A stretch of DNA of 43,623 nt, taken from the IMG/VR virus record IMGVR_UViG_3300022602_000181, positions 1 through 43,623 of that record. One strand, given 5' to 3'. The translations under genes were made by a program, and so were the position numbers. Shown here piece by piece: positions 1 to 43,623 of this stretch (position 1 is the first letter of the stretch; each line of letters opens with the position of its first letter). Source of the DNA: a virus. The notes beneath the pieces are model-generated. The model was given only the letters and a program-made list of their open reading frames with translations, searched no databases and had not been told where the DNA came from.

Positions 1-512
1 GTAACGCTAACCAGCGTGTTTACCCTGTGAATGAGATTGGCAAGGCTGTCAAAACCCTAAACGATCAGATTCAAAACGGTTATTCAGTTCTCGGAGAAGT
101 GGATCATCCAGATGATCTAAAAATTAATTTGGACCGTGTAAGTCACATGATAGTTAATATGTGGATGGACGGTCCAAATGGTTATGGGAAGTTGAAAATA
201 CTTCCTACCCCAATGGGACAACTGATTAAAACTATGTTAGAGTCAGGAGTAAAGTTGGGAGTAAGTAGTCGCGGATCCGGAAACGTCAAAGATGACGGAT
301 CCGGTGAAGTATCAGATTTTGAGATTATCACAGTAGATATGGTAGCTCAACCTAGTGCTCCAGGAGCATATCCTACACCAATTTATGAACACTTGATGAA
401 CAATCGAGGAGGACTAAATGCCTTGCGTATAGCGCAAGAGGTTAAAGGTGATCCTAAAGCACAGAAATATCTCAAAGAGAGTTTATTAGCAATAATAAAC
501 AAACTCCAATAA
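1..512 (+). CDS. 21: Prohead core protease, T4 gp21 type (5' end outside window)
   Basis: This is the protease that matures the T4-type prohead by cutting scaffold and capsid proteins. The reading frame is open from base 3 and begins with Asn-Ala-Asn-Gln-Arg-Val-Tyr-Pro, a typical N-terminal block of this fold. The GTG at 27 is therefore internal and the true start lies upstream. Counting from that GTG, the probable catalytic His is residue 27 (GEVDHPDD) and the catalytic Ser is residue 80 or 81 (GVSSRGSG). The 53-54 residue spacing is close to the His85/Ser140 spacing of T4 gp21. An Asp at 104 (ITVDMVAQP) could complete the triad. The gene is followed after 13 nt by the scaffold gene and then the capsid gene, the T4 order 21-22-23. 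Family assignment is firm; the missing N-terminus cannot be judged. Confidence 0.87.
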   Translation, partial: NANQRVYPVNEIGKAVKTLNDQIQNGYSVLGEVDHPDDLKINLDRVSHMIVNMWMDGPNGYGKLKILPTPMGQLIKTMLESGVKLGVSSRGSGNVKDDGSGEVSDFEIITVDMVAQPSAPGAYPTPIYEHLMNNRGGLNALRIAQEVKGDPKAQKYLKESLLAIINKLQ

Positions 513-525
513 TAAGGAGAATCAC

Positions 526-1620
526 ATGTTGGATGCACTAAAATCGTTATTTGAAAACAATGTGATTTCTGAGGAGATCAAAGAGTCAATTGAAGCCGCT
601 TTTGAAGCTCGTATCAACGAAGCTAAGGAAACTGCTACTCAACAACTACGCGAAGAATTCGCACAAAAATACGAACACGACAAGAACACCATGATTGAAG
701 CAGTAGATCGCATGATCTCTGAGCAATTAGCGGCTGAGATTGTTGAGTTTGCTGATGATCGTAATCAATTAGCTGAAATGAAAGTTAAGCTAGCACAACA
801 AAAGCAACAAGTTGCTACTGTAATGAAGGAATTTGTTACACGTCAACTAGCTTCTGAAGTGAAAGAATTACACGAAGATCAAGTTGTAATGGCAAGCAAG
901 TTTGGTAAATTGGAACAATTTGTAGTTGAGGCTCTAGCTCAAGAAATTACAGAGTTTACGCAAGACAAACGTGATCTCGCAGAAACTAAGGTTCGCCTAG
1001 TTCGCGAAGGTCGTGAAGAAATCAAGAAGGTAAAACAAGAGTTTGTACAACGTGCAGCTAAGATGGTCGAAGGTGTTGTAGAGTCAGGACTACGTTCTGA
1101 AATTACTTCATTGAAAGAAGACATTGAAGCCGCTCGTCGTCAAGACTTTGGACGTAAGTTATTCGAAGCTTTTGCTCAAGAATATCAGTCTAGCTACCTA
1201 AATGAAAAATCGGAAACAGCAAAATTACTCAAGGTCATAGACTTGAAAGATTTAGCAATGAAAGAGGCAGCGGAAGCTGTTGTCAAAGCTGAACAAATCC
1301 TAGAAAGTAAAGAATCTGAAATCCGTGCTCTTAAAGAGAGCCAAGAAAGAAAAGCTATCATAAGTGAACTTTTAGCTCCTCTAAACAAGGAACAAAAGGA
1401 CATTATGAGTGAGTTAATGGAGACTGTGAAAACAGACCGTCTAAACGAAAGTTTTGAAAAGTATTTGCCATCAGTATTGAACGGCAAAGCTCCGCAGAAG
1501 AAACAGGCACTAGTAGAGGCTAAAGAAGTAACAGGAAATAAAATTTCCAACACCCCAAATAGCAGTGAGACCGACAGCAATATCATCGATATTCGCAAGC
1601 TCGCTGGACTAAAAATTTAA
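526..1620 (+). CDS. 22: Prohead core scaffold protein, gp22-like
   Basis: A 364-residue, strongly charged protein of almost pure Glu/Lys/Gln/Ala-rich helix, as expected for the internal scaffold that is degraded by gp21 during head maturation. I identify it mainly from position (between gp21 and gp23), length and coiled-coil character, since scaffold sequences diverge fast. Residues about 66-106 and 136-176 are an internal duplication with a 70-residue period: both read E-x-LA-x-EI-x-EF, then LAE-x-KV-x-L, then a K/Q-E-F-V segment. Several (L/I)-x-E triplets fit the gp21 cleavage consensus. The start ATG has an AAGGAGA ribosome site at 514-520. The C-terminus ends IIDIRKLAGLKI after a polar linker and may be the part that touches the shell. 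Confidence 0.78.
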   Translation: MLDALKSLFENNVISEEIKESIEAAFEARINEAKETATQQLREEFAQKYEHDKNTMIEAVDRMISEQLAAEIVEFADDRNQLAEMKVKLAQQKQQVATVMKEFVTRQLASEVKELHEDQVVMASKFGKLEQFVVEALAQEITEFTQDKRDLAETKVRLVREGREEIKKVKQEFVQRAAKMVEGVVESGLRSEITSLKEDIEAARRQDFGRKLFEAFAQEYQSSYLNEKSETAKLLKVIDLKDLAMKEAAEAVVKAEQILESKESEIRALKESQERKAIISELLAPLNKEQKDIMSELMETVKTDRLNESFEKYLPSVLNGKAPQKKQALVEAKEVTGNKISNTPNSSETDSNIIDIRKLAGLKI

Positions 1621-1631
1621 GGAGAATTTAA

Positions 1632-2807
1632 ATGTCAGAACTATTAAACGGACGTTGGGCAGAAACTAAAGAAGCCCTATTAGAAGGCTTACAAGGCACT
1701 AAAAAATCAGTAATGGGCGTTACACTTGAAAATACTCGCAAGTATTTGCAAGAGAGCGCAACAGCTGGTGCCACTTCTGCTGGTAACGTTGCAACTTTAA
1801 ATCGCGTGATTCTTCCAGTAATCCGTCGAGTAATGCCTACCGTTATTGCTAACGAGTTAGTAGGTGTACAACCAATGACTGGCCCAGTTGGTCAAATTCA
1901 CACATTACGTGTGCGTTATGCTGACACATCATCAGGTGCTGCAGTAGTAGCTGGTGAAGAGGCATTAAGCCCATTCAAGATTGCGGCTTCTTACTCAGGT
2001 AACCAAGTTGACGCTACTGCTAAAGCGGCTGCTACAGCTTCTTTAGAAGGTCAAGCTGGTAACCGTTTAAGCATCCAAATCTTGAAACAAACAGTTGAAG
2101 CTAAGACACGTAAGTTATCAGCTCGCTGGACATTTGAAGCCGCTCAAGACGCTCAAGCTCAACAAGGTATCGACGTTGAAGCTGAAGTCATGGCTGCTTT
2201 AGCACAAGAAATCACTGCTGAAATCGACCAAGAAATTATCGCTTCATTGTTAAGTTTAGCTGGTACAGCTTCACAAACTTACGATCAAGCTGCAGTTTCA
2301 GGTACAGCTACATTCGTTGGTGATGAGCATGCAGCTTTAGCTGTTCAGATCAATCGCGTAAGCAACTTGATCGCTCAACGTACACGTCGTGGTGCTGGTA
2401 ACTACGCTGTTGTATCACCATTTGCGTTAACAATTTTACAATCTGCTACTACTTCAGCTTTTGCTCGTACAACAGAAGGTACTTTTGAAGCTCCAACAAA
2501 CACTAAGTTCGTTGGTACATTGAACTCAGCAATGAAAGTATATGTAAACAGCTACGCAAACGACGCAACTGATATTCTTATCGGTTACAAAGGCGCAAGC
2601 GAAAGCGATGCTCCAGCATTCTACTGCCCATACATCCCATTGATGTCAAGCGGTGTTGTATTGGATCCATCAACATTCGAACCAGTAGTAAGCTTCATGA
2701 CACGTTATGGATATGTTGAGTTATCAAACACAGCATCATCTCTAGGTAATGCAGCTGACTACTTAGGCCGTGTTGCTATTACTTTCGGTAACGTTAAGTT
2801 TAGTTAA
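1632..2807 (+). CDS. 23: Major capsid protein, T4 gp23 type
   Basis: A 391-residue HK97-fold capsid protein of the T4 gp23 family. The N-terminal part (LNRVILPVIRRVMPTVIANE, then VGVQPMTGPVGQI) is the hallmark block of gp23 in T4-like phages. It is shorter than T4 gp23 (521 residues), as is common in marine relatives. A likely maturation site for gp21 is LQE|S at residues 39-42, matching the (I/L)-x-E consensus and leaving a mature chain of about 350 residues. The ribosome site AAGGAG (1619-1624) is almost identical to that of the scaffold gene. Codon choice (many GGT, GCT, CGT, GTT) suggests very high expression. A strong terminator lies about 30 nt after the stop, separating the capsid operon from the fibre genes. 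Confidence 0.95.
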   Translation: MSELLNGRWAETKEALLEGLQGTKKSVMGVTLENTRKYLQESATAGATSAGNVATLNRVILPVIRRVMPTVIANELVGVQPMTGPVGQIHTLRVRYADTSSGAAVVAGEEALSPFKIAASYSGNQVDATAKAAATASLEGQAGNRLSIQILKQTVEAKTRKLSARWTFEAAQDAQAQQGIDVEAEVMAALAQEITAEIDQEIIASLLSLAGTASQTYDQAAVSGTATFVGDEHAALAVQINRVSNLIAQRTRRGAGNYAVVSPFALTILQSATTSAFARTTEGTFEAPTNTKFVGTLNSAMKVYVNSYANDATDILIGYKGASESDAPAFYCPYIPLMSSGVVLDPSTFEPVVSFMTRYGYVELSNTASSLGNAADYLGRVAITFGNVKFS

Positions 2808-2835
2808 TACAACCTTTAAGGTTAGAGATGTAATT

Positions 2836-2863
2836 AAAAGGACTCTTCGGAGTCCTTTTTCTT
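2836..2863 (+). terminator. Intrinsic terminator after gp23
   Basis: AAAAGGACTC at 2836-2845, the tetraloop TTCG, and GAGTCCTTTT at 2850-2859 form a perfect 10-bp stem with a UUCG loop, followed by a T-run. It lies 28 nt past the gp23 stop codon and is the clearest rho-independent terminator in the window. Confidence 0.9.
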
Positions 2864-2867
2864 TGGG

Positions 2868-2873
2868 TAAATA
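2868..2873 (+). promoter_or_regulatory. Weak candidate TAAATA late-promoter element
   Basis: TAAATA follows the gp23 terminator directly, as a restart promoter would. It sits only 4 nt before the ATG at 2878, so transcription from it would start at or inside the next gene. Either that mRNA is leaderless or the match is chance in AT-rich DNA. Confidence 0.25.
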
Positions 2874-2877
2874 TAGT

Positions 2878-3453
2878 ATGACAACAGCCTTTTACACTCC
2901 ATCATTAATTAATACAGTTTCAGCATATAATAGTGTTCTTGATCAATGGTCAATACCTTGGAATTGGAATCCTTATAATATTGGAGACAATGCTGTTGCC
3001 GTTACAACTCGACCATTATACACTATTAGTGGCTTATGGATGGAAAGATTTTTAAGTAACACTGATCAATTATGGTGTACTAATTTTAAAATTCCTAATA
3101 CAGGACAAACAGTAGTAGGAATAGAAGTAGAATTGTTTACGCAACGTGCTGGTCGTATTCAAGATTTAGTTGTACAATTAATCCAAGGCGGACAACTAAT
3201 AGGAGAAAACTACGCTAGCACAATAAATCCTGTAGAAAGTGACACATATACTGGCGAAATGACTATACCTGTTCCTGTAGGAAATTATCATATATACGGC
3301 GGCCCTGCTGATATGTGGGGTACTACATTAACTAGCACACAGATATCGAATACTAGTTTTGGTGTTGCTATCAGCTTTAAGAGCAATCAAATATATCCAC
3401 ATAGTGATTTAGCACAGGTTAGCCAAGTAGGTATAAGAATCACCTACGCATAA
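2878..3453 (+). CDS. Putative virion structural protein, family not recognised
   Basis: 191 residues from the ATG at 2878. The frame is open further upstream, but that stretch runs through the terminator and into gp23, so I reject longer versions. The protein is Trp/Tyr/Asn-rich near the N-terminus (DQWSIPWNWNPYN) and otherwise looks like a beta-sandwich, ending QVGIRITYA. There is no signal peptide or membrane segment. The ribosome site is poor (only GGG at 2865-2867), unlike the strong sites of its neighbours, so expression may be low or leaderless. Position between the capsid and fibre genes suggests a virion component. I do not recognise a family and assign no function. Confidence 0.6.
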   Translation: MTTAFYTPSLINTVSAYNSVLDQWSIPWNWNPYNIGDNAVAVTTRPLYTISGLWMERFLSNTDQLWCTNFKIPNTGQTVVGIEVELFTQRAGRIQDLVVQLIQGGQLIGENYASTINPVESDTYTGEMTIPVPVGNYHIYGGPADMWGTTLTSTQISNTSFGVAISFKSNQIYPHSDLAQVSQVGIRITYA

Positions 3454-3457
3454 ATAC
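3450..3457 (+). promoter_or_regulatory. Late-promoter-like element ATAAATAC
   Basis: ATAAATAC overlaps the stop codon of the preceding gene and resembles the T4 late promoter TATAAATA recognised by gp55-type sigma factors. Transcription would begin around 3463, giving a leader of about 80 nt before the ATG at 3546. Similar elements precede other transcription units in this window. Confidence 0.5.
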
Positions 3458-3465
3458 ATAGTACG

Positions 3466-3537
3466 ATCCACATGGGGTGGATTTTATGCGGAAATCCAAC
3501 CGCGTACGGCCTAGAACGCCGTTATTTCTTAAAGGAG
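3466..3537 (+). promoter_or_regulatory. Structured 5' leader with alternative hairpins
   Basis: Three stems can be drawn. (a) ATCCAC 3466-3471 with GTGGAT 3477-3482. (b) GGATTT 3479-3484 with AAATCC 3492-3497, extendable to 3475-3501 with one mismatch. (c) ACGGC 3506-3510 with GCCGT 3518-3522. Stems (a) and (b) share bases 3479-3482 and exclude each other. The strong ribosome site AAAGGAG (3531-3537) is left free. The leader may stabilise a highly translated mRNA; (a) followed by TTT could also act as a weak attenuator. Confidence 0.4.
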
Positions 3538-3545
3538 AAAACAAA

Positions 3546-4616
3546 ATGGGACGTCCCTTAAATAAAAAATATATGGGTAACCGCAACGTTGGTGTTGCAG
3601 CACCAAATGATAATATGATCGGTGGTGAAGGGTTAGCCGCATATACACTAGGTACATTAGGTGCTGTTGTAATCGGTGATTCACCAACAACCAACAGAAA
3701 CTTTCCAGCATTAACAATTCCAGCACCAACTATCGCTAACGGTACACAAGCTACCGCAACAGTAGTATGGGAAATTGCTTCTATTTCATTGAGTAGCGGT
3801 GGTACAGGTTATGCTAACAACTTATCAGGTCAAGCAATTGATCAACTAGTAGGTTCAATCTACTCATCAGCAACATCACAACCAACAATCACTGTTAACT
3901 CAAACGGTTCTGGTGTAATTACTGCTGTAACACTTGGTGCTAATCGCGGTACTTGGACTACTATCGATGGTACAGGTATTACAACATGGGGTATTAAAAT
4001 TGGTGCTGTAACATCTGCACAAGCTACTGTAACCTTCCGTGTTAAATCTATTACAACAGTTAATAAAGGTTCTGGTTATGCTACACCTCCAACATTATCT
4101 TGGGGTACAAACTCTGGTACATTGCCAGCAGTTCCAACAGTTGCGTTAACAACAGACAGTGGTAACGTTGGCTCATCAACAAACGCAGAAAATGCGATTC
4201 TTGCTTGGGCATACACAGGTGGTAGTTTAGTTGAAGTTGATTTACAAAAACAAGTTTCAGCAAAACGCTATCGTTTCAACAAGACTGGCGAAATAGCTAA
4301 ACAAGGTGCTGAAATTGGTCGTATTCGTTATGACGGTGTTGCTGGTTCATCAAATGCAAATCCATACACAGCGGCTGAAGGTGTTGAGTTAAACATCGTT
4401 GCTGTTGATGCTTCAGGCGGCACATACTTGGTTCGTAAGGTATATAACCGTACATGTACAGTAAAATCTATTGGTATTCCTAGTTCTGGAAGCAACCCAG
4501 CTGCATTGTTTGGCGTTACTGCTAACCAAGCTGGTAGTGTTTATACAGACGGTAAACAATACAAGTGGACTTTTGGTACACCAGACGCAACCACAATTAA
4601 GATTCTAAACGCTTAA
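3546..4616 (+). CDS. Probably abundant virion structural protein
   Basis: 356 residues from the ATG at 3546, chosen over the upstream in-frame start at 3477 because AAAGGAG lies 8 nt before it and the upstream part overlaps a structured leader. The N-terminus MGRPLNKKYMG is a recurring start in marine T4-like phage structural proteins. The body is Thr/Gly/Val/Ala-rich beta structure with G-S/T-GY-x2-P-like repeats (GGTGYANN; GSGYATPPTL). Toward the C-terminus comes a more globular region (KQVSAKRYRFN, GEIGRIRYDG-like text, TYLVRKVYNRTCTV). Codon use resembles that of gp23, with a strong ribosome site and its own promoter and leader, suggesting many copies per virion. A head decoration or tail-surface role is possible but unproven. 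Confidence 0.65.
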   Translation: MGRPLNKKYMGNRNVGVAAPNDNMIGGEGLAAYTLGTLGAVVIGDSPTTNRNFPALTIPAPTIANGTQATATVVWEIASISLSSGGTGYANNLSGQAIDQLVGSIYSSATSQPTITVNSNGSGVITAVTLGANRGTWTTIDGTGITTWGIKIGAVTSAQATVTFRVKSITTVNKGSGYATPPTLSWGTNSGTLPAVPTVALTTDSGNVGSSTNAENAILAWAYTGGSLVEVDLQKQVSAKRYRFNKTGEIAKQGAEIGRIRYDGVAGSSNANPYTAAEGVELNIVAVDASGGTYLVRKVYNRTCTVKSIGIPSSGSNPAALFGVTANQAGSVYTDGKQYKWTFGTPDATTIKILNA

Positions 4617-4626
4617 TAGTTAATTC

Positions 4627-4644
4627 GGGGGAGGCAACTCCCCC
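4627..4644 (+). terminator. GC-rich hairpin, terminator-like but lacking a T-run
   Basis: GGGGGAG (4627-4633), loop GCAA, and CTCCCCC (4638-4644) form a perfect 7-bp stem with a GNRA tetraloop just after the preceding stop. No U-tract follows (ATTAACC), so it may be a pause or RNA-stabilising 3' hairpin rather than a full terminator. Confidence 0.5.
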
Positions 4645-4665
4645 ATTAACCTTACAGGATTCTAA

Positions 4666-5811
4666 ATGTCTAAAATTGTAAAAGTAAGTAACGGTGATTA
4701 TAGTCTACAGGTTCAAGCTGGCGGCAATATTATACTTGATACCACTGGAACAGCAGTTGGTAGAGCTAACACTGGCTACGGAACTGTAACAGTATATGGT
4801 AACCTTGATGTTAAAGGTACAACAACTTATGTTGAAACAACTAATACTGAAATTTCAGATAACATCTTACAATTAAATTTTGGACAAACAGGTTCAGGAA
4901 TTGGTAGCGCAAACAGCTATCAGTCAGGAATTGAAATTGAACGCGGTAGTTTATCAGCCGCGCAATTTGTTTTTAATGAACAGGTAAGTTTTTATAATGC
5001 TAAGACTACAGCAGAACAAGCAGGTAGTTTTGTATTAAAAACAGTAGACGGCAATTTAAATGCTGTACAATTAAGAACTATTAGCACTGACACTAGTAGT
5101 GATTTATCATTTGATTTACAAGGTAGTAGTCACGCATTAGCAATCGTAAACTCGCAAGGAGTGTACGGTGTTGGTGGCCATAATTTAAATGCTGACGCTA
5201 ATAATTATGCTAACCTAGGATTACAACCATACCATATTCCAAACGTTAATTGGGTTTATAATTACGTTTATACATCAACTACACCAGGTGGAGTTAGTCC
5301 AGGCGGGCTAGCATTAGTTAATGAAATCAATTATCCATTAAGCGGATCATCACCATATGCTAGCGTAATTGCTACTGGAGCAAGTTCAGCTAACGGTAAT
5401 ATTCAATTTAATGTTAACACTGGAAACGTAACTGCCACTGGCGGATTACTTGCATATTTTTCTACAGCAACAACTGGTAATGATTTAACTAATGCTAGTT
5501 TATCAGCTACAGCACAAGGTAGTTTAACAGTTAACAATGTAAGAATTTACGGTGATACTATAACTGATATCAATGGCAGTTATAATCTAACACTTACATC
5601 ACAAAGCGGAAATGTAGAAGTTAACGCAGTATTAAATTTAGATGATCAAACATGGAATTCTCCAGCATATACATCAAGCAAAACAAAATTGTATTCAAGT
5701 TCAACAATTGGACCTGGACGTACAGGAGTGTATGTAACTAATTCTACAATACATACACCCGACGAATTAATTAGTAGAAACAGAGCAGTGTTGCTAAGTA
5801 TTTTATTATAA
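4666..5811 (+). CDS. Fibre/virion structural protein with marine-myovirus signature
   Basis: 381 residues. The N-terminal part carries the motif VTVYGNLDVKGTTTYVETTN followed by TEISDNILQLNFGQ. It corresponds to the 'GNL.V.GTTT..NTT...I.DN' repeat found in many tail fibre and baseplate-associated proteins of marine T4-like phages, where it forms trimeric beta structure. Later parts are Asn/Thr/Ser-rich (ASSANGNIQFNVNTGNVTATGG) and the protein ends with a hydrophobic RAVLLSILL. AGGA at 4656-4659 precedes the ATG. The next gene starts 9 nt downstream. The exact site in the virion is inferred, not shown. Confidence 0.65.
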   Translation: MSKIVKVSNGDYSLQVQAGGNIILDTTGTAVGRANTGYGTVTVYGNLDVKGTTTYVETTNTEISDNILQLNFGQTGSGIGSANSYQSGIEIERGSLSAAQFVFNEQVSFYNAKTTAEQAGSFVLKTVDGNLNAVQLRTISTDTSSDLSFDLQGSSHALAIVNSQGVYGVGGHNLNADANNYANLGLQPYHIPNVNWVYNYVYTSTTPGGVSPGGLALVNEINYPLSGSSPYASVIATGASSANGNIQFNVNTGNVTATGGLLAYFSTATTGNDLTNASLSATAQGSLTVNNVRIYGDTITDINGSYNLTLTSQSGNVEVNAVLNLDDQTWNSPAYTSSKTKLYSSSTIGPGRTGVYVTNSTIHTPDELISRNRAVLLSILL

Positions 5812-5820
5812 GGACATATC

Positions 5821-6159
5821 ATGGCATTACAAACAACAGTAGTTGGAACAACAAATACACAAGTGTACCTTAGCTCAGCAGTGGCTCCTCAACAGGGAAA
5901 CGCTATTACTAGCATGATTATTTGCAACACATCAAACAGTACAAATGCTACATTAACAGTTTATGCTGTACCAAACAGCGGTGGTAGTTTAGGTACTGCT
6001 GGCACAGGTAACATGATAATTAATGCTCTTTCAATTCCAGCAGGTGAAACTGTAAGTTTAGATCAAGAAAAACTAGTATTATCAAATAACGATCAAATTA
6101 TAGCAGTTAGTAGTCAAGCAACTACATTGACATTTATTATAAGCACACTTCCAGTATAA
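5821..6159 (+). CDS. Small beta-sandwich virion protein
   Basis: 112 residues, all beta in character: a first half with NTSNSTNATLTVYAVPNSGG and a second half with the pattern N-A-L-S-I-PAGETV-x-L-x-EKLVLSNNDQI, then TLTFIIS. The same plan is visible in the products at 10832-11383 (C-terminal half) and 30830-31192, so this is a small paralogous family in the phage. Small proteins of this type are common next to fibre genes in marine phages and may be connectors or decoration. The stop TAA overlaps the next start (TAATG at 6157-6161), implying translational coupling. Confidence 0.6.
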   Translation: MALQTTVVGTTNTQVYLSSAVAPQQGNAITSMIICNTSNSTNATLTVYAVPNSGGSLGTAGTGNMIINALSIPAGETVSLDQEKLVLSNNDQIIAVSSQATTLTFIISTLPV

Positions 6160-7613
6160 TGAGATACTTAAAACGTCAAAATTTAAATCGCAGAGTTGCT
6201 AACGATACAACTTTGTATTCGGACGTATCTAATACAAACGTCTATGTAAGTCCTACAGGCAATGGTGCTCTGGTAGTTCCTAATGGCACTAACGCACAGC
6301 AACCTAGCGGTGTTAATGGTATGTTACGCTACAATACCGATATCGTTCAAAACGGTGGTACTGGCCGATTAGAAGTTTATTCAGCAGGACGTTGGAGAGG
6401 ATTACGTTTCGCAGAACAAGGACCAATCACACAACAAAATTTAGGTGCCGGTGATGGAGTTGCTACACTATTTGGTCCATTAAACTCAACTTATTATAAC
6501 CCAACTGGTAACAATGCTAACGGCACAACCGTTGGCGGACAGAATATTTTAGTAGTTGTAGAGAATGTTCTACAGCTAGCAACAACAAACTACACTATAG
6601 TTAATAATCCAAGTGTAACTGGCGAAACATATGTGGGTACAACTAGTGTTTCTGTAGGAACAAGCTCAACTACATTATATTTTAGTACTAGTGTTCCAGC
6701 AACAGGTGCTAGTTCAAGCGGATCTGTATCCGTAACAGGGTTTATTAGTAACGGTGGAAACTCAATAGCAGGTACTACATTAACCGTTACATCAGGAACT
6801 GGCCTATTAACAGGCATGACTGTAACTGGCGGAACAATTTCAGCAGGTACTACAATTTCAGCTGTAAACACAGCGGCCTTTACAGGATATACTAGCGGTA
6901 CAACATTAACTGTTACAGCAGTAACATCAAGTGCTTTAGCGTTAGGATTAGTTATTACTGGTAGCAATATGACTGCCGGTACTTATATTTCAGCATTTGG
7001 TTCAGGCAGTGGCGGTACTGGTACATATACACTAAGCCAAAATCAAAGCGTTGCTAGTGGATCAAGTGGAACGCCAGTAAGTTTAACAGGAACAAGTTAT
7101 ACAGTTAATAACAGTCAACTAGTTTCAAGCACTACTGTTACTGGCACTGGATTAACTGCTACACTAACCTACGCAAATGCTACTACACAATTTGCCGTAG
7201 GTGATATTATTTCAGTAACTGGTATGACTCCAGTTGGATATAATGGCAAATACACGGTAACAGCCAGCTCTCCGGGCTCTGTAAGCTATGCTTGTACAGC
7301 AACTGGGTCAATGACAGTAGCAGGAATAATTACTAGTGCTTCTACAGTTTATCCATCGATTGATATTACTGGCGCAACAGTTAGCGGCAACGCTAGTATT
7401 ACTGGAAGAACTGTAGCATCATATGTTACTGATCCAATAACTGACGCATTGATTAGTATTACTTTATCGTCAGCAACATCTGGATCTGTTGGCGCCCAAG
7501 CAAATATCACAATCACAGAATCAACAACATCAAAATCTGGTTATTACTTGTCATTTACCAGCCCAGTTCCACTAGGAAAAACAGTCACAGCATTATTGGG
7601 TTTTGATAGTTAA
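6159..7613 (+). CDS. Modular fibre-like virion protein with inserted repeat modules
   Basis: 484 residues. Residues about 50-90 hold a common fibre motif (GVNGMLRYNTD, then LEVYSAGRWRGLRF). Residues about 125-145 (QNILVVVENVLQLATTNYTI) and the C-terminus (YLSFTSPVPLGKTVTALLGF) look like two halves of one beta domain. Between them sit inserted modules: two copies of a 'GTTLTVT..SG.L..GM.VTG..I.AGT.I' repeat (about residues 204-305) and one 'FAVGDIISVTGMTPVGYNGKYTV' type module (about 335-391). The same modules recur in other genes of this window. The gene is coupled by a 1-nt overlap to its predecessor. A virion/fibre role is inferred from motifs and context. Confidence 0.62.
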   Translation: MRYLKRQNLNRRVANDTTLYSDVSNTNVYVSPTGNGALVVPNGTNAQQPSGVNGMLRYNTDIVQNGGTGRLEVYSAGRWRGLRFAEQGPITQQNLGAGDGVATLFGPLNSTYYNPTGNNANGTTVGGQNILVVVENVLQLATTNYTIVNNPSVTGETYVGTTSVSVGTSSTTLYFSTSVPATGASSSGSVSVTGFISNGGNSIAGTTLTVTSGTGLLTGMTVTGGTISAGTTISAVNTAAFTGYTSGTTLTVTAVTSSALALGLVITGSNMTAGTYISAFGSGSGGTGTYTLSQNQSVASGSSGTPVSLTGTSYTVNNSQLVSSTTVTGTGLTATLTYANATTQFAVGDIISVTGMTPVGYNGKYTVTASSPGSVSYACTATGSMTVAGIITSASTVYPSIDITGATVSGNASITGRTVASYVTDPITDALISITLSSATSGSVGAQANITITESTTSKSGYYLSFTSPVPLGKTVTALLGFDS

Positions 7614-7627
7614 GCTAGGAGCACACC

Positions 7628-9169
7628 ATGGGGCGAGAACTTGGTAGAATAAGCGGCCCGTTACTAGCAGACAATCTCAAACGTAACGGTAGTAATCTTG
7701 CGTTTGATAACAAAGTATTATATCTTGATGTAGTTAATAGTCGTGTTGGATTTAATACTTCAACACCTGTAACTGACTTATACACTCCTAACGCAATTGA
7801 CACAACTAATCTGTTAGTTGATACCACTGCTGACATTGGAAATTTTGTTGTTAGTGGTGCTAATATACAGCATGTTTTAACTAATATCACAATTAGTCCT
7901 AGTCAAACAGTTAATCCTGGTATAGTTACTCCTGGTCTAAGTACAGATAATCTATATCTTTATGCTAATACATTTTCAAGCACTACTTCAAATAGTGATA
8001 TTAATCTAACAGCTAACGGTACAGGCAGTATTAATTTTGCCAACGGTAATGGAACTGTACAGGTAACAGTAAATGGCAATCTACATGCTACTGGTAATAT
8101 CACCTGGGATGGAAATATCACATTTGGTAATAATTTAACACAAGATACTGTTACATTTAGTGCTGAAGTTAATAGTGATGTTTTACCTAGTCTAACAAAT
8201 ACTGATAATTTAGGTTCAGATCCAGCCAGCGGCGGAAATGTCTGGGCAAATTTATACGTTAATAATGCCGTTACCGCTTCAACAACTTTTCCCGATTTTA
8301 CTATATCAGGTAATACAATAGCAGGTACTGTTGCTAACGGCAGTGTAAATTATACAGGTTTCACTGGGATAGTCAATGCTGAATATCTACAGTTTTCTGC
8401 AAATACAATTACAAACATTTGGCCAAGTCCGAGCAGTAACACGCAAAGTAGTATTATTTTTACGCCTAACGGTACTGGCACTACATTAGCAAATACTACA
8501 ACATCTTTGCAATTACCTTTAGATACTGATAGTTTTAGAACGCTTAGTACTACAGGTGAAATTAGATTCAACAGTGCAAATAATAATATAGAAGGATATA
8601 GTGGAACGGGCTATGTTAATTTCTTTAATTTATACAGTCAAAATTATCAAACCTATATCACTCCGGAGCTAACTGTTGGTTCAGCAGACAACATCTTAAG
8701 ATTTGCTGTAAATGGTACAGTAACTACAACTATAGATAGCTCAAAAGTTTTTAATAACTCTTTAACTGCTGGCGACCTTAATGTTACTGGAAATATTATC
8801 AGTAATACAACAGGCGGTGATATTAGTATTTTATCAACAGGTACAGGAAAAGTTAAACTTAATGGTACTAATTTTGACACTGGTAGTAGTGGACAGATTA
8901 TTAATTCATCTAACGGTGCTTATACCCTGGCAAGTACAGGGTATGGGCATATTAAATTTGCCGGAACTAACGCAATAAAATTCCCATCTGGAAATAACAG
9001 TAACTATACCCCTAGCCCGCAATCAGGGCAAACTAGGTTTAATACTGATTTAAATTATAGCGAAATTTATAATGGTACCCAATGGGTTCCAGTTGGCGGA
9101 ACTGCTGCAGTCTTAACCACTAGTCAAGTAACTGATGAAATGTGGCGCTGGGACATAATCTTAGGCTAA
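7628..9169 (+). CDS. Tail-fibre-like structural protein, paralogue A
   Basis: 513 residues with an AGGAG ribosome site at 7617-7621. The N-terminus (GRISGPLLADNLKRNGSNLAF, then LYLDVVNSRVGFNT) is a recognisable attachment block of marine T4-like fibre proteins and is shared with the next gene. Middle motifs include NGNLHATGNITWDGNITFGN, then DTVTFSAEVNSDVLP, then NLGS-x-W-x-NLYVNN, arranged like trimeric beta-prism repeats. Two 'G-x-(I/T)-RFN-x-E-x-Y-x-G' motifs occur near residues 310 and 475. It is most likely an elongated trimeric fibre or baseplate spike. No catalytic residues are evident. Confidence 0.7.
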   Translation: MGRELGRISGPLLADNLKRNGSNLAFDNKVLYLDVVNSRVGFNTSTPVTDLYTPNAIDTTNLLVDTTADIGNFVVSGANIQHVLTNITISPSQTVNPGIVTPGLSTDNLYLYANTFSSTTSNSDINLTANGTGSINFANGNGTVQVTVNGNLHATGNITWDGNITFGNNLTQDTVTFSAEVNSDVLPSLTNTDNLGSDPASGGNVWANLYVNNAVTASTTFPDFTISGNTIAGTVANGSVNYTGFTGIVNAEYLQFSANTITNIWPSPSSNTQSSIIFTPNGTGTTLANTTTSLQLPLDTDSFRTLSTTGEIRFNSANNNIEGYSGTGYVNFFNLYSQNYQTYITPELTVGSADNILRFAVNGTVTTTIDSSKVFNNSLTAGDLNVTGNIISNTTGGDISILSTGTGKVKLNGTNFDTGSSGQIINSSNGAYTLASTGYGHIKFAGTNAIKFPSGNNSNYTPSPQSGQTRFNTDLNYSEIYNGTQWVPVGGTAAVLTTSQVTDEMWRWDIILG

Positions 9170-9191
9170 TCAAGCCCAAAAAATTAAAACA

Positions 9192-9200
9192 GCTAAATAC
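9192..9200 (+). promoter_or_regulatory. Late-promoter-like element GCTAAATAC
   Basis: TAAATA at 9194-9199 lies in the largest intergenic gap of the window, 138 nt before the next ATG. It matches the TAAATAC core seen at 3451, 20190 and, on the other strand, 41268. Initiation near 9206 would place the whole structured leader in the transcript. Confidence 0.5.
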
Positions 9201-9209
9201 TAATACACT

Positions 9210-9337
9210 AGGGCTTGACCAAGCCCTATAATACTAAACAGTGGTAAACCCGCTAAGAGCCGCAAGGCTGAGGAAGAAAGGTAACGCCAGACTCCAAATG
9301 TGGTTAACGGTGAAACACCGGGTATACGGGAGCGTAA
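9210..9337 (+). ncRNA. Structured leader RNA of unknown class
   Basis: The 168-nt gap 9170-9337 has no ORF but several GC-rich hairpins in an AT-rich genome. AGGGCTT 9210-9216 pairs with AAGCCCT 9221-9227 (loop GACC). AGCC-GCAA-GGCT spans 9258-9269 (GNRA loop). CGGTG-AAA-CACCG spans 9308-9320. A near-direct repeat GTGG-T-(A/T)-AAC lies at 9241-9249 and 9300-9308. CTCC at 9292-9295 could pair with GGAG in the ribosome site (9329-9332, ACGGGAGCG). This suggests a cis-acting regulatory or stabilising RNA for the fibre gene at 9338. I could not match it to a named riboswitch or ribozyme. Confidence 0.4.
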
Positions 9338-10828
9338 ATGGCTGTTGGTCGAATTTCAGGTCCGCTCTTAAAGGATAACCTCCTTCGCAATGGGGTTAAC
9401 TTAGCCTTTGAGACGAATCTACTTTACTTAGATGTTGTTAACAGCCGCGTGGGTGTTAATACTAAGTCACCTACAAACGATTTATCAGTTAACGGAACAA
9501 CTCGTACTACCAATTTATACACAACAAATTCAGCAACAATAGGAACACTTACCTTTTCAGGAAGCACTGTTTCTAGTCTTAATTCAACAATCACTTTTAG
9601 TCCTAGCGGACCTAACGCAACTGTATATCAGGGCACTGCTTTAGTTGGCAATTTTAGCCTAACAGGCAACACCCTTAGTTCGACTAATACCAACGGCGAC
9701 ATTAATTTTATTGCCAACGGTAGCGGCGGCATTAATTTAAACAATAATGTGTTAGTTACTGGTAATCTGCATGCTACTGGTAATATAACTGCTGATGGAA
9801 ATATTACACTAGGTAATGCTCCTAGTGATACAGTTACGTTTGATGCCGAAGTTGCTAGTAGCATTATTCCAAATGCCAACAATACTTACAATTTAGGTAG
9901 CCCTAGTTTACAGTGGGCAAACGTATATGCTAATAATATCAATACCACATCAAGTACTTTTGGAAATGTTAGTATTAGTGGTAATACTATTACTACAACC
10001 ACTGGCAATTTAAATCTTACAGCCAACGGCAGTGGTAGTGTACAGATACAAAATATTGGTATTAATAATAACGTTATTAGTAGTGTAGGAACTAATTCCA
10101 ATATAGTATTAACTCCCCAGGGAACAGGTAGTGTAGTAGTTAATGGTGCTAGTTTTATAGTACCGGTTGGTACAACTCTTCAGCGTCCTAGCCCAGCTAG
10201 TAACGGAATGATTCGTTATAATACCGATCTTTCAAGATATGAGGGATATACCGGTACAGGCAACTATTGGGCAGTATTAGGCGGTGTATCAAGTATTGAT
10301 GGAAAAACTCGTATTACACCAGAATCTGCTCCTGGCGCAAGCGATAATGTTATTAGATTCTATGCTAATGACGTCTTAACAGCATATATGGATAGCAATA
10401 AACTATTTGTAAATGATTTTCAAACAAACAGTTTAGACATAAGTAATAATACAATCAGTGCTTTATCGGCCAACACAGACATTAATTTTACCACATCTGG
10501 GACAGGTGGTATTGTATTTGGTAACTTAAGATTTACTACAAATACAATAACAAACATATCACCTAATGCAGTTACACAGTTTGTTGAAACTGGTTCCGGA
10601 TATGTAAGTATTCCAGGAACATATGGAGTAGTTATTCCGGTTGGTAATCTTGGTGGTCGTCCACCGATATTGTACACTGAGACCGGTATGATCAGATTCA
10701 ATACCGATCTTCAGTACGTAGAGGTTTATAATGGATCTGCCTGGACTAATATTGCTGGTGCTAGCACAGGAGTTACATCAGCAACTGCACAAGACATTGG
10801 CGTAGAAACAGCACTAGCATTAGGATAA
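9338..10828 (+). CDS. Tail-fibre-like structural protein, paralogue B
   Basis: 496 residues, a clear paralogue of the preceding gene. It shares the N-terminal RISGPLL-x-DNL-x-RNG-x-NLAFE block, LLYLDVVNSRVGVNT, the NLHATGNITADGNITLGN segment, DTVTFDAEVASSIIP and NLGSPSLQWANVYANN. Two 'GMIRYNTDLSRYEGYTG'-type motifs occur near residues 290 and 450. The ribosome site GGGAG lies 6 nt before the ATG and is preceded by the structured leader. The two paralogues may form hetero- or alternative fibres. The assignment as virion fibre is from family motifs; its position in the particle is unknown. Confidence 0.7.
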   Translation: MAVGRISGPLLKDNLLRNGVNLAFETNLLYLDVVNSRVGVNTKSPTNDLSVNGTTRTTNLYTTNSATIGTLTFSGSTVSSLNSTITFSPSGPNATVYQGTALVGNFSLTGNTLSSTNTNGDINFIANGSGGINLNNNVLVTGNLHATGNITADGNITLGNAPSDTVTFDAEVASSIIPNANNTYNLGSPSLQWANVYANNINTTSSTFGNVSISGNTITTTTGNLNLTANGSGSVQIQNIGINNNVISSVGTNSNIVLTPQGTGSVVVNGASFIVPVGTTLQRPSPASNGMIRYNTDLSRYEGYTGTGNYWAVLGGVSSIDGKTRITPESAPGASDNVIRFYANDVLTAYMDSNKLFVNDFQTNSLDISNNTISALSANTDINFTTSGTGGIVFGNLRFTTNTITNISPNAVTQFVETGSGYVSIPGTYGVVIPVGNLGGRPPILYTETGMIRFNTDLQYVEVYNGSAWTNIAGASTGVTSATAQDIGVETALALG

Positions 10829-10831
10829 CAA

Positions 10832-11383
10832 ATGACAACGGTATTTAAAAATTACTTGGCAGCATCAGTAGGAACTCAGTTAACAGTAACAGTAGTTGCC
10901 GCTTCTACTCCAACATCTGGGTCTGTAAGACTAACATTTGCTGATCAAGGTACAGCGCCATTTACTGTAGGCCAAACAATTACAGTATCAGGTATTTCGG
11001 TATCAGGGTATAACGGAACTTATACTGTTACTAACTGTACATCAACTACTGTAACTTACACAAATTCAACTACCGGAGCAGCTACAGGCGGAACAATATC
11101 CCCATGTATGGTTACTTCAAATGCTAGTGCTACTACAACAATTATTGGATTGGGTTTAACAAACGTAACACCAAGTATTGTTCAAGCTAGCGTACAATTA
11201 CAAGACACAGTTGCTGGAACAGCGGCATATTTTGTACAAAATATTACCATGCCTCCAAACACCAGTGTAAGACTAGTCAACGGTGGAGAAAGATTAGTAG
11301 TAGGCCCATCAACAAATATTTTATTATGGAGCAATCTTGCTAGTAGCCTTGATGTTGTGATGAGTTGGGTTGAGATAAGTTAA
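10832..11383 (+). CDS. Small virion protein with an inserted GYNGTYTV module
   Basis: 183 residues. The C-terminal half (ITMPPNTSVRLVNGGERLVV, then ILLWSNLASSLDVVMSWVEI) has the same plan as the small beta proteins at 5821-6159 and 30830-31192. Residues about 27-90 are an extra module (FTVGQTITVSGISVSGYNGTYTVT) also found in the 6159-7613 product, which looks like a domain inserted into the small scaffold. It follows the fibre paralogue by only 3 nt, with TAGGA at 10821-10825 as ribosome site inside the previous coding end, so translation is probably coupled. Virion role inferred. Confidence 0.6.
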   Translation: MTTVFKNYLAASVGTQLTVTVVAASTPTSGSVRLTFADQGTAPFTVGQTITVSGISVSGYNGTYTVTNCTSTTVTYTNSTTGAATGGTISPCMVTSNASATTTIIGLGLTNVTPSIVQASVQLQDTVAGTAAYFVQNITMPPNTSVRLVNGGERLVVGPSTNILLWSNLASSLDVVMSWVEIS

Positions 11384-11393
11384 GGATAACAAT

Positions 11394-11786
11394 ATGACAT
11401 ATTATGTTGGTAATGAATATAATTTAAATGATTTATTAGGTGAGGGAAATCCTAGATACCTATATGCTCTATCTAGACAGGATGGCGGAGCCAATGACGG
11501 TACTCTTTATTTTTATAGAATTGATCAGTTATCCAGTACTGCTACATTGACATTAAATAATCCCGGATCTACTGCTAATAACTTTGAAAATTTTGAATAT
11601 GGTATTGACTTTTTTGACGGTCGACTAGCGACTGATCATAGTCGCCCATATCCTAATTTAGTGTTTGATCAATATCGATGGGATAATAAAAATTGTTATT
11701 ACTATATTGATACTACTGGTGAACTAGTAGTAAGAATTAATCAATCATACACATATACCGCGATACAAACTGTTTCAGCGACTTAA
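11394..11786 (+). CDS. Small virion-associated protein, family not recognised
   Basis: 130 residues, Tyr/Asp/Asn-rich, soluble, with no signal peptide (MTYYVGNEYNLNDLLGEG at the start). The motif RYLYALSRQDGGANDGTLYFYR and a second half with EYGIDFFDGRLATDH and NCYYYIDTTGELVVRIN suggest a compact beta fold. AGGATAA precedes the ATG by a few bases, and the gene sits 15 nt ahead of the first giant adhesin gene. It could be a chaperone or adaptor for that protein, but this is only positional inference. Confidence 0.55.
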   Translation: MTYYVGNEYNLNDLLGEGNPRYLYALSRQDGGANDGTLYFYRIDQLSSTATLTLNNPGSTANNFENFEYGIDFFDGRLATDHSRPYPNLVFDQYRWDNKNCYYYIDTTGELVVRINQSYTYTAIQTVSAT

Positions 11787-11801
11787 TAGGAAAAATATAA
11801 C

Positions 11802-14800
11802 ATGGCAGCAGAATTTAAAATAGGTAGATTACGTTATAATTGGGCTGGGGTATGGACTCCGGGTGCAACCTATGCACGAGACGATGTAGTGGTAAACGAT
11901 GGTAAAGCATGGGTTTGTCTAGTTTATGGAGTAGCAAGTACAAGTTTCTATACTGATTTATATGCTACATTTCCAGTATGGACACAGATGACCGATGGCA
12001 AGACATGGACAGGTACTTGGATGCCGGCTATAGTCTACGGTCTTGGCGATATTGTTATATTTGGAGGTAAAGCCTATTACTGTTTAACAAATCATACCAG
12101 CGGATCATTGTTTGAAACTGATGCTGGCAAGTGGAACGAGTACACTGAATTTGCCAACTGGCACCCGGCGTGGGCATCTAACAAAGAATATGGCGTTAAC
12201 GATGTTGTTCGTTGGGGCGGAATAGTTTATAAATGTACATCTAATCACGTATCGGCTGCTTCCTATAGTTTAGGTCTTGAAGCAAATCAATCATCATGGA
12301 CTGTATTTTATTCAGGTATTGACTATAGAGGAGCATGGCAGGCTAATCACCGATATAAATTAAACGACCTAGTTAAGGTTGACGGTGATATTTATAGATG
12401 TACAACATATAATACCGATGCTACATTTACACCAGCAAACTGGACCATGTGGTTGCCTGGCCAAATGTTTGATCTAGTGTGGTCAACAAGTACAACATAT
12501 CAAATTGGTGATGCAGTTGTCTATGGTGGTGATGCTTATGTAAGCAAAACTGCCAATAATCTTAATAATAATCCTGCCACCGACTCTACAGATTGGGGTT
12601 TATTTAACGTTGGGTATAGTATTCAGGGCAACTGGAATCCAGGAAACTCATACGCTGTCGGCAGTGTCGTAAGACGTAACGGTATACTATATGAAGCAGT
12701 TGCTAATAGTACTGGTCAAGATCCAAGCGGATATTCTGTATCGTTAACCTATACTTCTAGCGGTAGCTCAGGTACAACTCTTGTAGTTAGTAATACCGCA
12801 AATATAACCCCCGGTATGATATTATCCGGTGTTGGATTTACATTAGGTCAAACGGTTTCTTCAGTAACTAACGGTACAACATTAGTATTAGATAAAGCCC
12901 CAGATTCAACTTTAACAAATGGCCAAGCGATTACATTTAACGGTCCAAACTTATTGTACTGGAATCTATTAACTCCTGGTAAAAATTGGACTAGTCGTTG
13001 GGTTTCTAATGCCGCCTATGCATTAGGTGATGTCGTAATTTGGCAGAACGGAACTTATGTTTGTATAAAAAATCATACATCAACATACACTAGTCCAACA
13101 TCAAATAATAGACCAGATTACGATACTACATCAACTAATTGGGTTTTATTAATTGCTCACAATAGAAATAATGCGCTAACCACATACGGTGATTTAGAAA
13201 CATTTACAACTGGTCCTGGATACTCTACGATTCCTATCGGAACACAAAGCTATAATTTACGTGTAGGAGTCCAAACAAATGTAGTGACTACCTCTACCAA
13301 CAACCTAGGTGTTATAACTCTTACAACTACAACTACTTCTCTAACTGTTCCTAATTGGCAACAAATTAATGTAATTCCGGCGGTGTATTATGTTGATACA
13401 TATTCAGGTGTTGATAGCCCTACATACGGTATAACCTGGGATCGACCATTTAAAACTATAAAATATGCTTGTAATTTTATAGGACAAGGTTTATATTTTA
13501 CAAACGCATCAGCTTTACTACAAGCCAATAAAGGCTGGATGATTACAGAAATGTATCAATGGATGCTATATCAGTGTACTAATAACATTAGTCCGTTTAG
13601 TACTACAAGTTTATTTGATCCTTTTTATACACAGCGCGATGCTGGTTATATAATTGATGCTGTTATATATGACATGCAAAGAGGAGGGAACAGTCAAACT
13701 GTGGCTGCAACTTTACGATTCTTCTTCTATGGTAGCCAGACACAAATTATCAATAGTCAAACAGAATCTGTTATTGCTTACATAGCAGCCTCTCTAAACT
13801 ATTTGTTAAGTTTAATGTTTAATGTGATACAACAAAATGCTCCGGCGGCTAGTTATCAACAATTAAACGGAATATCCCCAGGCAATACTGTTGCTCAATA
13901 CGTTAATCCTGCGCTAATTACAGAAACAGGCACATCCGGTGAAATTTCTAGTCTAATGACGATTATTATTACAGCATTGACTAATCAAAATACATACAGT
14001 GTTCCAAGTTCAAACTCGGGTACCACTGCAATTTTAAATATTAAAACTGGAACATACAACGAATCTCTTCCAATTACTGTCCCAGAGAATGTGTCAATTG
14101 TCGGTGACGAATTGCGCAGTACTACAGTACAACCTGCTACTAGTATTACAATAAATTGTACACAAACCATCGGAGCAACTAATGTAATTGTTGTCTCTAA
14201 TGCTTCTCAATTAACAGACGGTATGCCACTACAATTTATCAGCCCGTTTATTAATAATGCAAGTACTACATTTGGCAATGTGGTATCTGGCCAGACCTAT
14301 TATGTTATCGGCAGTTCAATCTCAGGAAATACTTTAAGACTAAACGACGGTCCAACATTTAATTTTGTAGGAACAACAGTTCTCGGTAGCAACATAATTT
14401 CAAATGTTAGCAAAATCAGCAATCTAGTTGTGGGTATGAGCGTAACCGGTTCTGGTATCCCAACTAATTCATATGTTTATTCATTTTCTCAGGCAATTAG
14501 TAGTATTGCAACAGTAACATTATGTACAGGATATCCATTGGCTAGCGGATATACATTTGTGGCCGCTAATGCACTTTCAAGCGGAATACTACAAACATTT
14601 ACAGCAAGTGGTAATTTAGTAAATGTAATCGACGGGTCGGGATCAATGTTAGTATATGCAGGAGATTGTTTAATGAATATGTGGCTGCTACGTAATGGCA
14701 CAACGATGCGTAATCTTTCAAACTTTGGTCTAAAAGGAACACTGACACAAACTAATGTGTACAATACTGCTAGACCGACTGGCGGCGCCTATACTTGTTT

Positions 14801-17800
14801 TGATCCAGGAACCGGTCCAGACGATACATCAGTATGGATCGCCCGCCGTTCGCCATACATTCAAAACGTTACAAACTTTGGCGATGCCTGTGCTGGAATG
14901 AAAGTTGACGGATACTTACACAACGGTGGTACTAAGTCAATGGTAACTAATGACTACACTCAAGTGCTAAATGACGGAGTCGGTGTTTGGATTAGAGGTC
15001 CAGGCGCTATCGCAGAGTGTGTATCAGTATTCTCTTACTATAATTACATCGGACACTTTGCCGAGGATGGTGGACGAATTCGTTCAACTAACGGAAATAG
15101 TTCATACGGTACATTTGGTGTAGTGTCTGAAGGTTTTGATCCAACTGAAGTTCCGATCCAAGGTACTATTTTTAATCAAAGTCTACAAGTTCAAGCACAA
15201 GTACAAAATGCGTTTGGTACATCTGATCAACTACTAAAATTAAATTATAGTAATGCTGGTACAGCATATTATTCTCCTGCGACTAATATGTTACAGTATA
15301 GTAATTTGTTTACAGCAGGAGTATGGACTAATGACGGTAACGTATCGTTTATTAAAAACGAAGTAGCACCAACTGGATTTACTGAGGGTTGGTTGTTAAC
15401 TGGGTCAAGTAGCTCAGCCGGCACTGGATATATTCAACAAACTGTTAATATTAACACATCGGGATATAGTTATTCAAACATAAGTGGAATAACACAAGGC
15501 GGTGCTCCAGGAAACGGCGCAACATTTGATATTGTAGTTACTAGTACAGCATATACAATTTCAGTACATGCCGGGTCTGCCGGATCACAATACCAGGTTG
15601 GTAATACTATTGTAGTTAAAGGTTCACAGCTAGGAGGTATCGATGGCGTAAACGATTTAACAGTCTCAGTAGCATCTCTAGCTGGAACAGGCATCCTAAC
15701 ATTAAACACTCCAACCGGTACAGTTCCTGTTGGCAGTGCTCAGGCTTACACATTGAGCATATACGTGTATCCTGGTACCAGTTCAACTGTAGATTTACAA
15801 GCCATATTTTCAGGAGCAACAACAACTACTAGTGGTATTAGTTACAATGTAGCTAAAAATGTGGCTACTCCTTATAGCGGACAAAATTTGTCAAACGGCA
15901 CTAACGGCGGCCAAACTCCGGTATATTACGGCGCTCAAAAGACACTAGTACCTGGTTGGTATAGAATTTGGTTATCAGTAAGCGATATCATAGGAACAAA
16001 CACAGCACTAACATTTAAACTATTCACACAGGGAGCGAATTCTCCAACTGCAAGCACATATTCAATATTCTACGGATCACAGTTAGAGTTATCGGGTTCA
16101 TCACCTCCCCCAGATTTCTATCTAGAAACAACAACCGGTATGTTTACTGCCTATGCTAACTATGAAACTAATGGTGCCGGCGCAGGAGCAATCCTATCAG
16201 GAGATGAAGTTCGTAGCGGCGCAGTATTTAACGCTCGCGTTACAACTGATAGTAATGGATACACCGGCGGTTCAAACTACGCTACCAGTAGTAATACCGC
16301 GCAAGGCGGAACAACATCCAGTATTCAGCTAGCGCAAGCAGATCCCGGATTATATAATTATGTAGGTCAGCGTGTATTCATTAACGGCGGTACAGGAGCA
16401 GGTCAATACGGATATATCGCATATTATAACGGCTCAGCAAGCACAGATTCAAACGGTGTTGCTAGCAAAACTGCGCTAGTGCTCCAAGAAGAATTTGACT
16501 CACTTAGTATAACACAAACTTCTTATAATGTTACCCCGGCAAATAATTTCTTTACATTAGCTTCTGGAACTGACATAAGCAGGATGTATGTAAATCAACC
16601 GGTAATGTTTACGCCAACATATTACACATCAACGGTGAATACAACTTCAATCGGCACTATAAATGCTATATCTACAATTGGCGGTGTAACTAATACGATT
16701 ACAGTTGATAATATTTCACCGTTAGCTCTTAATATGCCAATCGTGTTTAGCGGGTCAGGATTTAACGTAACTCCTGGTTATCAATATTACATTGTGTTTA
16801 TTGATTATGCTAATAGTTTAATACAGATTTCAGCTACCTTATATGGAGATGTGATTGAGTTATCAAATGTATTATCTGGATCAAGTATGACGATAACTTA
16901 TCCTAACTACTCCGGATATCTGGCAGCAAATACAGCAAATATGATTCCAAATATTGCTATTCAGTTTACTGGATATGCGCTAGGAGGATTAACGCTAGGT
17001 ACAACATATTATATTCAAGATATCATCGATAGTAATAACTTTACCATATCATCTTTACTAATTAATCTAACAGCAACATCAACAACTGGTGGCGGAACTA
17101 ATGCTGTTTCAGCACCGACATCGTCTTTAGTGCCATTAAACCCAGTAGTGTTTGGTGGAACAATATTTGATAGCGCGATTACATCAGGACAAAAATATTA
17201 TATTAACACTATTGTTGATGCAAATAATTTTACTATTGCGACTGGAATTACAAGAACTATTGCTACACAAACATTCTTTAGTAGTAACTTAATTACACTG
17301 AATACTGTGACTAACTTTGTAGTTGGAAACCCAATTATATTCAGCGGAATTCCATCAGGTCAAACTTTTGGCGGTCTAAGTCCCGAAACTGTATACTATA
17401 TTCAAACAATTAACGCTGTAACTAAACAAATTACAGTTAGTGCTACAATTTCTGGAGGAGTTCCTGGATCAGCATACGCATTAGTCAATGACGGCGGTCT
17501 TTTAGGTGGAATAGCTTTTGCAAGAACATGTCCCTCAGATCAAATTGTATCACTCGGTGGAGGTAGTCCAGCCGGTGGCACATCAATGACAATAACCAGT
17601 ACTGCTACCAAGCTAGTGGTTACAAACAGCGTTGGTGTAGCCAATACTATGAATTCAACTTTTTCAACTACTATATTTGGCGGAGTTAACTCATATACTG
17701 TCTATTATATTACAGGTATCACACCCGGAACAAATCCAACTTTCTCAGTAGCTACTTCGCTTGGTGGTACACCTATTTTCCTTACTAACGGACTAGGAAC

Positions 17801-20162
17801 TATGCAATTAGGAGCCGCTGGCTGGGATAATATCAACCCGGGAACACCATCGGCTAACTCATTAGATACGACTAGTATATACTACATTGAACCTAGAACA
17901 GTGTTTACTGATGCTCCTAACTCACAGTCTGTGGGAACAATTAGTACACCACTAGCAAACGGAGTATACTATCAACAAATCGCATACGGTAACAACTATT
18001 TCTTAGCTATCCCGTCAACAGGGCAAACAGGAGCTCAATCGTCAGACGGTGCTACTTGGACATCCTTAACTTTACCAACTAGTATTTCAAGTTGGGCAAG
18101 TATTGCATTTGGTAATTTTTATTGGATTGCTCTAGGAACAGACGCGTCTAACAAAAGTTATGGGGTATTTTCAAATTCAAACGGAGCAGGCTGGCGAACA
18201 ACTGCCATGCCGAGTAATACAACCTGGAGTAGTATCTGTTACGGTAATGGTACTTTTGTTGCTATCGCTACTGGTACTTCTAGTGCAGCATACACTACAA
18301 ATTTTGGTAGAACATGGTCAGCAAGCTCAACTGGATTGCTAGCAAGTAAGACATGGATTGGAGTATCATATGGATCTGGTAAATTCTTAGCAGCCGCAAG
18401 TGACGGTACTGGAGCATATAGTTTTGACGGTAATACTTGGTTTGCTACAACATTACCACAAAGTTCAACTAATCTTAGTGGTGTAACGATTTCTGGTGGA
18501 GGTGGCACATTTGCATTTACCACATCCACAAGTCAGTTATTAGTAGGACAAACAGTTGTTATTAGTGGAACTAATGGTGGAACTGGAGCGGTAACTAACG
18601 GCACATATTATATCATTTCAACTAATGGAAAATCTGTGTTTACACTAGGAGCAACACCTGGCGCAGGATCAGGAATATCAACTACAGCAGGATCACCTAG
18701 CGGATTGACTTTTGCTGTTGGCGCCCCGGCATATACTGCTATCTCATGGGGTAACAATAGATTTGTAGCTATTCAATCCGGAACAGGTCTTTATCCAGTA
18801 TACAGTCCTGACGGACTTACATGGTATCAATCTAAGAACTATTTGTCAGCAACTGCAATCACTTATGGTCAAGGTACATTTGTAGCAGTAAATTCTGGAA
18901 ATACTACAGCTTATAGATCACGTGGCGGACTTTATTGGGTTACTCGAACACTAAACTACGGAAGTAGAACCTGTATAGGATTTGGATATACCCCGGCTAA
19001 TATGGGAGTATTTCCAACACTTGCCGGAACAGGAGCAGTGACAGGTAACGCAACTGTTATTAAAGAAGGTATCCGAGCACAAGGTCGAGCAACTGTTACT
19101 TCAGGAATAATCACAGCAGTGAATGTATGGGAGCCTGGATCAAATTATTCAGTAGCCCCAACTATTGCCTTTATTGATTTTAATGCATCGGTAACGGCAA
19201 CAGTCACCGCACGAATATCTAATGGAGTATTGGGAAATCCAACTTTTGTAAGTAGAGGACAAGGATATAATACAACCTCTACAACAGTAACTATTACTGG
19301 TAATGGTTATTCAGACTCGTATCAAACAGGATACACATTAATTATTAATAATTTAGGAAGTTTACCAGTTGTTGGTAGTAACTTGTCAATTGCCGGTAAT
19401 AGTCAAGTGTATAAAGTAACTAGTGCTGTCGCAGTATACGGTACACAAGCGCCATTTATTGAAGCAAACGTACAAATATCTCCAACAATGTCAACAGCAT
19501 TAAGTCCATCAAACGGTACAGCGGTAAGTATACGACAACTGTATAGCCAGTGTCGATTAACTAACCATGACTTTTTATCAATCGGTGTTGGTAATAGAAT
19601 AACTTCAGGGTATCCTATTATAGATGAAACACAAGCTAAAATACAAAATCAAGCAATTGAAACTAATCAAGGACACGTATTCTATACAAGTACTGACGAA
19701 AACGGAAACTTTAATGTTGGTGGGTTATTCGGAGTACAACAGGCAACCGGAACGGTTACACTAAGTGCGACACAGTTTGGATTACAAGGATTACAAACAT
19801 TGAGTTTAGGCGGTATCGCAGTGGGCGGATCGAGTGTTATTGTTACAAGCTTCAGTACAGATCCAACATTTGTTGCCAACTCAGATGCAGTTATTCCGAC
19901 ACAACGAGCTATTAAAGCATATCTAGCAGGTCGATTAAGCCAAGGTGGAGCAAACACATATACTGGCCAATTAATAGCAGGTACGGTAGAAATAGGTGGA
20001 GCAATTTATATTAAATCATCAATACCTAATGGAACACCAAACTCAGTAGTTAAGATGAAAAATAAAGTTATGATTGCTGGAAAAATCGGAGTAGGCAATG
20101 GAGCAGTTGACGGCAACATGGCAGCATTAGATATGTTTATGAGAAGCGCAAATCACCGCTAA
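11802..20162 (+). CDS. Giant modular adhesin/tail fibre protein (2786 aa)
   Basis: Residues about 13-450 hold seven repeats of the type W-x5-Y-x2-GD-x-V-x4-x-Y-x-C-x3-HTS (for example KAYYCLTNHTSG), resembling chitin/carbohydrate-binding CBM5/12 repeats. At about 528 a beta-helix-like part begins (YYVDTYSGVDSP, then PFKTIKYACN), with RDAGYIIDAVIYDMQRGGN near 611 and a pectate-lyase-like coil (GTYNESLPITVPENVSIVGD) near 750. The conserved block DGGRIRSTNGNSSYGTFGVV lies near 1085. Residues 1160-1445 are a lectin-like region with a second module nested inside it. 1577-2016 are repeated 'YYI' beta modules. 2053-2400 are propeller-like repeats (YGNGTFVAIA, then S-x-DG-x-TW). The C-terminus has the fibre motif FSTDPTFVANSDAVIPTQRA. 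Likely host-binding. No catalytic site is evident. Confidence 0.75.
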   Translation: MAAEFKIGRLRYNWAGVWTPGATYARDDVVVNDGKAWVCLVYGVASTSFYTDLYATFPVWTQMTDGKTWTGTWMPAIVYGLGDIVIFGGKAYYCLTNHTSGSLFETDAGKWNEYTEFANWHPAWASNKEYGVNDVVRWGGIVYKCTSNHVSAASYSLGLEANQSSWTVFYSGIDYRGAWQANHRYKLNDLVKVDGDIYRCTTYNTDATFTPANWTMWLPGQMFDLVWSTSTTYQIGDAVVYGGDAYVSKTANNLNNNPATDSTDWGLFNVGYSIQGNWNPGNSYAVGSVVRRNGILYEAVANSTGQDPSGYSVSLTYTSSGSSGTTLVVSNTANITPGMILSGVGFTLGQTVSSVTNGTTLVLDKAPDSTLTNGQAITFNGPNLLYWNLLTPGKNWTSRWVSNAAYALGDVVIWQNGTYVCIKNHTSTYTSPTSNNRPDYDTTSTNWVLLIAHNRNNALTTYGDLETFTTGPGYSTIPIGTQSYNLRVGVQTNVVTTSTNNLGVITLTTTTTSLTVPNWQQINVIPAVYYVDTYSGVDSPTYGITWDRPFKTIKYACNFIGQGLYFTNASALLQANKGWMITEMYQWMLYQCTNNISPFSTTSLFDPFYTQRDAGYIIDAVIYDMQRGGNSQTVAATLRFFFYGSQTQIINSQTESVIAYIAASLNYLLSLMFNVIQQNAPAASYQQLNGISPGNTVAQYVNPALITETGTSGEISSLMTIIITALTNQNTYSVPSSNSGTTAILNIKTGTYNESLPITVPENVSIVGDELRSTTVQPATSITINCTQTIGATNVIVVSNASQLTDGMPLQFISPFINNASTTFGNVVSGQTYYVIGSSISGNTLRLNDGPTFNFVGTTVLGSNIISNVSKISNLVVGMSVTGSGIPTNSYVYSFSQAISSIATVTLCTGYPLASGYTFVAANALSSGILQTFTASGNLVNVIDGSGSMLVYAGDCLMNMWLLRNGTTMRNLSNFGLKGTLTQTNVYNTARPTGGAYTCFDPGTGPDDTSVWIARRSPYIQNVTNFGDACAGMKVDGYLHNGGTKSMVTNDYTQVLNDGVGVWIRGPGAIAECVSVFSYYNYIGHFAEDGGRIRSTNGNSSYGTFGVVSEGFDPTEVPIQGTIFNQSLQVQAQVQNAFGTSDQLLKLNYSNAGTAYYSPATNMLQYSNLFTAGVWTNDGNVSFIKNEVAPTGFTEGWLLTGSSSSAGTGYIQQTVNINTSGYSYSNISGITQGGAPGNGATFDIVVTSTAYTISVHAGSAGSQYQVGNTIVVKGSQLGGIDGVNDLTVSVASLAGTGILTLNTPTGTVPVGSAQAYTLSIYVYPGTSSTVDLQAIFSGATTTTSGISYNVAKNVATPYSGQNLSNGTNGGQTPVYYGAQKTLVPGWYRIWLSVSDIIGTNTALTFKLFTQGANSPTASTYSIFYGSQLELSGSSPPPDFYLETTTGMFTAYANYETNGAGAGAILSGDEVRSGAVFNARVTTDSNGYTGGSNYATSSNTAQGGTTSSIQLAQADPGLYNYVGQRVFINGGTGAGQYGYIAYYNGSASTDSNGVASKTALVLQEEFDSLSITQTSYNVTPANNFFTLASGTDISRMYVNQPVMFTPTYYTSTVNTTSIGTINAISTIGGVTNTITVDNISPLALNMPIVFSGSGFNVTPGYQYYIVFIDYANSLIQISATLYGDVIELSNVLSGSSMTITYPNYSGYLAANTANMIPNIAIQFTGYALGGLTLGTTYYIQDIIDSNNFTISSLLINLTATSTTGGGTNAVSAPTSSLVPLNPVVFGGTIFDSAITSGQKYYINTIVDANNFTIATGITRTIATQTFFSSNLITLNTVTNFVVGNPIIFSGIPSGQTFGGLSPETVYYIQTINAVTKQITVSATISGGVPGSAYALVNDGGLLGGIAFARTCPSDQIVSLGGGSPAGGTSMTITSTATKLVVTNSVGVANTMNSTFSTTIFGGVNSYTVYYITGITPGTNPTFSVATSLGGTPIFLTNGLGTMQLGAAGWDNINPGTPSANSLDTTSIYYIEPRTVFTDAPNSQSVGTISTPLANGVYYQQIAYGNNYFLAIPSTGQTGAQSSDGATWTSLTLPTSISSWASIAFGNFYWIALGTDASNKSYGVFSNSNGAGWRTTAMPSNTTWSSICYGNGTFVAIATGTSSAAYTTNFGRTWSASSTGLLASKTWIGVSYGSGKFLAAASDGTGAYSFDGNTWFATTLPQSSTNLSGVTISGGGGTFAFTTSTSQLLVGQTVVISGTNGGTGAVTNGTYYIISTNGKSVFTLGATPGAGSGISTTAGSPSGLTFAVGAPAYTAISWGNNRFVAIQSGTGLYPVYSPDGLTWYQSKNYLSATAITYGQGTFVAVNSGNTTAYRSRGGLYWVTRTLNYGSRTCIGFGYTPANMGVFPTLAGTGAVTGNATVIKEGIRAQGRATVTSGIITAVNVWEPGSNYSVAPTIAFIDFNASVTATVTARISNGVLGNPTFVSRGQGYNTTSTTVTITGNGYSDSYQTGYTLIINNLGSLPVVGSNLSIAGNSQVYKVTSAVAVYGTQAPFIEANVQISPTMSTALSPSNGTAVSIRQLYSQCRLTNHDFLSIGVGNRITSGYPIIDETQAKIQNQAIETNQGHVFYTSTDENGNFNVGGLFGVQQATGTVTLSATQFGLQGLQTLSLGGIAVGGSSVIVTSFSTDPTFVANSDAVIPTQRAIKAYLAGRLSQGGANTYTGQLIAGTVEIGGAIYIKSSIPNGTPNSVVKMKNKVMIAGKIGVGNGAVDGNMAALDMFMRSANHR

Positions 20163-20187
20163 TCTTAAACCGAAGAAAACACGTAAA

Positions 20188-20196
20188 GATAAATAC
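20188..20196 (+). promoter_or_regulatory. Late-promoter-like element GATAAATAC
   Basis: TAAATA at 20190-20195 lies in the 53-nt gap between the two giant genes, 20 nt before the ATG at 20216. Transcription from about 20202 would just include the ribosome site AGAGGA (20201-20206). Confidence 0.5.
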
Positions 20197-20215
20197 TATC
20201 AGAGGATGATATAAA

Positions 20216-23200
20216 ATGGCAGAATTTAAATTAGGTAGAATTAAGTTTGTTTATCAAGGTGCTTGGGCTCAAAATACAGCCTATGTAGTTGATGACGTTG
20301 TTACTAACAGCGGAAAAACTTATATTTGTGTGGTAAGTCACACTTCCACTAATACAACTGGCGGCTTTGCTACTGATATAGCAGGCGGAGCGGGCGTAAC
20401 AAAATGGAATTTGATCGCTGACGGAAATAAATGGCGCAATTCATGGGCAGGTACTACCTATTATAATGTAGGCGACATGATCCTATGGGGTGCTGTTGTT
20501 TATGTATGTAATACTGCCCACACATCACAAACATATCTAGAAGATGATTCTAGCAAGTGGGATACATTTGCCGCTAGTTTTAATTGGCTAGGTGCTTGGA
20601 CAACTAGTACACGTTATAAACTTCGTGATTTAGTTAACTACGGCGGCGTTACCTATGTTTGCAATGCCGCACATACATCTGCCTCAACTGCGGCATCCGG
20701 ATTAGAAAACGATATCGGAAATTGGGATACATTTAATCAAGGCATTAATTACCTTGGAGCATGGAGCGGAAGCTCAGTACGTTATAAACTAAATGATGTT
20801 GTTAAGTATGGTGCAGATCTCTGGATTTGTACATTAGCACATACATCATCTGGTACTGTAATAAGTAGTAACTTTTCAATTTTTGTTAACGGATTCCAAT
20901 TCCAAAATTCATATAATCCATCAACAGCATATATCATTGGTGATGTTGTAACCTATGGTGGTTATACATACACTTGTATACAAGCAGGAACAGGCCAAAC
21001 ACCTAGTACTGCAACATCATATTGGAAAGTATTTACATCTGGACTAGTTTATTCTGGAGCATGGGTAACCAGTACTTCATATAAGATTGGACAAATTGTA
21101 ACATTAGGCGGATATAGCTATGTTGCTACAGCTGATAACTCAGCATCACAACCCCCAAGTGCAAACTGGAGCCAATTAAATTCCGGTATTCGCTGGAATG
21201 CCGCTCCTACAACATCATATACAAACGTTGCCAGTTCCAATGTATCGGCTACTGGTTCAGGTAGTCCTAAATTTGATGTTACACTTACTGGAACAGCATA
21301 CTCTGCAGTTATCCATACTGGTTCAGCAGGCACTGGGTACACTGTCGGCGACACATTAAAGATTTTAGGCACAGCATTGGGCGGTGTCAGTCCAGCTAAC
21401 GATTTAGTTGTTAAAGTAGCAACTATTTCTGGTGGTAGCGGCACTGGTCCTATCGCAACTGTTTCAGTTTATTCTGGTTACGCAGTTACATGGCAAACTG
21501 GAATGACTTATGTAGCAGGTGATGCTGTTTATTACGGTAATAGTAGTTTTATTTGTATTAGTGCGCATGTTGGATCTTCAGGTGTTAACGATCCTATTAC
21601 TGATTCGTCTGGTACATATTGGAACGTATTAGCTAGCGGAGCAGACAGCGGAGTGCTAACAACAACTGGCGATATTGTTTATTATGGTACTAATGGCGCA
21701 ACACGATTGCCTATTGGTACAGACGGCCAAGTATTACGTGTAAACAATAATATTCCAGCATGGTCATATTACGGTCAATTGCAAAACATTGTTTATGTTT
21801 CGCCAAACGGAACTGATAGTATTGGAAACAGTCAAGGATTAACTATAGATAAACCATGGGCAAGTGTATTATTTGCATGTAAACAAATTGAAGATGGATA
21901 TTTAAACACCAACGCTGGTTTGTTATTAAAAATCAATAAACAGTTTATGATGAAGGAAGTTAATAACTATATTTTATACAAATATACCTACGCAACTTCT
22001 GCAGCAAGTACTACAGCATTTACTACAACCAGTACTGCCGGCATGTATCAAGGCATGCCAGTAACATTTACCAATACAAATGGTGGCGTAACAGTTGGTA
22101 CTGTTTACTATATTGCGGCTTTTACAGGTACTACATTTAGATTAGCAACTACTTATGCGTATGCCACAGCAGGTACACCGTCATTTATAACTCTAACAGC
22201 TACTTCAAGTAGTAATTCAGCAATATTTTCTTATACACAAAGCAAAGCAGAACGCGATACCGGTACACTTGTTGATGGAGTTATATTTGACTTAACACAC
22301 GGCGGCAATTTATATTCTGTAACTGCCGCACAAACATTCTTCCAAACAATTACAAGTTACATTTCAAATAACGCAACATATGAAATGCCAGTATGGATTG
22401 ACAGTTTAAATTATTTAAGTTCACTATTTGGTGTAGTTTTAACAAATACTGCTCCAACATCTAACTATCAATCATTAAATGGCATTAGCGTTGGAAATCG
22501 TGCGATACAAAACATAACTGGTGTTGCTACGACAGCAGTTGAGTCTGGTACAGTAACAGCAAGCCAGGGATTGTTGAACATTATTATTAGTGCTCTTTCA
22601 GCAGGAACATATGCCGGTATTCCTCAACTATCACGACCACATACATCGATCTATCTAAAGACAGGTACTTATAATGAATATGGTCCTATCGTAGTTCCAC
22701 AAGACACTGCGATCATCGGCGATGAGCTACGTTCAACTATTGTTCAAGTCGCTAGCGCACAACCATACCTAGGTAATGATAAACCAAAAACAGTTTCATC
22801 ACTAAAACGTATTCAATCGTTATTGCCTAATTTAGTAGCAAATACTACAATAACACCGACCACTACAGGAACTATATTCCCTAACACTCAAACTCAGGTA
22901 ACAAATTTACCTGCTGGAGATACTGGAAATACATCAGCAGTTACTCTTGTTGTAACTAATACTCGAATTATTCAAGATATGTTTGCCGGCGGTGTCTTTA
23001 TCACAGGCACAACTAATGCTAATTACCCAATTGGAAATATCTTCGCTCCGGCAATTAGTATGCCTACTGTGACCGGTTATAATACTACTTACTTAACTGG
23101 CTATGGTGACGGGGTAAGTCTAATTCAAAATAACTATCAATTTATTAGAGATGAAATTGTTGCCTTCTTATCAGCTGATGGTGCCTTAACTGGATCAGCA

Positions 23201-26200
23201 GCCTGGTCAAGTTACAGCGCGGCATATCAGGCAGAAACATTACGCGATCTAGGTAATATCCTTGATTCAATTTGTTATGACATGACCTACGGGTGTAATA
23301 ATCAATCGTTAATCATAGGTAGTTCATTCTATAGTTTAAATAGTCCACAATTAGTCAGCCCATATTTGATCGGAGTGACTGAATCATTAAATCGCTTATC
23401 GACGATCCTTGGACAAATTGTTCAGAAAATAGCAGTTACTAAGACAACGACTGGTTCATATCCAAATACCACAACACAAAATACAACAGGTACTGCTGGT
23501 TCAAACGCTGCCAACGTGGCTGCATTTGCTCAAGCTCGCGTTGCTGATATTGTATATTGGATTAATAACGGTATTCCTGATCCAACGGTAGCAACATTTA
23601 CAGGTTCTATCAGCTCAACAACATTAACTGTAAGTTCAGTAACAGGTACGATCAAAATCGGCCAAATTGTTACAGGTGGTACAGTTGCCGCTGGTACTTA
23701 TATCACAGCAGGTTCTGGCACAAGCTGGACCGTCAGTGTAAGTCAGACAGCAACAGCTACTGGATCTACTATGGCAATTACTCCTATAGTTTCAGGAGCA
23801 TCTGCTCTAGCAACAGCCGCTAATCTAGCATCATTCAATGCTGTACAGGCTCGACTATCAGAAATTGCTAACGATGCGACTGGATGGGTAACACGGTTCT
23901 ATCAAAACGAAAGTCCAAACTTAGTCTTAACAACTCGAGATGCAGGCTATGTTGCTAACGCATTAAGTTACGATGTACTGTTTGGTGGTAATTTCTATAG
24001 TATACAGACAGGTCGTTCATACAACAGACTAGTAACATCTGATGCTAATTTACAAGCAAACCTTGCTGATTCAACTTATGGTTCAATTGGATTTATCGGC
24101 GAACGAGTTAAGCTACTAGCTGCAAATGGTGCGGTAGCACAAGTATCAGCAGTCATTGACGAAATGATCGATCAAATTTACGGTCAACCTACTAACAATG
24201 CTGTATTTAATGCGTCTATTAACGGTACACAATTAACAGTTAACAGTATCAGTAGCGGTAGTTTAATTTCTGGCATGACATTAACTGGAACAGGGATTGC
24301 TAGCGGAACTGCGCTAGTATCTGGGGCTACAATTAGTATTACAAGTCCAGCTATTACTAGTATAACCGGTGTATTTTCTTGTGCAGCACTGACAACACCA
24401 TTGGTAGTAGGACAACAAGTTACAATTACTGGCACATTCTCAGCAGGTAGTATCAGCGGATATACTTCTGGTACGATTTATTATATCATTGGAAGCCCTA
24501 CAACTACAGCATTCCAATTATCAGCAACGCAAGGTGGCACTGCGGTAACAAGTACAACTAGTGGTGGCACAATCACAGGTCTTACAATTACCGCAAGTCC
24601 AACAACTTGGTTAACAAATTATAGTCAATCTGTTAGTTCGACAACTACTTCAGTTGTTAACGTAGTAGCAGGTACAAACTACGTTACAATGGGTACAACT
24701 GTTGGTATGGTTCCTGGACTACCGGTTACAATTAGTGGCACATCAATTAGTAACTTGTCAGCAGGTACATACTATATTAAACAAGTTTTAAATACTGCCC
24801 AAGTATCACTAAGTCAAACATATAATGGCTCAGTATTTGCAATTACAGCAAGTAACACACTGTCTGGTGTTGTTATTACCGGAACAGGCGGAACATTTAC
24901 ATGTACAGCAACTAGTTCAACACTAGTAGTTGGCCAACCGGTAACAATTAGTGGTTCATTTAGCGGATCAGGAAGTATTGCTGGATACACAACTCCGTCA
25001 GTATACTACATTATTGCGACCAACGGTTCAACATCATTCACATTAAGTGCGGCCATTGGCGGCTCAGCAATCGTTACAACAGCAGGAACACCAAGCGGAT
25101 TAACATATGTTGTTGGGTCTATAGGTTCAATGACTGCGGTAGTTAACGGGATCTATGGCGGTTTATCAACAACTACAACAGTTACTGGGTCAAGCACAGC
25201 TATCCCAGTGACAGGTGTGACAACAAGTACAAACTTAATTACAGTAGCAAGTAATGCCGGAATGTATGTAAACATGCCAATACAGTTTACAGGTTTACCA
25301 GCACCAATTACAGCAACAGCAACAGCGATTTCCAGCAACGCAATTACACTATCAAGTGTAACAGGTGTTGTAGTTGGACAAAAAGTTTACTTCACAGGCT
25401 ATTGCCCACAAGCTAGTGGTACAGCGTCTAGTATCGTAGCTAACACAATTTATTATGTTCAATCGATTGTAAGTAGTACAATTACTATTGCCGCTACATT
25501 TGGTGGTTCATCAATTACATTAACTAATGCTACTGGATTAAGTTTAACAGCAACATTTAATACATCTGGTGGTTTATGGAATGGTAATCAATATTGGATC
25601 AACACAGTGACTGCCGGTACATATCCTAATGCCGGTACAACAATTACTGTTACAAACAGCTACAAGAGTGGCACAGCCTATGTAATTACTAATACATTAA
25701 CTGGTTTAACTGCTAGTTGTACAGCAGGAGTCGCAACTAGCCAAGGTATTGCTGATCGCAGAACCAACGGAACTATTGCTCCTTGGGGTAATACAACCAC
25801 TGCTTACTATTCAGCAAGTGGTTATAACAACACACTAACAACAGTTAATGGTGCCGAAATTATCCGTGCTAATAAGACATTCTTAGCAAACGAAGCAGTA
25901 GCCTATACTCTTTCTCAATTTTCAGGAACAGTAACTAGTACAGCATCTAATGGTACAAACATATTTACATGTAGCGGAGCACACAATTTAACAGTTGGGG
26001 ACCCAGTTATATTTACAGGAACAAGTTTTGATCTTGGTATTAATATCGGTACTACAGGTCAATCGGCAATTTACTGGGTATTGACAACACCAACTACATC
26101 AACATTCACAGTATCAACTGTACAACCTGGCACAGGAACTCAAACTACACAAGCAACAACCGGCGGCACAGGCTCAATGACCGTAAGTTATTATATTATT

Positions 26201-29200
26201 ACTAGCAAAGCTACTCGCGATGCCGGATACCATATTGATGGGTTAGTTTATGATTTAGCAATCACTGGAAATTATAAATCTACAAGGTCAGTACAGTTAT
26301 ATCTATCATCACAGACTGGCTCAACAACTAATGACTTATTCCGTCTACGCAACGGCACTGGCCTTCGTAATATGACTCTAAACGGTATAACAGGAGCACT
26401 AGGACTACCAAATCAATATGGTACACGTCGCCCAACAGCTGGATCTTATACTACATTAGATGCAGGATTTGGTCCAACCGATTCGAGTGTTTGGATTTTT
26501 AATCGTTCACCGTATGTACAAAATATTACAAACTTTGGTAGCGGATGTGTTGGCTTCAAGATTGACGGCGCATTACACAATGGCGGTAATAAATCAATGG
26601 TGTGTAACGACTACACCCAAGTTCTAAGTGATGGTATCGGTGTATGGTGTACTGGTCATAGCTCGTTAACAGAATTAGTATCAGTATTCTGTTACTACGG
26701 TTATGCAGGTTACCTAGCAGAATTTGGTGGACGTATCCGTGCTACTAACGGTAACAGTTCATACGGTACATATGGTGTTATTGCTGAAGGTATTGATAGT
26801 TACGAAACCCCAGTATATGCTAGATTAAATAACCGCTATAATCCAGCATATGTAACAAACGTGTTAACTGATGCAGTTAATCAAATATATCGTATTGAAT
26901 ATGAAAATGCTGGTAGCGCATATACCAATGCTATTCCAACAATCAATGGCGCAGGTTATAATGCTGTAGCAGTTCAAGATGAATTCCGTGATTCGGCAGT
27001 ATTTGAAACACGCTTAGTTGATTTAAATAATGGTCAGGGTGTTGGCGGAAGTAACTACTTAACAGCAAGTAATACCGCACAACCAGCTCTTCCTGGAGCT
27101 CCGACGGTTGGTTATATTACCATTGCCAACTCAGATACACAGCTAAGTTCAGCATACGTAGGCATGCGTATTCAATTAACTGCTGGTACAGGCGTTGGAC
27201 AATATGCCAACATATTATCTTATACCAGCAGTTCAAAGATTGCGGTAATTTATCGTCCAAAATTTACACCGTTAACAATTACTGTTAGTTCATCATCATT
27301 GTTTACTGTAGCAAGTACATCAACAATGTATGTTGGACAACCTGTCGTTCTTGGAGCGGCAATCGGAGTAGGTGGTGGCACAATAGTTCCGGCTGCTACA
27401 GTTTATTATGTAAGCTCAACTAGTTTCAGTAGTACACAATTTGCTATTTCTGATACAGCCGCACATGCTACAGCTGGAACAAATAACGTTACACTAGGTG
27501 TAACTAGTGCAACGCCAGCAGTTATGACAGGATGTACGATTGTTGGAACAACACTAACTGTTGGTACATTATCATCTGGTACAATTTATGTTGGTATGCT
27601 ATTAACTGGCGGCGCTATTGCTGCCAACACATATATTGTATCTGGAAGCGGTATAACTTGGACAGTAAGTGTAAGTCAGAACTTAGCAAGTACTTCATTA
27701 ACTGGTACAATCAGTGTACCGGTGTACGAAGCAGGTTGGGATCATGCTATCGCAGGAGCAACTACACAAAGTGCTACAGACGCAACAACATCTTATATCA
27801 TTGAACCAGCAATCGCATACACTAGTCCAGGGTTTAGTTCAACGGGTTATACAAACCTAAGTACTGCAACTACATGGAAAGGTTTGGCCTATGGTCAAGG
27901 TACATTTATTGCCACATCAAGCGCAACTGGTGTTGCTACAACTAACTATAGTACCAACGGTTCAACTTGGACTGCTGGCGGAAACTTACCAACTGATGCT
28001 AGCTCATCATGGGGAAGTGTTGTATATGGTGGTGGCCAGGGTGCTACAGCTACAGCAGTAGTCGGCGGCCTAAGTGGATCTGGCGCAGTATTGACAGCTG
28101 TATTAGGTTCTGGCATTACTGCTGGTCAGATTGTAAGTATCACAGTAGTCAATGGTGGATATAATTATAGCACACCTCCGACTATTGTTATTACAGATAG
28201 TACAGGTACAGGAGCGACAGCAACTTGTGAAATTTTAAACGGCTCAATTACTGTAGTTAATATGTCAATTACTGGTAGCTTATATGTTTCTCCAACGGTT
28301 ACGGTAGTAACAAGCCAATTAAGCAGTATCACTGCAAATACTTGGGGCTATGGATATCAATCAGCTCCAACTGTTACAATTGCCGCTCCTTTTACAACTA
28401 ACACAAGTGGGTGGACAAGTAGTGGTACTGCAACTAGCGGAAATTATTACTACTATGTTGATAGTACAGTTAACCCAAGTATGACCAACTACTACCTAGC
28501 AACTAGTGGTGGCACATTTGGAACGACCGGACCAATGTTTGTATCGACTATATCTCCAAGTACTACTACAACAAAAGCAAGCACTGGTACAAACGGAACA
28601 GTATCATTAACATACGTTGGTACGCTCGCTACTGCTATAGGTAATACAAATACTAATAGCGCAGGCTATGGTGTGACTAGTTACTCATTAATTCAACCTG
28701 GTTTTGGTTATACATCAAATCCAAGCATTACGATTGCAGATCCTAATGCAGCATTTGTAGCAATTTCAACTGCTACTAACAGTGCAGCATATAGTAAAAA
28801 TCAAGGCGCTTCATGGTCAGCTACTAGCGGAAATACTGGACAAACTACATTAACGTCAATCGCATATGGGCCAGTAGGCACGGGCGGTACATATGTTGCC
28901 GTAGGGGGCAGTGGTTCAGCAGCCGCAGTATCATTGGTAGGCAATCCAGCGTCAGTAGCATGGACAAACCAATCAAGTAATATCACTGCCAACAGTTCAG
29001 GTTATAAAGCTATTGCCTACGGTAATGGTACATTTGTAGCAATTGGCGGAACAGTAAGTTCATACTGTACAAGTAATCCAGCTGTGTGGACTAGCGCAGG
29101 TTCATTGGCTAGCAAAACTTGGGTAGGTCTTGCCTACGGTAATGGAAGATTTGTTGCCCTAGCAAGCGATGGTACTGTACAGTATAACTTCATGACATGG

Positions 29201-30805
29201 GGAACAAGCTCTACAGGAGCCGCAACTACACCAGCATGGACTACTGTATTAAATAATCCATTGTATGCTAATGGTGTAACAACTTGGAGTAACATTAGAT
29301 ACGGCGCAGGTTTATTTGTAGCTGTAGCAACTTCAAGCACTGTAGTAGCAACAAGTACAGACGGCGTAAATTGGACTTACTATGCTTCAGGAATGCCAGG
29401 ATCAGCAAGTAACTGGTTAGGTCTAGCATATGGCAATCCACAGAGTGCTACATTAGGAGCAGTTCCAACATGGGTCGCAGTATCTAATACAAGTGGTAAG
29501 ATTTCAGCAGTACTGTCAACAGGTGCTACTCCGCAAGGTCGTGTTAAGATTGTAAACAATGCGATCACTGAAATCCGTATGATTGAACCAGGAAGTGGCT
29601 TTGCTCGTGGTAATATTACTGCAACTGCCACTACAAGTACCGGTACAATCACTACAGATAGCACTGTAAACTTATCAGCTAATCAGCCGATTGTGTTCAG
29701 CGGAACCAGTGCTGGTGGTATTACCGCAGGAACATATTATTTTGTTTACGGTAATCCAACAAGCACTACTTTCCAAATTAGTTATACAGCAGGCGGCAGT
29801 ATTGTTCCATTAACAGCGGCAACAATCAGCGGTATGACATATGCGGCTAGCCCAATTACAACAATTACTGACCCTAACAGCGTTAACAAAGCCCCAGTAA
29901 CACCGCGTATCGGTAACGGAGCACTGGGTAATCCAAGCTTCAGTAATCGCGGTACTGCTAATGCCACAGCTACAGCAAGTTATCAAGGTGACGGATATGC
30001 TGATTTGTATCAAACAGGTACATTTATCAACGTAAGCGGATTGTATCAAATTCCAACAGCAGGTTGTAACGTGGTATTCAGTACCATCTTAGGAACAAGT
30101 CGCTGGTACAAATTAGTTCAAGTTACTAACGTTGGCGGTATTCCAGGAAACTATACAGCAACATTCCAGATTAATCCTGGATTGACAGCACTATCGGCAC
30201 CTCCGCACAATACATTGATCACAACAAACTTGTTGTACAGTAACGTTCGATTAACAGGACATGACTTCTTGTATATCGGTACCGGTGGTGTTACAGCAAC
30301 TAACTATCCAAACGTTGATCCAACTAAAGCTGTACAGGCTAATCAACAATTAGCTACAGGTGGTGGACGTGTGTTCTTTACAAGTACTGACCAAGACGGT
30401 AACTTTAACGTTGGTAACTTGTTCGGAGTTCAACAGTCAACTGGTACTGCTACATTGAACGCTTCAGCGTTTAATTTGTCAGGACTACAATCGTTAACAC
30501 TTGGATCAGTAAGTTTAGGAGTTGGATCGGCTACAATTACACAATTTAGTACAGATCCATACTTTACAGCTAACAGTGATAGTGTTGTACCAACGCAAAA
30601 AGCAATTAAAGCGTTTATTACAGCACAAATTGGTGGCGGTCAGAGTACATTAAACGTAAATAGTGTAACAGCAGGACAGATACAAATTTCCGGCAATCAG
30701 ATATCTAACAGTACTGGTGCCCAAATTTACGTAGCTGGAAAAATGTATTTCACCGGCGGAATAGATGGAGCACCAGTAGCTTTAGTATTCTTTGGACAGA
30801 AATAA
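20216..30805 (+). CDS. Giant modular adhesin/tail fibre protein (3529 aa), paralogue of the preceding giant
   Basis: At 10.6 kb this is the largest gene in the window. Six N-terminal Trp/Tyr CBM5/12-like repeats (about 12-322, for example VTYVCNAAHTSASTA) and a seventh near 422-475 are followed by a beta-helix-like start (NIVYVSPNGTDS at about 524). Four 'RD-x-G-x-x-x-D-x-x-x-YD/FD-x-x-x-GGN' units occur near 680, 1010, 1241 and 2001, and the GTYNEYGPIVVPQDTAIIGD coil near 815. 'TTLTV...GT.I' and 'YYI' beta modules occupy about 1125-1190 and 1325-1780. The conserved NGNSSYGTYGVIAEG lies near 2177, propeller-like repeats run over about 2552-3072, and the C-terminal fibre motif STDPYFTANSDSVVPTQKA lies near 3445. 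The architecture parallels the 2786-residue protein, so the genes arose by duplication and then diverged by module gain and loss. Confidence 0.75.
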   Translation: MAEFKLGRIKFVYQGAWAQNTAYVVDDVVTNSGKTYICVVSHTSTNTTGGFATDIAGGAGVTKWNLIADGNKWRNSWAGTTYYNVGDMILWGAVVYVCNTAHTSQTYLEDDSSKWDTFAASFNWLGAWTTSTRYKLRDLVNYGGVTYVCNAAHTSASTAASGLENDIGNWDTFNQGINYLGAWSGSSVRYKLNDVVKYGADLWICTLAHTSSGTVISSNFSIFVNGFQFQNSYNPSTAYIIGDVVTYGGYTYTCIQAGTGQTPSTATSYWKVFTSGLVYSGAWVTSTSYKIGQIVTLGGYSYVATADNSASQPPSANWSQLNSGIRWNAAPTTSYTNVASSNVSATGSGSPKFDVTLTGTAYSAVIHTGSAGTGYTVGDTLKILGTALGGVSPANDLVVKVATISGGSGTGPIATVSVYSGYAVTWQTGMTYVAGDAVYYGNSSFICISAHVGSSGVNDPITDSSGTYWNVLASGADSGVLTTTGDIVYYGTNGATRLPIGTDGQVLRVNNNIPAWSYYGQLQNIVYVSPNGTDSIGNSQGLTIDKPWASVLFACKQIEDGYLNTNAGLLLKINKQFMMKEVNNYILYKYTYATSAASTTAFTTTSTAGMYQGMPVTFTNTNGGVTVGTVYYIAAFTGTTFRLATTYAYATAGTPSFITLTATSSSNSAIFSYTQSKAERDTGTLVDGVIFDLTHGGNLYSVTAAQTFFQTITSYISNNATYEMPVWIDSLNYLSSLFGVVLTNTAPTSNYQSLNGISVGNRAIQNITGVATTAVESGTVTASQGLLNIIISALSAGTYAGIPQLSRPHTSIYLKTGTYNEYGPIVVPQDTAIIGDELRSTIVQVASAQPYLGNDKPKTVSSLKRIQSLLPNLVANTTITPTTTGTIFPNTQTQVTNLPAGDTGNTSAVTLVVTNTRIIQDMFAGGVFITGTTNANYPIGNIFAPAISMPTVTGYNTTYLTGYGDGVSLIQNNYQFIRDEIVAFLSADGALTGSAAWSSYSAAYQAETLRDLGNILDSICYDMTYGCNNQSLIIGSSFYSLNSPQLVSPYLIGVTESLNRLSTILGQIVQKIAVTKTTTGSYPNTTTQNTTGTAGSNAANVAAFAQARVADIVYWINNGIPDPTVATFTGSISSTTLTVSSVTGTIKIGQIVTGGTVAAGTYITAGSGTSWTVSVSQTATATGSTMAITPIVSGASALATAANLASFNAVQARLSEIANDATGWVTRFYQNESPNLVLTTRDAGYVANALSYDVLFGGNFYSIQTGRSYNRLVTSDANLQANLADSTYGSIGFIGERVKLLAANGAVAQVSAVIDEMIDQIYGQPTNNAVFNASINGTQLTVNSISSGSLISGMTLTGTGIASGTALVSGATISITSPAITSITGVFSCAALTTPLVVGQQVTITGTFSAGSISGYTSGTIYYIIGSPTTTAFQLSATQGGTAVTSTTSGGTITGLTITASPTTWLTNYSQSVSSTTTSVVNVVAGTNYVTMGTTVGMVPGLPVTISGTSISNLSAGTYYIKQVLNTAQVSLSQTYNGSVFAITASNTLSGVVITGTGGTFTCTATSSTLVVGQPVTISGSFSGSGSIAGYTTPSVYYIIATNGSTSFTLSAAIGGSAIVTTAGTPSGLTYVVGSIGSMTAVVNGIYGGLSTTTTVTGSSTAIPVTGVTTSTNLITVASNAGMYVNMPIQFTGLPAPITATATAISSNAITLSSVTGVVVGQKVYFTGYCPQASGTASSIVANTIYYVQSIVSSTITIAATFGGSSITLTNATGLSLTATFNTSGGLWNGNQYWINTVTAGTYPNAGTTITVTNSYKSGTAYVITNTLTGLTASCTAGVATSQGIADRRTNGTIAPWGNTTTAYYSASGYNNTLTTVNGAEIIRANKTFLANEAVAYTLSQFSGTVTSTASNGTNIFTCSGAHNLTVGDPVIFTGTSFDLGINIGTTGQSAIYWVLTTPTTSTFTVSTVQPGTGTQTTQATTGGTGSMTVSYYIITSKATRDAGYHIDGLVYDLAITGNYKSTRSVQLYLSSQTGSTTNDLFRLRNGTGLRNMTLNGITGALGLPNQYGTRRPTAGSYTTLDAGFGPTDSSVWIFNRSPYVQNITNFGSGCVGFKIDGALHNGGNKSMVCNDYTQVLSDGIGVWCTGHSSLTELVSVFCYYGYAGYLAEFGGRIRATNGNSSYGTYGVIAEGIDSYETPVYARLNNRYNPAYVTNVLTDAVNQIYRIEYENAGSAYTNAIPTINGAGYNAVAVQDEFRDSAVFETRLVDLNNGQGVGGSNYLTASNTAQPALPGAPTVGYITIANSDTQLSSAYVGMRIQLTAGTGVGQYANILSYTSSSKIAVIYRPKFTPLTITVSSSSLFTVASTSTMYVGQPVVLGAAIGVGGGTIVPAATVYYVSSTSFSSTQFAISDTAAHATAGTNNVTLGVTSATPAVMTGCTIVGTTLTVGTLSSGTIYVGMLLTGGAIAANTYIVSGSGITWTVSVSQNLASTSLTGTISVPVYEAGWDHAIAGATTQSATDATTSYIIEPAIAYTSPGFSSTGYTNLSTATTWKGLAYGQGTFIATSSATGVATTNYSTNGSTWTAGGNLPTDASSSWGSVVYGGGQGATATAVVGGLSGSGAVLTAVLGSGITAGQIVSITVVNGGYNYSTPPTIVITDSTGTGATATCEILNGSITVVNMSITGSLYVSPTVTVVTSQLSSITANTWGYGYQSAPTVTIAAPFTTNTSGWTSSGTATSGNYYYYVDSTVNPSMTNYYLATSGGTFGTTGPMFVSTISPSTTTTKASTGTNGTVSLTYVGTLATAIGNTNTNSAGYGVTSYSLIQPGFGYTSNPSITIADPNAAFVAISTATNSAAYSKNQGASWSATSGNTGQTTLTSIAYGPVGTGGTYVAVGGSGSAAAVSLVGNPASVAWTNQSSNITANSSGYKAIAYGNGTFVAIGGTVSSYCTSNPAVWTSAGSLASKTWVGLAYGNGRFVALASDGTVQYNFMTWGTSSTGAATTPAWTTVLNNPLYANGVTTWSNIRYGAGLFVAVATSSTVVATSTDGVNWTYYASGMPGSASNWLGLAYGNPQSATLGAVPTWVAVSNTSGKISAVLSTGATPQGRVKIVNNAITEIRMIEPGSGFARGNITATATTSTGTITTDSTVNLSANQPIVFSGTSAGGITAGTYYFVYGNPTSTTFQISYTAGGSIVPLTAATISGMTYAASPITTITDPNSVNKAPVTPRIGNGALGNPSFSNRGTANATATASYQGDGYADLYQTGTFINVSGLYQIPTAGCNVVFSTILGTSRWYKLVQVTNVGGIPGNYTATFQINPGLTALSAPPHNTLITTNLLYSNVRLTGHDFLYIGTGGVTATNYPNVDPTKAVQANQQLATGGGRVFFTSTDQDGNFNVGNLFGVQQSTGTATLNASAFNLSGLQSLTLGSVSLGVGSATITQFSTDPYFTANSDSVVPTQKAIKAFITAQIGGGQSTLNVNSVTAGQIQISGNQISNSTGAQIYVAGKMYFTGGIDGAPVALVFFGQK

Positions 30806-30829
30806 AAACAAAATTTTGGAGAAACAATA

Positions 30830-31192
30830 ATGGCAACAGGAATTTTATCAACAGGAACACTAACAGCAAGTACTAATACTACTGCTTACATGGTTCCAGC
30901 AAACACTTATAGTGTTATCAACATAAGTTTTACTAACACTGGCTCTACATCAGCACAGGTTCGTTTGTATATCGGAGCAAGTTTAGGATCACTGTCTTTT
31001 AATAGTTTAGCAACAGGATCAGTAGTAACATCTGAAGCGATCGAATACGGTACAACGATAGCACCTAATGGTGTTTTTGAGCGTACCGGCCTAGTGCTAA
31101 GTAGTACTACAGGTGCAAAATATGTAACTGTGTATTCAACAAGTGCAAGCGTAAACGTAAATATTTACGGCATTGAAACATCAACATCATAA
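30830..31192 (+). CDS. Small beta-sandwich virion protein
   Basis: 120 residues. Alternating hydrophobic/polar strands (NTTAYMVPANTYSVINISFTN, then SAQVRLYIGA) and the C-terminal VTVYSTSASVNVNIYGIE mark it as another member of the small beta family seen at 5821-6159 and in the C-terminal half of 10832-11383. Here the loop sequence is APNGVFERTGLVLS. TTTTGGAGA at 30814-30822 provides the ribosome site. It lies between the giant adhesin and the S74 fibre gene, again beside fibre genes, which supports a connector or adaptor role, but none is demonstrated. Confidence 0.58.
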   Translation: MATGILSTGTLTASTNTTAYMVPANTYSVINISFTNTGSTSAQVRLYIGASLGSLSFNSLATGSVVTSEAIEYGTTIAPNGVFERTGLVLSSTTGAKYVTVYSTSASVNVNIYGIETSTS

Positions 31193-31215
31193 TAGAACTA
31201 TAAGAGAGGATAGAA

Positions 31216-32433
31216 ATGGCACGATATAATAGCGCGACTCCGGTTAACGCATATAATACTAGTGGAGGAACACTCACACTTAATACCCCACTACAGGGAG
31301 CATTTACCGAGCTAACAGGAACCTCGGCGATTACAGTCAGTCTTCCTAACCCAGCTCTATATACCGGTACTAGTCAGGTATTTTATAATGCTTCTACACA
31401 AACAGCAACACTAAGTACAGTCGCTAACGGCGGATCAATTGCTGGGCCTGGTTTAACCACAGGAACATCACAGTCTTTAACAGCAAATGCTACAGCAACT
31501 TTATTCTCAGATGGAAATAATTGGGTACAAGTTCAACTCGGTGGACCTGTAATTGCTACTACATTAAGCGCAAGTTCAACTGTTTCATTGAGTCCATCGG
31601 GAGCAAGTGTTTCATTGAATCCATCGGCAGCAAACGTTACGATTAGTCCAACTAGTGGCGGTACTGTTACAATAAGCCCAAACGGTACATTATCATGTGC
31701 TCCGGGCGGAGCAATAACATTAACTTCTGGCAGCGCCGGTTCTATTACTAATATGAGTATCGGTAGTAGTAATCCGTTGTCGGGCGCATTTACAACATTG
31801 TCTAGCAGTAGTACAACATCATTTACACTTGGTACTGATGCTAGCAGTTATAGCAACGGTGGTACACTAACTGTAACAGGCGGCGTTGGTATTAGCGGTA
31901 AAGTTTTTACTAACGGTAACATTAGCAGTTCGGGTATATTAGCATTATCGGCATCTTCAGGAACACATACAATTAGTTCAACTACTAACTCGGGCGGAAC
32001 AGGCTCAGGAGCATTAGTTATCAGTGGCGGATTAGGTGTTGCTAGCACAATTTATTGTTCAACATTTTTTGAAACATCGAGTATTAAACTTAAAGAAAAT
32101 ATTAAACCTATTACAAATGCGCTTCAGAGTGTGTTAAAATTAAAAGGTGTTACATATGATCGTAAAGATGGCACATCGATAAATGAATCAGGATTAATTG
32201 CGGAACATGTTTATAAAGTATTACCAAGCGTAGTCGGTTTAGATGAAAAAGGTAAACCAAACGCTATTCAATATTCAAAACTATCTGCTTATTTGATTGA
32301 GTGCATTAAAGATTTACAGTCAGAAATTGATGAATTAAAAGGTGCTAAAAAATCTAATGTACCAAAAGTCAAAGTATCAAGTATTGAAAAACCAAGTACT
32401 AAAACAACAATCGTAAAGAAGGGTAAAAAATAA
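31216..32433 (+). CDS. Tail fibre with C-terminal S74 intramolecular chaperone domain
   Basis: 405 residues. The N-terminal 280 residues are repetitive Ser/Thr/Gly beta-fibre (STVSLSPSGASVSLNPSAAN; SNPLSGAFTTLSSSS; GGVGISGKVFTNGN). From about residue 284 comes a Peptidase S74 chaperone domain: FETSSIKLKENIKPITNAL, then GVTYDRKDG, GLIAEHVYKVLPSVV, IQYSKLSAYLIECIKDLQSEIDEL. S74 domains trimerise the fibre and then cut themselves off by a Ser/Lys pair. Ser288 and Lys293 have the S-x4-K spacing expected. After the terminal helix there is a 30-residue Lys-rich tail (KKSNVPKVKVSS, ending KKGKK), which is unusual. The stop overlaps the next ATG by one base (TAATG, 32431-32435). Confidence 0.88.
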   Translation: MARYNSATPVNAYNTSGGTLTLNTPLQGAFTELTGTSAITVSLPNPALYTGTSQVFYNASTQTATLSTVANGGSIAGPGLTTGTSQSLTANATATLFSDGNNWVQVQLGGPVIATTLSASSTVSLSPSGASVSLNPSAANVTISPTSGGTVTISPNGTLSCAPGGAITLTSGSAGSITNMSIGSSNPLSGAFTTLSSSSTTSFTLGTDASSYSNGGTLTVTGGVGISGKVFTNGNISSSGILALSASSGTHTISSTTNSGGTGSGALVISGGLGVASTIYCSTFFETSSIKLKENIKPITNALQSVLKLKGVTYDRKDGTSINESGLIAEHVYKVLPSVVGLDEKGKPNAIQYSKLSAYLIECIKDLQSEIDELKGAKKSNVPKVKVSSIEKPSTKTTIVKKGKK

Positions 32434-33095
32434 TGGCAACATTACAAGCGACAACAATTAATGGTACACTTACTGTTAACAGCGGAACGCTTAGTGGTAA
32501 CGGTGCTAGCCTCAGCAGTATACCAGGGACAGCGTTTCAATCTGGCGCAATTACATACGACAAAATTGCAAATACTACACTGGGGGCGACAAAATTTGGA
32601 TATGCAGGAGCAGTACTACAGACATTTTTAATTAGATACGACCCAAGACCGGGTTGGAGTACTCCTACAGGTGTAGGTACAGAAGTCACATCAATGAGAT
32701 TAACTATCACTCCGCTCTATGCAAATAGTCTTATTATTTGCGAATGGAGACTGCACGGAGAAGCGGCCAGCCATGACTGTGGATTCCGCGTATTGAAAAA
32801 TGGATCTTTACAAGGCGGTAGCTACGCAGGTTATAACACTGATAGTGGTAATAACAATCATAGTTATCTTAATTCTGAATGGTATGACTCAGATGATAAC
32901 TCAACTCCACAAAGTCCAAGTTTTTTATATTATGATTATCCTGGATCAACAGCAACAGTATACTATTCACCGGCTACTGGTAGTAATGACGGTAATACTA
33001 GAACATATTATCAGAATCGTCCTTGCGGATCAAGTGGGCAAAACAACCACGAAAACGGCGTAAGTTGGGGCCGAATCACAGAAATTAAGCAATAA
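32433..33095 (+). CDS. Fibre-tip-like protein, tandem copy 1
   Basis: 220 residues. A short fibre-like N-terminus (TINGTLTVNSGTLSGNGASL) leads into a beta-sandwich domain with GAVLQTFLIRYD, LTITPLYANSLIICEW, HDCGFRVLKNGS, YYDYPGSTATVYY and the C-terminal NHENGVSWGRITEIKQ. Its plan (an ITP-x-S/N-SLI block, then R-x-NG, then a C-terminal G-x-S-x-L/I-T-x-x-E) resembles the head or tip domain found in many phage fibre proteins that bind host surfaces. Conserved His, Trp and Tyr residues could line a ligand site. The gene is coupled to the S74 fibre gene upstream. It is the first of three paralogues; the last 50 coding bases are identical to those of copy 3. Confidence 0.68.
   Translation: MATLQATTINGTLTVNSGTLSGNGASLSSIPGTAFQSGAITYDKIANTTLGATKFGYAGAVLQTFLIRYDPRPGWSTPTGVGTEVTSMRLTITPLYANSLIICEWRLHGEAASHDCGFRVLKNGSLQGGSYAGYNTDSGNNNHSYLNSEWYDSDDNSTPQSPSFLYYDYPGSTATVYYSPATGSNDGNTRTYYQNRPCGSSGQNNHENGVSWGRITEIKQ
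33039..33088 (+). repeat. 50-bp exact repeat at 3' ends of tip genes 1 and 3
   Basis: Bases 33039-33088 (end of copy 1) are identical to 34419-34468 (end of copy 3), although the rest of the genes differ and copy 2 differs here. This indicates recent recombination or gene conversion. Confidence 0.85.
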
Positions 33096-33137
33096 ATATG
33101 ACTAAGGAAATTATTTAATATGGCAAGTTTACAAGGA
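33090..33137 (+). repeat. 48-bp exact repeat at the gene junctions 1/2 and 2/3
   Basis: Bases 33090-33137 equal 33786-33833. The block contains the end of one gene, the stop-overlapping TAAATA element, the ribosome site and the first codons of the next gene (MASLQG). It duplicated with the gene and has stayed identical while the coding bodies diverged. Confidence 0.85.
33092..33099 (+). promoter_or_regulatory. Late-promoter-like element ATAAATAT over a stop codon
   Basis: TAAATA at 33093-33098 uses the TAA stop of copy 1 as its first bases and lies 27 nt before the next ATG. An identical copy occurs at 33788-33795. Confidence 0.45.
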
Positions 33138-33791
33138 TCAACAATATCGGGAACACTAAGTGCTACTACATTCAGTGCTAGCAGTATTGCTATTACTAAT
33201 TTAAGTTCAAGTAATATAAATGGGTCAAGTATTGGTAATTCCCAATTAAATGCCAATGCTATTACAAATAATGTGATTGCGTATGCAGGTGCAGTACTAC
33301 AAACAAAAGTTATACGGTATGACACGATTAATAGTTATAATGGACCTACTGATAACACCTACGGTGGAACGGCATTGACTGATTTACGTTTGACTATCAC
33401 ACCAATCTACGCAAATAGTCTCATAGTATGTGAGTGGTGGATACATGGCGAAGCCAACAATCATGATAGCGGATGGACCGTAACTACTAATGGTGCTTCA
33501 AAAGCAACCGGCACATACGCACAGTATAATACAGATGTGGGCAATAATAGCCACAGTTACTTGCTAGGTGATACTTTCTATGACCAGGATACTGGATCAA
33601 CTCCTACTAATTCACTGTTAACGTATTATGACGTTCCAGGATCAACAGCCACTAGATACTATGACCCCAGATTTGGTAGTAATGACGGTGGATCACGCAC
33701 ATATTATATCAATCGTACTGTAGGGTCAAATGGGCAAACTAACTATGAAAACGGCGTCAGCTTTGGCCGCATAACAGAAATCAAACAATAA
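33120..33791 (+). CDS. Fibre-tip-like protein, tandem copy 2
   Basis: 223 residues. The N-terminus MASLQGSTISGTLSATTFSA is followed by the same domain plan as copy 1: GAVLQTKVIRYD, LTITPIYANSLIVCEWWIHG, HDSGWTVTTNG, YYDVPGSTATRYY, then NYENGVSFGRITEIKQ. It is the most divergent of the three in its final 20 residues. Loop residues between the conserved blocks differ strongly, as expected for a receptor-contacting surface. It has its own late-like element over the previous stop codon and an AAGGAAA ribosome site. The adhesin role is inferred from fold plan and location; no ligand can be named. Confidence 0.68.
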   Translation: MASLQGSTISGTLSATTFSASSIAITNLSSSNINGSSIGNSQLNANAITNNVIAYAGAVLQTKVIRYDTINSYNGPTDNTYGGTALTDLRLTITPIYANSLIVCEWWIHGEANNHDSGWTVTTNGASKATGTYAQYNTDVGNNSHSYLLGDTFYDQDTGSTPTNSLLTYYDVPGSTATRYYDPRFGSNDGGSRTYYINRTVGSNGQTNYENGVSFGRITEIKQ

Positions 33792-33795
33792 ATAT
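33788..33795 (+). promoter_or_regulatory. Late-promoter-like element ATAAATAT over a stop codon
   Basis: TAAATA at 33789-33794 begins in the stop codon of copy 2 and lies 27 nt before the ATG of copy 3, inside the exact 48-bp junction repeat. Confidence 0.45.
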
Positions 33796-33815
33796 GACTA
33801 AGGAAATTATTTAAT

Positions 33816-34475
33816 ATGGCAAGTTTACAAGGAACAACAGTCACAGGAAACGTAGCGGCAACATCGTTATCGGGATCTGGTGCAAGTTTATCAAACATTC
33901 CTAATTCATCAATTAATGCATCTTCTATAACAAATGCATCAATTGCGGACGGTGCCATCGGTCGTGCAAATATTAATTTTGCCGGAGCAGTAGTACAAAC
34001 ACAAACGGTTCGATATGATGCTCGTCCACAAATTAGTATGCCAACAAGCTATCCTGGAACAATTTTAAGCAATTTACGATTAACTATTACTCCACAATTT
34101 TCAAATAGTTTAATCATTTGCGAGTGGTTCATCCACGGAGAACCAAACAATCACGATGCTGGCATGCGAGTAGCTAAAAATAGTAGCTATCAAGGCGCTC
34201 CTTACGCTTCGTATAATTCCGCTGTTGGCACAGCAAATCATAGTTTTATTTGTTCTAGCTGGTATGACCCAGATAACAATTCCACTCCTAAGAATCTTAA
34301 GGTGTTTTGGTATGATTATCCAGGATCAACAGCAACAGTATATTACGAACCTGCATTTGCATCGGAAGATGGCGGAACTAGAACATTTAATGTAAATCGT
34401 TGTACCGGATCAGCCGGACAAAACAACCACGAAAACGGCGTAAGTTGGGGCCGAATCACAGAAATTAAACAATAA
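33816..34475 (+). CDS. Fibre-tip-like protein, tandem copy 3
   Basis: 219 residues. It begins MASLQGTTVTGNVAATSLSG and carries the domain blocks GAVVQTQTVRYDARP, LTITPQFSNSLIICEWFIHG, HDAGMRVAKNSS, WYDYPGSTATVYY, and the same C-terminus as copy 1. The start of the gene is identical in DNA to that of copy 2 and its end is identical to that of copy 1, so the gene looks like a mosaic of the tandem family. It is followed after 20 nt by the XkdW-like gene. Likely a fibre tip or host-range determinant; binding specificity is unknown. Confidence 0.68.
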   Translation: MASLQGTTVTGNVAATSLSGSGASLSNIPNSSINASSITNASIADGAIGRANINFAGAVVQTQTVRYDARPQISMPTSYPGTILSNLRLTITPQFSNSLIICEWFIHGEPNNHDAGMRVAKNSSYQGAPYASYNSAVGTANHSFICSSWYDPDNNSTPKNLKVFWYDYPGSTATVYYEPAFASEDGGTRTFNVNRCTGSAGQNNHENGVSWGRITEIKQ

Positions 34476-34495
34476 AAAGATAACGGAGATATAAC

Positions 34496-35041
34496 ATGGC
34501 ATTTGAATTTGATAGTAATCGTCCAGATTTGATGAGCGCATTAGCGTTAATAGTACCTAATGGAAGATTTGTTCTAAAAATGAAACCAGGCGAATCTGAG
34601 GCAGTATTTGAAGATGTTGAATGGCAACATCTAGATCAATTTCCGGACTGGATTCCCCCCACTAAAGAATATGTGATGGGGTATCTAGCAAGTATTCAAG
34701 ACATTTGGGATCGTAAAGAAAAACATCGCCAATTAAGGAAAGCAGTATATCCGTCAGTTGGTGATCAATTAGATGCGTTGTGGAAAGGCGGAAAAGATGC
34801 CGAGGACATGAAGAAAGTAATAGATGCTGTTAAACAACAGTTCCCTGCAAATAATCCGTCTCACCCATGGCGCAGTAGTGGAAATGGTACTGTTAATCAT
34901 TACTACAGAAAAGGCTCTTCAGTTAAACAACATCCGGAAATTCCGTTGCCAGATACAACACATCCACTAGTTGATCCTAATGCTCCAGTACCATATCAAG
35001 GGGCGCCAGATCAATTATCGTTACATCCGCTTTTATCGTAA
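34496..35041 (+). CDS. XkdW-like small tail protein
   Basis: 181 residues. The middle contains R-x-AVYPSVGDQLDALWKGG, matching the 'YP-x-x-x-DQLDAL(Y/W)' signature of XkdW-like phage proteins that usually sit at the end of tail-fibre gene blocks. Upstream, DWIPPTKEYVMGYLASIQDI is helical. The C-terminal third is Pro/His-rich and probably disordered (HPEIPLPDTTHPLVDPNAPV). CGGAGA at 34480-34485 gives the ribosome site. Family function is unsettled (tail-fibre assembly or baseplate). Its last 31 bases overlap the convergent carbamoyltransferase gene on the other strand, and no terminator separates them. Confidence 0.7.
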   Translation: MAFEFDSNRPDLMSALALIVPNGRFVLKMKPGESEAVFEDVEWQHLDQFPDWIPPTKEYVMGYLASIQDIWDRKEKHRQLRKAVYPSVGDQLDALWKGGKDAEDMKKVIDAVKQQFPANNPSHPWRSSGNGTVNHYYRKGSSVKQHPEIPLPDTTHPLVDPNAPVPYQGAPDQLSLHPLLS

Positions 35042-36522
35042 ATTTTATTACCAACACATAGTAAATCTAAGTCGCTAGAATTAAAAACACCCATTGCATG
35101 TTCACTAGTTGATGCAATGGGTTTTTTATTGATATTTAAACTAGTATTCAGTAATACAGGCGTACCGGTCTTTTCATAAAACTTCAAAAGTAGTTTATAA
35201 AATATAGGATTATTATTTTTAGAAACTGTTTGTATTCTACTAGATCCGTCAATATGAGTAATTGATGTTAAACTTGAATCTTTAACAGGAACACTGTAGA
35301 GCATGAAAGGACTAGGGTAGTCACAGTCAAAATATACTGAAGTATATTCTTCTAATACACTGCAACCAAACGGTCTATAATCCTCTCTAAATTTAACACG
35401 AGAATTTATAATATCTTTTCCGTCTTTAATGTCAGGTCGCATTAGTATTGACCTATTGCCTAACGCCCTAGGACCAACTTCACCTTGGCCTTGAAACCAT
35501 CCTACAATTTTACCATTAGCTAGTGCATCTACAATTTTATCTATAGTTTCATTATCAGGTTCATTAGGCGATTCTTCTGATTGCCAATACGGAAAATTAG
35601 TAGTATCAAATGCTGGTTGATTATACCGACGTCTAAGGAATTCAACACACCCTAAGGATAATCCATCATCAAGATTATGTGGTGGAATATATAAATTTTT
35701 GAATACCTCTTTTAACCGGCTATTAATACAAATGTTTTGTGCAACTCCGCCTGAAAACGTAATAACATCGTTAGGTTTTGCGAATTTTAAAAAATATTCT
35801 ACAAACTTATCTTCAATACATTTATGAACTGATGCTATCCAATCAACGCTTCCGGGTTTAAGTTTTATAAATTGTTTATTTTTGGTATTCATATATTTTA
35901 TCCAATTAAACAATTCAAATAACTTCGATGCTTCTAAGATTGATAATGAAGAAAATTCCTTAACAAACTCATTATTAATAGTGCCATAAGATTTAAGTGC
36001 CATAACTTTACCACTTACATCAAGCGGGTGTCCTTCAATTCCTGCAAATTTACCCCAGTTAGCTAATAATACTCCTACACCAGTAACTATAGCACTTGAT
36101 AGTACTTCATCTTTTTTAAAGATAGTGTTAGTTTTAAAAAAATCGCCAACTCCATCAAATACAAAAGCAACATCGACTTTATCAAGATCGATAATCGGCC
36201 AGCAACTCAACGAATGAGCATAGTGATGATCAACGATAAAGGTTGGACATGTAATATTAGGTAAAAATTTAGGAGCTTCTTGAACTAATACATCTTCTTT
36301 TTTAAAATCAAGTTTTTCATAATCTACAGATATTGCGACAGCATCGAGGGTAGAAAAATCAATATTCCAATCTTTTATATCTTCAATATATGATAAAAAA
36401 TCATTATAACCATGATGTTTTATCTGATGTATTCTTTCAGATTTTCGATACAACACCTTTGAGCCGTCGGTGTATGTAATATTTGAATCGTGATCGCAAA
36501 GTCGTAATCCGAGAAATTTCAT
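35011..36522 (-). CDS. O-carbamoyltransferase, NodU/CmcH/TobZ family
   Basis: 503 residues. Enzymes of this family make carbamoyl-adenylate from carbamoyl phosphate and ATP, then transfer the carbamoyl group to a hydroxyl of a sugar or small molecule. The Kae1-like first domain has the metal-binding His99 and His103 (VDHHYAHS), Asp123 (FDGVGD) and LDDGLSLG near 284-291. The second domain has GPRALGNRSIL (350-360), FREDYRPFG (378-386), HIDGSSRIQTV (423-433) and TGTPVLLNTSLN (452-463), all hallmark blocks. Nothing looks inactivating. It is the last gene of the minus-strand operon, starting 2 nt after its upstream neighbour's stop, and it overlaps the convergent XkdW-like gene by 31 bp. The acceptor is unknown; hydroxyls made by the neighbouring oxygenases are attractive candidates. 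Confidence 0.92.
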   Translation of the reverse strand: MKFLGLRLCDHDSNITYTDGSKVLYRKSERIHQIKHHGYNDFLSYIEDIKDWNIDFSTLDAVAISVDYEKLDFKKEDVLVQEAPKFLPNITCPTFIVDHHYAHSLSCWPIIDLDKVDVAFVFDGVGDFFKTNTIFKKDEVLSSAIVTGVGVLLANWGKFAGIEGHPLDVSGKVMALKSYGTINNEFVKEFSSLSILEASKLFELFNWIKYMNTKNKQFIKLKPGSVDWIASVHKCIEDKFVEYFLKFAKPNDVITFSGGVAQNICINSRLKEVFKNLYIPPHNLDDGLSLGCVEFLRRRYNQPAFDTTNFPYWQSEESPNEPDNETIDKIVDALANGKIVGWFQGQGEVGPRALGNRSILMRPDIKDGKDIINSRVKFREDYRPFGCSVLEEYTSVYFDCDYPSPFMLYSVPVKDSSLTSITHIDGSSRIQTVSKNNNPIFYKLLLKFYEKTGTPVLLNTSLNINKKPIASTSEHAMGVFNSSDLDLLCVGNKIYDKSGCNDN

Positions 36523-36524
36523 AA

Positions 36525-37145
36525 TTAAATTAGTCTTAATCTTTGTATAGGATAGTATCTTGTACTCAAATGTTCAATAAAAAACACAAGCGTTAGTCTG
36601 CTATTGCTATCGTTTTCACCAAAATAGTTATTAGCAGAATGATATTCTTTGGCATCAAATGCTATTAATCTATTAAACTGATTTTTAACCACTATTGATT
36701 CTACAAATTGTTCATTATTTTCTAATCTTGATTCTTCAGGCTGCAAGTATTTCTGGGGATACATTTTTTCACTTGCGCCGGTAAATTTTGGTTTGTAGAT
36801 AGTAGTACCACTATTTGGATCGGGATCGGGATTTAAATAAACAATTCCTGAAATAATTTCATTATCTCGATGTATCCACCCTGTTTGAAATGATTTGTCA
36901 ATTATTTGAAACTGTACTCTTGCAGACCACCCTTGTACATCACTTGCTCGATAAAATATAGCATTAACTCTGTCAATTACATGCTGGAATAACGGTCGGT
37001 TAATTTCATTTAATTCACGACTGCGTTTTCCAGGATATGTATGATTTGGATCAGTAAAATATTCTTGTTCTAGAGCAAATTTTCTGACCTCATACGGATC
37101 ATCAAAAAAATTATCTAGTACAGTTGTTGGTATAGTGTAATTCAC
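36525..37145 (-). CDS. 2-oxoglutarate/Fe(II)-dependent oxygenase-like protein (family A)
   Basis: 206 residues with a GTG start, 2 nt after the preceding stop. The jelly-roll motifs are WIHRDNEI (His92, Asp94), EYHSANNY (His169) and NSRLTLVFF (Arg183), the iron triad HxD...H plus the Arg expected to hold 2-oxoglutarate. The N-terminal part (VLDNFFDDPYEVRKFALEQE) and FPGKRSRE-like text resemble small uncharacterised phage oxygenases of the DUF6445 type. The gene at the right window edge (43201 onward) is a relative: both share a Y-LNP/TPNA-x-PDSGT segment and KNQFNR. Substrate unknown; peptidyl or small-molecule hydroxylation is possible. Confidence 0.78.
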   Translation of the reverse strand: MNYTIPTTVLDNFFDDPYEVRKFALEQEYFTDPNHTYPGKRSRELNEINRPLFQHVIDRVNAIFYRASDVQGWSARVQFQIIDKSFQTGWIHRDNEIISGIVYLNPDPDPNSGTTIYKPKFTGASEKMYPQKYLQPEESRLENNEQFVESIVVKNQFNRLIAFDAKEYHSANNYFGENDSNSRLTLVFFIEHLSTRYYPIQRLRLI

Positions 37146-37147
37146 AA

Positions 37148-37732
37148 TTATGCAAAATTAAATGCTAAACTAATACGGTCCTCATCGGAAGTGTGCGCCG
37201 GAACACAATGTCTTAGATGACTTCTAAAAACAATAACTTTACCGGCTTCGGCAGTGTATCTAGCACGTTGGTCTGTCATATTACCGTGCATAGATATTGG
37301 TAGAGGATTCATTTCTGGAGGCAAAGGTGTTTCAAAAATTAGTTGACTACTGTCTTTTGGTGCCTGAACATAATAGACTGCTGAAAAGTGAAATCCACCG
37401 TGATAGTGAAATTCTTGAAAATCAGATTGCTTATAAATATTAAGCCATCCTTCCTTGCAAGCGAACGAATTTCTACTAATATCTACACCTAATCTGCTAG
37501 CATATACATGTACCATTCTACTAACATTAGCAGTAATATCCTTAAAAGCAGGATCAGCAACAATATCAAACGTTCCGCATGTATTATACGGTCTGCCTAA
37601 CCAGTTTTTACCACCAGTAGGTATAGTACTTTGTATTTCACGAATGCGTGGAATTAACGCAGAATTTATTTTTTCGTAGTCAAAAATCTGCTGAGAAAGA
37701 ATGGCAGTAGGAAAACATAAATCAAAACCCAT
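37148..37732 (-). CDS. 2OG-Fe(II) oxygenase, TIGR02466-like (family B)
   Basis: 194 residues, ATG start 2 nt after the upstream stop. The N-terminus (CFPTAILSQQIFD) is typical of this family ('FPTPv'). The core has FHYHGGFHFSAVYYV (His109, His111), a glycine/phenylalanine-rich LIFETPLPPEMNP loop, then VIVFRSHLRHCVPAHTS (His172 or His175) and DRISLAFNF (Arg186). The first iron motif reads H-x-H rather than the usual H-x-D, as in the two other family-B genes in this cluster. The family is annotated as putative 2OG oxygenase, and direct activity data are scarce. Its role must be judged from the cluster of halogenase, carbamoyltransferase and other oxygenases. Confidence 0.8.
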   Translation of the reverse strand: MGFDLCFPTAILSQQIFDYEKINSALIPRIREIQSTIPTGGKNWLGRPYNTCGTFDIVADPAFKDITANVSRMVHVYASRLGVDISRNSFACKEGWLNIYKQSDFQEFHYHGGFHFSAVYYVQAPKDSSQLIFETPLPPEMNPLPISMHGNMTDQRARYTAEAGKVIVFRSHLRHCVPAHTSDEDRISLAFNFA

Positions 37733-37734
37733 TA

Positions 37735-38430
37735 TTAATATTCCCGATCAACTGTTTTAAAGATTAACTCAGTAAGTTCTTTTTCTGCTCCTAATGCATA
37801 TTTAGGAACGGCGTTAAAGGCAATAGAATAACGATTTGTTTTGCTTTCATTCCCTTGAACTTTATGTGCTAACCAAGAAGGAAACAAACAAACCATATTA
37901 TTTTCAACTTTTAAATTTACTTCATTAAAAGAAAATTCATTGTTAACATTTGGATTTGTTAGTGGCGTCATCACCCATGTGTGTGATGATTGATTTTTAA
38001 TGAACGTTAGTCCTTCGGTCTCTGGAGGATTATTAAACCAAAAAACTCCAGAAATAATTGAGTTACCATGGCTATGCATAATATGGCGTTGCTCCGGACG
38101 TTTAATCGATAACCAACTTTGTGTCATAGCATATTCGCCAGCAAGACCTAAGCACTGATTTGCATATTCATTGATATATGTTGTTAGCAATTCTTTTAAT
38201 TTAACAAATCCTGGTTGATCTAAGATATAAGTATTTTCACTTCGTTCTCCGTAAAGTGTAGCACCTTCATACATAGAAGCTAGCGGAGTTTCACTGATGG
38301 TACTTAAAAATGGAATATCACCGTCCTGAATAATATTTTCTCTTGTATATACTGGAGTAGGAAAAATACCATGAATTTCATACGAGGCATCTTGACTAGC
38401 CTTTACTACAAAATCTTCTTGTTTGCTCAT
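37735..38430 (-). CDS. 2OG-Fe(II) oxygenase, TIGR02466-like (family B)
   Basis: 231 residues. GIFPTPVYTREN at 21-32 is the family N-terminal motif. The active-site blocks are RHIMHSHGNSIISGVFWFNN (His119, His121) and LFPSWLAHKVQGNES (His189) with NRYSIAFN (Arg200). The linker TEGLTFIKNQSS and the hydrophobic FPSW strand are normal for the fold. The start codon overlaps the preceding stop as ATGA (38427-38430), so it is translationally coupled to the unrecognised gene upstream and, through it, to the halogenase. The substrate cannot be read from the sequence. Confidence 0.82.
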   Translation of the reverse strand: MSKQEDFVVKASQDASYEIHGIFPTPVYTRENIIQDGDIPFLSTISETPLASMYEGATLYGERSENTYILDQPGFVKLKELLTTYINEYANQCLGLAGEYAMTQSWLSIKRPEQRHIMHSHGNSIISGVFWFNNPPETEGLTFIKNQSSHTWVMTPLTNPNVNNEFSFNEVNLKVENNMVCLFPSWLAHKVQGNESKTNRYSIAFNAVPKYALGAEKELTELIFKTVDREY

Positions 38431-39131
38431 TTTTTATCCTTTAATATTTTTCTAGTAAGTTCATAACTATTGTGAAAGCTATGATGATATGTTTTTAATT
38501 TATTATGTTCAAATTCGTTAACAACATGTATAGCAATCGTTACATCTTTTTCAGACATTGGAGTTAGGTAAACTAGTGGTTGCCCAGCTTCGATGTTAAT
38601 TTCTCGTAAAATTTGTTGTTTTGGACTTACTAAATTAATGTGTGTTGAGTGTTGATATTTAAATTCTAAAGAGCCTGCCGGTATGTGAAATTGGCAGGGA
38701 TCAGCATTGTGCCAGCTAGCTTGATTCACTACAAAACTAACTCCTGTTTTTTCTTTTAACATCCACGGACTTAATAACTTGTAATGTTGATAATTTGGAA
38801 ATGCCCCAGCTAATTGCTCCTCTCTGTGCTGTTGCCCTCCAGTTATCGAGTTAGGAGCAATATGACTAAAACCGTGTTGGGGGTCTTGAAATAATCTGTA
38901 TTGACTCCACGCAGGAATACACATGCTATTTCTAAATAAATCTTTAAATCCCGGGCACCGTTTAATTGTACTCATACCGATAGGAAATGCCTCGACTGGA
39001 ACTTCTTTAGGAATTGACTTCCACCACTTAGGTAGCATATCAACTAACGGTGATATTGGAAATAACATCGAAATATTCTCGTTAGTTATAAAACAATCAA
39101 CGGTAATTTTTGTTTTTTTAAAAAATATCAT
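38427..39131 (-). CDS. Unrecognised protein coupled to the halogenase gene
   Basis: 234 residues, no family recognised. The N-terminal part (KITVDCFITNENISMLFPI, then MLPKWWKSIPKEVP) and the middle (CIPAWSQYRLFQDP, SFVVNQASWHNADPCQFHIP) are rich in Trp, His and Pro. The C-terminal half (GSLEFKYQHSTHINLVSP, then EAGQPLVYLTPMSEKDVTIA) looks like a beta-sandwich or cupin-like barrel. I see no complete HxD...H...R set, so I do not call it another oxygenase. It is joined to the halogenase (ATGA overlap at 39128-39131) and to an oxygenase (ATGA at 38427-38430). That makes a partner, carrier or substrate-binding role plausible but unproven. Confidence 0.6.
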   Translation of the reverse strand: MIFFKKTKITVDCFITNENISMLFPISPLVDMLPKWWKSIPKEVPVEAFPIGMSTIKRCPGFKDLFRNSMCIPAWSQYRLFQDPQHGFSHIAPNSITGGQQHREEQLAGAFPNYQHYKLLSPWMLKEKTGVSFVVNQASWHNADPCQFHIPAGSLEFKYQHSTHINLVSPKQQILREINIEAGQPLVYLTPMSEKDVTIAIHVVNEFEHNKLKTYHHSFHNSYELTRKILKDKK

Positions 39132-40579
39132 ATTGAATTCTTTAAATTGTTAATAGCTTCTCTATGGCTGATCCAAGTTCCGCCTACATCTATTGGAGGC
39201 ATATGAGGTTCAAGATTATTTTTAACCATATCCGGAAGATTTTCAAGTGAGGCTTTTGCAATTTCTGGATTCAATAATCCTAGTCCATGCATAACAATAA
39301 TCCAATTTGCACCTTGGAACAATACCCGTTTATTATCAAAATCCAAATCTGATGGAAATTTGTGTTGATAGACCTCCATTATTTCCTCGAGACTTGCGGT
39401 CATTGGCAGATCTACGATAGATTTCCAAAAATCAGTGTCGTTGCGTTTTACACGATAGTGTAACGCAACGAAATCAAATAAATTTTCTAAGATTTCGTTG
39501 TTATGGCTATTGAATTTTTTCTCGGCATACGTGTTTCCAGGTACATACATAGGTAAAAGTTCGGCTAGTATAAACGCTTGCTGTATGCTATGGCCAATAC
39601 TACTTGCCTCTAACGGCTCAACAAAACTCCCACTCAGACCGATTGCGGCACAATTTTTAAGCCACGATGTTTCTAAGTGGCCAGCATCAAATTTAATTTG
39701 TTTACCTATCTCTACTTTGTAGCCATATAATTCTTCAACTTCTTGTTTAGCTTTTTCAAAATCACAGAACTGATCGTTGAATACATATCCGTTACCAAAT
39801 CTTTCTTGCGTTGGAATACGCCATAACCATCCTGAATTCATAGATCTCGATAATGTCCATGCTGGGATTTCTTCTTCACGGGCAGTTGGAAATGCAATAG
39901 CACTGTTCATAGGTAAATATTTCTGATAGCTTTTCCACTTAACTCCCATAGTTTTATGTAAAATAATTCTAGCAAAGCCAGTACTATCAACATAAAAATC
40001 GTAAGTAAACTCTCTGCCGTCTTTAGATTTTAATCTTTCAATTGATCCGTCCTCAGCCAATGGAATTTCATTTAATTCTGCATCAATCAACCCGATACCT
40101 GCTTCTTGACATTTTTTATGCAAATATTCATTTAACTTAAAAGTATTAAAATGAAATTGATTAATATTGTAGTTGTTTTCTTTAAGTTGACTTTTGACTA
40201 CATACGGCTTAGTCAAAAACAACGGATTCATTCTTTTTGATATAAGATTAGCATACACAAATTTAATGTGATTTGCCGAACTATTCATCTCAGCATTTAC
40301 TGATTGAATATAACTTTGCCCATCACCATTCCAATTGGCAAAATTTATACCGTACTTAAATGTAGCATCAGTTTCTTCAACTAATTCTTTTAGCGGAATT
40401 TTACACTGGCGCATGAATTTCGACCAATGTTCTGTTGATCCTTCACCTACCCCTATAATACCTACTGCTTTTGATTCTATTAAATCAATAGTGAGATTAG
40501 GGTAGTAATTTTTTAATATTAATGCGGTAACCAATCCGGCTGTCCCGCCACCTACAATCGCTACGGTTTTTGTTATCAT
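39128..40579 (-). CDS. Flavin-dependent tryptophan-halogenase-like enzyme
   Basis: 483 residues from the ATG at 40579, which overlaps the upstream stop as ATGA. A start 12 codons further up is possible but would lie inside the upstream gene. Flavin halogenases use FADH2, O2 and halide to make hypohalous acid that reacts through a Lys. Seen here: the FAD motif VGGGTAG (9-15), IGVGEGST (42-49), the catalytic-type Lys75 in FKYGINFANW, the family motif W-x-W-x-I-P as GWLWRIP (250-256) followed by GNGYVF, and SFVEPLEASS (318-327) with Glu321/Glu324 matching the region of PrnA Glu346. All key parts are present. A flavin reductase is not in the window. Whether free Trp, a peptide Trp or another aromatic is the substrate is unknown; the family also includes members without proven halogenation. 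Confidence 0.9.
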   Translation of the reverse strand: MITKTVAIVGGGTAGLVTALILKNYYPNLTIDLIESKAVGIIGVGEGSTEHWSKFMRQCKIPLKELVEETDATFKYGINFANWNGDGQSYIQSVNAEMNSSANHIKFVYANLISKRMNPLFLTKPYVVKSQLKENNYNINQFHFNTFKLNEYLHKKCQEAGIGLIDAELNEIPLAEDGSIERLKSKDGREFTYDFYVDSTGFARIILHKTMGVKWKSYQKYLPMNSAIAFPTAREEEIPAWTLSRSMNSGWLWRIPTQERFGNGYVFNDQFCDFEKAKQEVEELYGYKVEIGKQIKFDAGHLETSWLKNCAAIGLSGSFVEPLEASSIGHSIQQAFILAELLPMYVPGNTYAEKKFNSHNNEILENLFDFVALHYRVKRNDTDFWKSIVDLPMTASLEEIMEVYQHKFPSDLDFDNKRVLFQGANWIIVMHGLGLLNPEIAKASLENLPDMVKNNLEPHMPPIDVGGTWISHREAINNLKNSI

Positions 40580-41232
40580 ATTTTTCTTAGTTGTCCCATA
40601 AATCCCTCTGCCCATATGTCTGGAAGTGGCGGCGCACCGTCTGGTAATGTTTCGTCGATAACCTTAGGCCAAAATATAAAATTAATAACTGATCGCTGTT
40701 CAGTGGTTGGATTTGAACTTGCATGATATTGTGTACTTTTGAATAATATAGCAGAGCCTGCTTTAGGTCTAAACCTATTAACTATTGTCACCGGGCGAGG
40801 GTCTTCACCATTATAAAACTTATCAAATAATATAGTATCTCCGTCTGCATCATTTACATAATAAATTAATGTCATTGCATCGCCCCTACCGTGATCAGTA
40901 TGCGGTCTATTATAAGAATTAGGGTTTATTTTCTGTCGTGGAAACATTAAATTTACTTTTATTCGTTGAATAGTAATTTTAGTTTCTAAAAACTCAGAGA
41001 TCTTATATATGAGAGGAGTAACAAGCGACATTTCGTTATCTTCAGGACGGATAATATGTACTAGCTGTGATGAATCTTCGGTGTTCTCATCTTCGAACCA
41101 TCCAAAATCATTATTTGGGCCTTTTGAAGTATACTTTTTATACTGCCACAAAAAGTTATTTTCATCAAAAAATGCAGTTTTCAAGTCTTCTTGAATCCAG
41201 GGCGAAACAAAGTTTTCAAAATAGTGTATCAT
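40576..41232 (-). CDS. 2OG-Fe(II) oxygenase, prolyl-4-hydroxylase-like (family C)
   Basis: 218 residues. The N-terminus MIHYFENFVSPWIQEDLK is the usual start of small P4H-like oxygenases. The metal and cosubstrate residues are His111 and Asp113 (YNRPHTDHG), His170 (QYHASSNPT) and Arg180 (QRSVINFIF), with TLIYYVNDADGDTILFDK between them. It is a close paralogue of the genes at 41282 and 42569, with these residues at identical positions. It is the first gene downstream of the only sizeable gap in the minus-strand operon, where a late-like element lies. Its stop overlaps the halogenase start (ATGA). Peptidyl or free amino-acid hydroxylation is the family norm; the substrate here is unknown. Confidence 0.87.
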   Translation of the reverse strand: MIHYFENFVSPWIQEDLKTAFFDENNFLWQYKKYTSKGPNNDFGWFEDENTEDSSQLVHIIRPEDNEMSLVTPLIYKISEFLETKITIQRIKVNLMFPRQKINPNSYNRPHTDHGRGDAMTLIYYVNDADGDTILFDKFYNGEDPRPVTIVNRFRPKAGSAILFKSTQYHASSNPTTEQRSVINFIFWPKVIDETLPDGAPPLPDIWAEGFMGQLRKI

Positions 41233-41261
41233 ACAAGTAATTATCTTTAAAAAATAAAGGC

Positions 41262-41270
41262 GTATTTAAT
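41262..41270 (-). promoter_or_regulatory. Late-promoter-like element on the minus strand (ATTAAATAC)
   Basis: On the minus strand the 49-nt gap between two oxygenase genes holds ATTAAATAC; its TAAATA core occupies plus-strand 41263-41268. It is 31 nt upstream of the ATG at 41232 and the gap is otherwise AT-rich. This is the only long gap in the operon, and the core matches those on the plus strand. Confidence 0.5.
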
Positions 41271-41281
41271 CTTGGCTATAC

Positions 41282-41923
41282 TTACTTTTCCGGCATTAGT
41301 TTTTCTATTATATCATACCTAGGCAGAGAGCCAAATGGATTTTCTTTTTTAGATGCCACGGTAAACACAAAATTTATAACAGACCGAACACCGGTGGTGG
41401 GATTAGAACTAGCATGATATTGATTGCTATTAAACAGCACAGCAGTACCTGCTTTTGGTTTGATTTGTTGGGCTATTTTCATATCTTTAGGATACTGTCC
41501 GTTAAACACTTTATCAAATATGATAGTATCACCATCTGCATCATTAACATAATACAAAAGTGTCTGCACTTCGGGTCTATCACTGTCTACGTGCGGACGA
41601 TTATATGAGAATGGATTAATTTTTCCAGGCAATGGAAAAGATAAATTTGCTTTTATACGTTCTACAAATACTTGCGAATTTACCAACTCGGAAATTTTAT
41701 AAATTATTGGATGAATAGAAACTGGCAACTTTTCGTTTTCTGAAAACATGTGTACGAAGTTTGAACTATCTTCGGTGTTCTGGTCTACTATCCATGAATG
41801 AGGATAAAATGTATTTGATGCAGTATTTTGTAAAAAAGTCCAAGACATTTTAGAACCAAGAAGCATCTCTTTTAGCTCGTCTCTATAGATATCTGTTACA
41901 AAGTTTTCTATAATTTTAATCAT
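41282..41923 (-). CDS. 2OG-Fe(II) oxygenase, prolyl-4-hydroxylase-like (family C)
   Basis: 213 residues, MIKIIENFVTDIYRDELKEM at the start. The active site residues are His111/Asp113 (NRPHVDSD), His170 (QYHASSNPTT) and Arg180 (VRSVINFVF). The central strand pair YYVNDADGDTIIFDK is nearly identical to that of the neighbouring paralogue, while the N-terminal 60 residues differ more (NTFYPHSWIVDQNTEDSSNF), suggesting changed substrate choice. The ATG overlaps the upstream stop as ATGA (41920-41923). The gene ends just before the internal promoter gap, so it may belong to the upstream half of the operon in expression terms. Confidence 0.87.
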   Translation of the reverse strand: MIKIIENFVTDIYRDELKEMLLGSKMSWTFLQNTASNTFYPHSWIVDQNTEDSSNFVHMFSENEKLPVSIHPIIYKISELVNSQVFVERIKANLSFPLPGKINPFSYNRPHVDSDRPEVQTLLYYVNDADGDTIIFDKVFNGQYPKDMKIAQQIKPKAGTAVLFNSNQYHASSNPTTGVRSVINFVFTVASKKENPFGSLPRYDIIEKLMPEK

Positions 41924-42576
41924 TTAATTGTTGCATCAAATACTATGGCTAGTCGGATGCCCTCCCCAGTAAAAGGGTATGCTTCGTGTTTGACCCACCC
42001 GGGAAATATTACTAAATTTCCAGCAGAAGGCATGAAATGTTTGGTGGTACTATAACCGTACCAAGTTGATTCCACTGCTGGATTATGAAATACTAATGCT
42101 CCTTGCGGTTCAACAAGATCTGGAGGAACTTCTACGTAATATATTCCAGTAAATGTTGATCGATGATGTAAGTGTACCGATTGAAAATTGCCTTCCCGGT
42201 ATAAAACACTCCAACTACGTATTGATAAAGGAGTATATGGTAGCTCGGGAGTATCAGTACGACGGTTTCCTGAAATCGATGACTTAAGCAACTGTCTGTA
42301 TGAACTTGCATATTTTTGTATTTCAGGAAATATAATCGTGTCGCGTAAATGGTTAATACAGGGTACATCTTGATCCAAAATACCAGTGTTAGGCCATTTA
42401 GGTTGGTATCCTCCAATAGTCGCTCTATTGATATCATTTTCAAGACCGCTAACTTCATGTTCTAATACAAAATTCAGTATTTCTTTATTAAGATCATCTG
42501 CCTTAAATAAATTGGTATACACTAATTGAGGAAAATAATTTTCAAATTTTCCTTCTTGGCTGTTAGTATTATACAT
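41920..42576 (-). CDS. 2OG-Fe(II) oxygenase, TIGR02466-like (family B)
   Basis: 218 residues. The motifs are NYFPQLVYTNLFKADDL near the start, SVHLHHRSTFTGIYYVEVP (His135, His137), an NPAVESTWYGYST loop, then VIFPGWVKHEAYPFTGEG (His197) and IRLAIVFD (Arg208). This is the same H-x-H variant as the other two family-B genes but in divergent sequence, so it is not a recent duplicate. The ATG overlaps the end of the upstream gene by 8 nt (ATGTATAA). It sits between two family-C oxygenases, which suggests that B and C enzymes work on linked substrates; this is inference only. Confidence 0.8.
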   Translation of the reverse strand: MYNTNSQEGKFENYFPQLVYTNLFKADDLNKEILNFVLEHEVSGLENDINRATIGGYQPKWPNTGILDQDVPCINHLRDTIIFPEIQKYASSYRQLLKSSISGNRRTDTPELPYTPLSIRSWSVLYREGNFQSVHLHHRSTFTGIYYVEVPPDLVEPQGALVFHNPAVESTWYGYSTTKHFMPSAGNLVIFPGWVKHEAYPFTGEGIRLAIVFDATIK

Positions 42577-43201
42577 CTAAATCCTTAATTATAGTAGGCA
42601 CTGCTGGAAATGGATTATTAACAATAGTACCCTCCTTCCAAAATATAACATTAATTACTGCTCTTTTATTCTGCGTGGGAGTAGAACTGGCATGATACCT
42701 ATTACTATCAAACAGTAGAGCAGAACCTGCTTTGGGAGTTATACTGTTAATGATCGTTAACTTTCCGGGATCATTTCCTGTAAATTTTTTATCAAAAAGT
42801 ACAGTGTCGCCATCACTGTCATTTACGTAATAAATTAACGTCATTGCCTTATCTGATCGATTATCGACATGCGGGCGATTGTAGCTGTTGGGCATTTGTT
42901 TTTTACGAGGCAACATTAAATTAATTTTAATACGATTTAGATTAATAGGATGGTTTATTAAATCAGCAATAGCATATAAAAGCGGCTCATAAGAAACTAT
43001 TTCATCACTTGGTTTTCTACTTAATCGACTAAAAAATTCAGAATCTTCAGTGTTCTCATCTTCGAACCAAACAAAGTCTTTGTTATCGCCACTTGTTGTA
43101 GTTGGCAGATAACTCCATAAAAAATTATGATCAAAAATAGCCTTTTCTAATGCTTGTTTATAAAAAGGGCTTAGATTAAAATTTTCAATATATTTAATCA
43201 T
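42569..43201 (-). CDS. 2OG-Fe(II) oxygenase, prolyl-4-hydroxylase-like (family C)
   Basis: 210 residues, MIKYIENFNLSPFYKQALEK at the start. The catalytic set is His111/Asp113 (NRPHVDNRS), His170 (RYHASSTPT) and Arg180 (KRAVINVIF), with TLIYYVNDSDGDTVLFDK between. The segment DFVWFEDENTEDS is shared almost exactly with the 40576 gene (DFGWFEDENTEDS) but not with the 41282 gene, so the 40576 and 42569 products are the closer pair. The start overlaps the upstream stop by one base (TAATG on the minus strand). Function beyond oxygenase chemistry cannot be assigned. Confidence 0.87.
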   Translation of the reverse strand: MIKYIENFNLSPFYKQALEKAIFDHNFLWSYLPTTTSGDNKDFVWFEDENTEDSEFFSRLSRKPSDEIVSYEPLLYAIADLINHPINLNRIKINLMLPRKKQMPNSYNRPHVDNRSDKAMTLIYYVNDSDGDTVLFDKKFTGNDPGKLTIINSITPKAGSALLFDSNRYHASSTPTQNKRAVINVIFWKEGTIVNNPFPAVPTIIKDLDV

Positions 43202-43623
43202 TAGGTATCAAAAAAGAAAACTTGAATTAATCGACCATTTTGATAGTTATTACCGAATCCTGGAATCATACTGCGATGATATAGCCGACCGCGATACAAT
43301 ATCATTCGATTAAATTGATTTTTTATTTCTAAATTACAACGCCACTTACTAAAATCTCGTACTTCGTCTGTGTGATTAAAATCAGTAGCAGGATTATCAG
43401 GATCCCATTCGCTCACACCAGTTTTGATATGTGTGAATAGTCCAGTGCCGGAATCGGGATTAGCATTTGGTGTTAAGTATACGACCGCCGCCCACCCATC
43501 CATGTCGTGGTGTACCCAACTTTGCTCATCGTGTGTTATAAGTTGAAAACAAGTATTCATTTTTTCTTGATTGCCTAATTTTCCAGTAAACGTATCCCAT
43601 CTGGTTATAGTCATACCTAATAT
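43201..43623 (-). CDS. 2OG-Fe(II) oxygenase-like protein (family A), cut by window end
   Basis: The frame stays open to the window edge (three codons upstream of the ATG at 43614). About 50 or more N-terminal residues found in its relative at 36525 are absent, so the gene very probably begins outside the window. Visible motifs, numbered from that ATG, are SWVHHDMDG (His35, Asp37), YLTPNANPDSGTGLF, KNQFNRMILYRGRLYHRSM (His113) and NGRLIQVFFF (Arg128). This is the full HxD...H...R set of a 2OG oxygenase. It is the most upstream visible member of the minus-strand operon and shows that the cluster continues to the right of this window. Confidence 0.78.
   Translation of the reverse strand: MLGMTITRWDTFTGKLGNQEKMNTCFQLITHDEQSWVHHDMDGWAAVVYLTPNANPDSGTGLFTHIKTGVSEWDPDNPATDFNHTDEVRDFSKWRCNLEIKNQFNRMILYRGRLYHRSMIPGFGNNYQNGRLIQVFFFDT

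Follow-up and report, generated by a model that had tools for sequence, protein, structure and literature searches.

Results

The window, that is the whole stretch of DNA analysed, is an entire virus contig of 43.6 kb (IMGVR_UViG_3300022602_000181, 43,623 nt). At 35011-43623 it carries eleven adjacent minus-strand ORFs, separated by gaps of no more than 49 bp or overlapping slightly, that encode a carbamoyltransferase (cbmT), eight 2OG-Fe(II) oxygenases, a flavin halogenase and a predicted dUTPase-fold protein, g5 (Table 1). The original prediction had proposed this inventory, with g5 as a gene of unknown kind, and its assignments were borne out. The capsid protein of the window phage is 67-72% identical to those of jumbo phages of the GAP32/Phosso kind, which places it near GAP32/Phosso-type jumbo myoviruses and rules out a cyanophage origin. 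The island is GC-poor (0.34 versus 0.39); one distant region of a 104-kb relative (G001) is equally so, and we therefore make no claim of recent import.

Table 1 Genes of the enzyme island and the neighbouring fibre block
Gene	Product	Coordinates	Strand	Evidence
w14	Giant protein, 3529 aa, 5' of tips, presumed fibre/adhesin	20216..30805	+	Function inferred from position
w16	Fibre protein with Peptidase_S74 intramolecular chaperone	31216..32433	+	PF13884 E 3e-11; tail PHROGs
w17	Fibre-tip paralog 1	32433..33095	+	S-WAM2 homologs annotated tail fiber protein
w18	Fibre-tip paralog 2	33120..33791	+	S-WAM2 homologs annotated tail fiber protein; tip-family profile comparison
w19	Fibre-tip paralog 3	33816..34475	+	Homology to tip family
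w20	Small 'QLDxLWK' protein	34496..35041	+	Motif comparison; in most related cassettes located between tip and enzyme genes
cbmT	NodU/TobZ-type O-carbamoyltransferase, 503 aa	35011..36522	-	PF16861+PF02543; phrog_1601 E 3e-153; TobZ/GdmN-type PDB relatives
g2	DUF6445 oxygenase, P4H-type fold, 206 aa, GTG start	36525..37145	-	PF20043, motif, model
g3	PF13759 2OG-Fe(II) oxygenase, HxH...H...R	37148..37732	-	Pfam, motif
g4	PF13759 2OG-Fe(II) oxygenase, HxH...H...R	37735..38430	-	Pfam, motif; relatives 3BVC/2RG4
g5	dUTPase-fold protein, phrog_7084	38427..39131	-	Model; conserved halogenase neighbour
g6	Flavin-dependent halogenase, VirX1/BrvH-type	39128..40594	-	PF04820 E 1e-96, motifs; longer start possible at 40615
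g7	PF13640 2OG-Fe(II) oxygenase, HTD...H...R	40576..41232	-	Pfam, motif
g8	PF13640 2OG-Fe(II) oxygenase, HVD...H...R	41282..41923	-	Pfam, motif
g9	PF13759 2OG-Fe(II) oxygenase, HxH...H...R	41920..42576	-	Pfam, motif
g10	PF13640 2OG-Fe(II) oxygenase, HVD...H...R	42569..43201	-	Pfam, motif
g11	DUF6445 oxygenase, partial	43201..43623	-	PF20043 E 4e-9; L009, L010 and L020 have complete homologs at this end

Pfam divides the eight oxygenases among the three predicted families: three PF13640, three PF13759 and two DUF6445 proteins. The last gene, g11, is incomplete because the window is the whole virus contig, and only its final 140 aa precede the contig end. The PF13640 proteins g7, g8 and g10 score above the Pfam cut-off, have a complete HxD...H metal triad and 2OG-binding arginine, are 44-51% identical to one another and are local duplicates. 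The PF13759 proteins g3, g4 and g9 match their family strongly and carry HxH...H...R, not HxD/E...H; motif comparison found the metal-triad carboxylate absent from all three, and the PDB relatives 3BVC and 2RG4 likewise align HxH. DUF6445 is formally of unknown function, and its assignment as an oxygenase rests on a conserved motif and the fold of a model. All 12 homologs compared retain HxD...H...R (H92xD94...H169...R183 in g2), and the g2 model (pLDDT 81.5) has a predicted double-stranded beta-helix fold carrying this set. The best match was P. putida P4H (VIA Z 14.8), and the enzymes that the model most resembles are protein prolyl-hydroxylases (EF-Tu P4H, PHD2, OGFOD1 and viral collagen P4H). 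Fold and motif are common to P. putida P4H, PHD2 and PBCV-1 vCPH, although the DUF6445 protein is only 11-16% identical to them. Two PHROG labels, "DNA endonuclease V" and "minor coat protein", cannot be taken literally, as Pfam and the fold model identify these proteins as oxygenases.

The halogenase g6 (Trp_halogenase family) retains GxGxxG, K80, WxWxIP and E329, the intact signature of flavin-dependent halogenases. Using a published motif list for halogenase classes (PMC8269204), we found that the lid motif of enzymes acting on free tryptophan (YYHG...YS, PrnA/RebH type) is absent from g6 and nearly all of its phage relatives; the group lacking it contains VirX1 and MibH (PMC8269204). In cbmT, both the N- and C-terminal O-carbamoyltransferase (TobZ/NodU) domains are present (PF16861, E 2e-57; PF02543, E 4e-17).

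Although g5 has no Pfam match, it models as a dUTPase fold (pLDDT 82.4): the best 50 VIA matches were all dUTPases, with Z up to 10.9 (126 residues, 3.0 Å). A check against the motifs of trimeric dUTPases showed that it lacks motif 5 (RGxxGFG) and the RSS of motif 2. The g5 gene adjoins a halogenase gene in 12 of 40 lineages and lies within three genes of one in 17 of 40. In a separate test of enrichment near g5 within loci, halogenase genes were significantly enriched (p 2e-5; p 0.011 using g5-scan loci only). Genes for 2OG oxygenases were not significantly enriched directly beside g5 (32/163 near, 83/517 far; p 0.28), because entire loci are rich in them. Separately, phrog_7084 also gave a match in a Caulobacter control.

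The island lies between the fibre-tip genes and gp15; the gp15 side is beyond the window's end and visible in relatives. Three independent contigs (L009, L010 and L020) keep it in the same place, with most shared genes 54-74% identical, and across the 104 kb of G001 every match to the three oxygenase families falls inside the island. Comparison of L009 with L010 gave dN/dS values of 0.03-0.16 for all 11 genes compared, indicating purifying selection on each. Island composition differs among close relatives. Neither the island nor its three relatives contain glycosyltransferase, sugar, scaffold-making, methylase or phosphatase genes. Among 10 cultured phages we counted 28 2OG genes no more than 6 kb from a halogenase, compared to 8.2 expected, a clustering reached in 0 of 10,000 random placements. 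Since independent contigs keep the arrangement and 2OG genes cluster near a halogenase in cultured phages, the arrangement is not due to chance. These data support the proposal that the genes form a coherent system rather than scattered auxiliary functions. Set against the alternative that related phages carry such genes singly and at random positions, the outcome is mixed, though for the most part favourable: close relatives keep the order, islands adjoin tip genes, and cyanophages have islands as well as scattered 2OG genes.

Unrelated phages share a recurrent layout of tip paralogs, a small "QLDxLWK" gene, genes for a halogenase, a dUTPase-fold protein and/or oxygenases, and gp13-15, and the window, L009, L010 and L020 match it. 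The glycine-rich tip protein of S-CREM1 is present in 19 of 50,697 phage records, equivalent to 10 distinct phages. A halogenase gene follows closely downstream in 19 of 19 records, at a distance of 450-900 bp in each of the 10 phages; where annotation is available, a single small gene intervenes. Two S-RIM44 isolates are 94-95% identical in the flanks on the gp13-gp17 side but differ in the tip-enzyme block: one has three tips, the QLD gene, two halogenase genes, g5 and oxygenases, while the other has a single unrelated tip, the QLD gene and one oxygenase. The isolates differ by exchange of tip and enzymes as one block. In other isolates, g5 and that halogenase are missing along with the tip. 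Downstream of the window's own tip family, DUF6445, PF13759, g5 or halogenase genes are found in seven metagenomic groups and S-WAM2; no recognised enzyme adjoins this family in ACG-2014j and three metagenomic groups. The halogenases of P-SSM2 and Syn1 are not adjacent to fibre genes. In related phages, then, the enzymes are linked to and co-inherited with tips.

The 2OG-Fe(II) oxygenases of T4-like cyanophages (PMC3037559, PMC9964418) belong to the same families as those of the window, and in S-CREM1 eight genes annotated as 2OG/JmjC follow a halogenase. In their available portions, these papers explain such genes by 2OG/nitrogen signalling, DNA repair or host metabolism and do not note a fibre-tip linkage. 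Bacterial halogenase homologs lie beside TonB receptors in 45 of 80 loci, together with Cupin_8, SapC and DUF6445 genes. Like the window, these loci combine a same-family halogenase, Fe(II) oxygenases and a large outer-surface protein, but they are chromosomal, occur in a sugar-utilisation setting and show no carbamoyltransferase pattern. The g5 profile had no match in the 80 loci, and we found no function for them in the papers searched.

Discussion

Since related phages inherit and swap these enzymes together with tips, the enzymes probably finish the tips chemically. The specific reading, that the island is a receptor-binding-tip tailoring cassette for hydroxylation, aromatic halogenation and O-carbamoylation, we hold to be about equally probable and improbable. 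The enzymes would be produced together with the late fibre block and, either ahead of assembly or in the course of it, act on the phage's own tip proteins w17-w19 and possibly on the shaft of the fibre. Side chains would be hydroxylated by the P4H-type oxygenases, peptidyl Trp or Tyr would be halogenated by the VirX1-type enzyme, which has a characterised relative with an open active site, and the carbamoyltransferase would cap a hydroxyl group. The g5 protein may be a catalytically altered adaptor that partners the halogenase. Because each kind of tip would require its own set of enzymes, the two would be exchanged as one block, and such exchange may alter which receptor the tip recognises or how stable it is. 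More tentatively, and with somewhat less than even confidence, we propose a widespread phage system of post-translational modification for receptor-binding fibre tips, swapped with the tip and using a repurposed dUTPase-fold protein as halogenase partner.

The tip-halogenase linkage, the S-RIM44 swap, the genes downstream of the window's tip family, the preserved island and the low dN/dS all argue for tip tailoring. The resemblance of the DUF6445 model to protein prolyl-hydroxylases points the same way, as do the bacterial loci and the missing free-Trp lid shared with VirX1 and MibH, the latter of which halogenates Trp inside a peptide. Against it, the window enzymes are on the opposite strand to the fibre genes, the site before gp13 is a general insertion hot spot, and the enzyme-free tips and fibre-distant halogenases described above do not fit readily. 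We know of no modified virion peptide, and of no carbamoyltransferase of the cbmT family that acts on proteins rather than small molecules, sugars or 5hmC. The available text on the S-CREM1 virion proteome, which was searched for protein identification, mentions no such modification (PMC9964418).

The linkage and swap data would fit equally well if the enzymes altered a host receptor or envelope component (a glycan or outer-membrane protein) during infection, for example blocking superinfection or freeing progeny, and followed tip type because the receptor does. Sugars are often carbamoyltransferase substrates, the heptose and nucleotide-sugar genes of S-SSM7 are accompanied by genes for two carbamoyltransferases, a halogenase and 2OG enzymes, and bacterial relatives of the halogenase occupy TonB-receptor loci. 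We nevertheless consider this unlikely: the island and its three close relatives lack glycosyltransferase and sugar genes, flavin halogenases require an aromatic substrate, and the genes lie in the virion block, not the early region.

Similar clusters have been explained as metabolite or capsule enzymes, as for that of the jumbo cyanophage S-SSM6a (Iyer et al. 2021, PMC7824862), which likewise combines carbamoyltransferases, a halogenase and 2OG oxygenases. That cluster also has a HemK-like methylase, HAD phosphatase, cupin and sugar genes; Pfam and PHROG identified none of the first three among the 11 island genes, and the window, unlike S-SSM6a, is tied to tip genes. With no scaffold-making or sugar gene either, a halogenase without the free-Trp motif and strict tip linkage, a pathway decorating a small molecule or capsule seems quite improbable. 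Of the substrates originally envisaged, a virion protein, the fibre tip, gained specific genomic support and a natural product little. It is also rather improbable that the enzymes are passenger cargo, unrelated auxiliary genes gathered at a hot spot beside the fibre and recombining with it. Oxygenases and halogenases do occur singly elsewhere, many phages vary at the site before gp13 and close relatives differ in composition, but the ordered core, the g5-halogenase pairing conserved in many lineages, purifying selection and the 19/19 linkage speak against it.

Nucleotide or DNA hypermodification, in which cbmT would make 5-carbamoyloxymethylcytosine or similar, the oxygenases would hydroxylate bases and g5 would be a nucleotide-binding dUTPase relative, is suggested by the g5 fold and by a phage carbamoyltransferase of the same family that modifies 5hmC in DNA (PMC8670742), yet is very improbable. 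A 5hmC carbamoyltransferase would be expected alongside an Asp-type thymidylate synthase (dCMP hydroxymethylase) (PMC8670742), and that of G001 is of the Asn (dUMP) type, although G001 and the window are both partial; g5 lacks the dUTPase motifs noted above, the island sits in the tail block and most such cassettes have no carbamoyltransferase. The original prediction had missed this DNA-modifying relative (PMC8670742), the fibre-tip link, the jumbo-phage affiliation and the fold of g5.

If correct, tip tailoring would represent a novel type of viral protein modification; we know of no phage tail protein halogenated or carbamoylated by phage enzymes. It would unite VirX1, for which we know of no natural substrate, and many phage 2OG oxygenases, so far explained as metabolic or DNA-repair genes, under a single testable role: finishing proteins on which host range depends. 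The prediction covers cultured Syn9, Syn10, S-CREM1, P-TIM40 and S-RIM44 isolates with and without the cassette, Np_42_0711 carrying it and Sn_08_0709 having no halogenase block. VirX1 (Syn10, PDB 6QGM), the characterised viral halogenase, is handled as a biocatalyst in the available part of a review (PMC8407142). It is encoded within a fibre-tip-linked enzyme cassette: gp42 of Syn9, which matches the 531-aa Syn10 enzyme with the VirX1 signatures at 100% identity, follows fibre genes and precedes a g5 homolog and several oxygenase genes. This layout is like that of the window, which differs in adding a carbamoyltransferase, in its GAP32-like jumbo phage and in its tip family. VirX1 and g6 belong to the same enzyme family, with only ~27% identity.

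An island of tailoring enzymes in a jumbo phage

The window spans all 43,623 bases of an IMG/VR record that is itself a fragment of a larger phage. On the plus strand are genes for a prohead protease, a gp23 capsid protein, a Peptidase_S74 fibre and, in tandem, three paralogs of 220 aa (w17-w19). Because its capsid protein shares 67-72% identity with those of jumbo myoviruses such as Phosso, Vibrio 2.275.O, GAP32 and CBB, we place the phage among jumbo phages of the Phosso/GAP32 kind; a cyanophage origin was ruled out by the same identity. Eleven minus-strand genes fill the island, the last cut by the contig end: a carbamoyltransferase, a flavin halogenase, eight 2OG-Fe(II) oxygenases (three PF13640, three PF13759 and two DUF6445) and g5, which has no match in Pfam. 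The halogenase keeps GxGxxG, K80, WxWxIP and E329, and a motif check (table in PMC8269204) found the free-tryptophan lid of PrnA/RebH-type enzymes absent. PF13640 and DUF6445 members retain HxD...H...R, while PF13759 members carry a three-histidine HxH...H...R in place of HxD/E...H, a metal set also found in PDB entries 3BVC and 2RG4. The best structural matches of a DUF6445 AlphaFold2 model (pLDDT 81.5) were protein prolyl-hydroxylases (Z scores: P. putida P4H, 14.8; PHD2, 14.5; OGFOD1, 14.1; viral collagen P4H, 14.0), suggesting a P4H-type assignment that is new for this family; the predicted common fold does not in itself prove a protein substrate. The label "DNA endonuclease V" (denV; PHROG 274), in many RefSeq cyanophage records, sits on PF13640 oxygenases, and "minor coat protein" (phrog_1644) on DUF6445. 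Both labels look wrong and conceal such islands.

Coordinates of features in the window and in other phages
Feature	Source	Coordinates	Strand	Remarks
Giant virion-block protein	window	11802-20162	plus	2786 aa; tail or fibre; order kept in relatives
Giant virion-block protein (w14)	window	20216-30805	plus	3529 aa; tail or fibre; order kept in relatives
Enzyme island	window	35011-43623	minus
PF13759 oxygenase	window	37148-37732	minus
PF13759 oxygenase	window	37735-38430	minus
PF13759 oxygenase	window	41920-42576	minus
Region of denV label	window	40576-43201	minus
Putative QueE-like gene	G001 (L024)	97292-98152
Exchanged block	KX349294.1 (L219), KX349295.1 (L220)	96-118 kb
Lone halogenase locus	S-SRM01 (L034)	8498-11079

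The island is kept in relatives from three metagenomes (L009, L010 and L020), with identities to the window of 68-74% for the carbamoyltransferase, 69-74% for the halogenase and 64-65% for g5. Their common order is DUF6445(s) - PF13640 ... g7 (PF13640) - halogenase - g5 - (X) - g4 - g3 (both PF13759) - (X) - carbamoyltransferase. Homologs of w14-w20 flank it at one end; at the other, L010 and L020 have a gp15 homolog. Composition differs at three positions, and the gene set is therefore modular. In the 104-kb contig holding L020, every match to the three oxygenase families lies inside the island. Across whole genomes of cultured phages, the number of oxygenase genes no more than 6 kb from a halogenase is 28, versus 8.2 expected (0/10,000 placements); the test assumes independence of the 10 related phages and uniform positions and thus shows clustering, not cause. 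Enlarged versions of the window island, each bearing three or four halogenases along with roughly ten oxygenases, occur in metagenomic contigs (L101, L106, L114, L117 and L007); one of them stems from a 278-kb contig.

A dUTPase-fold protein beside the halogenase

The g5 protein falls in phrog_7084, and one of 11 relatives weakly matched DUF6065 (E 0.0025). Its model (pLDDT 82.4) has a trimeric-dUTPase fold: the top 50 structural matches were all dUTPases (best Z 10.9 across 126 residues). Homologs retain a GILDxxY / AGTPLxQxIP stretch similar to dUTPase motifs 3-4, motif 2 (RSS) is replaced by TPWR or SPW, and motif comparison found motif 5 missing. An alignment scan gave 99 loci, of which 80 were kept and collapsed to 40 lineages; a halogenase lies within three genes of g5 in 17, and a halogenase or recognised oxygenase does in 27. 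Halogenases are enriched adjacent to g5 (19/163 versus 14/517, p 2e-5; p 0.011 when limited to loci found through g5). We infer that this dUTPase-fold protein is a partner of the halogenase, a putative role that would be new.

Enzymes are inherited together with fibre tips

Among cultured phages, relatives of w17-w19, the paralogs that stand ahead of the island, occur in only two (4/50,697 records), annotated as tail fiber protein. In S-WAM2 a fibre gene is followed by three tips, a small gene, DUF6445 and 2OG genes and then gp13-gp15; ACG-2014j has this layout without the enzymes. A viral-contig scan that used the window tip family as query, blind to enzymes, found DUF6445, PF13759, g5 or halogenase genes downstream in groups L206, L208/209, L211-213, L214, L215, L216 and L217, and none of these in L203-205, L207 and L210.

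A second, unrelated, glycine-rich tip family lies upstream of the three-halogenase islands of L101, L114 and L117 and also precedes the islands of Syn9, S-CREM1 and P-TIM40. In public phages a halogenase follows it closely in 19/19 records, representing 10 distinct phages, each with a gap of 450-900 bp; in the loci read, a single small gene occupies the gap and carries a QLDxLWK-like motif also present in w20. S-RIM44 isolates with this tip carry two halogenases and g5 at that site, and those without it carry neither. Between the S-RIM44 isolates L219 and L220, a block comprising the fibre C-terminus, tips, halogenases, g5 and oxygenases is exchanged: three tips, a small gene, two halogenases, g5 and oxygenases versus one unrelated tip, a small gene and one PF13759 oxygenase, with flanks 94-95% identical starting just before gp13. 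Tip and enzymes are thus united in the exchange, the enzyme set differs with the tip, and this co-inheritance is new. The pair is a natural with/without comparison in one species, usable for experiments.

Candidate substrates

Because the enzymes swap together with the tips, the simplest model is that they act on them, and we consider tip modification most likely. Hydroxylases would ready tip side chains, the halogenase would target peptidyl indole or phenol, and the carbamoyltransferase could cap a hydroxyl. If virion chemistry bore it out, such a system would be categorically new. The main rival is that the enzymes modify the receptor, which would likewise track tip type. A metabolite or capsule pathway (PMC7824862) is less likely. 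Islands of such enzymes are already known in T4-like phages, and one with a carbamoyltransferase and halogenase has been described and read differently; new here is a carbamoyltransferase/halogenase/oxygenase island that lies outside the cyanophages, in a jumbo lineage, and lacks sugar or scaffold genes. Less likely, too, are passenger genes; dN/dS is 0.03-0.16 for all eleven island genes compared (L009 versus L010) and similar for neighbouring fibre genes. DNA modification (PMC8670742) is also less likely. In the 104-kb relative G001, a putative QueE-like 7-carboxy-7-deazaguanine synthase gene was spotted by eye, so phages of this group may possess 7-deazaguanine chemistry.

Related halogenase settings

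VirX1, the known viral representative, comes from Syn10 and is a trimer with a large open active site (PMC8407142). Syn9 gp42 is identical to VirX1, which sits in a tip-linked cassette of the same sort. Bacterial homologs (Alpha- and Gammaproteobacteria, L118-L197) neighbour TonB-dependent receptors (45/80 loci), Cupin_8, SapC and DUF6445, a recurring locus on which we found no literature; like the phage cassette, it joins a large surface protein to Fe(II) oxygenases. S-SRM01 has a lone halogenase gene, with a tail fibre gene on one flank and a gp37-gp38 adhesin tip complex gene on the other.
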